Part shown: positions 1 through 56,503 of the stretch, in pieces
Layout: each line of letters starts with the position of its first letter
How positions within the stretch are numbered: the first letter of the stretch is position 1
Origin: Pseudomonadota bacterium
GTDB taxonomy: Bacteria; Pseudomonadota; Gammaproteobacteria; Xanthomonadales; Xanthomonadaceae
Length of the DNA stretch: 56,503 nt
Reading direction: 5' to 3'
Assembly: GCA_020161335.1 (NCBI GenBank)
Contig: JAIUOJ010000007.1
Span: forward strand, 1 to 56,503
Translations under genes and position numbers: made by a program
The notes under the pieces: model-generated
What the model saw: the letters and a program-made list of their open reading frames with translations, nothing else
Told to the model about the DNA's origin: nothing
The model's database searches: none

Positions 1-1769
1 TGAAAGGCCCCGGCAACGCCAACGTCCTGGCCGGCACCGACTTCGATCTGACCATCGGCGAAACCCCGATGGACTTCACCGGGCGTGTGCGGCCGGCGAT
101 CACTGTGAACGGCTCGCTGCCGGCACCGATCCTGCGCTGGCGTGAAGGCACCACGGTGAACCTGCGCGTGGCGAACGCGTTACCCACCGGCTCGATCCAC
201 GGCAATGAAACCTCGATCCATTGGCACGGCATCATCCTGCCGGCCAACATGGACGGCGTGCCAGGGCTGAGTTTCAACGGCATCGCCCGTGGCGAGGCGT
301 ATCAATACCGTTTTACGGTCAACCAGGGCGGTACCTACTGGTACCACAGCCATTCGGCGTTCCAGGAACAGGCCGGCTTGTACGGGCCGCTGATCATCGA
401 TCCGATCGCACCGGAACCCTTCGCCTACGATCGAGACTACGTGGTCATGCTGTCCGACTGGACCGACATGGATCCGACACGGCTGTTCGCGCGGCTGAAG
501 AAGATGTCGATGTACGACAACTACTACATGCGCACCGTCGGGGACTTCTTCAACGATGCAAAGCGCGATGGCGTGGCCGCCACGGTCGAGGATCGCAAGA
601 TGTGGGGGCAGATGCGCATGTCGCCGACTGACCTGTCGGACGTCAACGCGAACACCTACACCTATCTGATGAACGGCACCACGGCGTTGGGCAATTGGAC
701 CGGTCTGTTCCGCAGCGGGGAAAAGGTGCGGCTGCGTTTCATCAACGGTTCGGCGATGACTTATTTCGACGTGCGCATCCCGGGTCTGAAGATGACCGTG
801 GTCGCCGCCGATGGGCAATACGTGCATCCAGTGACTGTGGACGAATTCCGCATCGCGGTGGCTGAGACCTTTGATGTGATCGTCGAGCCGTCGGGGCAGG
901 ATGCCTTCACGATCTTTGCCCAGGATATGGGCCGCACCGGTTACGTGAGCGGCACGCTGGCGGTGCGCGAAGGCCTGCGCGCACCGGTCCCGGCGATCGA
1001 TCCGCGCCCGTTGCTGACCATGCAGGACATGGGAATGGATCATGGAAGCATGGGCGGCATGGATATGTCCGGCGGCAAGGGCATGGAAATGAGCTGCGGC
1101 GCCAACATGGGCATGGCCGGCATGGACCACGGCGCGATGACGCAGGAGTCGAAGCCGGCCAATGCCGATCCGGACGCGGGTCATGACATGGCCGGCATGA
1201 AAGGCGGCGCGATGGCGGACATGGACCCCGGGAGCATGGTCACACACCCGGCCAGCGAAACGCGCAACCCGCTGCTCGACAACCAGGCGATGACCGTCAG
1301 CTCGCGCCTCGACGATCCGGGCAACGGCCTGCGCGACAACGGCCGCACCGTGCTTAGTTATTCGATGCTCAAGAGCACGTTCGAGGATCCGGATGGCCGC
1401 GATCCCGGTCGAGAGATCCAACTGCACCTGACCGGGCACATGGAGAAGTTCGCCTGGGGCTTCAACGGGCAGAAGTTCTCCGAGGTGACGCCATTGCGGC
1501 TCAACTACGGCGAGCGCGTACGCATCGTGTTGGTCAACGACACCATGATGACCCATCCGATCCATCTGCACGGCATGTGGAGCGATGTGGAAGACGCCGC
1601 CGGCAACTTCATGGTGCGCAAGCACACCGTGGACATGCCGCCAGGCAGCAAGCGTAGTTACCGCGTGCGTGCCGATGCATTGGGCCTGTGGGCTTACCAC
1701 TGCCACCTGCTCTATCACATGGAGGCAGGCATGATGCGGGCCGTGCAGGTAGGGGAGGGCGTCGCATGA
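1..1769 (+). CDS. copA: Multicopper oxidase CopA, copper resistance (5' end outside window)
   Basis: Periplasmic multicopper oxidase of the CopA/PcoA family, thought to oxidise or bind Cu(I) in the periplasm. The reading frame is open from base 3, so the start and the Tat signal lie upstream of the window. Counting from the first internal Met (base 69), cupredoxin copper motifs are visible: HWHG near residue 51, YWYHSHS near residue 90, and HPIHLHG and HCHLLYHMEAGMM at the C-terminus. Between them, at about residues 320-395, is a Met/His-rich insert with repeated MDHG and MGMAGM units, typical of CopA copper-binding loops. The stop codon overlaps the copB start (ATGA), so the two genes are translationally coupled. 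Family assignment is firm. Confidence 0.96.
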   Translation, partial: KGPGNANVLAGTDFDLTIGETPMDFTGRVRPAITVNGSLPAPILRWREGTTVNLRVANALPTGSIHGNETSIHWHGIILPANMDGVPGLSFNGIARGEAYQYRFTVNQGGTYWYHSHSAFQEQAGLYGPLIIDPIAPEPFAYDRDYVVMLSDWTDMDPTRLFARLKKMSMYDNYYMRTVGDFFNDAKRDGVAATVEDRKMWGQMRMSPTDLSDVNANTYTYLMNGTTALGNWTGLFRSGEKVRLRFINGSAMTYFDVRIPGLKMTVVAADGQYVHPVTVDEFRIAVAETFDVIVEPSGQDAFTIFAQDMGRTGYVSGTLAVREGLRAPVPAIDPRPLLTMQDMGMDHGSMGGMDMSGGKGMEMSCGANMGMAGMDHGAMTQESKPANADPDAGHDMAGMKGGAMADMDPGSMVTHPASETRNPLLDNQAMTVSSRLDDPGNGLRDNGRTVLSYSMLKSTFEDPDGRDPGREIQLHLTGHMEKFAWGFNGQKFSEVTPLRLNYGERVRIVLVNDTMMTHPIHLHGMWSDVEDAAGNFMVRKHTVDMPPGSKRSYRVRADALGLWAYHCHLLYHMEAGMMRAVQVGEGVA

Positions 1770-2878
1770 ATGCCTTGAAGACCTCACTGCTGGGCATCGC
1801 GCTGGCAACGGCACTGCCCGCCGGGGCGCAGGAAATGGACCATTCGAAGATGGCCATGCCGATGTCGCCGTCGACCGAAACCAAGCCGACGGCGAAGAAG
1901 CAGCCAGTAGCCGAGCCGGCGCCGAAAATAGCCGCCAAGCCTGCGGTTGCGGATCCCCATGCCGGGCACCCGATGGCACCGGCCACGGCAGCCAAACCTG
2001 CCGCGATGCCGATGGATCATTCCAAGATGGACCATGCGATGCCGGAGCCCCCCGCCGAAATCGCACCGCCGATGGACCACGCTGGCATGGGGCATGACAT
2101 GGCCGGCATGTCGATGGAAGCCATGCCCGGCATGCAGCACGGCGACATGGAGATGGCACCTGGCGAGCCGCGCACGCCGATTCCGCCGATCATCGAAGCC
2201 GACCGCGCTGCCGCCATGCCGCCCTCCAAGCACATGGAACACCTCGATAATGCCATCCACAGCTATACGCTACTCAATCGCCTGGAAGGCTGGAATGCCG
2301 ATCCGGGCAAGGGGCAGGCTTGGGAAGGACAAGGCTGGATCGGCACAGACCTGGACCGCCTGTGGTGGCGCAGCGAAGGCGAGCGGGTCGATGGGCGTAC
2401 CGAGTCGGCCGATCTGGAAGTGCTTTACGGGCGCAGCGTTTCGACCTGGTGGGACGTGGTCGCCGGCATGCGCCACGACTTCAAGCCCGGCGATTCGCAG
2501 AACTTCGTCGCGATCGGCGTGCAGGGCCTGGCGCCATACAAGTTCGAAGTCGAGGCCACGGCCTACATCGGCCAATCCGGGCAAACCGGTGCGCGCCTGG
2601 AAGCTGAGTACGAAACGTTGCTGACCAACCGGCTGATCCTGCAGCCGCTGATTGAAGTCAATGTCTACGGCAAGAACGACGCGCGCCGCGGCATCGGTTC
2701 CGGCCTGAGCACCGCCGAAGCCGGCGTGCGCCTGCGCTACGAGTTCACCCGGCAATTCGCGCCTTACCTCGGAGTAGTCCATGAACGAGCCTTCGGCCGC
2801 ACCGCGGATTTGCGCCGTGAAGAAGGTGAAGACGTCAACGACACCCGCTTTGTGGCGGGCATCCGCATCTGGTTCTGA
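1766..2878 (+). CDS. copB: Copper resistance protein CopB, outer membrane
   Basis: A 370-residue CopB-family protein, an outer-membrane partner of CopA. The chosen ATG overlaps the copA stop. An N-terminal signal peptide of about 21 residues ends in LPAGAQ. About 130 residues of Met/His/Pro-rich sequence follow, with MDHSKM, MDHAGM and MPGMQHGDM units that probably bind copper. The conserved CopB barrel domain starts near MEHLDNAIHSYTLL and contains AWEGQGWIGTD and WWDVVAGMRHDF. The protein ends in Phe (AGIRIWF), as expected for an outer-membrane beta-barrel. The metal-binding role is inferred from composition and family knowledge. Confidence 0.95.
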   Translation: MNALKTSLLGIALATALPAGAQEMDHSKMAMPMSPSTETKPTAKKQPVAEPAPKIAAKPAVADPHAGHPMAPATAAKPAAMPMDHSKMDHAMPEPPAEIAPPMDHAGMGHDMAGMSMEAMPGMQHGDMEMAPGEPRTPIPPIIEADRAAAMPPSKHMEHLDNAIHSYTLLNRLEGWNADPGKGQAWEGQGWIGTDLDRLWWRSEGERVDGRTESADLEVLYGRSVSTWWDVVAGMRHDFKPGDSQNFVAIGVQGLAPYKFEVEATAYIGQSGQTGARLEAEYETLLTNRLILQPLIEVNVYGKNDARRGIGSGLSTAEAGVRLRYEFTRQFAPYLGVVHERAFGRTADLRREEGEDVNDTRFVAGIRIWF

Positions 2879-2892
2879 TTGGGGAGATCACC

Positions 2893-3768
2893 ATGCCGTT
2901 CGTAACACGAAAGTCCCTGCTCGCTATGAGCCTCCTGTCCGGTGTCGCCCTCGTGGGGACGGCCGGTTTCGTCTGGTCGGGCATCTACAACATCGGCGCC
3001 GACGACACACACACCAAGCCCGTGTATGCGGTGCTGCAAACGCTGCGCGAGCGCTCGATCGACACCCGCGCGCACAAGCTGCAACTGCCGGCCAACCTCA
3101 ATGACCCGGCACGCATTCGCCAAGGCGCCGGTAACTACAACGCCATGTGCACGGGTTGCCATCTCGGCCCGGGCATGCAGGAAACCGAACTGAGCAAGGG
3201 CCTGTACCCGACGCCGCCCAATCTCGCAAAGGAATCGGTCGATGCAGCCGAAGCGTTCTGGGTGATCAAGCACGGCATCAAGGCCAGCGGCATGCCGGCG
3301 TGGGGCAAGAGCATGAATGACGAATACATCTGGAACATGGCCGCCTTCCTGCAGGAATTGCCGAAGCTCAACAAGGCGGGATACGAAACCTTGGTCGCCA
3401 GCAGCGGAGGGCACTCGCATGGTGGTGGCGAGAGCGGCGGCCATTCGCATGCGGAGGAGGGCGAGGAGCATGAGCATGCCGAAGGCGAGGGGCACGACGA
3501 GATGGCCGGCATGCCGATGAGCGAGGCGAAGCCGCACCCGCATCCTCCGGGCACGCCACCGCACGACGACGCGCCGAAGAACACCAAAGCACCGGCCGGC
3601 GGCCAAGTGCATACCCATGCCGATGGCAAGGAGCACGTCCACGCCGCTGCTCCTGCCGCCAAGCCGGCTGTCTCTGCGACAGCCAAGCCGGCGGTCGTCG
3701 ACCCGCATGCCGGCATGGACATGCCCGAAACCAAACCGGCCAGCGATGGACACGATCACCAACACTGA
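2893..3768 (+). CDS. copM: Periplasmic c-type cytochrome with long His-rich tail (CopM type)
   Basis: This 291-residue protein corresponds in position to copM of the copLABMGCDF clusters of Xanthomonas and Stenotrophomonas. A membrane or signal segment covers residues 8-30. A single haem-binding CTGCH lies at residues 86-90, and a likely distal Met sits in SGMPAWGK near residue 134. From about residue 170 to the end the protein is a low-complexity His/Met/Pro tail (HSHGGGESGGHSH, HPHPPGTPPHDD, HTHADGKEHVH, HAGMDMPE, ending DGHDHQH). The tail is probably a copper-binding extension of the cytochrome. The electron-transfer partner is unknown; association with CopA-mediated Cu(I) oxidation is an inference from context. 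A GGGGAG ribosome-binding site precedes the ATG. Confidence 0.88.
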   Translation: MPFVTRKSLLAMSLLSGVALVGTAGFVWSGIYNIGADDTHTKPVYAVLQTLRERSIDTRAHKLQLPANLNDPARIRQGAGNYNAMCTGCHLGPGMQETELSKGLYPTPPNLAKESVDAAEAFWVIKHGIKASGMPAWGKSMNDEYIWNMAAFLQELPKLNKAGYETLVASSGGHSHGGGESGGHSHAEEGEEHEHAEGEGHDEMAGMPMSEAKPHPHPPGTPPHDDAPKNTKAPAGGQVHTHADGKEHVHAAAPAAKPAVSATAKPAVVDPHAGMDMPETKPASDGHDHQH

Positions 3769-3784
3769 CCGGAGCATTAGTCTC

Positions 3785-4267
3785 ATGATCCATCGAATCG
3801 TTTTCCTGACCTTGCTGGCCCTGCCGTTCGCCGCGCAAGCCCATGATCCCGCGCAGCATGCGAAGGCCAGCGAGCCCGCCATCGCCGCCGAAGCGAAGCC
3901 TGCTGTCGCTGTCGTGGAAGCCTTCTCGAGTGCATTGCAGGCTGGCGACCTGAAACGCGCCGGCAATTGGTTGGCCGATGATGTGCTGATCTTGGAAAGC
4001 GGTGGTGCCGAGCGCTCCAGGACCGAATACCTGGATGGGCATGCCAAGCACGATGCGGAATTCCTGAAAGGCGCGCATGTACAGCTGAAGCAACGCACGG
4101 CAAAGGCGGTGGGCGAACTGGCTTGGGTCGGCAGCGAAAGCGAATTGCATGCCAGCAAGGATGGCAAGCCCCTGACCCTGCTCAGTACCGAGACCATGGT
4201 GCTCAAGCGTGGGACGCAGGGCTGGCGCATCGTCCACATCCATTGGTCATCGCGACCCAAACGCTGA
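3785..4267 (+). CDS. Secreted NTF2-like (SnoaL/DUF4440-type) protein in the copper cluster
   Basis: A 160-residue protein with a clear signal peptide (residues 1-19, ending FAAQA). A single NTF2-like fold follows: AVVEAFSSALQAGDLKRAGNWLADDVLILESGG is typical of the first helices and strand of DUF4440/SnoaL proteins, and GWRIVHIHWSSRPKR of the last strand. The ATG at 3785 was chosen over an earlier in-frame ATG inside copM because it gives the signal peptide. It lies 16 bases after copM and 10 before copG, so it belongs to the cop operon. The molecular function is unknown; binding of copper or a small ligand in the periplasm is only a guess. Confidence 0.8.
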   Translation: MIHRIVFLTLLALPFAAQAHDPAQHAKASEPAIAAEAKPAVAVVEAFSSALQAGDLKRAGNWLADDVLILESGGAERSRTEYLDGHAKHDAEFLKGAHVQLKQRTAKAVGELAWVGSESELHASKDGKPLTLLSTETMVLKRGTQGWRIVHIHWSSRPKR

Positions 4268-4277
4268 GGAAGCCGCC

Positions 4278-4787
4278 ATGTTGATTCGTCACGCTTTTCC
4301 GATCCTGGTGTTGTTAGGCGGCACTGCCCTGGCGGCCTGCGCCAAGCCGGTTGCAACCGTCGCCGAAGGTACCCGCATATCGCCTGAGGTGCAGGCAACG
4401 GCCACGCCAACATTGCCAGTGGTACTGGTGCACAAGAGTCCCACTTGCGGTTGCTGCAACCAATGGGTCGAACACATGCGACAAGCCGGATTCACGGTGC
4501 AGGTGGACAACCAGAACGACGTCACCCCGATCAAACAGCGTCTTGGGGTGCCGTATGGCAAGGGGTCGTGCCACACCGCGGAAGTGGCGGGCTACTTCAT
4601 CGAAGGCCACGTGCCGGCGGAAGACATCAAGCGGTTGCTGGTGCGGAAGCCCGACGTGAAGGGACTGGTGCTTCCCGGCATGCCGGCCGGTTCGCCGGGC
4701 ATGGAACTGCCGGACGGGCGAACGGAGCCGTACACCGTGGAGCAGGTTGCCCGTGATGGCAGCACACAGGCTTTCGCCCAGCATTGA
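4278..4787 (+). CDS. copG: CopG, DUF411 metal-binding lipoprotein
   Basis: A 169-residue DUF411 protein, the CopG component of cop clusters. A lipobox (LAAC, Cys21) marks it as a probable lipoprotein. The thioredoxin-like domain carries the diagnostic CGCC motif at residues 57-60 (SPTCGCCNQW) and GSCHT at 97-101; these Cys and His residues form the copper site in the family. RLLVRKPDVKGLVLPGMPAGSPGME is the conserved C-terminal part. It is the last gene of the first copper operon. The copC and copD genes that follow copG in many relatives are absent here, and an EF-hand/MerR/ATPase operon takes their place. Confidence 0.92.
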   Translation: MLIRHAFPILVLLGGTALAACAKPVATVAEGTRISPEVQATATPTLPVVLVHKSPTCGCCNQWVEHMRQAGFTVQVDNQNDVTPIKQRLGVPYGKGSCHTAEVAGYFIEGHVPAEDIKRLLVRKPDVKGLVLPGMPAGSPGMELPDGRTEPYTVEQVARDGSTQAFAQH

Positions 4788-4858
4788 TGCCCATCTTGCC
4801 TTAGGACATCCCTGCATGAATGAAGGCGAAATATTTTCCTGAATCCGAGACAAAACGC

Positions 4859-4889
4859 TTGACCTTGGAGGTAACTCCAAAGTGCAAGC
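4859..4889 (+). promoter_or_regulatory. MerR-family promoter/operator of the EF-hand/cueR-like/copF operon
   Basis: A TTGACC -35 box (4859-4864) is followed after the over-long 19-bp spacer typical of MerR-family promoters by a poor -10 (GCAAGC, about 4884-4889). The spacer contains a near-perfect dyad, CCTTGGAG-GTAA-CTCCAAAG (4863-4882, one mismatch). The arrangement closely resembles zntA/copA-type promoters that MerR activators open by DNA distortion. The regulator is presumably the CueR-like protein encoded two genes downstream, which makes the operon autoregulated. Confidence 0.85.
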
Positions 4890-4959
4890 TGGCCTTGTCA
4901 GCCAGGGTCACCTAGCTGAAAAACCGAATTCTTCCAGAACTTGTCGCTGGAGACAGATC

Positions 4960-5268
4960 ATGAAAATAGCTTCCCACATCTTTGCAATCAGCGCCGGCTT
5001 GCTGTCTCTGGCGCCCCTCACCACGTTGGCCATGGGTCAGTCCACGCCGCACGAAATCCATCTTGCCACGTGCGATCAAAAGGCCGACGAACAGGCCCGC
5101 CTCTTGAAGCACCAGTTCGCCCAGCGCGATGTCAATCGCGATGGTCTCCTTGAGGCGGCCGAAACCGACAATCCGCAGATGTCGGCAGCATGCCAGGCCA
5201 AGTGCCGAGACCGCATCGACCGCAATCATGACGGCGTCATTGAGGCTGCGGAAATCCGCCACGCCTGA
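4960..5268 (+). CDS. Secreted EF-hand protein
   Basis: A 102-residue protein with a signal peptide (about residues 1-25) and two canonical EF-hand loops: residues 57-68 (DVNRDGLLEAAE) and 87-98 (DRNHDGVIEAAE). Three cysteines (39, 78, 82) flank the loops. It is the first gene after a MerR-type promoter and is followed 15 bases later by the regulator gene, so it should be induced by the same metal. Calcium binding is predicted from the loops; a copper-related role is inferred only from the operon. The ATG at 4960 was preferred over an upstream one because it starts the signal peptide. Confidence 0.85.
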   Translation: MKIASHIFAISAGLLSLAPLTTLAMGQSTPHEIHLATCDQKADEQARLLKHQFAQRDVNRDGLLEAAETDNPQMSAACQAKCRDRIDRNHDGVIEAAEIRHA

Positions 5269-5283
5269 CCTTGGAGCCGGGAC

Positions 5284-5677
5284 ATGCATATCGGACAACT
5301 CGCGAAACAGGCCGGCGTCACGCCGGACACCATCCGCTATTACGAACGGGAAGGCGTCCTGCCATCGCCGGCGCGCCTGGAATCGCGCTACCGCAACTAC
5401 GGCCAGGACGACGTGGCGCGACTGCAGTTCATCCAGCGCGCCAAGGCGCTCGGTTTCACCCTGGCCGACATCGGCGATCTGCTGAGCCTGTCGGGCGACC
5501 GTACTTCCGACATGGCCCAGGTCAGGCAGGCCGCGCAAGCGCGGCTGGCCGGCGTCGAAGCCAAGCTGGCGGAACTGACCCGCCTGCGCGACGGCCTGGT
5601 TAGCCTGGTCGATGCCTGTCCGGGTCACGGGGAACTGCAGGGTTGCCCCATCCTAAATGCGCTCGTCGGGGAAACAC

Positions 5678-5691
<14 letters not shown>
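5284..5691 (+). CDS. MerR-family metal regulator, CueR-like (Cu(I)/Ag(I))
   Basis: A 135-residue MerR-family activator. The N-terminal winged helix is [23 protein letters not shown], and the dimerisation helix runs from about residue 75 to 110. The metal loop is [12 protein letters not shown] with Cys112 and Cys121, one residue longer than in E. coli CueR. No Cys occurs at the position equivalent to ZntR Cys79 (the segment reads RTSDMAQV), which argues for a monovalent-ion sensor of the CueR type. Its gene overlaps the start of the Cu ATPase gene by 14 bases and lies in the operon it probably controls through the dyad at 4863-4882. Confidence 0.88.
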
Positions 5692-8185
<2,494 letters not shown>

Positions 8186-8212
8186 GGTCCCACTTTCCAC
8201 TGGAGTAGAACG

Positions 8213-8509
8213 ATGAAAACGATGATTTCCCTATTGGCGGCATCCTTGTTCTTTGCGGGCACCGCGATGGCACAAACGACGGCACCAGCGCAGAACCATG
8301 GCCAGATGGATCACGGCAAGATGAACCATGGTGCGATGAAGATGGATGCCAAGCCGGACGAGTTCACCACGCTTGATACGGACAAGAATGGCACGCTGTC
8401 CAAGGCCGAGTTGGCCAAGCACCGCCTCGGCCCGCATTTCGGCATGCTGGATGCCAACAAGGATGGTCGCCTGAGCCCGAAAGAGTTCGCCGCCGGCAAA
8501 GGCATGTGA
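8213..8509 (+). CDS. Secreted EF-hand protein with Met/His-rich segment
   Basis: A 98-residue protein: signal peptide (residues 1-20, ending TAMA), a Met/His-rich stretch at 29-44 (HGQMDHGKMNHGAMKM) and two EF-hand loops at 55-66 (DTDKNGTLSKAE) and 80-91 (DANKDGRLSPKE). The Met/His units repeat those of CopA and CopB in the same cluster, so the protein may bind copper as well as calcium; this is inference. A GGAG ribosome-binding site precedes the ATG, and the gene lies 27 bases after copF, probably in the same operon. A strong inverted repeat follows it. Confidence 0.85.
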   Translation: MKTMISLLAASLFFAGTAMAQTTAPAQNHGQMDHGKMNHGAMKMDAKPDEFTTLDTDKNGTLSKAELAKHRLGPHFGMLDANKDGRLSPKEFAAGKGM

Positions 8510-8522
8510 CGCTTTGCGGTGA

Positions 8523-8562
8523 ACGGGTTTCGGTAGCGGTTGCGGCCGAAGCCGAAACCCGT
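8523..8562 (+). terminator. Inverted repeat after the copper operon, probable terminator
   Basis: ACGGGTTTCGG (8523-8533) pairs perfectly with CCGAAACCCGT (8552-8562), an 11-bp stem with an 18-base loop. Only a short T-poor tail follows, so intrinsic termination is likely but not certain. It separates the copper module from the oppositely oriented hutG remnant. Confidence 0.6.
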
Positions 8563-8595
8563 CTTCCACGATACGGCTCAGCGGCGACCGACGAC

Positions 8596-9300
8596 TCAGT
8601 GGATGAGTCGTGCTGCCACGCGCGCGGTCGCGTTGTCGATGTCCAGTGGTGGCGACAATTCGGCACACGTCCATGATAGCGCGTCGTCCTGGATATGGCG
8701 CGCGTCGACCCTGTCGGCCACGGCGAACAAGTCTGGCGTATTGCTCGTTCGACTGACGCCAAGGCAGTGGTAGCGAACGTCGTGGCCCAGGCGTCGCGCG
8801 TCCTCGATGGCTTGCAGGAACGGCGTGCCGGAACTGGCGCGCGGTTGTTCGCGTAGGTCGAAGTGTGCATCGAAATTGAAGATGCCGATACGTTGCCGCG
8901 CGTTCGCCAGATGCGAAGCCAGGCCGGAATAGCTTGCATAAACGATTTCGTGTCCGCCGCCCATGCCGACGACGAAGTGACCGGCGTCGAGCAGGGCCTT
9001 GGCGCGTTCGGCATAACGGGCCTGCGCGTCATCGAGTGCTTCGCCTTCGCAGGCTACGTCGCCGGCGTCATACAGCGCGCTGGCGTGCAGCACCGGCAGG
9101 TTGGCCAGCATTTTCCGCAACGCAAGCGGCCCTTGCATCGCACCCATTCGGCCCGAATTGCGGCGGATGCCTTCATCGCTGGCCAAACCCATCAGGGCGA
9201 CGCCCGGCGAACCGGATTCGTCCGCCTTGCGCACCACCTGGTGCCACCGGCGCGTGTCCGCCAAGCCCGGCGGGTCGATGCGGCCATGCCCAGATGCCAG
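8596..9300 (-). pseudogene. hutG: hutG (formimidoylglutamase) pseudogene, truncated and internally deleted
   Basis: The frame encodes recognisable HutG of the arginase/agmatinase superfamily: HGRIDPPGLADTRRWHQVV, GLASDEGIRRNSGR, GMGGGHE and NFDAHFDLRE. The copy is damaged twice. In-frame stop TAA (9301-9303) lies directly before the GRID motif, leaving no normal start; only a TTG at 9264 could serve. Near 8660, SWTC joins directly to AELSPPLDID, skipping about 70 residues that in the family contain the second metal-binding segment (DLDVLP-like). The remaining 222 residues compare with roughly 310 in intact enzymes, so activity is very unlikely. It lies antisense to the metal genes. Confidence 0.75.
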
Positions 9301-9330
9301 TTATTTCAGTTGCCTTGAAAGGGCAGGTCG

Positions 9331-9570
9331 AGGAGCTCCAATTTCACCTGGCACCTGGTGATTTCGGAAGCCGCCGAATGCGACGATGCGCTGTTGCAGG
9401 GACTGGTGCACGAGGCGGCGTCCCATCATCTGCTGCAAGGCCATCCCGACCTGCAATCGTGCGATTTCTATTTGTGTGGCCCCCCGGCGATGCTGTCGGC
9501 TACCCGCCACATGCTGGCGGAACTGGAGGTTCCGGAAAGCCACGTGGCTTTCGATGATTTCAAGATCTGA
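9331..9570 (+). pseudogene. nqrF: 3' remnant of nqrF (Na+-translocating NADH:quinone reductase subunit F)
   Basis: About 78 codons match the C-terminal end of NqrF: NFTWHLVISEA, then HEAASHHLL, CDFYLCGPPAML with the conserved CGPP motif of the ferredoxin-reductase NAD-binding lobe, and the terminal DDFKI followed by TGA. An in-frame stop lies at 9316-9318 and nothing of the 2Fe-2S or FAD domains precedes it. It abuts the broken 5' end of hutG, so the join near 9300-9330 is a rearrangement point. It is not expected to be functional. Confidence 0.72.
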
Positions 9571-9752
9571 GTGATGCGATCAACTAGCGGGCGGCTTTCG
9601 TCGCCCAACCGCGATGGGTCGCCCGCCGGTTTGAACACTGACGGCGTGGCCGTCGCGATCAGCACGGCCAGTGCGGCGCCGACATCCACGACTAACTGCG
9701 TGAGGATCGTGGGGAGCTTGACAAAGCCCGATTGAGTAGCTGGTTTGCTCAC
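9468..9752 (-). other. Possible truncated small membrane-protein ORF and junction region
   Basis: The gap between the nqrF remnant (ending 9570) and nadE (ending 9881) is about 310 bases. On the minus strand a GTG at 9752 with an AGGA ribosome-binding site opens a frame beginning VSKPATQSGFVKLP, followed by a hydrophobic stretch (LVVDVGAALAVLIATATPSVF). From about 9573 the frame runs antisense through nqrF, so only about 60 codons look natural. I do not recognise the family. It may be the start of a membrane protein cut off by the rearrangement. No other gene is seen in the gap. Confidence 0.25.
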
Positions 9753-9880
9753 CGTTGTTCCTCGGGCTAGGCACGTTTTCGGGACGGCGCGAGGATGGTC
9801 AGCATCTGAATGCCACGCGGTTCAAGGTGCGGAAAGGGCGGGTGGCGGTTCCGAGGTAGCGGTTAACGTTGCTCGTGGGA

Positions 9881-11527
9881 TCACGGTGTGGGGAACACCT
9901 GAGCATAGGCATTGGTGATCGGGTAACGCCGTTCGCGTCCAAACGCCCGGCGCGAGATCTTCGGTCCCGGCGCCGCCTGCTGCCGCTTCCATTCGTGGCG
10001 GTGCACCAGCTCCAGCACCGGGTCGACAACGAAAGCGGCGAATCCGGCCGCCAGGATCTCCTCGCGCGACTGCTCCTGATCGATGTGGCGGAACAGGATT
10101 GCGTCGAGTACGTCGTAGGGCGGCAACGTGTCCTGATCGGTCTGATGCTCGCGCAGTTCTGCCGTCGGCGGCCGGGCGATCACCTCGGGTGGAATGACCG
10201 GTGCGCCGCCCACGGTATTGCGCCAGCGTGCCAGTGCGATCACCTCGGTCTTGTACACGTCCTTGAGCGGGGCATAGCCGCCGCACATGTCGCCGTAGAT
10301 CGTGGTGTAGCCGACCGCGTACTCGCTCTTGTTGCCAGTGGTCAGCAGCAACCCGCCAAGCTTGTTGCTCAGCGCCATCAGCACCGCGCCGCGCGCGCGA
10401 GATTGCAGGTTCTCTTCGGTCGCATCGATCGTCGTACCCGCGAACAGACCACTGAGCGTGTCGAGGTAGCCCTGAAACGGTGCGTCGATCGGCACCGTCC
10501 GTAGTGCCACGCCCAGGGCCGCGCATTGCGCGGCGGCCAGATCGTTGCTCAACGCACTGGTGTAGCGCGATGGCAGGCGCACGGCGGTGACCCGGTCGGC
10601 GCCGAGCGCATCGACGGCCATCGCCAGCACGACCGCCGAATCCAGTCCGCCGGACAGGCCGACCCAGACCCGATCGAAGCCGTTCTTGCTGCAGTAGTCC
10701 GTTAGCCCCCGCACGATTGCCCGCCAGGCGACCGCGTCGCGGCCGACATCGGTGTCGATCGGCCACGCGACTGGGGTAAAGCTACGTGAATGCGGATCGA
10801 AATCAGCAACCAGTGCGTGTTCCTCGAAGGCAATGGCCGCCGGGTGTACGTGGCCATTGGCGTCGGCGAGCAGGGACGCGCCATCGAACACGATCGCATC
10901 CTGGCCACCGACGACATTGACGTATGCGAGCGCGACTTGGTTCGCGCGGGCGCGCTCGGCGAGCAGTGCATCGCGCTCAGCATGTTTGTCGCGCTCGAAT
11001 GGCGAAGCATTCGGGATCAGGATCAGCTGAGCGCCGGCCGCGACGGTTTCAAACGTGGGCTCCAATCCCCACAAGTCCTGACAAATCATCGCGCCCACGG
11101 TGACGCCGTTGACGTCGAAGACGCATGGCCCACCATCGGGATCGACAGCGAAGTAACGCCGCTCATCAAAGACCGCGTAATTGGGTAGATCGCGCTTGCG
11201 ATAGGTCGTGGTAACGGCGCCTTCACGCAGCACACTCAGTGCGTTGTAGACCACAGCGCCGACAGCTTCCGGCCAGCCCACTACGGCCACGATCCCAGTG
11301 ACCTCTTGCGCGACGCGGTGCAACGTGGCGACGCAGTCGGACAGGAACTGCGGTCGTAGCAGCAGATCCTCGGGCGGATAGCCGCTGACTGTGAGTTCGG
11401 GAAAGAGCACCAAGTCGGCGCGGTAGAGATCGCGCGCCTCGGCGATCCGTTCGGCAATGCGAGCGGCATTGCCGTCGAGGTCTCCGACCGGAAAGTCCGC
11501 CTGGACCAATGCGATGCGCAGGCTCAT
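9881..11527 (-). CDS. nadE: Glutamine-dependent NAD+ synthetase
   Basis: A 548-residue bifunctional NAD+ synthetase that amidates deamido-NAD+ using glutamine. The N-terminal nitrilase-like amidase domain has its catalytic Glu, Lys and Cys in LVLFPELTVSGYPPEDL, YRKRDLPNY and GAMICQDLWG. The C-terminal synthetase domain has the ATP-binding P-loop GLSGGLDSAVVLAMAVDALG and TTGNKSEYAVGYTTIYGD. Length and all core motifs are normal, so the gene appears intact. It is a housekeeping gene lying between metal modules and next to two gene remnants, so this stretch is probably chromosomal DNA captured in or left within the island. Confidence 0.96.
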   Translation of the reverse strand: MSLRIALVQADFPVGDLDGNAARIAERIAEARDLYRADLVLFPELTVSGYPPEDLLLRPQFLSDCVATLHRVAQEVTGIVAVVGWPEAVGAVVYNALSVLREGAVTTTYRKRDLPNYAVFDERRYFAVDPDGGPCVFDVNGVTVGAMICQDLWGLEPTFETVAAGAQLILIPNASPFERDKHAERDALLAERARANQVALAYVNVVGGQDAIVFDGASLLADANGHVHPAAIAFEEHALVADFDPHSRSFTPVAWPIDTDVGRDAVAWRAIVRGLTDYCSKNGFDRVWVGLSGGLDSAVVLAMAVDALGADRVTAVRLPSRYTSALSNDLAAAQCAALGVALRTVPIDAPFQGYLDTLSGLFAGTTIDATEENLQSRARGAVLMALSNKLGGLLLTTGNKSEYAVGYTTIYGDMCGGYAPLKDVYKTEVIALARWRNTVGGAPVIPPEVIARPPTAELREHQTDQDTLPPYDVLDAILFRHIDQEQSREEILAAGFAAFVVDPVLELVHRHEWKRQQAAPGPKISRRAFGRERRYPITNAYAQVFPTP

Positions 11528-11564
11528 GCGCGGTTTCGGTCATTGCATCGGGCTGCGGGACGCT

Positions 11565-12008
11565 TCACGCTTGCCTGGTCCGACGCACATTTGCTGCTTT
11601 CTCTGTCCGCTTGGCCGGCGGTGGTTCGCGCAAGGTGGCCAGGATCGAACATTGGCCGCGGGCGCCGCCCGAACACGCGTTGATCGTGCGGTCCAGTTCG
11701 CGGGCGATGCGGTTGAGTTCGCGGACCTTGCTACGGACATCGGCCAGATGCTCGCGGGCGATGGCATCGATCTCGGCGCAGGACAACATGCGGTTGTGCT
11801 CCAACCGCAACAGACTGCGGATCTCGTCCAGGCTGAAGCCCAGGTTGCGGCTGCGGGTGATGAAGCGCAGCCGATCCACCTCCTCGTCGCGGTACTCGCG
11901 GTAACCGCTGGCGGTCCGGTGCGGTTTGGGCATGAGCCCCACGCGCTCGTAATAGCGGATGGTTTCCAGATGGCAGCCGCTGGATTCGGCCGCTTCGCTG
12001 ATCTTCAT
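11565..12008 (-). CDS. pbrR: MerR-family regulator, PbrR/CadR type (Pb/Cd/Zn)
   Basis: A 147-residue MerR-family activator. The HTH begins MKISEAAESSGCHLETIRYYERVG. Cys77 (RMLSCAEID) occupies the position that is Cys in divalent-metal sensors (ZntR, CadR, PbrR) and Ser in CueR; Cys112 and Cys120 (CSGGARGQCSIL) complete the metal loop. It diverges from the FTR1-type permease and Pb/Cd ATPase genes, with two MerR-type promoters in the 192-base gap. The exact metal (Pb, Cd or Zn) cannot be told from sequence; the adjacent PbrT-like permease favours Pb. Confidence 0.85.
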   Translation of the reverse strand: MKISEAAESSGCHLETIRYYERVGLMPKPHRTASGYREYRDEEVDRLRFITRSRNLGFSLDEIRSLLRLEHNRMLSCAEIDAIAREHLADVRSKVRELNRIARELDRTINACSGGARGQCSILATLREPPPAKRTEKAANVRRTRQA

Positions 12009-12017
12009 CGACGCCTC

Positions 12018-12048
12018 TTGACCCTATAGCGGCTACGGACTTTACCCT
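12018..12048 (+). promoter_or_regulatory. First (distal) MerR-type promoter/operator of the pbr-like operon
   Basis: TTGACC (12018-12023), a 19-bp spacer and TACCCT (12043-12048). The spacer carries the imperfect dyad ACCCTATA-GCGGC-TACGGACT (12021-12041). It starts only 10 bases from the regulator's own start codon on the other strand, so binding here could also control the regulator. Confidence 0.7.
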
Positions 12049-12110
12049 GTGGGGCCTACGGGTGCTATGCCCTGCAACAACGAAGTCGCCATGCCAGGGA
12101 ATACAGCCGC

Positions 12111-12141
12111 TTGACTCTGTAGGTGGTACGGGGTTTACCCT
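12111..12141 (+). promoter_or_regulatory. Second (proximal) MerR-type promoter/operator of the pbr-like operon
   Basis: TTGACT (12111-12116), a 19-bp spacer and TACCCT (12136-12141), with dyad ACTCTGTA-GGTGG-TACGGGGT (12114-12134). Architecture and much of the sequence repeat the copy 93 bp upstream, including TTTACCCTGTG at the -10. Transcription from here would start near 12148, downstream of the ATG at 12123, which excludes that codon as the permease start for this transcript. Confidence 0.75.
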
Positions 12142-12200
12142 GTGCAATTGCAACTGGTTCCCATTCCCGTTTTCGACTCTCTCCCATCCAGGCGCTTCCC

Positions 12201-14153
12201 GTGACGAACTCCTTTTGCCGTGGCTTGCTGATCGCGTTGTTGGCCTCGATGTGCCTGCCGGTCTTTGGGGCCCCCACGTCGGCAGTGAATCCGCGCCAGA
12301 CCTGGCAATTGCTGGACTATGTGGCTGTCGACTACAGCGCGGCCGTGCAAGCCGGACGCGTCGTGTCCGAGGCCGAGTACGCAGAGATGCGCGAGTTTGC
12401 AGGCGCCGTGCGGAGCCAATTGGCGGTGCTGCCGACCACGCCGGGCCAAGCGGCGCTGATCGGCCAGGCGGATCAACTGGTCGCAGCCGTCGAGGGTAAG
12501 GCCGATGCTGGGCACGTCGCCTCGTTGGCGCACCAGTTGGCAGACGGCCTGCTGGCCAGCTATCCGGTGGGTGCCGTGCCGGCGACGCCTCCTGATCCTG
12601 CCCACGGCGCGGATCTGTACGCCGCGCAGTGTGCCGCTTGCCACGGCCCGTCAGGCGCTGGCGACGGGCCGGCCGCGGCGAGCCTGGATCCGCCCCCGAT
12701 CGCCTTCACCGATGCCACCCGCGCCGCCCGGCGCACGCCCTTCGCCTTGTACGAGGCGATCTCGCAAGGCATCCAGGGCACGGCCATGACCAGCTTCGCG
12801 TCGCTGCCCGAGGCTGATCGCTGGGCGTTGGCGTTCCATGTCGGCAGCTTGGCGCATTCGCCGCAGGCGCGGGCCGAGGGTGAAACCCTGTGGCGCGAGG
12901 ATCCCGCCTGGCGCCAGCGCATTCCCACGCTGGAAGCGCTGACCCGCACCAGCGAGGCGGATCTGGTGGCCGCCGGCAGCGAGGCGGCACAAGCGCGGGC
13001 GATCGTTGCCTACCTGCGCGCGCACCCGCAGGCGCTGCAGCACCCGGCGTCAGGCGTGGCGGCCGGGCCGTTCACGCTGGCCCGCCAACGCATGGCCGAA
13101 AGCCTCAGCGCCTACGAGGCCGGCGATGCCGTGCAGGCGAAGACCGCGGCCTTGTCGGCGTACCTGGATGGGGTGGAGCCGGTCGAACCCACGCTCGCCG
13201 CCCGCGACAACGCGCTGATGCGGGAGCTGGAAACGACGATGGCGCGCTATCGCGACATGATCGGCCGGCGCGTGCCGGTGGCCGACGCGACCGTGCAGGC
13301 CGCGCAGGTCACCGGACTCTTCGACCGCGCCGAGGGCGTGCTGCAGGACGCGCATACCGATCGCACCACGGCGTTCCTCGGCAGCTTCACCATCCTGTTG
13401 CGCGAAGGCATTGAGGCGTTGTTGATCGTGATCGGCATGATCGCCTTTCTGCGCAAGGCCGAGCGCCGCGAGGTCCTGCCGGCGGTGCACGCCGGCTGGA
13501 TCGGCGCGTTGCTGGCGGGCGTGGCGACCTGGGCGATCGCCACCCACCTGGTCGATGTGAGCGGCGCCAATCGCGAGGTGACTGAAGGCGTCTCCGCATT
13601 GTTCGCTGCCGCGGTGCTGCTGAGCGTGGGGATTTGGATGCACCAGAAGAGCCTGGCCGGCCGCTGGCAACAGTATCTGCACGCCAAGGTGTCGGCGGCG
13701 CTGACGCGACGCTCGGCGGTGTTCCTGTTCCTGCTGGCCTTCGTCGCGGTCTATCGCGAAGTGTTCGAAACGATCTTGTTCTTCATCGCGATGTGGAGCC
13801 AGGAGAACAGCACCGCGATTCTCGGCGGACTAGTGGCGGGCTGCGTCGTGCTCGCGGCGGTCGCCTATTGGATGCTGCGCATGAGCAAGCGTTTGCCAAT
13901 CGGCCAGTTCTTCTCGATCAGCTCGATCCTGATTGCGGTGCTCGCGGTTGTGCTCGTTGGCAAGGGCGTGGCGGCGCTGCAGGAGGCCGGCTGGATAGGC
14001 CAGGCCCTGGTCGCTGCTCCGAGAATCGATTGGCTCGGCGTGTATCCGTCCTGGCAGTCGCTGCTAGCGCAAGTGACTGTCGCGGTCATCGCCATCGGCG
14101 GCTTCTACTTCAACGCCCGCACCTCGCGCGTGTCCGCACGAGTGGAACAATGA
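12201..14153 (+). CDS. pbrT: FTR1-family metal permease with N-terminal cytochrome c domain (PbrT-like)
   Basis: About 650 residues from the GTG at 12201. This start was chosen because the ATG at 12123 lies inside the promoter; the ATG at 12249 is another option. A signal peptide (LLIALLASMCLPVFGA) is followed by a periplasmic part with one haem c motif, CAACH at residues 144-148, and then an FTR1 iron/lead permease domain of about seven membrane helices. The two signature motifs are REGIE (401-405) and REVFE (519-523), where paired Arg/Glu residues carry the ion in Ftr1-type proteins. PbrT in Cupriavidus imports Pb(II) into the cytoplasm; an iron role is the alternative. The divergent PbrR-type regulator and the following P-type ATPase support Pb. 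Confidence 0.87.
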   Translation: MTNSFCRGLLIALLASMCLPVFGAPTSAVNPRQTWQLLDYVAVDYSAAVQAGRVVSEAEYAEMREFAGAVRSQLAVLPTTPGQAALIGQADQLVAAVEGKADAGHVASLAHQLADGLLASYPVGAVPATPPDPAHGADLYAAQCAACHGPSGAGDGPAAASLDPPPIAFTDATRAARRTPFALYEAISQGIQGTAMTSFASLPEADRWALAFHVGSLAHSPQARAEGETLWREDPAWRQRIPTLEALTRTSEADLVAAGSEAAQARAIVAYLRAHPQALQHPASGVAAGPFTLARQRMAESLSAYEAGDAVQAKTAALSAYLDGVEPVEPTLAARDNALMRELETTMARYRDMIGRRVPVADATVQAAQVTGLFDRAEGVLQDAHTDRTTAFLGSFTILLREGIEALLIVIGMIAFLRKAERREVLPAVHAGWIGALLAGVATWAIATHLVDVSGANREVTEGVSALFAAAVLLSVGIWMHQKSLAGRWQQYLHAKVSAALTRRSAVFLFLLAFVAVYREVFETILFFIAMWSQENSTAILGGLVAGCVVLAAVAYWMLRMSKRLPIGQFFSISSILIAVLAVVLVGKGVAALQEAGWIGQALVAAPRIDWLGVYPSWQSLLAQVTVAVIAIGGFYFNARTSRVSARVEQ

Positions 14154-14262
14154 GGCACGGCATGTGGCCTGCGCGCGGCAGCAGGGACGGCGCTCGGCGC
14201 GACGCCTTCCAGATGCGATCGATCCCGCAGACCCTACAGGCCTGCATGGAGGAACCCACGCG

Positions 14263-16653
14263 ATGAGCGACACCTGCAATAGCTGCGGTAGCACGCAGGC
14301 AGTGGCAACGACGACGGTGCCCGCAGCAGCGGCCGTCCGGTCGCCGATGCGCTATCGCATCCAGAACATGGACTGCCCCACCGAAGAGGCGCTGATCCGC
14401 AACAAGCTCGGCCAAGTCCAGGGAGTGACGGATCTGGAATTCAATCTGGTGCAACGGACGTTGTCGGTGCACCACACCTTGTCTGCGCTGACGCCCGTGG
14501 ACGAAGCGCTGGCCGCGATCGGCATGCAGGCGGCGCCCATGGATACGCCGTCCTCCGACGTGGAAACAGCACTGCGTATCGCGAAGATGGATTGCCCCAC
14601 CGAGGAAGGCCTGATCCGCGGCAAACTCGGCGGCATGCCCGGGGTGGCGTCGCTGGCCTTCAACCTCGTGCAGCGCACCTTGACCGTGCGTCACGCGGCC
14701 GAGGCCTTGCCTGACGTGCTGACCGGCCTGAAGTCGCTGGGCTTCGAGGCCGAGGTGGTGGGCAGCCAAGGTGGCGCAGAGCCGGGCGCGCCGGTACCGA
14801 CACGCACCGCGTGGTGGCCATTGGCCGTCTCCGGTGTGGCGGCGATCCTGGCCGAAGTCGTGTCTTGGCTCGGCGCCCCGACGTGGCTGGTCATCGCGCT
14901 GGCGTTGGTCGCCATCGGGACTGGCGGTCTGTCGACCTACAAGAAGGGCTGGATTGCGCTCAAGAACCGCAATCTCAACATGAACGCCCTGATGTCGATC
15001 GCTGTCACGGGCGCGATGCTCATTGGCCATTGGCCCGAGGCGGCGATGGTGATGGTGCTGTTCGCGTTGGCCGAGGTGATCGAGGCCAAGTCGCTGGATC
15101 GCGCCCGCAATGCGATACGCGGCCTGATGGATCTCACGCCCGAACGTGTCACCGTTCTGCAAGACGATCAGCGCTGGATCGAGGTGGATGCCAAGGCCGT
15201 CGCACTCGACAGCCGAGTGCGGGTCAAGCCCGGCGAACGCATAGCGCTGGACGGCATGGTGGTGCTCGGCCGTTCGACGGTCAACCAGGCGCCGATCACC
15301 GGCGAGAGCCTGCCGGTCGAAAAGGCCGAAGGCGACCCGGTATTCGCCGGCACCATCAACGAAGCAGGTTCCCTGGAGTATCGCGTTACCGCCGTGGCCA
15401 GCGATTCCACCTTGGCCCGCATCATCCACGCGGTCGAAGCCGCGCAGGGCAATCGTGCGCCGACCCAGCGTTTCGTCGATCAGTTTGCGCGCTGGTACAC
15501 CCCGCTGGTGTTTGCCGTCGCCCTGGGCGTGGCGGTGGTGCCGCCGCTCTTGATGGGCGCGGACTGGCTGGACTGGACGTACCGGGCCCTGGTGCTGCTG
15601 GTGATCGCCTGTCCCTGCGCCCTGGTGATCTCCACCCCGGTGAGCATCGTCAGCGGTCTGGCCGCGGCGGCGCGACGCGGCATCCTGATCAAGGGCGGCG
15701 TGTACCTGGAGAATGGCCGCAAGCTGCGGTGGTTGGCGCTGGACAAAACCGGAACGATCACCCACGGCAAGCCTAAACAGACCGATTTCGCGGCTTGGGG
15801 CCAGGCTGATGCGACCCGCGTGCGCGCCATAGCGACCAGCCTGGCGGCGCGTTCCGATCATCCTGTATCCAAGGCCATCGCCGTGGCGGGACAGAATGAC
15901 AGCGTGCCGATGCAAGAGGTCGAGGAGTTCGCTGCACTGCCGGGCCGCGGCGTGAGTGGCCGCGTCGCTGGGTCGCTCTACCACCTGGGCAATCACCGGC
16001 TCGTGCAGGAGTTGGGTGCCAGTTCCGCCGAGTTGGAAGCGCAGTTCGCGGCCTTGGAAGCCCAAGGCAAGAGCGTGGTCGCCGTCGTAGGCAGCGACGG
16101 CGTGCAGGCGGTGTTCGCGGTCGCCGATACGGTCAAGGACAGCAGCCGACAGGCGATCGCCGACTTGCACGCGCTCGGGGTCAAGACCCTGATGCTGACC
16201 GGGGACAACCCGCACACGGCGCAGGCCATCGCCGGTGAGGTCGGTATCGACCGCGCCCAAGGCAACCTGCTACCCGAAGACAAGCTGCGCGAGGTCGAAG
16301 CGCTCGCCGCACAGGGTACCAGCGGCATGGTTGGCGACGGCATCAACGACGCCCCGGCCCTGGCACGGGCCGACATCGGCTTCGCCATGGGCGCGGCTGG
16401 ATCCGACACCGCGATCGAAACCGCCGACGTGGCCCTGATGGACGACGACCTGCGCAAGATTCCGGCCTTCATCCGGCTGTCGCGCGCCACCGCTCACGTG
16501 CTGACGCAGAACATCACCCTGGCGCTGGGCATCAAGGCAGTATTCCTGGTGCTGACCTTTACCGGTCAGGCCACGATGTGGGCGGCGGTGTTCGCCGACA
16601 TGGGCGCCAGCCTGTTGGTGGTGGGCAACGGCATGCGCCTGCTGAGGAAGTGA
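14263..16653 (+). CDS. pbrA: Pb/Cd/Zn-exporting P1B-type ATPase with two MDCPTEE metal-binding domains
   Basis: A 796-residue P1B-2 type ATPase of the inner membrane that exports soft divalent cations. A GGAGG site 10 bases upstream supports the ATG at 14263. The N-terminus has CNSCGS, then two tandem HMA-like domains whose motif is MDCPTEE (Cys38 and Cys111) rather than the usual GMTCxxC; MDCPxEE motifs are characteristic of Pb/Cd/Zn pumps. Core motifs are TGES, CPC at 450-452, DKTGT with Asp494, SDHPVSKAI and [10 protein letters not shown]. It follows pbrT by 109 bases. The symbol reflects context; cadA or zntA would be equally reasonable by sequence. Confidence 0.9.
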   Translation: MSDTCNSCGSTQAVATTTVPAAAAVRSPMRYRIQNMDCPTEEALIRNKLGQVQGVTDLEFNLVQRTLSVHHTLSALTPVDEALAAIGMQAAPMDTPSSDVETALRIAKMDCPTEEGLIRGKLGGMPGVASLAFNLVQRTLTVRHAAEALPDVLTGLKSLGFEAEVVGSQGGAEPGAPVPTRTAWWPLAVSGVAAILAEVVSWLGAPTWLVIALALVAIGTGGLSTYKKGWIALKNRNLNMNALMSIAVTGAMLIGHWPEAAMVMVLFALAEVIEAKSLDRARNAIRGLMDLTPERVTVLQDDQRWIEVDAKAVALDSRVRVKPGERIALDGMVVLGRSTVNQAPITGESLPVEKAEGDPVFAGTINEAGSLEYRVTAVASDSTLARIIHAVEAAQGNRAPTQRFVDQFARWYTPLVFAVALGVAVVPPLLMGADWLDWTYRALVLLVIACPCALVISTPVSIVSGLAAAARRGILIKGGVYLENGRKLRWLALDKTGTITHGKPKQTDFAAWGQADATRVRAIATSLAARSDHPVSKAIAVAGQNDSVPMQEVEEFAALPGRGVSGRVAGSLYHLGNHRLVQELGASSAELEAQFAALEAQGKSVVAVVGSDGVQAVFAVADTVKDSSRQAIADLHALGVKTLMLTGDNPHTAQAIAGEVGIDRAQGNLLPEDKLREVEALAAQGTSGMVGDGINDAPALARADIGFAMGAAGSDTAIETADVALMDDDLRKIPAFIRLSRATAHVLTQNITLALGIKAVFLVLTFTGQATMWAAVFADMGASLLVVGNGMRLLRK

Positions 16654-16762
16654 CGTGGATACCGTCGCGCATGTGTCCACGAGCGAGGAACGGCATGACC
16701 CGCTCCCGGGAACCGGCCTGATGAGATTTTATAACGTCCGTGGCACCGGCTAGGCTGGCAGG

Positions 16763-17149
16763 ATGAACCCGGTCGCCTCCTCCTGCCTGCTGCTGGCCCG
16801 CCTGCGCGCTTCCACGCGGCTGGCGGTACTGGTGCTGCTGATCTTCGCCCTGAAGATCGGCGCGGCGGCCGCCTGTGCGAAGCACGATTTCGCGGACATG
16901 GGCTTCGGCACGGATGGCAGCCATGCCGTGGCGGTGAAGGCATCGCCGCTGGATAGCGGTAATGACGATTCCACGAAGCTCAAGCTCGGGCATGCCGCTT
17001 GCAGTCACTGCGGTTGCCATCATGCTGCCGCCATGGTGCCGGATACGCAGATCGTGGTTGTGCTCGTGCCGCAGGCGCTGCCTATGCGTACGTCCGGGTT
17101 GCCGCCCAGCGCGTCGCAACCCTTGGAACTGAGGCCGCCGATCGCCTGA
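16763..17149 (+). CDS. czcI: CzcI-like small periplasmic protein
   Basis: A 128-residue protein with a hydrophobic signal segment (LAVLVLLIFALKIGAAAA) and the motif HAACSHCGCHHAAAM near residues 76-90, which recalls the Cys/His motif of CzcI proteins encoded just before czcC. The C-terminus is Pro-rich. CzcI has been associated with regulation of czcCBA expression, but its mechanism is not established. The gene starts the czc module; the 109-base gap before it has a TATAAC hexamer (16730-16735) without a convincing -35 box. Confidence 0.72.
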   Translation: MNPVASSCLLLARLRASTRLAVLVLLIFALKIGAAAACAKHDFADMGFGTDGSHAVAVKASPLDSGNDDSTKLKLGHAACSHCGCHHAAAMVPDTQIVVVLVPQALPMRTSGLPPSASQPLELRPPIA

Positions 17150-17213
17150 GTCAGGTGTTTTGCCCCTTTGGCGCGGAGCGCCAGAGGACACCGTCGACTC
17201 AGAGGATCTTCCA

Positions 17214-18494
17214 ATGCACCTTGTTCGTTCGCCGCGACGACGTCGCGTCGCGCGGCTGGCCGTCCTGGTTCTGGCAGCGAGTTTGCTGTCGGGCTTGGCC
17301 ATGGCCGCCCAAACCCCCGATACACAGGCCCCAGTCGCACTTCGCGAGGCGCTGCAGGCCGCCTGGCAACACCATCCGAGTTATCGCGCCACCGAAGCGC
17401 AACTGGCCGCAGCCCGTGCCCGGTACGATGCGGCCGGACGACCGCTCTACAACCCCGAAGTCGAGTTGGCCGGCGACGATGAAGGCCCGGATCGCACCAC
17501 AACCGCTGGCCTCAACCTCACGCTCGATCTGAGCGGCAAGCGTCGCGCGCGTCGCGACGCGGCCTCCGCGCGGGTCGATCTAGCCACCGCTGAAGCCAAG
17601 CTGCGTCGCCGCGATTTCGCCAAGCAGTGGTTCGCCAGTTGGGCTGAGCTACAGACGGCGCAGCAACGTGTGCGCACCGGTGAACGTCGATTGGCGTTGG
17701 TCACGCGCTTTGGCGAGTTGGCACAAAAGCAGTTTGCTGCAGCCGACATTTCCGGGTTGGAGCGCGATTTGGCACTGCTGGCCCGCGATGAAGCGCAAGC
17801 CCAGCAGTCGCAACTCGTCGCCGAACAGGCGGAGGCCGAAGCGCGTTTCCGCGCGGTCGGCGGCTCGCCGGAACTCCTGGCGAGCCTGACGCTGCCCAGC
17901 GACGCATTGCCGCCGCCGATGCCCTCCCATACCGGCATCGAACAGTTGCCCGACTGGCAAGCCGCACAAGCCGCTGCGCTGGCTGCCGAACGCGAAGTGA
18001 CCGTTGCCCGCCGCAATCGGGTGGCCGATCCCACCGTGGGCGTGCGCGGCGGACGCATCGACTACGGCAATGTGCAGGACAACGTGGTCGGCGTGTCGCT
18101 CAGCATTCCGCTGTTCGTGCGCAATTCCTATCGCGCCGAGGTAGTGGCAGCTCAGGCCGATGCCGATGTCGCGATCGCCGAGGCCGAGCGCGTGCGCGTC
18201 GAACTCGATGCCGATCGTCGCCGTGCGATCGACAGCTACGCCGCAGCGCAATCGGCCTGGTCGCGCTGGCAGGCGAGCCGCGGCACGGATGTGGAGCGTC
18301 GCGCCACTCTCCTTGAGCGCTTGTGGCGCGAGGGCGAGCTGTCCACCGCTGACTACCTGCTGCAACTCAAGCAGACCCTCGACACGCAACTCGCCGGCGC
18401 CGAACTCGAAGCGCGCCTGTGGCGCAGCTACGCCGATTACCTCGCCGCCACCGGACAGCTTGAACGCTGGGCCGGCCTGGAGGGCACCCCATGA
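17214..18494 (+). CDS. czcC: CzcC, outer-membrane channel of the Zn/Co/Cd RND efflux system
   Basis: A 426-residue TolC-like outer-membrane factor. The ATG at 17214 gives a positively charged n-region and a signal peptide ending SGLAMAA; a GAGGA site precedes it. Two OEP repeats follow: LREALQAAWQHHPSYRATEAQL opens the first, and TVGVRGGRIDYGNVQDNVVGVSLSIPLF lies in the second. Long Ala/Glu-rich helices between them form the periplasmic tunnel. The stop overlaps the czcB start (ATGA). Confidence 0.93.
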   Translation: MHLVRSPRRRRVARLAVLVLAASLLSGLAMAAQTPDTQAPVALREALQAAWQHHPSYRATEAQLAAARARYDAAGRPLYNPEVELAGDDEGPDRTTTAGLNLTLDLSGKRRARRDAASARVDLATAEAKLRRRDFAKQWFASWAELQTAQQRVRTGERRLALVTRFGELAQKQFAAADISGLERDLALLARDEAQAQQSQLVAEQAEAEARFRAVGGSPELLASLTLPSDALPPPMPSHTGIEQLPDWQAAQAAALAAEREVTVARRNRVADPTVGVRGGRIDYGNVQDNVVGVSLSIPLFVRNSYRAEVVAAQADADVAIAEAERVRVELDADRRRAIDSYAAAQSAWSRWQASRGTDVERRATLLERLWREGELSTADYLLQLKQTLDTQLAGAELEARLWRSYADYLAATGQLERWAGLEGTP

Positions 18495-19651
18495 GAGAAC
18501 TTTCGATGACCCCGTTCCGTCTGATGTCGCCGTTGCTGGCCGCGGCGTTACTGCTTGCCATGGCCGCATGTTCGAGGTCCCCCTCGACCGAGTCGGCCCC
18601 GACCGAAGCCGAAGGCGCTGAAGCGCCCACCGAAAGCGAAGCCGGCATCGCGCCCGTCAAGCTCGATGCCGCAGCGATGAAAGCTGCCGGCATCGTCGTG
18701 CAGGCGTTGCAGCCCGCTTCGATGAGCGAACAGCTGCGTGCGCCCGGTGAAGTGCTCGACAATGCCTACGGCACGGCGCTGATCACGCCCAGTGTCGAAG
18801 CCCTGGTCGTGCGTCGCCATGCCAAGCTCGGCGACGAAGTGCGCGCCGGCGCACCGCTGGTGACGCTGTCCAGCGTCGAAGTCGCCAATGCCCAGGCAGA
18901 GTTGCGCATCGCCGAACAGGAATGGCGCCGCGTCTCTGCACTCGGTCGTGAGGCCGTGTCCGGGCGCCGCATCAACGAGGCACAGGTCGCGCTCGATCGC
19001 GCTCGCGCAACGGCACAGGCGTATGGCTTGCCGGGCACGGCGGCCGGGCGCAGCAACGGCCAGTTCACCTTGACCGCGCCGCATGCCGGGCGAATCACCG
19101 AGGATGCCGTGGTCGTCGGCGAGAAAATTGAACCGGGCAAGACGCTGTTCCGCCTGGTCGATGAATCGGTGGTTTGGGTCGACGCCAAGCTGCCATCGGG
19201 GATCGTTCCGCGCATCACACCCGGCACGGAAGCGACGGTGGTGTTCAACGGCGAGCGCCTGAAGGGTACCGTTCAGCATCCCGCGCATCGCACGTCGGAC
19301 ACGACCCGCAATGCGGTGGTGCGGATCGAGGTTCCGAACCGGGACGACCGCCTGCACAGCGGCGATTACGTCGATGTGTTCTTCGAGGCCAGCGACGTCG
19401 CCAAGGATGGCAACGCCGCCGTGACTATGGTGTCGGTGCCAACCGACGCGGTGGTGCAGTTGGAAGGCGACACGGTCGTGTTCCGTCGCAACGCGACCGG
19501 TGCGTTGGAACCGACGCCGGTGCGTACCGGTGAAGCGATCGGCGATCGGACCGTCATCCGCGAAGGCCTCAAGCCCGGCGACGCCGTCGTGGTCGAAGGC
19601 GCCTTTGCCGTCAAAGCGCAGATGCTCAAGTCGCAGTTAGGAGAAGAGTGA
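18491..19651 (+). CDS. czcB: CzcB, periplasmic adaptor of the Zn/Co/Cd RND efflux system
   Basis: A 386-residue membrane-fusion protein bridging CzcA and CzcC. A lipobox-like LLAMAAC (Cys27) suggests a lipid anchor. Barrel-sandwich halves flank a short coiled coil (NAQAELRIAEQEW to ALDRARATAQAYGL) and meet at FTLTAPHAGRITEDAVVVGE. The beta-barrel and C-terminal domains contain ESVVWVDAKL and GLKPGDAVVVEGAFAVKAQMLKSQLGEE, typical of CzcB. The His-rich N-terminal domain found in Cupriavidus CzcB is lacking; an acidic Thr/Ser/Glu stretch takes its place. Confidence 0.93.
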   Translation: MRELSMTPFRLMSPLLAAALLLAMAACSRSPSTESAPTEAEGAEAPTESEAGIAPVKLDAAAMKAAGIVVQALQPASMSEQLRAPGEVLDNAYGTALITPSVEALVVRRHAKLGDEVRAGAPLVTLSSVEVANAQAELRIAEQEWRRVSALGREAVSGRRINEAQVALDRARATAQAYGLPGTAAGRSNGQFTLTAPHAGRITEDAVVVGEKIEPGKTLFRLVDESVVWVDAKLPSGIVPRITPGTEATVVFNGERLKGTVQHPAHRTSDTTRNAVVRIEVPNRDDRLHSGDYVDVFFEASDVAKDGNAAVTMVSVPTDAVVQLEGDTVVFRRNATGALEPTPVRTGEAIGDRTVIREGLKPGDAVVVEGAFAVKAQMLKSQLGEE

Positions 19652-19691
19652 TGATCTCTGACGCCAATCCCGCCTTTGCGGGAGGTGCGCC

Positions 19692-22600
19692 ATGCTGAAT
19701 CGCCTGGTCGAACTCTCCCTGCGCTACAAGTTCCTGGTCCTGATCGTGTTCGCGGTCGTCGCCTTCCTCGGCATCAGCGCCGTTCGCAACGTGCCGATCG
19801 ATGCCTTCCCCGACGTGACGCCGGTCCAGGTCAACATCTACACCGAGTCCCCGGGCCTGGCCGCCGAGGACGTCGAGCAGTTGCTCACCACGCCGGTGGA
19901 GTCTGCGTTGGCCGGCCTGCCGAAGGTGCAGGAAATCCGCTCGGTCAGCCTGTTCGGGTTGTCGTACGTGTCGGTCTATTTCAAGGACGACATGGACATC
20001 TACTTCGCGCGACAACTGGTCAACGAACGCCTGCAGGAAATCGGCGATCGTCTGCCTGAAGGCTATGGCAAGCCGAGCATGGGCCCGAACACGTCGGGCC
20101 TGGGGCAGGTGTACTGGTACACCGTCGAACGCGCGCCCGGCGTCAGTAAGGACCAGGTCACCGATATGGACCTGCGCACATGGCAGGAATGGACCGTGCG
20201 GCTGATCCTGCGCACGGCACCGGGCGTGGACGACGTTAGTTCCTGGGGCGGTGGCGAACGCCAGTACCAGGTGCAGATCGATCCGCAACGCCTCTACGCC
20301 CGCGGGCTGGGCTTCGGCGATGTCATCAACGCGCTCCCCGCCAACAACGGCCAGGTCGGCGGTAACGTGATGGACGTGGGCCGCGAGCAGTTCCTGGTGC
20401 GCGGTCTGGGTTTGCTGAAGTCGACCGAGGACATCGGCGCGATCGTGCTCAAGTCGGAGGACGGTGTGCCGGTGTATCTGCGTGACGTGGCAACCGTGGT
20501 CGAAGCCCCCGCGCCGCGCTTCGGTGCGGTGACCCGCGACGGCCAGGAAGTCGTGATGGGCCAGGCGCTGGCCCGCATCGGCGAGAACGCCAAGGACGTG
20601 GTCGAGGCGGTCAAGGGCAAGCTTGACGTGGTGCGCGATGCACTGCCGAAGACCATGGTGCTCAAGCCGATGTACGAGCGCACTGACCTCGTCAACAAGG
20701 CGGTCGAAACCGCGGTGCGGGCGCTGGTGGAAGGCTCGCTGCTGGTCGCGGTAATCCTGTTCCTGTTCCTGGGCGAGGTCCGCTCAGCGCTGGTCGTGAT
20801 CGTCACACTGCCGCTGGCCATGCTGATTGCCTTCATCGGCATGGGGCAGGTCGGCTTGTCCGCCAATCTGATGTCGCTCGCGGGCCTGGCGATCGGCATC
20901 GGCATGATGGTCGACGGCGCGGTGGTAATGGTGGAGAACGCCTTCCGGATCATGGCGGAGCGGTTGGAACACGGAGAGAAGGTCGACAAGACTTCTGCGG
21001 TGTTGGCCGCGGCTAAGGAAGTGGCCAATCCAATCACGTTCGCGATCGGCATCATCATCGTGGTGTTCCTGCCGCTGTTCGCGCTGGAAGGCCTCGAAGG
21101 CAAGATGTTCAAGCCGATGGCATTCAACATCGCCTTCGCGATGGCCGGTTCGCTGATCCTGAGCCTGACGCTGATCCCGGTCTTGGCGTCGATGATTCTC
21201 AAGCCCAAGCCCGAGCGCGATACGTGGTTGGTGGCCAGGATCAAGCGTGGTTATCAGCCGCTGTTGGCGAAGGCGCTGGGCCGCAAGAAAGTGGTCGTGA
21301 TCAGCGCGCTTGTCGCCTTGGTCGCGAGCCTGGCGCTGTTCCCTTTCCTGGGTAAGGAGTTCATGCCGCAACTGCAGGAAGGCTCGATCATGTGGCGCGT
21401 GACGGGCATCCCGTCGACCTCGCTCAACGAATCGATCAAGACCAGCAACACCATCGCCGCGGCCTTCAAGCAATTCCCGGAGGTCGAGACCACGCTGGCG
21501 ATGATCGGCCGTGCCGAGAAGGGCGAGACCGCCGACGTCAATTACATGGAGATCTACACCGCGCTCAAACCCGAGGAAGAGTGGAAGTCGGGCCGCGACA
21601 TCAAGCAGCTCGAAGCGGCGATGCAAGAGACGCTGGAGAAGGTCGTGCCGAACGTGGTGCCCGGCTACACCCAACCGATCCAGATGCGCGTGGAGGAACT
21701 GATCTCCGGCGTGCGCGCCACCTTGGCGCTGAAGCTTTACGGTGAAGACCTGGGCGAACTCGACAAGCTGAGCGGCCGCATCAAGCGCGTGCTGGACAAG
21801 GTGCCGGGCGTGGCCGACCTTGCTTTGGAAGCCAACATCGGCAAGCCGCAGATTCGCATCGCGGTCAAGCGCGACGAACTGGCCCGCCATGGCATGAACG
21901 CTGAGGAGGTGCTCACCATCGTCCGCAATGGCCTGGGCGGCGAACCGGTGAGCGTACTGCTCGATGGCGTGAAACGCTTCGATATCGCAGTGCGGCTGGA
22001 TGACGCGACACGCGATTCGGTCGAGTCATTGCGTCGCATCCCGCTCCGCACGGCAACCGGCGCCTTGGTGCCGCTGTCGGAGGTAGCCGACATCAACGTG
22101 GCCGAAGGTTACTCGTTCGTCCGTCGCGAGCAACTGCAACGCTATGCGGTGATCCAGATGGACGTCCGAGGCCGCGACGTCGATAGCTTCGTCCAGGACG
22201 CTGAGACGGCGATTAAGCAGCAGGTGAAGCTGCCGCCGGGCTACTGGATCGAGTGGGGTGGGGCGTTCGAGAACCAGCAGCGTGCGCTGGCCAAGTTGGC
22301 GCTGATCGTGCCAGTCACGATCTTTTTCATCTTCGTGTTGCTCTATACCGCCTTCAACTCGGTCAAGTACGCGGCGCTGATTCTGGCCAACGTGCCGTTC
22401 GCCACCATTGGCGGATTGTTGGCCTTGTTTGTCACCGGCCAGTACCTGTCGGTGCCCTCAGCGATCGGCTTCATCGCGGTATTCGGCGTGGCGATGCTCA
22501 ACGGCATCGTGCTGGTGAGCTTCCTCAACGAGCTGCGTGAGAAAGGCCTGTCGGTGCGCGAAGCGGTGGTGCAGGGCACGGCTCTGCGTCTGCGACCGGT

Positions 22601-22820
22601 GCTGATGACCGCGAGCGTGGCGATCCTCGGTCTGGTGCCGATGCTGCTGTCCAGCGGTGTCGGCGCGGAAACGCAACGTCCGTTGGCGACGGTGGTCGTT
22701 GGCGGTCTGATCAGTTCAACGCTGCTCACGTTGATCCTGCTTCCGGTTCTGTACGAATGGCTTGAAAACCGCTCCGACCGCAAGGCGGCCGAGCACAATT
22801 CTCAGGAGACTGCGTCATGA
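19692..22820 (+). CDS. czcA: CzcA, heavy-metal RND proton antiporter
   Basis: A 1042-residue HME-RND inner-membrane pump, full length for the family. A GGAGGT site precedes the ATG. It starts MLNRLVELSLRYKFLVLI and has 12 predicted membrane helices with two large periplasmic loops. The TM4 proton-relay motif reads GIGMMVDGAVVMVEN: Asp408 and Glu415 of Cupriavidus CzcA are conserved at identical numbering, but the position of Asp402 is Gly. This departs from the classical DFGIIVDGA of Zn/Co/Cd pumps and leaves the substrate less certain. The stop overlaps the start of the next gene (ATGA). Confidence 0.93.
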   Translation: MLNRLVELSLRYKFLVLIVFAVVAFLGISAVRNVPIDAFPDVTPVQVNIYTESPGLAAEDVEQLLTTPVESALAGLPKVQEIRSVSLFGLSYVSVYFKDDMDIYFARQLVNERLQEIGDRLPEGYGKPSMGPNTSGLGQVYWYTVERAPGVSKDQVTDMDLRTWQEWTVRLILRTAPGVDDVSSWGGGERQYQVQIDPQRLYARGLGFGDVINALPANNGQVGGNVMDVGREQFLVRGLGLLKSTEDIGAIVLKSEDGVPVYLRDVATVVEAPAPRFGAVTRDGQEVVMGQALARIGENAKDVVEAVKGKLDVVRDALPKTMVLKPMYERTDLVNKAVETAVRALVEGSLLVAVILFLFLGEVRSALVVIVTLPLAMLIAFIGMGQVGLSANLMSLAGLAIGIGMMVDGAVVMVENAFRIMAERLEHGEKVDKTSAVLAAAKEVANPITFAIGIIIVVFLPLFALEGLEGKMFKPMAFNIAFAMAGSLILSLTLIPVLASMILKPKPERDTWLVARIKRGYQPLLAKALGRKKVVVISALVALVASLALFPFLGKEFMPQLQEGSIMWRVTGIPSTSLNESIKTSNTIAAAFKQFPEVETTLAMIGRAEKGETADVNYMEIYTALKPEEEWKSGRDIKQLEAAMQETLEKVVPNVVPGYTQPIQMRVEELISGVRATLALKLYGEDLGELDKLSGRIKRVLDKVPGVADLALEANIGKPQIRIAVKRDELARHGMNAEEVLTIVRNGLGGEPVSVLLDGVKRFDIAVRLDDATRDSVESLRRIPLRTATGALVPLSEVADINVAEGYSFVRREQLQRYAVIQMDVRGRDVDSFVQDAETAIKQQVKLPPGYWIEWGGAFENQQRALAKLALIVPVTIFFIFVLLYTAFNSVKYAALILANVPFATIGGLLALFVTGQYLSVPSAIGFIAVFGVAMLNGIVLVSFLNELREKGLSVREAVVQGTALRLRPVLMTASVAILGLVPMLLSSGVGAETQRPLATVVVGGLISSTLLTLILLPVLYEWLENRSDRKAAEHNSQETAS

Positions 22821-23137
22821 AACAGATCAAGGCATTTGTGCACCGCAATCGTGTCTCAGACTTGATCCACGCGCTGGAAGCCGCCGGCTTCCAGCGCCTC
22901 AGCCTGTTCGACGTGAAAGGCCTGCTGCGCGCACTCAGTGCGCGCGAGCAGGAGTATTCGGTCGAGTTCGGTGATCAAGTGATCAACGAAGTGCAGATGG
23001 AACTGTTCTGCGAGGACAGCGACGTAGGGCGTGCGGTGGAGATTTTTCGCCAGATCGGGCGGACGGGTCGAGCGGAAGCCGGCTGGATATACGTGAGCAC
23101 CATCGATCAGTCGATTCCCATCAACGACGTCCGTTGA
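22817..23137 (+). CDS. PII-like protein (PII-NG type), first copy
   Basis: A 106-residue GlnB-like ferredoxin-fold protein. It starts MKQIKAFVHRNRVSDLIHALEAAGF, with the beta-alpha-beta of PII proteins, and has IGRTGRAEAGWIYVS at the position of the PII B-loop (TGxxGxGxIFV-like). The T-loop (about residues 37-58) lacks the uridylylation Tyr motif of GlnB. The start overlaps czcA. Such PII-like proteins linked to heavy-metal RND genes form a described group (PII-NG) of unknown ligand and role; regulation or sensing for the CzcCBA pump is an inference. A second copy follows. Confidence 0.82.
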   Translation: MKQIKAFVHRNRVSDLIHALEAAGFQRLSLFDVKGLLRALSAREQEYSVEFGDQVINEVQMELFCEDSDVGRAVEIFRQIGRTGRAEAGWIYVSTIDQSIPINDVR

Positions 23138-23210
23138 TGGCCGAAGCGGTGCCGTGACTGGGTGCGGCGGGCCCGGCCTGTCGCGTCCTTCAACATCGGG
23201 AGTGCCCACC

Positions 23211-23531
23211 ATGAAGATGATTGTCGCCTTTGTCCGTCCATCGCTGGCTGATCGCATCGTGCGGGTAATCGAGCGTGCGGGCCTCTACCACCTCTCGCTG
23301 TCCCGGGTGCACGGCGTCGTGCATCCGAACGAAGCCATCGTCCGTGCCGATCTGGCGCCAGAGGGTGAATCCGACGTGCGGTTGGAAGCCTATTGCGAAG
23401 ATGCGCGGACCGAACAGATTGTGGCCCTGATCCATGAGGTAGGCCGCATCGGCGACCTGCCGGTAGGGGCCGTGTTCGTCGTGCCGGTGGAGCGGCACGA
23501 GGCAATCGGCCCGTCGAGCCCAGCCGAATGA
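23211..23531 (+). CDS. PII-like protein (PII-NG type), second copy
   Basis: A 106-residue paralogue of the preceding protein with the same fold pattern: MKMIVAFVRPSLADRIVRVIERAGL, LEAYCEDARTEQIVALIHEVG and GRIGDLPVGAVFVVPVE, the last resembling a PII B-loop. The sequences share the Cys-Glu-Asp segment but are otherwise diverged, so this is not a recent duplication. The ATG at 23211 begins the fold directly. It lies 73 bases after the first copy and 22 before the exchanger gene. A heteromeric trimer of the two proteins is conceivable but unproven. Confidence 0.8.
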   Translation: MKMIVAFVRPSLADRIVRVIERAGLYHLSLSRVHGVVHPNEAIVRADLAPEGESDVRLEAYCEDARTEQIVALIHEVGRIGDLPVGAVFVVPVERHEAIGPSSPAE

Positions 23532-23553
23532 CTCATCGAAGGAGAAGCCGCGC

Positions 23554-24801
23554 ATGACTCGCCTCCATAACGGCATTCGCGAATTCGTCGTTCCCGTGAG
23601 CGCCGCAGTAGCGGCCGTCCTGCCCGCCACGTATCTGCGCATCACCAGCGGTAGCGCGGGTGCGCTGGGTGATGCGGTGCTGTTTGGTCTTGCGATCCTG
23701 GCAGCGGGCTTCCTGTTGTCATGGGGTGCCGAAGCGGCGGAAAAATACATCGCCACCGGTTTCGTGCTGGCGGTGGTTGCGTTGATTACAGTGCTGCCCG
23801 AATACGCGGTCGACTTCTACTACGCCTATCGCGCCGGGCAGGATCCGGCCTCGGGTTACGTCGCCTACGCCGCAGCGAACATGACAGGCGCCAATCGTCT
23901 GCTGATCGGCCTGGCCTGGCCGCTGCTGGTGGGCCTGCATTGGTGGCGTTCGCGACAGCGAGGAATCGTGCTGCAGTACGAAAACTCGGTCGAGATCGTT
24001 TTCCTCGCCCTAGCCAGCGCGTATGCCTTCATCATCTTGCTGAAGAACAGCATTGGCATAATCGACTTTCTCGTGCTGGGCGTCTTGTTCTGCCTGTACC
24101 TGTGGCGCACCTCGCGCGCGGAGAACGAAGAGGAAGAGGAAGACGAAGAACCGGGCCCAGGCGCGGTGATCGCGCAGTTGACGCCCGCCAAGCGCTGGAC
24201 GGTGATGGCGGCGATGAGTGTGGTGGCGGCCGGTGTCATCCTGCTGGCGGCCGAACCCTTCGCCGAATCGCTGGTGGCTTCAGGTCGTCGTCTAGGCATC
24301 GACGAGTTCCTTGTAGTCCAGTGGCTGGCACCGCTGGCCAGCGAAGCGCCAGCGGTCACCATCGCCATCCTGTTCGCCCTTGATGGCCGCGCCCGTGCCG
24401 GCCTCACCACCATGATCAGTGACAAGATCAACCAGTGGACGCTGTTGGTCGGCATGTTGCCGATCGCGATGAGCATCGGCGCTGGGCGAGTGATGTCGCT
24501 TCCGCTGGATGCGCGCCAGCACGAGGAGTTCTTCCTGACGGCGGCGCAATCCGTGTTCGCGCTGGCGCTGCTGTTGCCGCTGCGGCTTAGCCTCTGGGGG
24601 GCATTGGCCTTGGCGAGTCTGTTCGTGACGCAACTCGGGCTGGCCTTCTTCTACCAGGCCACGCCCGAGCGCGAGATCGCCGTGCTGACGGCCTTGGCCT
24701 GGGTGTATCTCGCGCTGGCGGTAGCACTGCTTGTTCGCCACATCCGGCGATTGCCCGCACTGATGCGGGCAATGCTCGGAACGAGTCCGCAGACCGAATA
24801 A
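23554..24801 (+). CDS. CaCA-superfamily cation exchanger (sodium/calcium exchanger-like)
   Basis: A 415-residue inner-membrane protein with about ten hydrophobic helices in two inverted halves. The alpha-repeats show the family pattern: LPEYAVDFYYAY...NMTGANRLLIGLAWPL in the first half and LAPLASEAPAVTIAILFALDGRARAG in the second, each carrying the ion-binding acidic residue. A cytosolic loop between them is strongly acidic (ENEEEEEDEE, about residue 190). Its place between the PII-like genes and czcD suggests it moves a divalent metal or supports the czc system with a counter-ion gradient. The substrate is unknown. Confidence 0.82.
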   Translation: MTRLHNGIREFVVPVSAAVAAVLPATYLRITSGSAGALGDAVLFGLAILAAGFLLSWGAEAAEKYIATGFVLAVVALITVLPEYAVDFYYAYRAGQDPASGYVAYAAANMTGANRLLIGLAWPLLVGLHWWRSRQRGIVLQYENSVEIVFLALASAYAFIILLKNSIGIIDFLVLGVLFCLYLWRTSRAENEEEEEDEEPGPGAVIAQLTPAKRWTVMAAMSVVAAGVILLAAEPFAESLVASGRRLGIDEFLVVQWLAPLASEAPAVTIAILFALDGRARAGLTTMISDKINQWTLLVGMLPIAMSIGAGRVMSLPLDARQHEEFFLTAAQSVFALALLLPLRLSLWGALALASLFVTQLGLAFFYQATPEREIAVLTALAWVYLALAVALLVRHIRRLPALMRAMLGTSPQTE

Positions 24802-24839
24802 CGCGTTCGAACCATCGATTCGATTACGGGAGACTTCTT

Positions 24840-25733
24840 ATGGGCGCAGGACACGATCACGGCACCGGCGAGATAAAGCACGAACAGCCATTGTGGTGGG
24901 CCTTTGGCTTAACTACCGCGTTCCTGATTGCGGAGGTCATCGGTGGATTGATTACCAATAGCCTGGCATTGCTGTCCGATGCCGCTCACATGGGCACAGA
25001 TGTCATTGCGCTGGCAATCTCGTTGTTCGCTGTGCGTTTGAGCCGACGACCACCCGACGCCAAGCGCACGTATGGCTATGCGCGGATGGAAGCCATAGGC
25101 GCGATGATCAATGGTGGCCTGCTGTTCCTGGTCGCCGGCTACATCCTGTGGGAGGCCGTCGGCCGCTTTCGCGATCCGCCGGAAGTCGCCTCGAGCGGCA
25201 TGCTGGTGATCGCTGCGATTGGCCTGGTCATCAATCTGATCTCGATGCGCCTACTCAAGGCGGGCAGCGGCACCAGCCTCAACGTCAAGGGCGCCTATCT
25301 GGAAGTCTGGAGCGACATGCTGGGTTCCGTCGGTGTCATCGTCGGCGCGTTGGTGATCAAGTTCACCGGATGGACGGTGGCCGACCCCATCATCGCAGTC
25401 CTCATCGGACTTTGGGTGCTGCCGCGTACGTGGACATTGTTGCGGGAAGCTGGTCAGGTGCTGATGCAAGGCGTGCCGCATGGCCTGGAGTTGGACGAGG
25501 TCCGCACCATGATGCTGTCGCACCCCAACGTCATCGCGGTTCATGACCTGCATGCCTGGGCCTTGGGCTCCAAGGAGCCGGTGCTGACGGCGCATATCGT
25601 GTTGCGCGATGGGGGCGATGGAGAACAAGTCCGGCGCTCACTGGCCGCTGCACTGGAGGAGCGGTTCAGCATTCACCACGCGACGCTGCAAGTCGAAATG
25701 ACGCCATGTGACGATGCACATGGTCATGCCTAA
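24840..25733 (+). CDS. czcD: CzcD, cation diffusion facilitator (Zn/Co/Cd)
   Basis: A 297-residue CDF transporter exporting Zn2+/Co2+/Cd2+ from cytoplasm to periplasm by proton antiport. It has a short His-containing N-terminus (GAGHDHGTG), six membrane helices with the transport site in TM2 (SDAAHMGTD) and TM5 (EVWSDMLGSVG), and a cytosolic C-terminal domain (HDLHAWALGSKEPVLTAHIVL) that dimerises and binds metal. It ends czc transcription; its stop overlaps the convergent merR end by four bases, and no terminator is seen between them. Confidence 0.94.
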   Translation: MGAGHDHGTGEIKHEQPLWWAFGLTTAFLIAEVIGGLITNSLALLSDAAHMGTDVIALAISLFAVRLSRRPPDAKRTYGYARMEAIGAMINGGLLFLVAGYILWEAVGRFRDPPEVASSGMLVIAAIGLVINLISMRLLKAGSGTSLNVKGAYLEVWSDMLGSVGVIVGALVIKFTGWTVADPIIAVLIGLWVLPRTWTLLREAGQVLMQGVPHGLELDEVRTMMLSHPNVIAVHDLHAWALGSKEPVLTAHIVLRDGGDGEQVRRSLAAALEERFSIHHATLQVEMTPCDDAHGHA

Positions 25734-26176
25734 TCGGCTATCGCGGCGCATCGACCGCGCTTGTCCGAGTGCTCCGTCGCATGCTCTAGACGGTCCAGGG
25801 TCGGACACGACTCGCCGCCAGGCGCCTGACTGCATTCAGCGATGAGGTTCATAAGATCGACTTCCAGCCGATGTAACGCATCGAGTCGTTCGCGAACATC
25901 GACCAGTTTGAGTTCGGTCAGTCGACGCGTTTGCTCACAGGCCCGCTTGCCCTTGAGTTCCAGCAGGCCGGCAATTTCATCCAGGGTAAATCCCATCGCT
26001 TGGGCTCGCCGGATGAATTGAAGACGGGTGACATCGGCTGGTCCGTAGTGGCGGAAGCCGCCCAAGGGCCGTTGGGGTTCCGGCAACAGCCGGCGGCGCT
26101 GGTAGTAGCGCACGGTTTCGACATGCACGCCGGCCGATGCCGCCAGTTTGCTGATGGTGAGGGCGCTCTCGGCCAT
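25730..26176 (-). CDS. merR: MerR, mercury-responsive regulator
   Basis: A 148-residue true MerR. The Hg(II)-binding cysteines are Cys80 (KRACEQT), Cys115 and Cys124 (ECSQAPGGESCP), with the same spacing (35 and 9) as Cys82/117/126 of Tn501 MerR. The HTH reads ISKLAASAGVHVETVRYYQRRRLL. It diverges from merT across a 41-base gap carrying the mer operator, as in classical mer operons. A short Cys-containing tail (DKRGRCAAIAD) extends beyond the usual end. Confidence 0.93.
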   Translation of the reverse strand: MAESALTISKLAASAGVHVETVRYYQRRRLLPEPQRPLGGFRHYGPADVTRLQFIRRAQAMGFTLDEIAGLLELKGKRACEQTRRLTELKLVDVRERLDALHRLEVDLMNLIAECSQAPGGESCPTLDRLEHATEHSDKRGRCAAIAD

Positions 26177-26179
26177 GGC

Positions 26180-26211
26180 TTGACTCCGTACCCAGGTACA
26201 GACCGTAGTAT
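26180..26211 (+). promoter_or_regulatory. mer promoter/operator
   Basis: TTGACT (26180-26185) and TAGTAT (26206-26211) are separated by 20 bp, the over-long spacing of MerR-controlled promoters. The spacer contains GTAC-CCAG-GTAC (26188-26199) as operator core, resembling the Tn501/Tn21 mer operator half sites. Transcription should start at about 26217-26219, on or next to the merT ATG (26218). Confidence 0.8.
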
Positions 26212-26217
26212 GCGCTC

Positions 26218-26574
26218 ATGGCCAACCTCCCCGCCAAATCCTCCCTGCCAGCCATCGTTGCGGCGAGTTTTGCCGCCATCGCGGCGTCCGTGTGCTGTGT
26301 GGTGCCGCTGGTTCTGGTGCTGCTGGGCGTCAGCGGCGCGTGGATTGCCAACCTCACCGCGCTGGATGCCTGGCGACCTTGGTTCAGCGTGGCCACGTTG
26401 GCGTGCCTTGGCTGGGCATTTTGGAGTCTGTACGGTCCTGCCTCCCGCTGTCGAACGGACGGAGCTTGCATTGATCCAGGCGGGCTGCGCCGCCGCCGGC
26501 GTTGGCTCTGGATGGCAACCGTCGTGATCGCGCTGCTGCTGCTCTTCCCGTATTACGTAGCTTGGTTCATGTAG
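26218..26574 (+). CDS. merT: MerT, inner-membrane mercuric ion transporter
   Basis: A 118-residue protein with three hydrophobic helices. The first carries the vicinal Cys26-Cys27 pair (ASVCCVVPLVLVLLGVSGAWI) that accepts Hg(II) from MerP; Cys77 and Cys83 sit in the cytosolic loop (RCRTDGACID), as in MerT. There is no ribosome-binding site before the ATG, which lies at the predicted transcription start, so the mRNA may be leaderless. MerT moves Hg(II) into the cytoplasm, where MerA normally reduces it, but no merA is present. Confidence 0.93.
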   Translation: MANLPAKSSLPAIVAASFAAIAASVCCVVPLVLVLLGVSGAWIANLTALDAWRPWFSVATLACLGWAFWSLYGPASRCRTDGACIDPGGLRRRRRWLWMATVVIALLLLFPYYVAWFM

Positions 26575-26584
26575 GAGACGAACG

Positions 26585-26869
26585 ATGCGCCAGTGGATTG
26601 TTGGGTTGATGATCTTGTGGACGGGCATGGCGTGGGCCGCGACGCCGAAGAAGGCCGTCCTCGATGTTGAAAACATGACCTGCCCGGCGTGCAGCATCAC
26701 GATCGAAAAGGCCCTGGACAAGGTGCCCGGCGTTTCCAAGGCACAAGTCGACACCAAGGCGGCTACTGTCACCGTGGACTTCGATGCCGATCGCACCAAC
26801 GTGCCAGCTATCGCGCGTGCGATCTCCGAGGCAGGCTTCCCGGCCAAGGCGAGGGCCAACGGTGGCTGA
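26585..26869 (+). CDS. merP: MerP, periplasmic mercury-binding protein
   Basis: A 94-residue protein with a signal peptide (ending AWAA, residue 19) and one HMA domain whose metal motif is MTCPACS, Cys33 and Cys36. It binds Hg(II) in the periplasm and passes it to MerT. A GAGACG-type site precedes the ATG, 10 bases after merT. The last codons overlap the GTG start of the following gene. Confidence 0.95.
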   Translation: MRQWIVGLMILWTGMAWAATPKKAVLDVENMTCPACSITIEKALDKVPGVSKAQVDTKAATVTVDFDADRTNVPAIARAISEAGFPAKARANGG

Positions 26870-27074
26870 GTTGCAGTTGCAGAGCACGCTGACGTGTCCG
26901 CAATGCGGTCACCAGGCCGTCGAGACCATGCCGACGACGGCGTGCCAGTTCTTCTACGAGTGCACGGCCTGTGGCGAGCTGCTGAAGCCCGAACCGGGCG
27001 ACTGCTGTGTTTTCTGCTCCTACGGCACGGTGCCGTGTCCGCCCATCCAGCAGCAAAGGCCGTGCTGTGGGTAG
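26862..27074 (+). CDS. GDCCVxC-domain protein (Cys form of a Sec-containing family)
   Basis: A 70-residue cytoplasmic protein starting at GTG inside merP (8-base overlap). Almost a sixth of it is Cys: TCPQCGH, ACQFFYECTACGE, then GDCCVFCSYG at residues 47-56, and VPCPPIQQQRPCCG at the end. The GDCCVxCSYG motif defines a family often encoded after merT/merP, some members of which carry selenocysteine within the motif; this copy has Cys. The function is not established. Thiol handling of Hg(II) delivered by MerT is a reasonable inference. Confidence 0.83.
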   Translation: MAELQLQSTLTCPQCGHQAVETMPTTACQFFYECTACGELLKPEPGDCCVFCSYGTVPCPPIQQQRPCCG

Positions 27075-27167
27075 TCGGTTGGCCACCGGATGTTGGGAAC
27101 TCGCCGCGCTAAACCGCGTCTATGGACTATTCGGCTTGCTCGCCGCCAGAGGAGTACCATCCCGCCC

Positions 27168-27554
27168 ATGACCCGGCGCGCCCGCCACCGCCTACAGATC
27201 GCCGTCCTGGTGATCGTCTGCCTGCTGTTCCAGCAGGCGGCGCTGGCGGCGTATCTGTGCCCGATGGAGCAGATGTCCGCCCAGACCATGGCGATGGCGG
27301 AGCCTTGCGCCGAGATGGGCATGGCCCAGCAGCACGACAAGGACAATCCGCTTCTTTGTCAGAAGCACTGTAATCCTGATCACACAGTTACTACCGACAC
27401 CGCCAAGCTATCGGTGCCACCGCTTGCGTTGCCGGCGCTCATCCTGGCGCCGGTCTACGTGCAACCTGTATCCCACGTCACCATCCAGGCTGACGTGCCG
27501 ATCGCCCGATCCGATCCGCCCCCACGGCTGCGTTTCTGCAGTCTTCTGATCTAG
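27168..27554 (+). CDS. Small secreted or membrane protein upstream of cusCBA, unknown function
   Basis: A 128-residue protein with an N-terminal hydrophobic segment (LQIAVLVIVCLLFQQAALAA) that could be a signal peptide. A short Met/Cys/His stretch (CPMEQMSAQTMAMAEPCAEMGMAQQH and LCQKHCNPDH) looks suited to bind soft metals, and a hydrophobic Pro/Val-rich part follows. Similar small Cys/Met proteins occur before copper RND operons, but I cannot name the family. The 93-base gap before it shows no convincing promoter. Confidence 0.65.
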   Translation: MTRRARHRLQIAVLVIVCLLFQQAALAAYLCPMEQMSAQTMAMAEPCAEMGMAQQHDKDNPLLCQKHCNPDHTVTTDTAKLSVPPLALPALILAPVYVQPVSHVTIQADVPIARSDPPPRLRFCSLLI

Positions 27555-27629
27555 CCCCCGAAACGACGTAGCGAATCCGCGCCGGCGCCGATGCGCCGTG
27601 CGCGCGGCCATGTCCGTTTCGGAGGCGTC

Positions 27630-28922
27630 ATGAACTCCCGTTTTGATCGTTGTCGGTCCTGGGCCGCACTTAAGTGTGCGTTGGTCCGGACCTTGTGCGT
27701 GGCCGTGCTGGCGACGCCATTTGCGGCTTTGGCCGCATCCCATAAGCTCACGCTGCCGGAAGCCATCCGTCTGGCCAGCGAGCGTGCGCCGATGCTCGAT
27801 GCCCGCCGCTCCGGTGTGTTGGCCGCGCAAGAAGAAGCAGCCCGCGCCGGCGCCTTGCCTGATCCAATGCTGATGGTCGGCATCGACAACCTGCCAGTCA
27901 CCGGAAGCGATGCCTTCGATACGCGCGCCGACGACATGACCATGAAGAAGATCGGGCTGCGGCAAGAGATTCCCTCGCGGGCCAAGCGTTCAGCGCGTCA
28001 GTCCTTCGCCGCGCGCCAGATCGACGAAGCGCAGGCGCAAGCAGACGCCGAAGTGCTGGCCGTGCGCCGCGCCACGGCCGAAGCCTGGATCGCCGTGTGG
28101 GCCGCGCAGCGCCAATTGACGGCGCTGCAGAAGCTGCGTGAGCAAGCCGCGCTGGCGGCGAAGGTGTCGAAGGCACGCGTGGCGAGCGGTGGCGAACCGG
28201 TGAGCGACGCACTCGCCACCGAGGCCGCACTGCTGGAACTCGACAACCGCATCGAGGCCGCCCGTGCCGAGAAGCTGGCGGCACAAGCCGGGCTGGCGCG
28301 CTGGCTGGGCGACGCGCCGGTCGAGGTTGCCGATCAAGCCCCGAACTTTGACTCGCTGCCTGTATCCGAAGCCCGATTGCTGGCAGAGGTGAATCGGGTA
28401 GGGCCGTTGCTTCCCGCCACCGCTCAGCTCGAAACCGCCGCAGCTGCGATCGATGTCGCCCGCGCCGACAAGCATCCGGACTGGAGCGTGGGTGCGTCCT
28501 ATGGCCAGCGTGCCGGTGGTCGCAGCGACATGATCATGTTCGAAGTGGGCATCGGCTTGCCGCTGTTCTCGCGTAACCGGCAGGATCGTGGCATCGCAGC
28601 CCGGGAAGCGGACTATCAGGCCGCGTTGGCGACCCGCGAAGACCTGCGTCGCCAGGAAGCGGCGCGCATTCGCGCGGATCTCGCTCGATGGGAAGGGCTG
28701 AAGCGCCAGGTCGCCCTGCATGAGCACTCCCTGTTGCCGCTCGCGCAGGACCGCAGTGCGACGACGCTCGCCGCGTATCGCGCCGGCGGCGAACTGCAGC
28801 CGTGGCTCAACGCCAGACGTGACGAACTCGATGTGCACCTCGCGCACGCCGAACACCTGGGTGAACTCGGACGTGCCTGGGCCGCGCTGGCCTTCCTGTT
28901 GCCCTCGGAGATGCAGCCATGA
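27630..28922 (+). CDS. cusC: CusC-like outer-membrane channel of the Cu/Ag RND system
   Basis: A 430-residue TolC-family outer-membrane factor. A GGAG site precedes the ATG at 27630, and a signal peptide ends FAALAA. OEP repeats start with LTLPEAIRLASERAPMLDARRSGVLAAQEEA and, in the second half, DWSVGASYGQRAGGRSDMIMFEVGIGLPLFSRN. Long Ala/Arg-rich helices form the tunnel. It belongs to the operon with cusB (ATGA overlap) and cusA. No sensor-regulator pair of CusRS/CopRS type is next to it. Confidence 0.9.
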   Translation: MNSRFDRCRSWAALKCALVRTLCVAVLATPFAALAASHKLTLPEAIRLASERAPMLDARRSGVLAAQEEAARAGALPDPMLMVGIDNLPVTGSDAFDTRADDMTMKKIGLRQEIPSRAKRSARQSFAARQIDEAQAQADAEVLAVRRATAEAWIAVWAAQRQLTALQKLREQAALAAKVSKARVASGGEPVSDALATEAALLELDNRIEAARAEKLAAQAGLARWLGDAPVEVADQAPNFDSLPVSEARLLAEVNRVGPLLPATAQLETAAAAIDVARADKHPDWSVGASYGQRAGGRSDMIMFEVGIGLPLFSRNRQDRGIAAREADYQAALATREDLRRQEAARIRADLARWEGLKRQVALHEHSLLPLAQDRSATTLAAYRAGGELQPWLNARRDELDVHLAHAEHLGELGRAWAALAFLLPSEMQP

Positions 28923-30466
28923 ATACCACTCGTCGCAGCGTGGTCACTGCTGCTGTTTCCCTTGCGCTGGTGGCCGCCGTCGGCCTCGGTTACTGGTGGG
29001 GGCGCACTCACGGGAGTTCATCCGCCGCCGACACCTCGAGCCCGCAGTCCGCCGAACGCAAGGCGCTCTATTGGTACGACCCGATGGTGCCCGACCAACA
29101 CTTCGACAAGCCTGGCAAGTCGCCCTTCATGGACATGCAACTGGTGCCGAAGTACGCCGACGAGGCGACGGCCGGCGGCGTTGCCGTTGCACCGGGCGTG
29201 CGCCAGAACCTCGGCATCCGCACGGTGGTGGTCAAGCCTGGCCGACTGACGGCAGCCGTCCGCGTGCCGGGCACCATTGGCTGGGACCTGCGTCAGGAAC
29301 GCATCGTCAGTGCGCGAGTCGACGCCATCGTCGAGCGCTTGCACGTGCGTGCCCCGTTTGAGCCGGTGCGCGCGGGGCAACCCCTGGCCAGCATCATCGC
29401 GCCAAGTTGGAACACTGCGATTGCCGAAGCGCGAGCGTTAGGTGGAGCTCGCTCCGCCGCCGCACGAGGTTTGCAATCCGCCGCCCACGAACGGTTGCGT
29501 GCGTTGGGTCTGCCCGCGGGCAGTGGTGCGGGGCAGCGCGGACGACTCACCTTGACCTCACCCGTGACCGGCGTCGTCAGCGAAATCGGCGTGCGCGAAG
29601 GGCAGTCGGCGCCGATAGGCACGCTGCTGTTCCGCGTCAACGGTACCCGGACGGTCTGGCTCGAAGCGTCGATTCCGCAAGCGGGCACTGCGGGCATCGC
29701 GACGGGTACGTTGGTGGAAGCGGCTGTCGACGCATTGCCAGGCGAGGCCTTCCACGGCCGCGTGGAAACCTTGCTGCCGCAAGTGGACATGAGTAGCCGC
29801 ACCCAACGGGCCCGCATCGTTCTGGACAACCCGGACGGTCTCCTGGCACCGGGCATGTTCGCGCAGATCACCTTGCAGCCAACTGCGAGTATCGAACGGC
29901 CGCTGGTACCGACGGACGCGTTGATCGGAGCGGGTGCGCAGGCTCGCGTGATCGTGCTCGGCGCCGACGACATGTTCCATCCCGTGCGCGTGCAGACCGG
30001 TCGCAGTGGTGACGGCATGACTGAAATTCTCGCGGGGCTGAAAGGTGGCGAGAAGGTGGTGGCCTCGGGGCAGTTCCTGATCGATTCCGAAGCGAACCTG
30101 TCAGGCGCACTCGAACGCCTCAATGCCGGTGCGGGTGATGAAGAAGCGAACATGCCGAGCGATGTCATGCCCGGTATGCCAGACATGGCGATGCCGCCGC
30201 AGGCTGCGCCCGCGCGCCCGGCGCCACCCGTAGTACCGCCCAAGAAGAAGGCGCCCCCAGCCGTTGCAACACCAGCGGTCACCGCGTCACCCAAGGCACG
30301 GCAATGCCCAGTGACCTATTGGTATGACCCGATGGTGCCGGACAAGCACTTCGACAAACCCGGCAAGTCGCCCTACATGGACATGCAGTTGGTGCCCAAG
30401 TTCGCGCCCGAGGCGAACCCGGATTGCACCATTCGTGATGTGCCTGCGGCGGGACGGCAGCCATGA
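28919..30466 (+). CDS. cusB: CusB-like periplasmic adaptor with heavy-metal-binding domains at both ends
   Basis: A 515-residue membrane-fusion protein. An N-terminal membrane anchor (residues 9-25) is followed by a heavy-metal-binding domain at about 51-80 ([19 protein letters not shown], then [10 protein letters not shown]). The lipoyl, hairpin and barrel domains of CusB follow ([31 protein letters not shown]). After a Met-rich and Pro-rich linker ([17 protein letters not shown]), a second copy of the metal domain stands at about 467-496, differing at only three of 30 positions. CusB normally has one such element at most. The ATG overlaps the cusC stop. Confidence 0.92.
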
Positions 30467-33400
30467 TCGCCCGCATCATTCGCGCCTCTATCGCTAACCG
30501 GCTATTTGTGCTGGTGGCTGCCATTGCGCTGGCAGCGGCCGGCATCTGGTCGGTATTGCACACGCCGCTCGATGCCTTGCCCGACCTGTCGGATACGCAG
30601 GTCATCATCCGCACCGAATGGCCCGGGCAGACGCCGCGCATCGTCGAAGACCAGGTCACCTATCCCTTGACCACAACGATGCTGTCGGTGCCGGGCGTCA
30701 AGGCGGTGCGTGGCTTCTCGTTCTTCGGCGACTCGTTCGTCTACGTGCTGTTCGACGACAAGACCGACTTGTACTGGGCACGCTCGCGCGTGCTCGAGTA
30801 TCTGAGCCAGGTACGTGATCGCTTGCCGGCGCAGGTCAGTCCGGCGATCGGGCCGGATGCCACGGGTCTTGGCTGGATCTATGAGTACGCGCTCGTCGAT
30901 CGCACCGGCAAGCACGACCTGGGGCAGCTGCGCGCCTTACAGGACTGGTTTCTGCGCTACGACCTCAAGACCGTGCCCGACGTGGCCGAAGTCGCAAGCG
31001 TCGGCGGCATGGTCCAAGCCTGGCAAATCGTGCCAAATCCGCAGGCGCTGGCGGCGCGCGGCCTCACCATCAACCAACTCGTCGAAGCCATTCAGTCCGC
31101 CAACGGCGCCACTGGCGGCTCGGTGATCGAGCAGGGCGAAGCCGAGTTCATGGTACGCAGCGAAGGCTATCTGCGTACGCGCGCCGATTTCGAGCGCGTC
31201 CCTGTGACGACCGGCAACGACGGCGTGCCGGTGCTACTGCAGGATGTGGCGATGGTGCAACGCGGACCGGCCTTGCGCCGCGGCATCACCGAACTCGATG
31301 GCGAAGGCGAAGTCGCCGGCGGCGTGATCATTCTGCGTTCGGGCAAGAACGCTTTGGCCGCGATCGAAGCCGTCAAGGCCAAGCTGCAGGACCTGAAGGG
31401 AAGCCTGCCGGCCGGTGTCGAAATCGTGCCGACCTATGACCGCTCCGAATTGATCCTCGAAGCCGTGCGCAACCTCACTCGCAAGCTCGGCGAGGAATTC
31501 CTTGTCGTCGCCCTGGTGTGTGCGCTGTTCCTGTGGCACGTACGCTCCTCCTTGGTGGCGGTGATCACCTTGCCCTTGGGCGTGCTCGCGGCCTTCATCG
31601 TCATGCACATGCAGGGCATCACCGCGAACCTGCTATCGCTCGGTGGCATCGCGATCGCGATTGGCGCGATGGTCGATGCCGCGGTGGTGATGATCGAGAA
31701 CGCGCACAAGCACCTCGAGCATTTCCGCGACGAGCACCACCGTGAACCCGAGGGCGCCGAGCGCTGGGAGCTGATGGCGGTTTCCGCCAGCGAGGTCGGT
31801 CCGGCGCTGTTCGTCAGTCTGCTGGTGATCACGCTGTCGTTCGTGCCGGTGTTCGCCTTGCAGGCGCAGGAAGGACGGTTGTTCTCACCGCTGGCCTACA
31901 CCAAGACTTATGCCATGGCCGCTGCGGCGGGCCTGTCCATCACCCTGATTCCGGTACTGATGGGCTACCTGATCCGCGGCCATATCCGATCCGAGAAAGA
32001 CAACCCGCTCAATCGCATCCTGATCGCGCTGTATCGGCCGGTGCTGGATGCAGTGCTGCGTTTCCCGAAACTGACATTGGCGCTGGCCGGTGTCGTGCTG
32101 CTGGTTAGCCTGATTCCGCTCTTACGTCTTGGCAGTGAGTTCATGCCGCCCCTGGAGGAAGGCACGCTGCTATACATGCCATCGGCATTGCCCGGCTTGT
32201 CTGCTGGCAAGGCATCGCAGTTGCTGCAACAGACTGACCGCATGCTCAAGACCGTGCCCGAAGTGGACCACGTGTTTGGCAAGGCGGGCCGGGCTGAGAC
32301 CGCCACCGACCCGGCACCGCTGGAGATGTTCGAGACGACGATCACCTTCAAGCCGCGCAGCCAATGGCGGCCGGGGATGACACCCGAGAAGCTGCGCGAG
32401 GAACTTGACCGCGCAGTCAAGGTGCCGGGGCTGACGAACCTGTTCGTGCCGCCCATCCGCAACCGCATCGACATGCTGGCCACCGGCATCAAGAGCCCGA
32501 TCGGCATCAAGGTCTCGGGGCCCGACGTTGCGGTGCTGGCGCAGTTGAGCGATCGCATCGAACGGGTTGCACGCACCGTGCCCGGCGTGAGTTCGGCGCT
32601 GGCCGAACGCATCGCGGGTGGTCGCTACATCGACGTGAAGGTGCGGCCCGATATGGCCGCCCGGTACGGCTTAAGCCAGGCCGATGTGCAGCGGTTGATT
32701 GCGACGGTGGTGGGTGGAGAACCGGTCGCGGAGACCATCCAGGGCCGCGAACGCTACCCGGTGGTGGTGCGCTATCCACGCACGATCCGCGACTCGCCGG
32801 CCGCACTCGCGCAGTTGCCTTTGCTCGCGCCAAGTGGTGTGCAGCTGACGTTGGGACAGGTCGCCGAGCTGAGCTTCAGCGAAGGCCCGCCGATGTTGCG
32901 CAGCGATAACGCTCGCCTCAGCAATTATGTTTACGTGGATGTGGCTGGACGCGATCTCGGCTCGGTGGTGACCGATCTGCAACGTGCGGTCGCAAAGCAG
33001 GTGCCGATGCCAGCCGGATACGCCGTGGGTTGGTCCGGCCAGTACGAGTACCTCAAACGTGCCAGTGAGCGGCTGCGCGTGGTGGTTCCCGCGACGTTGG
33101 TAATCATCTTCGGCCTGATTTACTTGGTGTTTCGACGCGTGTCGGAGGCCGCGATCATCATGCTCAGCCTGCCACTCGCATTGGTCGGGGGCTTGTGGCT
33201 GATCTGGGGCATGGGCCATGCCGTATCGGTCGCCACGCTGATCGGCTTCATCGCCCTGGCCGGCGTCGCCGCCGAGTTCGGCATCATCATGTTGCTGTAC
33301 CTGCGCCACGCGTGGGAACGCCAACTCGCCGCGAATCCGAGCGCGGGCGAGGCGGAACTCGACGACGCGATCCGCGAAGGCGCCGTGCAACGCGTGCGAC

Positions 33401-33639
33401 CAAAGGCGATGACCGTAGCCGTGATCCTGGCCGGTCTGTTCCCGATCCTGATCGGAAGCGGCGCCGGCTCGGAAGTCATGCAGCGCATTGCTGCGCCGAT
33501 GGTCGGCGGCATGCTCAGTGCGCCGTTGCTCTCGATGCTCGTGATTCCGGCCGCGTACCGGTTGCTGCAGCGGCGTCGCTTGCGGCGATCACGCCAATCA
33601 CGTCCCAGCTCACTTTCTTCGTCGGCGTTGCCGACATGA
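30463..33639 (+). CDS. cusA: CusA, Cu(I)/Ag(I) RND efflux pump
   Basis: A 1058-residue HME-RND inner-membrane pump, beginning [18 protein letters not shown]. The TM4 motif [19 protein letters not shown] is that of monovalent-metal pumps, with Asp405 at the same number as in E. coli CusA. Met561 ([16 protein letters not shown]) and Met residues in the periplasmic cleft are candidates for the Cu(I)-binding Met cluster. The start overlaps the cusB stop (ATGA). It exports Cu(I)/Ag(I) from periplasm or cytoplasm through CusBC. Confidence 0.95.
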
Positions 33640-33706
33640 CCGGCCACGGCGAGCGCCCCGTTTGGTGCCCGGCGTGCCACTCCCTCTGACTTATCAGGAG
33701 GTTCCC

Positions 33707-34072
33707 ATGAAACTGCATCTAACATCGCTCGCCATCAGCCTGCTGCTCCCGATCGCTGCTGCGGCCGCGCCGCGTGAGCGAGCCCCAGTCGGCTCGGTCC
33801 ACCAGATCGCCGATCATCAGCTCCAGGTGTGCTTCAAGCACACGCCGGCACCGGATGTCGGCACGTCGCTGGCGATCCAGCGCGGCTTCGTCCCCTACAA
33901 GAGCAGCGGTGCCACGCTATACAAAACCATCGGCCACGCACGCGTCACCGTCACCGAGGACTCGTGTGTGACCGCTGAACTGGTGGATGGCGCCGCGAAG
34001 CGCTACGACCGCGTCATCACCACGGATAGGACCGCTGCTACACAAGAGGGCGACCGCAATTGCCCTTGCTGA
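33707..34072 (+). CDS. Small periplasmic protein after cusA, unknown function
   Basis: A 121-residue protein with a strong AGGAGG ribosome-binding site and a signal peptide (residues 1-20, ending AAAAA). The mature part has four Cys: QVCFKHTP, EDSCVTAEL and the terminal NCPC. I do not recognise the family. It lies 67 bases after cusA and directly before a strong terminator, so it is probably the last gene of the cus operon. Confidence 0.65.
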   Translation: MKLHLTSLAISLLLPIAAAAAPRERAPVGSVHQIADHQLQVCFKHTPAPDVGTSLAIQRGFVPYKSSGATLYKTIGHARVTVTEDSCVTAELVDGAAKRYDRVITTDRTAATQEGDRNCPC

Positions 34073-34080
34073 CGAAGTAT

Positions 34081-34122
34081 GACCACCTGGGCACTGGCAG
34101 CTGCGTAGGTGGTCCCTTTTTT
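34081..34122 (+). terminator. Rho-independent terminator of the cus operon
   Basis: GACCACCT (34081-34088) pairs with AGGTGGTC (34107-34114), and a run of six T (34117-34122) follows. This is a textbook intrinsic terminator and separates the cusF-like gene from the cus operon. Confidence 0.88.
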
Positions 34123-34151
34123 GCACTCATCATCTAGCCCAAGGAGAACCC

Positions 34152-34553
34152 ATGAAAATGCCCACCCTCGTACTCACCCTTGCACTGCTGACCGCCTGCT
34201 CGTCGCCTTCGGGGGATGCGAATGCCCCCGCGTCGACGAATCATGCGGAAATGCCTGCAGAATCGAAAGCATCCACGGCGGCATCAGCTTCCAACGAATC
34301 GATGCCCATGCCGGAAATGGCATCGGCGGCTACCATGGCGTCGGCCAGCGGCACGGTCGAGGCGGTCGACACCGCTGCGAAGACGATCACGATCGCTCAT
34401 GGACCAATCGATGCTCTGAAGTGGCCGGCGATGACCATGACCTTCAAGGCGCCCGAGGTGGACCTGACCGCCCTGAAGCAGGGCGATCAGGTTAACTTCG
34501 AGCTCACCTCGACCGGTATGGATGGCACCATCACCAAAATAGTGCGCAAGTAG
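34152..34553 (+). CDS. cusF: CusF-domain copper chaperone, lipoprotein
   Basis: A 133-residue protein with an AAGGAG ribosome-binding site. A lipobox ends at Cys16 (LLTACSS), then a Met/Ala/Ser-rich linker (MPMPEMASAATMASA). The CusF OB-fold contains SGTVEAVDTAAKTITIAHGPI and LKWPAMTMTFKAPEVDL. His83, Trp91, Met94 and Met96 reproduce the spacing of the E. coli CusF Cu(I)/Ag(I) site (His36, Trp44, Met47, Met49). It would deliver periplasmic copper to CusB. Unlike E. coli cusF, it lies after cusA and behind a terminator, so it needs its own promoter. Confidence 0.92.
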   Translation: MKMPTLVLTLALLTACSSPSGDANAPASTNHAEMPAESKASTAASASNESMPMPEMASAATMASASGTVEAVDTAAKTITIAHGPIDALKWPAMTMTFKAPEVDLTALKQGDQVNFELTSTGMDGTITKIVRK

Positions 34554-34634
34554 TGCGCGTCGGGAAAGGGGCGCGCACGGTCGCGCCCGAGGCGTGGGCT
34601 TGCTTCCAGGCATGGGCGCGGAGGCATACAATCC

Positions 34635-34663
34635 GGTTAGACTAAGTATTCCTTAGTCTAACC
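34635..34663. promoter_or_regulatory. Perfect 12-bp inverted repeat, probable operator
   Basis: GGTTAGACTAAG (34635-34646), loop TATTC, and CTTAGTCTAACC (34652-34663) form a perfect palindrome ending 17 bases before the GTG of the SseB-like gene. A TACAAT hexamer (34627-34632) immediately upstream could be a -10 box, which would put the palindrome over the transcription start, as for a repressor site. The half-site TTAGACTAA loosely recalls DtxR/MntR-type boxes. No T-run follows, so a terminator is less likely. Confidence 0.55.
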
Positions 34664-34680
34664 GAGCCCAACGAACACGC

Positions 34681-35439
34681 GTGATTCCTGCAGACGAACT
34701 CGCCAGGCTGATGCATGAGGCACTCGCCGACAAGTCGGCGGAACCGGCCTTTTTCCGTGCGCTGCTGGATGCAACGGTCTACGCTCACACGCCACGCAGT
34801 GGTCGTCGTGGTGAACGTCTGCGCTTCATCCAGTTCACAACGCCCGAAGGTCTGACCGTGTTGCCATTCTTCACCGAAGAATCGCAGGCCAGAACAGCGG
34901 CCGGGTCTGCAGCGACTGTCTTGGTGCTAACCGGACGTCAACTATTCGAATGGACACGGGGTGCGACACTGATGCTCAACCCAAACGAGGTAGGTTGTAC
35001 GCTGTATCCCGAAGAAATCGCTGCGCTGCTCGATCATGGAGAGGTGGCCATCGTCGAGCGGATCGACACGGGCGGTCAGCAGCTTTGGATAGGGGCTTCC
35101 AGCGATTGGCCTACTTGGTTAGTCGACCGGTTGATTGCGCTCTACGCGGGTCTGGATTGTGTCGAGGCGGCTTATCTGGCTGGCATCGGTGCGCCCTATG
35201 GCTCCGAACAGCGAGGACTGTTGGTTGCCGTCTCTGTGCCAGCGAAAGATGCCGAGCGTGTCGCCCGTGCCACTACGACGGAATTGCAGCCGCACTGCCG
35301 AGCGCTTCGAACCACCGTCGACCTGACTGCTTTTGAGCCTGGTGATCTCCCGGGTTGGTTAAAGGATGCCAGCCTCGAACCGTTCTATGTGCGCGCCATG
35401 GGCGAGCGGATAGGTCTTGGTCCGCAGGGGCTGCAGTAA
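34681..35439 (+). CDS. SseB-like protein
   Basis: A 252-residue protein whose N-terminal half matches the SseB family: LRFIQFTTPEGLTVLPFFTEESQA, LVLTGRQLFEWTRGATLMLNPNE and YPEEIAALLDHGEV. The C-terminal half resembles the SseB C-terminal domain (ELQPHCRALRTTVDLTAFE). SseB was named for altered serine sensitivity, but its biochemical function is unknown. GTG at 34681 is the first start after the palindrome; a weak ribosome-binding site makes ATG 34711 an alternative. The stop is followed without gap by the next ATG, so the two genes form a unit. The role within a metal island is unclear. Confidence 0.68.
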   Translation: MIPADELARLMHEALADKSAEPAFFRALLDATVYAHTPRSGRRGERLRFIQFTTPEGLTVLPFFTEESQARTAAGSAATVLVLTGRQLFEWTRGATLMLNPNEVGCTLYPEEIAALLDHGEVAIVERIDTGGQQLWIGASSDWPTWLVDRLIALYAGLDCVEAAYLAGIGAPYGSEQRGLLVAVSVPAKDAERVARATTTELQPHCRALRTTVDLTAFEPGDLPGWLKDASLEPFYVRAMGERIGLGPQGLQ

Positions 35440-35931
35440 ATGACCTCGCTACGCGAAGGTGAAGTTCTCGCCGAACAGGTTGCCTCGGAATTCGTACATG
35501 CGTTGTTTCCGAGTTTCCGAACACCGGCGTTTTTGGCTTGCCCAGACGATTTGTGCGCCAAAGCAGTGCTCGCTGCAGTTACGCGTGCGGCAGGTGCAAG
35601 AGGAGTTGCGACGGAGATCATTGATCTGCGTCCTGCGCCTGCCGAACTCCTTGGCAGGGTAACCGAGCGGCTATGTGGCTTTGAGGGTAGGCGGAAGCGG
35701 AAGGATGCGCCTGCGATCAGCGTGCTTGCGCTAGATGGGTTCGATCTTCTGGAAGGAGTGGACAATGACAGGCCGACCTATCCATTCCGTTCGGAGTTTC
35801 AATTCGACGAAGATTTCCGCTGGCTCTTCCTAGGGCGCGACTGGGGCCGGCTTCGGCGGCTATTCGGGACCTATCGTCTGCCGCTGTATCACGCAGCGTC
35901 TGATCTCACACCTGAGCCTTGGCGAACGTAA
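35440..35931 (+). CDS. Unknown protein paired with the SseB-like gene
   Basis: A 163-residue soluble protein that I do not recognise. It begins at the base after the SseB-like stop (TAAATG). Visible features are a helix rich in small residues followed by a strand (AVLAAVTRAAGARGVATEIIDLRP), a hydrophobic strand ending in acidic residues (ISVLALDGFDLLEGVDN, which resembles a Walker-B strand) and a C-terminal FRWLFLGRDWGRLRRLFGTYRLPLYHAASDL. No P-loop is seen. It could be a degenerate nucleotide-binding fold, but this is weak. No signal or membrane segment is present. Confidence 0.55.
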   Translation: MTSLREGEVLAEQVASEFVHALFPSFRTPAFLACPDDLCAKAVLAAVTRAAGARGVATEIIDLRPAPAELLGRVTERLCGFEGRRKRKDAPAISVLALDGFDLLEGVDNDRPTYPFRSEFQFDEDFRWLFLGRDWGRLRRLFGTYRLPLYHAASDLTPEPWRT

Positions 35932-36253
35932 TCAGGGCAGCAACTATGGCAGCTAGTATCAAGTAACTAATTGATATTAAAGGCATATCCTTGGGTTTAT
36001 TGCTCCTTTCAGGCGGATATCGGCAGCCCCTCGGGGGCTGCGCCGAAGTCTGTTTTGTGTCCGCTTCCGACGGAGTCACACGGCTGGTAGGGTTGGTGCA
36101 AGTTGTTAGCTAGCATCTCCTCGCACGATGGACCCTGGCCAAAAGTGCACAACCCAAGGAATATCTGAAGTGTTCGGCTCTGTTTCGAATCCACAGGCGA
36201 GGTTGCCTAAATTTCGACAGCTACCGAAAAAGTGTCCAGACGGGCGCCGCGCC
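35932..36253. other. Gene-free, AT-richer right edge of the metal island
   Basis: About 320 bases without a recognisable gene and visibly less GC-rich than both flanks. It contains a hairpin, GCAGCCCC-TCG-GGGGCTGC (36023-36041), followed by GTTTTG, a possible terminator for the SseB-like gene pair. No tRNA, integrase, IS end or direct repeat that I can identify is present. It joins recJ coding sequence at about 36,250, which makes it the island boundary. Confidence 0.6.
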
Positions 36254-37297
36254 CTAGCGGATCTGGTGCCGCTGGATGCGAACAACCGCGCGCTGGTGGC
36301 GGCGGGCCTGCGCCGGCTGCGTGCCGGGAAGGGTTGCGCCGGGCTGCAGGCGCTGATCGAGGTGTCCGGGCGCAAGGCGCCGCTGCTTTCCGCCAGCGAC
36401 ATCGGCTTCGCGATCGCGCCGCGGATCAACGCGGCCGGCCGGCTGGAGGACATGGCGCTGGGCATCGAATGCCTGCTGACCGACGACACGGCGCGTGCGC
36501 GCGAACTGGCCGACCTGCTGCACGGCATCAACGCCGAGCGGCGCGGCGTGCAGCAGGCCATGGTCGACGATGCCGACGCCGCGCTCGCCGTGCTGCCGGC
36601 GCAAGCCGATGGCGCGTCGCCGGTGGCGGTGTGCCTGTGCCATCCCGACTGGCATCCGGGCGTGGTCGGACTGGTGGCGTCGAAGGTGAAGGAACGCCTG
36701 CACCGCCCGGTCGTCGCGTTCGCGCCCGCCGAACCGGGCAGCGACCTGCTGCGCGGCTCGGCGCGCTCGATTCCCGGCCTGCACATCCGCGACGCGCTGG
36801 CCGCCGTCGACAGCGCCCATCCCGGCCTGGTCGAACGCTTCGGCGGCCATGCGATGGCGGCGGGCCTCACGCTCGCCGCCACGCGGTTCGACGCGTTCGA
36901 TGCCGCATTCCGCGCCGTGGTCGAGGCGATGGTCGATCCCGCCGTGCTGCAGGCGGAACTGCGCAGCGACGGCGAACTGCAGGCGCACGAATTCGACCGC
37001 GTGCACGCCGATGCGCTCCGCGACGGTGGGCCGTGGGGGCAGGGGTTCCCGGAACCGCTGTTCGACGGCGTGTTCGAGGTGCTCGATTGGAAGATCGTCG
37101 GTGAACGCCATCTCAAGCTGTCGCTGCGCCGAGACGGCGTGCGTGGTGCACTCAACGCGATCCACTTCGGCGGCTGGACCGGGGCCGCGCCGCCCGCGCG
37201 TTGCCGCATGGCCTACCGGCTGGCGGGCGACGACTGGCGCGGCCCGCGGGCCATCCAGCTCGTCATCGAACACCTGGAGCCGGCGGCGGGCGATTGA
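36254..37297 (+). pseudogene. recJ: recJ, 3' fragment (single-strand-specific exonuclease), 5' end lost
   Basis: From LADLVPLDANNRALVAAGLRRLR onward the frame is ordinary RecJ, including IGFAIAPRINAAGRLEDM, the DHHA1-domain GGHAMAAG motif and the C-terminal OB part (LKLSLRRDGV, AIHFGGW). About 348 residues remain of the usual 560-570. All DHH catalytic motifs of the N-terminal third are missing. Upstream, the frame continues into unrelated island sequence to an ATG at 36128 (about 40 foreign residues), so a chimeric product is possible but would lack nuclease motifs. Loss by island insertion is the likely cause. Confidence 0.85.
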
Positions 37298-37376
37298 TGC
37301 CGACGGCCGTGCCGGGTGGCGCCCGGCTGCTAGAATATGCGGCTGTTTCCACCATCGTCGCGACACGCCCAAGACC

Positions 37377-38505
37377 ATGATCGAACTCAATCCCGTGCGC
37401 CAGCGCATCGCCGACCTGACCGGTCGGCTGGATGCGCTGAGGGGGTATCTTTGACTACGACGCCAAGCGCGAGCGCCTGGAAGAAGTAGAACGCGAACTG
37501 GAACATCCGGACGTCTGGAACGATCCGGAACGCGCGCAGGCCCTGGGCCGCGAACGCTCGTTGCTGGACAAGACCGTCAACGGCATCCGCAGCCTCACCG
37601 ACGGCCTGGTCGGGGCCTCCGAACTGCTCGAACTGGCCGAGGCCGAGGATGACGAAGCCACCGCGCAGGCGGTGGTCGACGACGTCGAGCGCTACGCCGG
37701 CGAGGTGGACAAGCTGGAGTTCCAGCGCATGTTCTCCGGCAAGATGGACGCCACCAATGCCTTCGTCGACATCCAGGCCGGCGCCGGCGGCACCGAGGCG
37801 CAGGACTGGGCCGAAATGCTGCTGCGCATGTACCTGCGCTGGGCCGAGTCGCGCGGCTGGAAGACCGAGCTGATGGAAGCCAGCGGCGGCGAAGTGGCGG
37901 GGATCAAGTCGGCCACCGTGCGCATCGAGGGCGATTTCGCCTACGGCTGGCTGAAGACCGAGACCGGCGTGCATCGCCTCGTGCGCAAGTCGCCGTTCGA
38001 CTCGGACAACCGCCGCCACACCAGCTTCACCTCGGTGTTCGTGTCGCCGGAAGTCGACGACAACATCGACATCGAGATCAACCCCGCCGACCTCAAGACC
38101 GACGTGTACCGTTCGTCCGGCGCGGGCGGCCAGCACGTCAACAAGACCGAGTCGGCGGTGCGCATCACCCACGTCCCCACCGGGATAGTTGTAGCCTGCC
38201 AGACCGGGCGCAGCCAGCACCAGAACCGCGACACCGCGATGAAGATGCTGGCGGCGAAGCTGTACGAGCTGGAAATCCAGAAGCGCAATGCCGAGCGCGA
38301 TGCGGTGGAAGCCACCAAGTCCGACATCGGCTGGGGCAGCCAGATCCGCAACTACGTGCTCGACCAGAGCCGCATCAAGGACCTGCGCACCGGCATCGAG
38401 CGCAGCGACACGCAGAAGGTGCTGGATGGCGATCTCGACGAATTCGTCGAGGCGAGCCTGAAATCCGGACTTGAGGCCGGTTCCAAGCGCGTCGACGCCG
38501 TCTAG
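37377..38505 (+). CDS. prfB: Peptide chain release factor 2, with programmed +1 frameshift
   Basis: RF2 ends translation at UGA and UAA. The first frame runs from ATG 37377 for 25 codons to an in-frame TGA (37452-37454). Shifting by +1 at CTT-T continues with GACTACGACAKR-type sequence ([24 protein letters not shown]) to 38505, about 375 residues in all, the normal length. The tripeptide anticodon SPF (RKSPFDSDN) and catalytic GGQ ([15 protein letters not shown]) are present. It follows recJ by 79 bases, where a TAGAAT hexamer (37331-37336) might provide an independent promoter. Confidence 0.96.
37440..37455 (+). promoter_or_regulatory. prfB programmed +1 frameshift site
   Basis: AGGGGGTATCTTTGAC: a Shine-Dalgarno-like AGGGGG three bases before the slippery CTT codon, followed by TGA C. 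RF2 shortage makes the ribosome slip by +1 and read GAC. This is the conserved autoregulatory signal of bacterial prfB, with the in-frame stop at codon 26. Confidence 0.97.
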
Positions 38506-38560
38506 CCATCGATCATCCCGATCCGGCGAAGCCGCGGAGGGATCCGGTGGCGGCGGGAAC

Positions 38561-38621
38561 ATCCCTCGCTGCGCTCGGGATGACAAAACGTTTAGGCTTT
38601 CCCGATTCCCGATTCCCGATT
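38561..38621. repeat. Dispersed hairpin repeat and CCCGATT tandem repeat in the prfB-lysS gap
   Basis: ATCCC (38561-38565) and GGGAT (38577-38581) flank TCGCTGCGCTC, continuing into GGGATGAC. The same GGGATGAC end occurs at 43778-43784 and 53919-53926. It is followed by three tandem CCCGATT units (38601-38621). Such elements are common between genes of this family and may act as weak terminators or simple repeats. Confidence 0.6.
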
Positions 38622-38637
38622 CCCCACAGGCCATGCA

Positions 38638-40155
<1,518 letters not shown>

Positions 40156-40178
40156 GCCTGCCGGCGGGCCGACGGCGC

Positions 40179-40211
40179 GGAGCGCCCGGGCCAGGCGGAA
40201 CTGGGCGCTCC
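40179..40211 (+). terminator. Inverted repeat after lysS, probable terminator
   Basis: GGAGCGCCC (40179-40187) pairs with GGGCGCTCC (40203-40211), a 9-bp GC stem with a 15-base loop and no strong T-run. In the rest of the 270-base gap to rpfG there is a short palindrome GGTCAC-TTC-GTGACC (40260-40274), possibly a protein-binding site in the rpfG promoter region. Confidence 0.5.
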
Positions 40212-40425
40212 GGGGCTTCACGCCTGCGTCACTCCCGTCCGCGTTTTAGGGCATCATTCGGTCACTTCGTGACCTGCGGAAGGGCGGATTGGCGTTGATT
40301 CGGGGATCACGGTCTCATTTTCTGGCAGGACCGGCATGGGCACAGGAATTGCTACGTATCCCCCATCTGGCGACGATCCTGCCCGGCAAGGCGGGTCGCC
40401 ACGCCAACCGGGAAGCCCTGACCAG

Positions 40426-41484
40426 ATGAATATCGTCATCGTCGACGACCAGACCTCCGCCCGCACCATGCTGCGGCACATCCTCGAGGACATCAGTCCC
40501 GAGCTGGAGGTGCTCGACTTCGGTGACCCGCAGGTGGCCTTGCGCTGGTGCGAGGAGAACCGCCCGGACCTGCTGCTGCTCGACTACCGCATGCCGGTGA
40601 TCGACGGGCTGGAGTTCGCCCGTCGCTTCCGCAAGCCGTTGCTGCACCGCGACGTGCCGATCGTGCTGGTGACCGTGGTCGGCGACGAGCCGATCCGCCA
40701 GGCCGCGCTCGACGCTGGTGTCATCGATTTCCTGGTCAAGCCGGTCCGGCCGCGCGAACTCCGCGCCCGCTGCCGCAACCTGCTGCAGCTGCGCCAGCAG
40801 TCCGAATCGATCAAGCAGCGCGCGCTGTCGCTGGAGCAGCGCCTGCTGTCGAGCATGCACGAGGTCGAGGAGCGCGAGCGCGAGACCCTCAGCCGCCTGG
40901 CGCTGGCAATCGAGTTCCGTGATGCTGGCACCAGTGCCAATCTCGCCCGCCTCGCCGCGGTGGCCGGCCTGGTCGCCGAGGAAATGGGGATGTTCGAGGA
41001 CGAGGTGCGGATGATCGAACTCGCCGCGCCCCTGCACGACATCGGCAAGATCGCGATCCCCGACGCCCTGCTGCTCAAGCCCGGCCCGCTGGACGCCGGC
41101 GAGATCGAGCTGATGCGCACGCATCCGCGCATCGGCCACGAACTGCTGAACGGCAGCCAGAACCGCTTCATCCAGCTCAGCGCCACCATCGCGCTGCGCC
41201 ACCAGGAGCGTTACGACGGCAGTGGCTATACCGATGGCCTGGTCGGCGACCAGATCCCGGTCGAGGCGCGCATCGTCGCCGTGGCCGACGTGTTCGACGC
41301 GCTGATCTCGCGGCGTCCCTACAAGCGGGCCTGGAGCATCGACGAAGCGCTGGCCTACATCGCCGACCAGTCCGGCAAGCTGTTCGACCCTGCCTGCGTC
41401 GCTGCGCTGCTGCGCGGGCGCGAGCGGGTGGAGGACATCTGCCGCCGGTTCCCGGCGCCCGTGGACGGTCGCGGCGATGGCTGA
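40426..41484 (+). CDS. rpfG: RpfG, HD-GYP response regulator (cyclic di-GMP phosphodiesterase) of DSF signalling
   Basis: A 352-residue two-domain protein. The receiver domain has Asp53 (LLLLDYRMPVIDG) as phosphoacceptor and Lys in LVKPVRP. The HD-GYP phosphodiesterase domain has HD at 204-205 (LHDIGKIAIPD), TGxHP-equivalent THPRIGHELL, and RHQERYDGSGYTDGL at about 258-272. The consensus is HHExxDGxGYP, so two positions differ (Gln260 for the second His, Thr269 for Pro). It receives phosphate from RpfC and degrades cyclic di-GMP. ATG 40426 begins the receiver directly; an upstream in-frame ATG at 40336 adds an unrelated Pro/Gly-rich stretch. It overlaps rpfC by eight bases. Confidence 0.93.
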   Translation: MNIVIVDDQTSARTMLRHILEDISPELEVLDFGDPQVALRWCEENRPDLLLLDYRMPVIDGLEFARRFRKPLLHRDVPIVLVTVVGDEPIRQAALDAGVIDFLVKPVRPRELRARCRNLLQLRQQSESIKQRALSLEQRLLSSMHEVEERERETLSRLALAIEFRDAGTSANLARLAAVAGLVAEEMGMFEDEVRMIELAAPLHDIGKIAIPDALLLKPGPLDAGEIELMRTHPRIGHELLNGSQNRFIQLSATIALRHQERYDGSGYTDGLVGDQIPVEARIVAVADVFDALISRRPYKRAWSIDEALAYIADQSGKLFDPACVAALLRGRERVEDICRRFPAPVDGRGDG

Positions 41485-43621
41485 CGGCGCATTGCCGCTG
41501 TTCGACCGGTTGCGCAAGCGCCTGTCCAACCGCCCCGACAGCGAGCATGGCCAGGCCATCGTGCGCCTGGCGATGCTGATCGTCGTCTACGCCTATCTGG
41601 CCTTCGCGTTCGCGGGCGACCTGCAGCTCGCCGGGCCGGTCGCGGTCTCGGTGGCGATCCTGACCATCGACTTCGTGCTCGGCGCCGCGATCCTGGCCTG
41701 GATCGTCGCGCGGCCGGGCGTATCGCATCCGCGTCGCGTGCTGGGCATGTTCCTGGACTACACGCTGATGGGCACGGGCATGGTCCTGCTCGGCGAGAAG
41801 CTGGCGCCGATGTACGTGATCCTGCTGTGGGTCACGATCGGCAACGGCCTGCGCTACGGCCCACGTTACCTGTATGCGGCGATCGGCTTCGCGCTGGCGA
41901 CCTTCGTCACGGTGATCGCCAAGACCCCGTACTGGCAGCAGAACATCTGGCTCGGCTGGGGCCTCGCGATCGGCCTGGTCGCGGTGCCGCTGTACCTGAT
42001 CTCGCTGCTGCGCCAGCTGATCGCGGCAACCGAGGCGGCCAAGGCCGCGAGCGAGGCCAAGAGCCGCTTCCTGGCCAACATGAGCCACGAGTTCCGCACC
42101 CCGCTCAACGGCATCGTCGGCATGTCCGAGCTGATGATGTCGTCGCGGCTGGACAACGAGCAGCGCGACAGCGCGCAGGTCATCCAGACCTCGGCCAGGG
42201 CGCTGCAGCTGCTGGTCGACGACGTGCTCAGCATTTCCGCGATCGAGGCCGGCCGCTTCAACCGCGTCGACACCGATTTCGCGCTGCGCGAACTGCTCAA
42301 GAGCATCCACGTGATGCTGCTGCCCGGTGCGCAGGCGAAGGGCCTGGCGCTGGAGCTCAATGTCGCCGAGGACGTGCCCGACCTGCTGCACAGCGACGCC
42401 AACCACCTGCGCCAGATCCTGGTCAACCTGCTGTCGAACGCGATCAAGTTCACCTCGGAAGGCCGGGTGTCGCTGGAAGTCGGCCTGCTCGAGGGTGGCG
42501 ACCTCGAACGCGTGCCGCTGCGCTTCTCCGTGCGCGACACCGGCATCGGCATCCCGCAGGACGCGTTGTCGCGGATCTTCGACGCGTTCGAGCAGGTCGA
42601 GTCCGGCCGCGGCCGTCGCTTCGGCGGCACGGGCCTGGGCACCACCATCGCCAAGGCGCTGACCGAGCTGCTTGGCGGCACCATCACGGTGGAAAGCACG
42701 CCCGGCGCCGGCTCGCATTTCCGGGTGGACGTGCCGCTGCAGCTGGCCGAGATCCAGGCGGTGGCCGAACCCACCGTCGGCGACAACGTCATCGCCTTCT
42801 CCGACCCGTTCGTGCGCCATCGCGCGCGCGTGCGCTCGCTGCGCATCCTGGTGGCCGACGACCAGCCCGCGAACCTGATGGTGATGCGCAAGCTGCTGGA
42901 GAAGGCCGGGCACCGCGCCTTCATCGTCAACGTCGGCGAGGACATCCTCGACGCGCTCGAGAACCAGTCGTTCGATGCAGTGGTGACCGACCTGCACATG
43001 CCCGGCATCAGCGGCCTGGAAGTGATCAAGCAGGCGCGCTTCATGGAAGCCGGGCGCAAGCGCACGCCGTTCATCGTGCTCAGCGCCGACGCCACCAGCG
43101 ACGCCCGCATCGAGTGCGAGCGCGCGGGCGCCTTTGCCTACCTGACCAAGCCGGTTGCGGTCGACCGCCTGCTGCAGAAGCTGGCCGACATCGCCGAGGG
43201 CAACACCGACGTCACCTCCGGTGAAGCGCAGGGGGCCGTGGCCGTCGCGCCGCAGGAAACGGTGGTGTCCAAGCACATCCTCGACGAGCTGCGCGAAATG
43301 GGTCTGGGCGAGGAGTTCGTGCAGCGTTTCCTGTGGGAGTGCGCGCGCGACGCACGCAAGTGCATCGCCGACATTGATGTCGCCGGTGCCGCCAACCAGT
43401 GGGACGTGTTCCGCGATGCCTGCCATGCGCTCAAGGGCACGGCGGCGAACATGGGCGCGATGCGCCTGAGCGAAAGCGCATCGGCGGGCATGCGCATGCC
43501 CGGCGAGCAACTGGTGCGCGAGTGGCGCGGCATCAGCAACATGCTGCGCCAGCAGCTGGAACAGGCACTGGCCGCCCTGCGCGAACAGGGCGACCTGGTC
43601 CAGCAGGAAGCGGACGCCTAG
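41477..43621 (+). CDS. rpfC: RpfC, hybrid sensor histidine kinase for DSF
   Basis: A 714-residue inner-membrane sensor of the diffusible signal factor. A short periplasm-facing N-terminus precedes about five membrane helices (residues 30-180). HisKA has His204 (FLANMSHEFRTPLNG), and HATPase follows (LVNLLSNAIKF, DTGIGIP, GGTGLGTTIAKAL). The receiver has Asp505 (VVTDLHMPG) and the C-terminal HPt domain His650 (ACHALKGTAANMG). These match His198/Asp512/His657 of the Xanthomonas protein in order. It relays phosphate to RpfG and, in Xanthomonas, restrains RpfF by direct binding of its receiver. Confidence 0.95.
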   Translation: MADGALPLFDRLRKRLSNRPDSEHGQAIVRLAMLIVVYAYLAFAFAGDLQLAGPVAVSVAILTIDFVLGAAILAWIVARPGVSHPRRVLGMFLDYTLMGTGMVLLGEKLAPMYVILLWVTIGNGLRYGPRYLYAAIGFALATFVTVIAKTPYWQQNIWLGWGLAIGLVAVPLYLISLLRQLIAATEAAKAASEAKSRFLANMSHEFRTPLNGIVGMSELMMSSRLDNEQRDSAQVIQTSARALQLLVDDVLSISAIEAGRFNRVDTDFALRELLKSIHVMLLPGAQAKGLALELNVAEDVPDLLHSDANHLRQILVNLLSNAIKFTSEGRVSLEVGLLEGGDLERVPLRFSVRDTGIGIPQDALSRIFDAFEQVESGRGRRFGGTGLGTTIAKALTELLGGTITVESTPGAGSHFRVDVPLQLAEIQAVAEPTVGDNVIAFSDPFVRHRARVRSLRILVADDQPANLMVMRKLLEKAGHRAFIVNVGEDILDALENQSFDAVVTDLHMPGISGLEVIKQARFMEAGRKRTPFIVLSADATSDARIECERAGAFAYLTKPVAVDRLLQKLADIAEGNTDVTSGEAQGAVAVAPQETVVSKHILDELREMGLGEEFVQRFLWECARDARKCIADIDVAGAANQWDVFRDACHALKGTAANMGAMRLSESASAGMRMPGEQLVREWRGISNMLRQQLEQALAALREQGDLVQQEADA

Positions 43622-43757
43622 TGAGTTGACAGCGCGCGGGAAGGCGCGGACACCGGAAGGGCAAGGTGGGGACTGACAGGGCGCCGGCAGGCAGAGCACA
43701 GCGGCCCCCTCGATCACCTAACCCGGCGAGGGCCGTGACCCAGGCCGTCCGAACTCC

Positions 43758-43785
43758 CGTCATCCCGGCGAACGCCGGGATGACG
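43758..43785. terminator. Perfect 13-bp palindrome between convergent rpfC and rpfF
   Basis: CGTCATCCCGGCG (43758-43770) and CGCCGGGATGACG (43773-43785) with a two-base loop. It lies in the gap between the 3' ends of rpfC and rpfF, so it can act as a bidirectional terminator. The core GTCATCCC/GGGATGAC recurs elsewhere in the window, which suggests a REP-like dispersed element. Confidence 0.65.
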
Positions 43786-43853
43786 AATTGGAGGCGCCGG
43801 GAAGGTCGCCAGGGCCGGTCGGCGTCAACAGGCGGGAGGGCATCCGCCCCGGA

Positions 43854-44774
43854 TCAGAGCGCGAGGCTGGCGCTGTCCGCGGTGGCGCTGTCTTCGCCGG
43901 CCGCCGGCCGCTTGAGCTGGGCCCGCACCAGGCGTTCCATGGTCCGCAGCTGCTTGTCGGACAGCTGCAGCGCGGTATCCACCCAGATCTCGGTGATGCG
44001 CATCAGTTCGTCATGCGACACCGGGTTCACCGCGTCGCGGACGCGGTGCAGGGCCAGGCGCGCGGTCGCGATGCGGCGGTTCTGGCGGATGATCTCGTGC
44101 ACGGCGCGCACGCCTTCGCCCTTGGGCACCAGCACGTCGATCACGCCCATGCGGTGCAGTTCGTCGCTGCTGTACATCACGCCGTTGAGCATCATCTCCT
44201 CGGCGACCTTCGGGCTTACGCGCTGCGACAGCAGCGAATAGGCGCCCATGCCCGGGAACAGGCCGAACAGCACTTCCGGGAAGCCCAATTGCACGCCCTT
44301 CTCGGCGACGATGGTCTGGCAGGCGAGGGCAAGCTCGAAGCCGCCGCCGAGCGCGTCACCCTCGATCAGGCCGATGGTGTGCGCGTTCGAGTGCAGGCGG
44401 CTCTGCAGCAGATGCACGCTGTCGACGCATTCGGCGGCGTAGCGCAGCAGGCCGTCGCGGTCGCGCGCGCGGATCAGGTTGGAGAACAGCGACAGGTCGC
44501 CGCCGAGGTTGAACACGTGCGTGTCCGAGGCGAGCACGATGTGCGACAGGTGCGCGGGCGACTTGGCCGCCTCGGCGTCGATCGAGTCGATTGCGCGGCG
44601 CGCGAACAGCCGCAGTTCCCTCAGCATCTTCGGCGAGAAGCAGGCGCGATAGGTCGGGTCCGCGAACGCCTGTTGCGCGTGCATGAAGCACCAGTGGGCG
44701 TCGTTGGACGTGTCGTGTTCGACGCGGATGGTGTTGAAGGAAGGGTCGCGGTGCAGCAGCTCGACGTTGTTCAT
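43854..44774 (-). CDS. rpfF: RpfF, DSF (cis-2-unsaturated fatty acid) synthase
   Basis: A 306-residue crotonase-fold enzyme that makes the diffusible signal factor by dehydrating and hydrolysing 3-hydroxyacyl-ACP. The oxyanion hole and catalytic Glu region read HVFNLGGDLSLFSNLI and GDALGGGFELALACQTIVAEKGVQLGFPEVLFGLFPGMGAYS; the two Glu residues (GGFE and PEVLF) match the catalytic pair of Xanthomonas RpfF. The ATG at 44774 with a GGGGA site was chosen; the longer upstream frame has no family similarity. It converges on rpfC and is preceded by rpfB on the same strand. Confidence 0.95.
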   Translation of the reverse strand: MNNVELLHRDPSFNTIRVEHDTSNDAHWCFMHAQQAFADPTYRACFSPKMLRELRLFARRAIDSIDAEAAKSPAHLSHIVLASDTHVFNLGGDLSLFSNLIRARDRDGLLRYAAECVDSVHLLQSRLHSNAHTIGLIEGDALGGGFELALACQTIVAEKGVQLGFPEVLFGLFPGMGAYSLLSQRVSPKVAEEMMLNGVMYSSDELHRMGVIDVLVPKGEGVRAVHEIIRQNRRIATARLALHRVRDAVNPVSHDELMRITEIWVDTALQLSDKQLRTMERLVRAQLKRPAAGEDSATADSASLAL

Positions 44775-44952
44775 GAGGGTCCCCTGACGGACCACCTTGG
44801 CCACGTCGGACCCGTGCCAAAGGCGGTCGTAAAGTATGGGCGGCAAGTCCGATGAACGGATTCTATGCACCCATACCCGGCCGCATGCAAGCACTTTCTG
44901 CCGCGGATCGGCAGTTTCTGCCCCGCTAGCCGTCCCGTCGGACGGCGGGTGG

Positions 44953-46626
<1,674 letters not shown>

Positions 46627-46746
46627 GCGGTCCCCTCCACGGGATGTCCTTGCTTATTCGGCCGGTATTCTTGCGGCGATACCGTTGGGTATGGATTGGA
46701 GCATAGGCTCCAATCGCAGGCAAGGCGGCCCGTGCGGGTTGCGCGG

Positions 46747-47274
46747 ATGGAGGTGCAGGTGGACGAGATGGTGCGGCGTGGGGCGGGACGGTTTCCACTG
46801 GAAACAGGCGTGCCGAGGCGCGTGCCGAGGCATCGGGGCGGCGTGTCGCCCTTGGCGTGGTTGAGCATGCTGCTCGCGCTGGTGCTCCTGTCGGGCTGTT
46901 CGCGCAGCGATCCGGAAGAAGCGCTGCGCGCAGCCGTCGAAGGGCTGCGTCAGGCGGTGGAAGCGCGTGATCCTGCTGCAGTGCAGCAGTTCCTTGCCGA
47001 GGACTTCATCGGCAACGATGGCCTTGACCGCGAAGGCGCGCGCCGCCTGGCGACCGCGGTGATGCTGCGTCATCGTGAAGTGTCCAGCACGCTGGGACCG
47101 CTCGATGTCCGCATTCGGGACTCGCATGCCGACGTGCGTTTCCAGGCCGTGCTGCACGCCGGCACGGGCTCGCTGTTGCCCGATACGGCGCAGGCCTACG
47201 ACGTGCAGGCGAGCTGGCGGCTTGAAGGCGGTGACTGGCGGCTGTACCACGTGCGCTGGACGCCGGTGCTGTAG
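46747..47274 (+). CDS. Small lipoprotein with NTF2-like domain
   Basis: The C-terminal part of this frame is a clear secreted protein: a hydrophobic segment with lipobox LSGC (LAWLSMLLALVLLSGC), then an NTF2-like domain (DPEEALRAAVEGLRQAVEARDPAAVQQFLAEDFIGNDG to DWRLYHVRWTPVL). The start is uncertain. ATG 46747 or 46768 gives a long n-region, while GTG 46810 fits a normal signal peptide better. It faces rpfB divergently and acnA convergently. The function is unknown; the fold only suggests a small-ligand pocket. Confidence 0.7.
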   Translation: MEVQVDEMVRRGAGRFPLETGVPRRVPRHRGGVSPLAWLSMLLALVLLSGCSRSDPEEALRAAVEGLRQAVEARDPAAVQQFLAEDFIGNDGLDREGARRLATAVMLRHREVSSTLGPLDVRIRDSHADVRFQAVLHAGTGSLLPDTAQAYDVQASWRLEGGDWRLYHVRWTPVL

Positions 47275-47288
47275 GCATCGGCGGCCAC

Positions 47289-47392
47289 AACGCCCGCCGT
47301 GTCGCGGCGGGCGGGGCTTCCGCCCGTGCCGGGCTCAGGCTGCCTTCCGCGACGCGAGCTGGCGCAGCACGTAGTGCAGCAAGCCGCCGTGG
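47289..47392. repeat. Extra copy of the acnA 3' end (104-bp direct repeat, copy 1)
   Basis: These 104 bases repeat 47440-47543 with an offset of 151 bp and, as far as I can compare by eye, no mismatch. The copy includes the terminator-like hairpin (47291-47313) and, on the minus strand, the last 18 codons of acnA with its stop. It lies beyond the functional acnA stop, so it is a non-coding duplicate. Confidence 0.85.
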
Positions 47393-47441
47393 TGGGTGAG
47401 GGGGATGCGTGTGCGAAGCATTGCTTCGCGCATCCCGCGAA

Positions 47442-47464
47442 CGCCCGCCGTGTCGCGGCGGGCG
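47442..47464 (-). terminator. acnA terminator hairpin
   Basis: CGCCCGCCG (47442-47450), loop TGTCG and CGGCGGGCG (47456-47464) form a 9-bp GC-only stem beginning 22 bases after the acnA stop on the minus strand. No U-run follows, as is common in high-GC genomes. Confidence 0.6.
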
Positions 47465-47485
47465 GGGCTTCCGCCCGTGCCGGGC

Positions 47486-50257
<2,772 letters not shown>

Positions 50258-50379
50258 GGTGGGGGCTCCTGTGGCTGCGGCTTCAGGGTGCCGTCGAGTC
50301 TACGCCCGTTCATGTTGCGGGCCCGGGACCGGACGGTGGGGTCGGGGGATAGTATGCCGCTCGCGGTATGAATCCAGAA

Positions 50380-50400
50380 GTATGTATAATTCGTCCATAC
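50380..50400 (+). promoter_or_regulatory. Promoter/operator of the vapBC genes
   Basis: A consensus -10 box TATAAT (50385-50390) lies inside the inverted repeat GTATG (50380-50384) - CATAC (50396-50400), 23 bases before the vapB ATG. No good -35 box is visible. A palindrome over the -10 fits autorepression by the VapB/VapBC complex, the usual mode for such pairs. Confidence 0.6.
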
Positions 50401-50422
50401 CGTTTCGCTCATGGAGCCCGCC

Positions 50423-50716
50423 ATGGAAGCCACCGTCGCCGAACGCGGCCAGATCACCCTGCCCAAGGCCGTGCGCGACGCGCTGGGCCTGACCAAGGGC
50501 ACCACGCTCAAGGTCGAACTGGAAGGCGGGCGCATCATCCTGCGCAAGGATGTCAGCGACGCCATTTCCCGTGCCCGTGGTCGCTTCAAGCTCCCGCCTG
50601 GCGTCACCACCGACGACGTGATGCGCGAGTTGCGCGGGCGTGCGCCGGGCGATGCGTTGGAACCTTTCGAGACGCTTCGCGAGCCGGACGACTACGAGCC
50701 GGATGCGAAAAAATGA
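50423..50716 (+). CDS. vapB: VapB-type antitoxin (AbrB/MazE fold)
   Basis: A 97-residue antitoxin with the SpoVT/AbrB swapped-hairpin DNA-binding domain at the N-terminus (VAERGQITLPKAVRDALGLTKGTTLKVELEGGRIILRK) and an acidic C-terminal tail ([18 protein letters not shown]) suited to wrap the toxin. GGAG about 10 bases upstream supports ATG 50423; ATG 50411 is the alternative. The stop overlaps the toxin start (ATGA). Confidence 0.88.
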   Translation: MEATVAERGQITLPKAVRDALGLTKGTTLKVELEGGRIILRKDVSDAISRARGRFKLPPGVTTDDVMRELRGRAPGDALEPFETLREPDDYEPDAKK

Positions 50717-51129
50717 TTGCCGTGGATACCAACGTGCTGATCGATCTGCTCGGCGAAGATGCACGCGCGGATGCAGCGGAAAGCTGCGTGCGCGATGCGC
50801 TGATGCTGGGGTCGGTGGTGATCTGCGACGTGGTCGTGAGTGAAATCACCGCCGGTCTCGGTCACGGCGCGGACATCATGGACGTGGTCGAGGAGATGGG
50901 GTTGCGCTATTTGCCGGTCGAAAGGCGCGCCGCGATCCGTGCCGGCGAAATGCAACGCCGCTTCAACCAGCGGCGCAAGGTGACGGGGCAGCGGCAAGTG
51001 CCCCGCACGGTGCCGGATTTCCTCGTCGGCGCGCACGCGCTGCTCCAGTGCACCGCGCTGATCACGCGCGACGACGGCTTCTTCCGCGACTACTTCAAGG
51101 GCCTGAAGCTCATCGTCCCCAAGGCCTGA
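50713..51129 (+). CDS. vapC: VapC-type PIN-domain toxin (ribonuclease)
   Basis: A 138-residue PIN-domain protein. The acidic active-site residues are Asp5 ([12 protein letters not shown]), Glu44 (VVSEITAGL), Asp102 ([11 protein letters not shown]) and Asp120 (LITRDDGF), which coordinate Mg2+ for RNA cleavage. VapC toxins cleave tRNA or rRNA; the target here is unknown. All residues are present, so it should be active. It is translationally coupled to vapB and lies between acnA and acnB. Confidence 0.92.
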
Positions 51130-51199
51130 CGCCACGATCACCGCATCCCGACAACGCCATCCTTTCCCGAACATCCTTCACCGACTGGAGTCATCCCCC

Positions 51200-53791
51200 A
51201 TGCTGGAAGCCTACCGCCACCACGCTGCCGAACGCGCCGCCCTCGGCATTCCGCCGCTGCCGCTGAGCGCACAGCAGACCGCCGAGCTGATCGAACTGAT
51301 CAAGGCGCCGCCCGCGGGCGAGGAAGCGTTCCTGGTCGACCTGTTGACCCATCGCGTGCCGGCCGGCGTGGACGATGCGGCGAAGGTCAAGGCGTCGTAC
51401 CTGGCTGCGATCGCGTTCGGGACGGAGAAGACGCCGCTGATCAGCGCGAAGCGCGCCACCGAGCTGCTGGGCACGATGCTGGGCGGCTACAACATCCATC
51501 CGCTCGTCGAGCTGCTCGACAACGCCGAGCTGGGCGCGACGGCCGCCGAAGGCCTCAAGCACACCCTGCTGGTGTTCGACGCCTTCCACGACGTCGAAGA
51601 GAAGGCCAAGGCGGGCAATGCCAATGCCAAGGCCGTGTTGCAGAGCTGGGCCGACGCCGAATGGTTCACCAGCAAGCCGGAAGTGCCGCAGTCGCTGACC
51701 ATCACCGTGTTCAAGGTGCCGGGCGAGACCAATACCGACGACCTGTCGCCGGCGCCTGACGCCACCACGCGTCCGGACATTCCGCTGCACGCGCTGGCGA
51801 TGCTGAAGAACAAGCGTCCCGACGCGCCGTTCGTGCCGGAGGAAGACGGCAAGCGCGGGCCGATCGCCGAGATCCTGTCGCTGAAGGACAAGGGCCATCT
51901 GGTCGCCTACGTCGGCGACGTGGTGGGTACGGGTTCCTCGCGCAAGTCGGCGACCAACAGCGTGCTGTGGTTCACCGGCGAGGACATCCCGTTCATCCCC
52001 AACAAGCGCTTCGGTGGCGTCTGCCTGGGCAGCAAGATTGCGCCGATCTTCTACAACACGATGGAAGACGCCGGTGCACTGCCGATCGAGCTGGACGTGT
52101 CGCAGATGAACCACGGCGACGTGGTCGAGCTGCAGCCGTATGCCGGCAAGGCGATCAAGAACGGCGAAGTCATCGCCGAGTTCCAGGTCAAGTCCGACGT
52201 GCTGTTCGACGAGGTGCGCGCCGGTGGTCGCATCCCGCTGATCATCGGTCGCGGCCTGACCGCCAAGGCGCGCGAAGCGCTGGGCCTGCCGGTCACCGAC
52301 CTGTTCCGCCAGCCGCAGCAGCCGGCCGATACCGGCAAGGGTTATTCGCTCGCGCAGAAGATGGTCGGGCGTGCCTGCGGCTTGCCTGAATGGCAGGGCG
52401 TGCGCCCCGGCACCTACTGCGAGCCGAAGATGACCTCGGTCGGTTCGCAGGACACCACCGGCCCGATGACGCGTGACGAGCTGAAGGATCTGGCTTGCCT
52501 CGGTTTCAGTGCCGACCTGGTGATGCAGTCGTTCTGCCACACCGCCGCCTATCCGAAGCCGGTCGATGTGAAAACGCACCACACCCTGCCGGAATTCATC
52601 TCGACGCGCGGCGGCATCTCGCTGCGTCCGGGCGACGGCGTGATCCACAGCTGGCTCAACCGCATGCTGATGCCTGACACCGTCGGCACCGGCGGCGACT
52701 CGCACACGCGCTTCCCGGTGGGCATTTCGTTCCCGGCAGGTTCCGGCCTGGTGGCGTTCGCCGCGGCCACCGGCGTGATGCCGCTCGACATGCCCGAATC
52801 GGTGCTGGTGCGCTTCAAGGGCGACCTGCAGCCGGGCGTGACGTTGCGCGACCTGGTCAATGCGATCCCGTACTACGCGATCCAGCAAGGCCTGCTGACC
52901 GTCGCCAAGCAGGGCAAGAAGAACATCTTCTCCGGCCGCATCCTCGAGATCGAAGGCCTGCCGGATTTGAAAGTCGAGCAGGCGTTCGAACTCTCCGACG
53001 CCTCGGCCGAACGTTCGGCGGCAGGCTGCACGGTGCGGCTCAACAAGGAGCCGATCGTTGAATACCTCAACAGCAACATCACGCTGCTGAAGTGGATGAT
53101 CGCCGAGGGCTACGCCGATCCGCGCTCGCTGGCGCGCCGCATCGCCAGGATGGAAGCGTGGCTGGCCGACCCGCAACTGCTCGAACCCGATGCCGATGCC
53201 GAGTACGCGGCCGTCATCGAGATCGACCTGGCCGACGTGCACGAGCCGCTGCTGGCCTGCCCGAACGATCCGGACGACGTGAAGACGCTCTCGGCCGTCG
53301 CTGGCACGCACATCGACGAAGTGTTCATCGGTTCGTGCATGACCAACATCGGCCACTTCCGCGCCGCCGCCAAGCTGCTAGAAGGCAAGCGCGACATTCC
53401 GACCCGCCTGTGGGTGGCGCCGCCGACCAAGATGGATGCGTCCGAGCTGACCAAGGAAGGCGTGTACGGCACCTTCGGCACCGCCGGCGCACGCATGGAG
53501 ATGCCGGGTTGCTCGCTGTGCATGGGCAACCAGGCGCAGGTGAAGGAAGGCGCGACGGTGTTCTCCACCTCCACCCGCAACTTCCCGAATCGTTTGGGCC
53601 GCAATTCCAACGTCTACCTCGGTTCGGCGGAACTGGCCGCGATCTGCTCGCGCCTGGGCCGCATCCCCACGAAGGACGAGTACATGGCGGACATCGGCGT
53701 GATCAACGACAAGGGTGCCGAGATCTACCGCTACATGAACTTCGACCAGATCGAGGAGTACCAGGAAGCAGCGGCGTCCGTCGCGGCGTAA
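51200..53791 (+). CDS. acnB: Aconitate hydratase B
   Basis: An 863-residue AcnB with the HEAT-like N-terminal domain ([27 protein letters not shown]), the swivelling domain with [12 protein letters not shown], and the catalytic domains with [10 protein letters not shown]. The [4Fe-4S] cysteines are in [12 protein letters not shown] and [14 protein letters not shown]. It is the main TCA-cycle aconitase in many proteobacteria. The two aconitase genes stand back to back (acnA leftward, acnB rightward), separated by vapBC. Confidence 0.97.
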
Positions 53792-53900
53792 CGGCCGCCG
53801 GACGATCCCCGCGGGGCGAATATGGCAGGCGTCGGGCGACACCGGACGCCTGGCGTGTTCCGGATCGGCCAGGACGCGCAGGAAGCGCCACGCATCTCCT

Positions 53901-53926
53901 GTCGTCCCGGCTTTCGTCGGGATGAC
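53901..53926. repeat. Hairpin of the GGGATGAC family in the acnB-hflD gap
   Basis: GTCGTCCCG (53901-53909) pairs with CGGGATGAC (53918-53926) with one G-T type mismatch. It lies between the 3' ends of convergent acnB and hflD and belongs to the same motif family as the elements at 38561 and 43758. Nothing else recognisable is present in this 259-base gap. Confidence 0.55.
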
Positions 53927-54050
53927 GGGTCTCGAAGTGATGGATGCAGCGGCGCCGCATGGATGCTCGCGCTCCGCGTAGCGGTTGCGCCGCTGGCCAG
54001 GCCGCGCGCCGACGTAGCCGGCGCGCAGCTCGCGCAGGATGCTCAACGGG

Positions 54051-54650
54051 TCACAGCCAGCCTTCGATCGATTGCTGCATCGCGCGGCGGCGCAGGAAGA
54101 TGTCCCAGGCGCTGCCGCCCATCTGCCGCCACAGCACCGCCGAGCGCAGCGAGGCCATCAGGATCGCGCGGATCTCGGCGACCACGGATGCCTGGCCGAG
54201 GTAGTGCGGGTTGCCCTGCACCATCACCTTGGGACGCAGGTGGCTGACGGTGTCTGCATAGAGCTGGCCCAGTGCCGAAAGCACGTCCGGGTGGCTGCTG
54301 CCCAGCTGCGCGGCGCGCGGCTGGATCCCGAGGATCCCCTCGTGCACGGCCTCGCCGATCGCGTCGTGCGCCGAGAAGCGGCGTTCGAGCTGGGTCACCG
54401 ACAGCGCCAGCTTCGGCAGCTGCGGGTCGTTGCCCTGGCTGGACAGGTAGTCGCGCAGCAGCAGCAGGCCGGGCCGCACTTCGCGCGCGCCGCCGTAGAC
54501 CTCCGCCGGCGAGGCGGCGTCGATCCGGAACACGCTGTCCAGCGAGGCGGTGAGCACGGCGGCATCGGCCTGCCCGGTGTCGGCGATGCGGCGCACCTGG
54601 TTGAGGGCCTGGGTGAGGCCGGCGAGGGCGAGGACGCGATCGTCCATCAT
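54051..54650 (-). CDS. hflD: HflD (YcfC) family protein
   Basis: A 199-residue all-helical protein of the HflD family: [27 protein letters not shown] at the start, [24 protein letters not shown], and [20 protein letters not shown] near the end are the conserved segments. E. coli HflD is peripheral to the inner membrane and affects lambda lysogeny through CII; its normal role is unclear. The ATG overlaps the mnmA stop, the usual mnmA-hflD arrangement. Confidence 0.92.
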
Positions 54651-55816
54651 GCCGCGGCCCCGCGCTTGCGCAGTTCCAGCGGCGCGTCGGTGGCGCGGAT
54701 CACCGCGCCGCCGAGGCAGGTGTCGCCGTCGTACAGCACGACCGACTGCCCCGGCGTCACCGCGCGCTGCGGATCGCGGAACACCACTTCGAGTTGTCCG
54801 TTGGATTCGTCGACATTCACCTGGCAGGGTTCCTCCGGTTGCCGGTAGCGGGTCTGGGCCGTGCAGTCGAAGCGCCGCGCCGGCGCCGCCCCGGCGATCC
54901 AGTGCGCGGGTTCGCTCCACAGCCGCGTGGAATGGAGATAGGGGCTGTCGCTGCCCTGGTCAACCACCAGCACGTTGCGTTCGACGTCCTTGCCGACCAC
55001 GTACCACGGCGCCGCGTCGAAACCGCGCACGCCGCCGAGCTGCAGGCCTTCGCGCTGGCCCAGGGTGAAGTAGAACACGCCCGGATGGCGGCCGACGACG
55101 CGCCCGTCGGGCGTGCGCATCTCGCCCTCGCGCGCGGGCAGGTACTGCGACAGGAAGCTGCGGAAGTCGCGCTCGCCGATGAAGCAGATGCCGGTGGAGT
55201 CCTTCTTGTCGGCAGTCGGCAGGCCGGCATCGCGGGCGATGGCGCGCACGTCGGCCTTGGGCAGCTCGCCCAGCGGGAACAGCGTGGCCGCCAGCTGCCC
55301 CTGCCCGAGCTGGTGCAGGAAATAGCTCTGGTCCTTGCCGCGGTCGGCGGCGCGAAGCAGGCGCCACCGGTCGCCGACCCGCGCCACGCGCGCGTAGTGG
55401 CCGGTGGCGATGCGTTCGGCCCCCAGTCCACGCGCGGCCTCGAGGAAGTGCTTGAACTTGATCTCGCGGTTGCACAGCACGTCCGGGTTGGGCGTGCGCC
55501 CGGCGGCGTACTCGGCGATGAAGTGCTCGAACACGCCGCTCCAGTATTCGGCGGAGAAATCGCGGAAGTGGAACGGGATGCCGAGCCGGCCGCAGACGGC
55601 GACGGCGTCGCGACGGTCGTCCTCGGCTCGGCATCCACCCGAGCCGGCCGCTTTCGGCGTCCTGCCTCCGGCGGCGCTCGCGCCGTCCTGCGCATCGTCA
55701 TCGGCCCAGTTCTGCATGAACAACCCGGCGATCGCCTCGCCGCCATCGCGCAGGCGCAGGGCGGCGACCGACGAATCGACCCCGCCCGACATGCCCACGA
55801 CAATCCGTGCGCGCAT
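54647..55816 (-). CDS. mnmA: tRNA-specific 2-thiouridylase MnmA
   Basis: A 389-residue enzyme that thiolates U34 of Lys, Glu and Gln tRNAs. The PP-loop is [13 protein letters not shown] (8-20). The catalytic cysteines are in [12 protein letters not shown] and [12 protein letters not shown], and [11 protein letters not shown] is in the C-terminal part. Residues about 45-61 ([17 protein letters not shown]) form an Ala/Gly/Ser-rich insert, absent from the usual family sequence, between MQNWADDD and [14 protein letters not shown] 55816 was chosen because the family begins just before the PP-loop; the longer frame adds an Arg-rich stretch. Confidence 0.95.
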
Positions 55817-55934
55817 CAGGCGGCAGACCCGGGCAGGGCGGGCACGGCATCGGCGCGAGTCCCGCACGGCACGCGCGCATCTCCCCCGTGGACGGGGACG
55901 GCTCGATCGCGGCGGGCAGGCGCCGGCGCGGCGC

Positions 55935-56414
55935 TCATCCCAGCTGCGCCAGCAGCGACAGCGGATGCCGGCGGCCGGACAGGTAGTCGGCCACCGCGCG
56001 CCAGACCAGCGGGCTGCGGTGGCGATCCTCGGCCGCGCGCAGTTCCGACGGGGTCAGCCAGAGCGCCTGCACGATGCCCTCGTCCAGCGGGCGCGCGGGA
56101 TCATGCGCCAGCGGCTCCGCGGCGAAGGCGAAGCGCAGGTAGTGCCGGCCCGCCGACTCGCCCGGGCGCGCTGGCGCCTGCCACTGGTAGGCGCCGACGA
56201 AGGCGGTCAGGCGTACCTCCCAGCCGGTTTCCTCGCGCGTCTCGCGCAGGGCCGCGTCGAGCAGGCTTTCGTCCGGCTCGAGGTGCCCGGCCGGCTGGTT
56301 GAGCACCAGGCGGCCACCGGCGCGCTCCTCGACGCACAGCAGCCGGCCGTCGGCGACCACCACGGTGGCCACGGTGACATCGGGCTGCCAGAACCGGCCT
56401 TCGCGGTAGCTCAC
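55935..56414 (-). CDS. Nudix hydrolase, NudJ-like
   Basis: A 159-residue protein with a complete Nudix box, [25 protein letters not shown] (GX5EX7REUXEEXGU). The flanking sequence ([32 protein letters not shown]) resembles NudJ, a phosphatase acting on thiamine pyrophosphate derivatives and nucleoside triphosphates. NudJ genes commonly lie directly before mnmA, as here (118-base gap). The substrate is not determined by sequence alone. Confidence 0.88.
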
Positions 56415-56431
56415 CGGCGCGGTCCCGGGGT

Positions 56432-56503
56432 CACAGTTCGTCCCGCTCGCCGCTGAGCTCGATTTCCTTGTTGTCCGCCACCTCGGCGACGATGTCCAGC
56501 GCC
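56432..56503 (-). CDS. C-terminal end of an unidentified gene (cut by window edge)
   Basis: On the minus strand an open frame enters the window and ends at TGA (56432-56434). The last residues read ALDIVAEVADNKEIELSGERDEL. This is 17 bases before the Nudix start, so the genes probably form one operon. The fragment is too short to name. Confidence 0.4.

What the first reader, a model, noticed from the sequence alone, without database searches (positions are those of the whole stretch)
35932..37297. Metal island fused into recJ, leaving only the catalytically dead 3' part
RecJ homology begins abruptly at LADLVPLDANNR (about 36,250). Upstream is AT-richer, gene-free DNA and then 36 kb of metal-resistance modules. 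The DHH motifs are absent. In Xanthomonadaceae recJ stands directly before prfB-lysS-rpfG, so the island has broken the rpf-linked recJ. The strain would lack RecJ nuclease unless another copy exists. This would be an insertion target not usually listed for metal islands.
Basis: partly seen in the sequence, partly recalled or inferred. Interest (0 to 1): 0.7.

Follow-up and report, generated by a model that had tools for sequence, protein, structure and literature searches.

The report
Metal island inside recJ carries recJ
A metal-resistance island has cut the DNA-repair gene recJ in this bacterium; almost identical complete islands in other bacteria cut recJ at the same codon and carry their own recJ beside their integration genes, as if bringing a spare for the gene they break.

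Summary
The window has the 3' part of recJ (DHHA1 and OB domains) joined at 36,257 to the end of a metal island. The join is real: the island differs by only 1-2 bases in 36 kb from islands in three other genomes, while the recJ beside it is 74-75% identical. The 5' part of recJ lies on another contig of the same assembly; about 216 bp of recJ and the left ~14 kb of the island are not assembled. In complete copies (~50.4 kb, two genomes) that left part is a GInt-type operon, ginABCD, followed by a full-length diverged recJ with its DHH motifs. So this is a GInt-type island that integrates in catalytic motif IV of recJ, and the strain probably has the island's RecJ rather than none. All four islands with a readable left end carry that RecJ; 15 genomes with other GInts have one RecJ each. 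A second, unrelated recombinase trio cuts recJ at another codon and carries a RecJ of the same clade; relatives of that trio cut a radical-SAM gene and in two of three carry a spare of it. Replacement of the broken gene is the best-supported reading, untested by experiment; related RecJs also occur on plasmids.

The parts
1..35931 (.). Cargo of the island, cut at the left by the contig end: multicopper oxidase and CopB (1-2878), heavy-metal P-type ATPases (5657-8185, 14164-16653), FTR1/cytochrome c gene (12123-14153), NAD synthase (9881-11527, minus), two CusA/CzcA efflux systems (17160-22820, 27591-33639), CusF (34152-34553), SseB-like (34681-35439), unknown ORF (35440-35931).
   Evidence: Pfam and NCBIfam scans; 1-36248 identical but for 1-2 bases in G254, G265, G128. 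The ORFs at 28919-30466 and 27591-28922 were not scanned.
35932..36256 (.). AT-rich non-coding right end of the island (the short AT-rich 3' end described for GInts).
   Evidence: GC 0.522 for 35932-36247; 300 of 300 bases identical in three other genomes up to 36256.
36224..36239 (-). Terminal motif CTGGACACTTTTTCGG (read on the minus strand); the left end of complete islands has CTGGACACTTTC in the opposite orientation.
36257..36262 (+). Junction core GCGGAT, where identity with the other islands ends and host recJ begins (codons A-D of GTVAD-LVPL).
36257..37297 (+). 3' fragment of the host recJ (DHHA1 and OB domains), open to its stop; the frame 36128-37297 runs from the island end into it.
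37378..41484 (+). Right host flank: prfB (frameshift-type sequence at about 37441), lysS (38638-40155), response regulator with HD-GYP, rpfG-like (40336-41484).
   Evidence: names recalled. prfB and lysS are aligned in the same place in G265.

Best explanation
The window holds the right 36 kb of a ~50.4 kb GInt-type island (genomic island with three integrases) that has integrated site-specifically in host recJ, at the codons GTVAD-LVPL, catalytic motif IV of the DHH nuclease. GinABCD recombine a short core (GCNGA) of the circular island with the same core in recJ, cutting the gene into a 5' part (contig C233) and a 3' part (this window). The left end of the island, not assembled here, carries ginABCD followed at once by a full-length, diverged RecJ, which most likely takes over the work of the broken host enzyme, so that the element can use a conserved catalytic codon as target without leaving the host without RecJ. 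Shown: identity of the island, its junctions and target codon, the operon in complete copies, the open frame and motifs of the carried RecJ. Inferred: that this genome has the same left end, that GinABCD catalyse the insertion, and that the carried RecJ is made and replaces the host enzyme.
For: Same island and same junction codon in four genomes with different hosts. Left end with four gin-like genes and RecJ in G037, G254, G265, G355; in G037 all five ORFs overlap by 4-26 bases. Carried RecJ has DHH, DHHA1 and OB domains and the metal-site motifs in the alignment to 8y30 (motif names recalled). RecJ goes with the target: of 18 family genomes with a GinC-like match, 3 are recJ islands with RecJ, the other 15 have a single recJ match each. 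A second recombinase trio, not matched by the G037 gin proteins, cuts recJ at profile 266/267 in G346 and G673 and carries a RecJ of the same clade. Relatives of that trio that cut a radical-SAM gene carry a full copy of it in 2 of 3.
Against: The left end was not found in this assembly. No activity was tested, and the carried RecJs score below the TIGR00644 cut-off (333-355 against 396.9 bits). RecJs at under 60% identity lie on 35 plasmid records and in G385, whose host recJ is whole, so mobile elements carry RecJ for other reasons too. An island in Bacillus gerE with serine recombinases also has a recJ homologue. One of the three radical-SAM elements, G618, has no spare. G254 and G265 hold one and the same element and G346 and G673 are close, so the independent cases are few.
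Confidence: 0.68

Rival explanations
1. The carried RecJ is a helper of the element itself (single-strand processing in recombination, replication or repair of the circular form); its presence in elements that cut recJ is by descent or chance, not replacement.
For: RecJ follows ginD directly and overlaps it in G037. Related RecJs occur on plasmids and in the Bacillus gerE element, whose authors suggest a role in maintenance or mobilization (PMC5595907, passages).
Against: GInts at other targets do without it: none in the 8 loci read and only one RecJ in each of 15 genomes. Two unrelated recombinase sets share it and both cut recJ. No RecJ in five relatives of the second trio at other targets.
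Confidence: 0.27
2. The strain is simply without RecJ: a one-off or decaying insertion that left a dead fragment.
For: No whole RecJ in this assembly and no left island end; G128 and G296 also show only the 3' piece.
Against: The assembly is in 252 contigs and the island is all but identical to copies that carry RecJ. The same codon is cut in at least seven genomes.
Confidence: 0.1
3. Assembly or binning artefact: a foreign island contig wrongly joined to recJ.
For: Fragmented assembly; the left side of the island is missing.
Against: The same element end sits at the same recJ codon in other assemblies, each with its own host recJ, and the left junction in G254 and G265 switches just as sharply.
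Confidence: 0.02

Closest known systems
[quoted passage not shown] 2017, PMC5385486; called Tn6571 family in PMC10121019)
   Same: Three tyrosine-recombinase-like genes and a small fourth gene at one end, large variable cargo, short AT-rich other end, strict target, short imperfect core at the junctions. Relatives found with GinC lie right after ssb, a site reported for GInts.
   Different: Target is the middle of a gene, in its catalytic motif, whereas the paper says that insertion probably does not fully inactivate target genes; and a fifth gene, recJ, follows ginD. The passages I read name no recJ.
SE, strand-biased circularizing integrative element (PMC10214605, passages)
   Same: The second trio (429, 634, 722 aa) resembles intA-tfp-intB in order and size; SEs are reported to have inverted terminal motifs and a 6-bp footprint.
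   Different: No SE protein was compared here, so this is a likeness only; the recJ target and carried RecJ are not in the passages I read.
gin element in gerE of Bacillus cereus (PMC5595907, passages)
   Same: Island that cuts a gene, three recombinases, carries a recJ homologue.
   Different: Serine recombinases; the cut gene is gerE, not recJ.
Tn554 and RIT elements (PMC3414803, passages)
   Same: Two or three adjacent tyrosine recombinases; Tn554 has a unique site, and a RIT insertion in a radC gene is reported.
   Different: Not compared by sequence here; no carried copy of the target is mentioned in the passages I read.

Membership tests
GInt | ginABCD operon: three tyrosine-recombinase-like proteins and a small fourth protein | tested here: inconclusive
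   Met by order, size and Pfam Phage_integrase (A above, B and C below cut-off) in the complete copies; not in this assembly; published Gin proteins were not aligned.
GInt | Cargo of 2.5 to 70 kb and short AT-rich 3' end | tested here: met
   About 50.4 kb in all; end with GC 0.522.
GInt | Strict target and short imperfect direct repeats at the ends | tested here: met
   Same recJ codon in G000, G037, G128, G254, G265, G296, G355; repeats of about 5 bases (GCNGA), shorter than the 10-17 reported.
GInt | Excision as a circle | not testable with these tools
   Needs PCR or reads.
RecJ (carried protein) | DHH, DHHA1 and OB domains and metal-site motifs | tested here: met
   but below the NCBIfam cut-off for TIGR00644.
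RecJ (window piece) | DHH domain with motifs I-III | tested here: not met
   Only DHHA1 and OB found.

The most novel reading that the evidence does not exclude
Several unrelated recombinase-trio elements follow one strategy: they integrate in the invariant catalytic codons of a conserved gene and carry a diverged full-length copy of that same gene, so that the host is not harmed. It is seen for recJ with two unrelated recombinase sets at two codons, and for a PA0069-family radical-SAM gene in two of three elements read to both ends.
Probability: 0.5. Interest if true: 0.78.

Novelty: new variant of a known kind. Interest (0 to 1): 0.62.

Why it matters
Site-specific elements are expected to avoid harm by using gene ends or tRNA genes. 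Here a large metal-resistance island, all but identical in several hosts, uses the catalytic core of a DNA-repair gene and appears to pay with its own enzyme. If true, this explains how such elements can use very conserved targets open in many hosts, predicts that cargo should be searched for copies of target genes, and means that a gene annotated as broken may be replaced from within the insert. The host's repair nuclease would then be exchanged together with metal resistance.

Tried and rejected
Misassembly: rejected. A second copy of the AT-rich end in this genome: only chance-level matches of up to 27 bases. Overlap of the C233 end with other contigs: only short weak matches. The left 14 kb of the island in this genome: four matches at 68-74% only. 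The island on plasmids: only cargo modules, 73-76% in the 8 rows listed, and 0 of 643 records cover most of the query. G007, whose contig ends at the same recJ base as C233: the island's right end was not found, only two 66% matches in the efflux genes. A piece of the radical-SAM gene inside the G623 element looked like a spare but is a 71-aa remnant; a full copy was then found further right.

Papers: searches. PMC5385486: parts 1-3 of 6 and passages. Passages only of PMC3414803, PMC5595907, PMC10214605 and PMC10121019. All others: search listings only.

Full report
Claim. A metal island fused to recJ at about 36,250, leaving only the 3' part of the gene.

Check. The window is the whole contig C7 of a 252-contig assembly (G000, 3.56 Mb). 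recJ is there in two pieces: C7:36254-37273 (profile positions 211-545) and C233:1-411, minus strand (positions 4-143, cut by the contig end). The window piece has DHHA1 and OB domains only. C233 has the gene order of the left flank of G254, greA - unknown gene - recJ, so it is most likely the left side of the same locus. By G254 numbering about 216 bp of recJ are missing between C233 and the expected left junction.

The junction is real. A pattern for the element end plus the recJ codons, run over genome contigs, gave 4 loci: two Lysobacterales MAGs (L033, L035), a Proteobacteria MAG (L034) and Pseudoxanthomonas sacheonensis DSM 19373 (L036). Contig lengths identify them with G128, G296, G037 and G254. 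The pattern undercounts: G265 and G355 have the junction with small differences. In 395 genomes of the family recJ has a match in 383 and passes the cut-off in 367; the list of places was cut, the table of genomes was not. I looked closer at 20 of these and earlier handles with odd recJ, plus three of the four pattern loci, which proved to be genomes already held. The 3' piece starts at position 211 in G000, G128, G254, G265, G296 and G355; in G037 the match starts at 204 with the same junction codon. The matching 5' piece ends at 214-215 in G037, G254, G265 and G355 and was not found in G128 and G296.

The island. Positions 1-36248 differ from G254 by 2 bases, from G265 by 2 and from G128 by 1, without gaps, while the recJ part to the right is 74%, 75% and 75% identical. 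The switch lies at CGCGCCCTA|GC. G254 and G265 hold the whole island; over 50,422 aligned bases they differ at 4. At their left junction the element blocks are 50 of 50 identical and the host blocks 23-42 of 50 (ungapped). G355 has a diverged relative with much of the same cargo (86-91% over the longer stretches, 73-76% in two shorter ones). The window starts at island position 14,175 and the G128 contig at 7,694. Both ends bear CTGGACACTTT in inverted orientation, 17 bases from the core GCNGA in the window and in G254.

The missing left end. In G254, G265, G355 and G037 the left end has tyrosine recombinases A, B and C, a small protein D, then a RecJ of about 590-600 aa, 57-58% identical to that of G037. 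In G355 gene A is split between the ends of two contigs. In G254 RecJ starts 5,650 bases from the junction. Pfam sees Phage_integrase in A (1.9e-9) and below cut-off in B (9e-5) and C (0.0027) (G037 proteins). This is the plan of GInts: ginABCD, cargo, AT-rich 3' end, strict target (PMC5385486). I did not align the published Gin proteins; the filing rests on order, size, domains and the ssb site of the distant relatives.

Target. The cut lies in GTVAD-LVPL, motif IV of the DHH nuclease core (motif names recalled). The 5' piece keeps motifs I-III, the 3' piece DHHA1 and OB; neither can be a working RecJ (inference). All 3' pieces at this codon are open frames without stops, which fits recent insertion.

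Does the carried RecJ go with the target? With GinC as query, 18 of 395 family genomes match at 1e-10 or better; 13 of these are partial matches of 28-35% identity. Three are recJ islands (G254, G265, G355); the other 15 each have a single recJ match. I read 8 of the 15: six lie right after ssb, two after a TSCPD-domain gene downstream of a ribonucleotide reductase gene; none has RecJ in the stretch read. Seven were not read. Conversely, a second near-complete RecJ was found in 5 of 395 family genomes, G254, G265, G346, G355 and G385, and four of these five have a split host recJ. In 398 genomes of the order, 9 match the carried RecJ at 1e-90 or better; only G254, G265, G037 and G673 do so at 57% identity or more (G346 and G355 are not listed among its matches).

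A second system. G346 and G673 (one contig, 4.2 Mb) have another recombinase trio (429, 634, 722 aa; 88-93% identical between the two; no match from the G037 gin proteins at 1e-5), inserted in recJ at profile 266/267, and a RecJ 57-63% identical to the GInt ones. Pfam sees an integrase only in the first of the three. On a tree of 24 rows the five island RecJs form one clade (100/99) apart from 17 host RecJs (100/100); G037 branches outside (G254, G355) plus (G346, G673), so the RecJ clade does not follow the recombinase type. Dropped by my motif filter before the tree: RecJ of G635 and G612 and 3 of 20 host loci; the tree warns of long branches, G673b and G385 among them. Five relatives of the second trio (26-32%) in 348 order genomes have no RecJ in the 12.7-20 kb first read, nor in 40 kb for the four that were extended. 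A Fisher test on 6 of 6 recJ elements against 0 of 13 others gives 3.7e-5; the rows are not independent (G254 and G265 hold one element, G346 and G673 are close), so it is only a guide.

An unexpected extension. In four of those five relatives the 5' part of a radical-SAM gene, cut at the same motif, lies upstream of the recombinases (in G617 about 3 kb upstream); the fifth, G572, is cut by its contig end. The gene is the PA0069 family of NCBIfam, by the copy in G623. Of the three with both pieces in the 40 kb read, G623 carries a complete 373-aa copy (87% identical to the 3' piece, 75% to the 5' piece), G037 contig 15 a complete 376-aa copy in the opposite orientation (58% and 56%), and G618 none. 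G617's right end was not reached.

Against. RecJ of this kind is not limited to recJ-cutting elements: 35 plasmid records hold one at 1e-60 or better, all under 60% identity, 22 of them Xanthomonas, and 25 of 355 genomes of a class-wide sample have a RecJ 36-44% identical, perhaps often their only one (not checked). The carried RecJs fall below the curated RecJ cut-off. The Bacillus gerE island with serine recombinases carries a recJ homologue. So a helper role is possible. In this genome the left end was not found, and G128 and G296 show no second RecJ either.

Verdict. My odds: GInt-type island inserted in recJ about 0.95; replacement as the role of the carried RecJ about 0.65. No paper on recJ as an island target, or on carried target copies in GInts, came up in the searches.

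Noticed in passing
L002:1 (end of contig C233) and L029:2900 (end of G007 contig C454): Two different species of one genus have contigs that end at exactly the same recJ base, after ACCGACCAC in the DHH motif. The island's right end was not found in G007. Unexplained; it may be chance.
   Followed up: partly
window 1-36248: The island differs by only 1-2 bases in 36 kb from those in three other genomes whose recJ is about 75% identical, so it moved between these hosts very recently.
   Followed up: yes
window 9881-11527 (-): An NAD synthase gene (NCBIfam PRK13981, above cut-off) lies among the metal genes of the island; another copy of a housekeeping gene in the cargo.
   Followed up: no
L123 with L118 (G623), L124 with L117 (G037 contig 15), L126 with L116 (G618): Elements with a second type of recombinase trio cut a PA0069-family radical-SAM gene; two of the three carry a full spare copy of it.
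   Followed up: partly
L027 and L028 (G037 contig 3): The recJ island of G037 has no metal genes that I recognised but looks rich in defence genes (type I restriction, nucleotidyltransferase-like and ThiF-like proteins); judged by eye, not scanned.
   Followed up: no
G036 and G025 (same order, family f2): G036 has only one RecJ match, and it is nearer the mobile type (41% to the island RecJ); G025 of the same genus has none.
   Followed up: no
window 36128-37297: An open frame starts in the island end and runs in frame into the recJ remnant (389 aa); the same reading frame is open in G254. Whether it is expressed is unknown.
   Followed up: no
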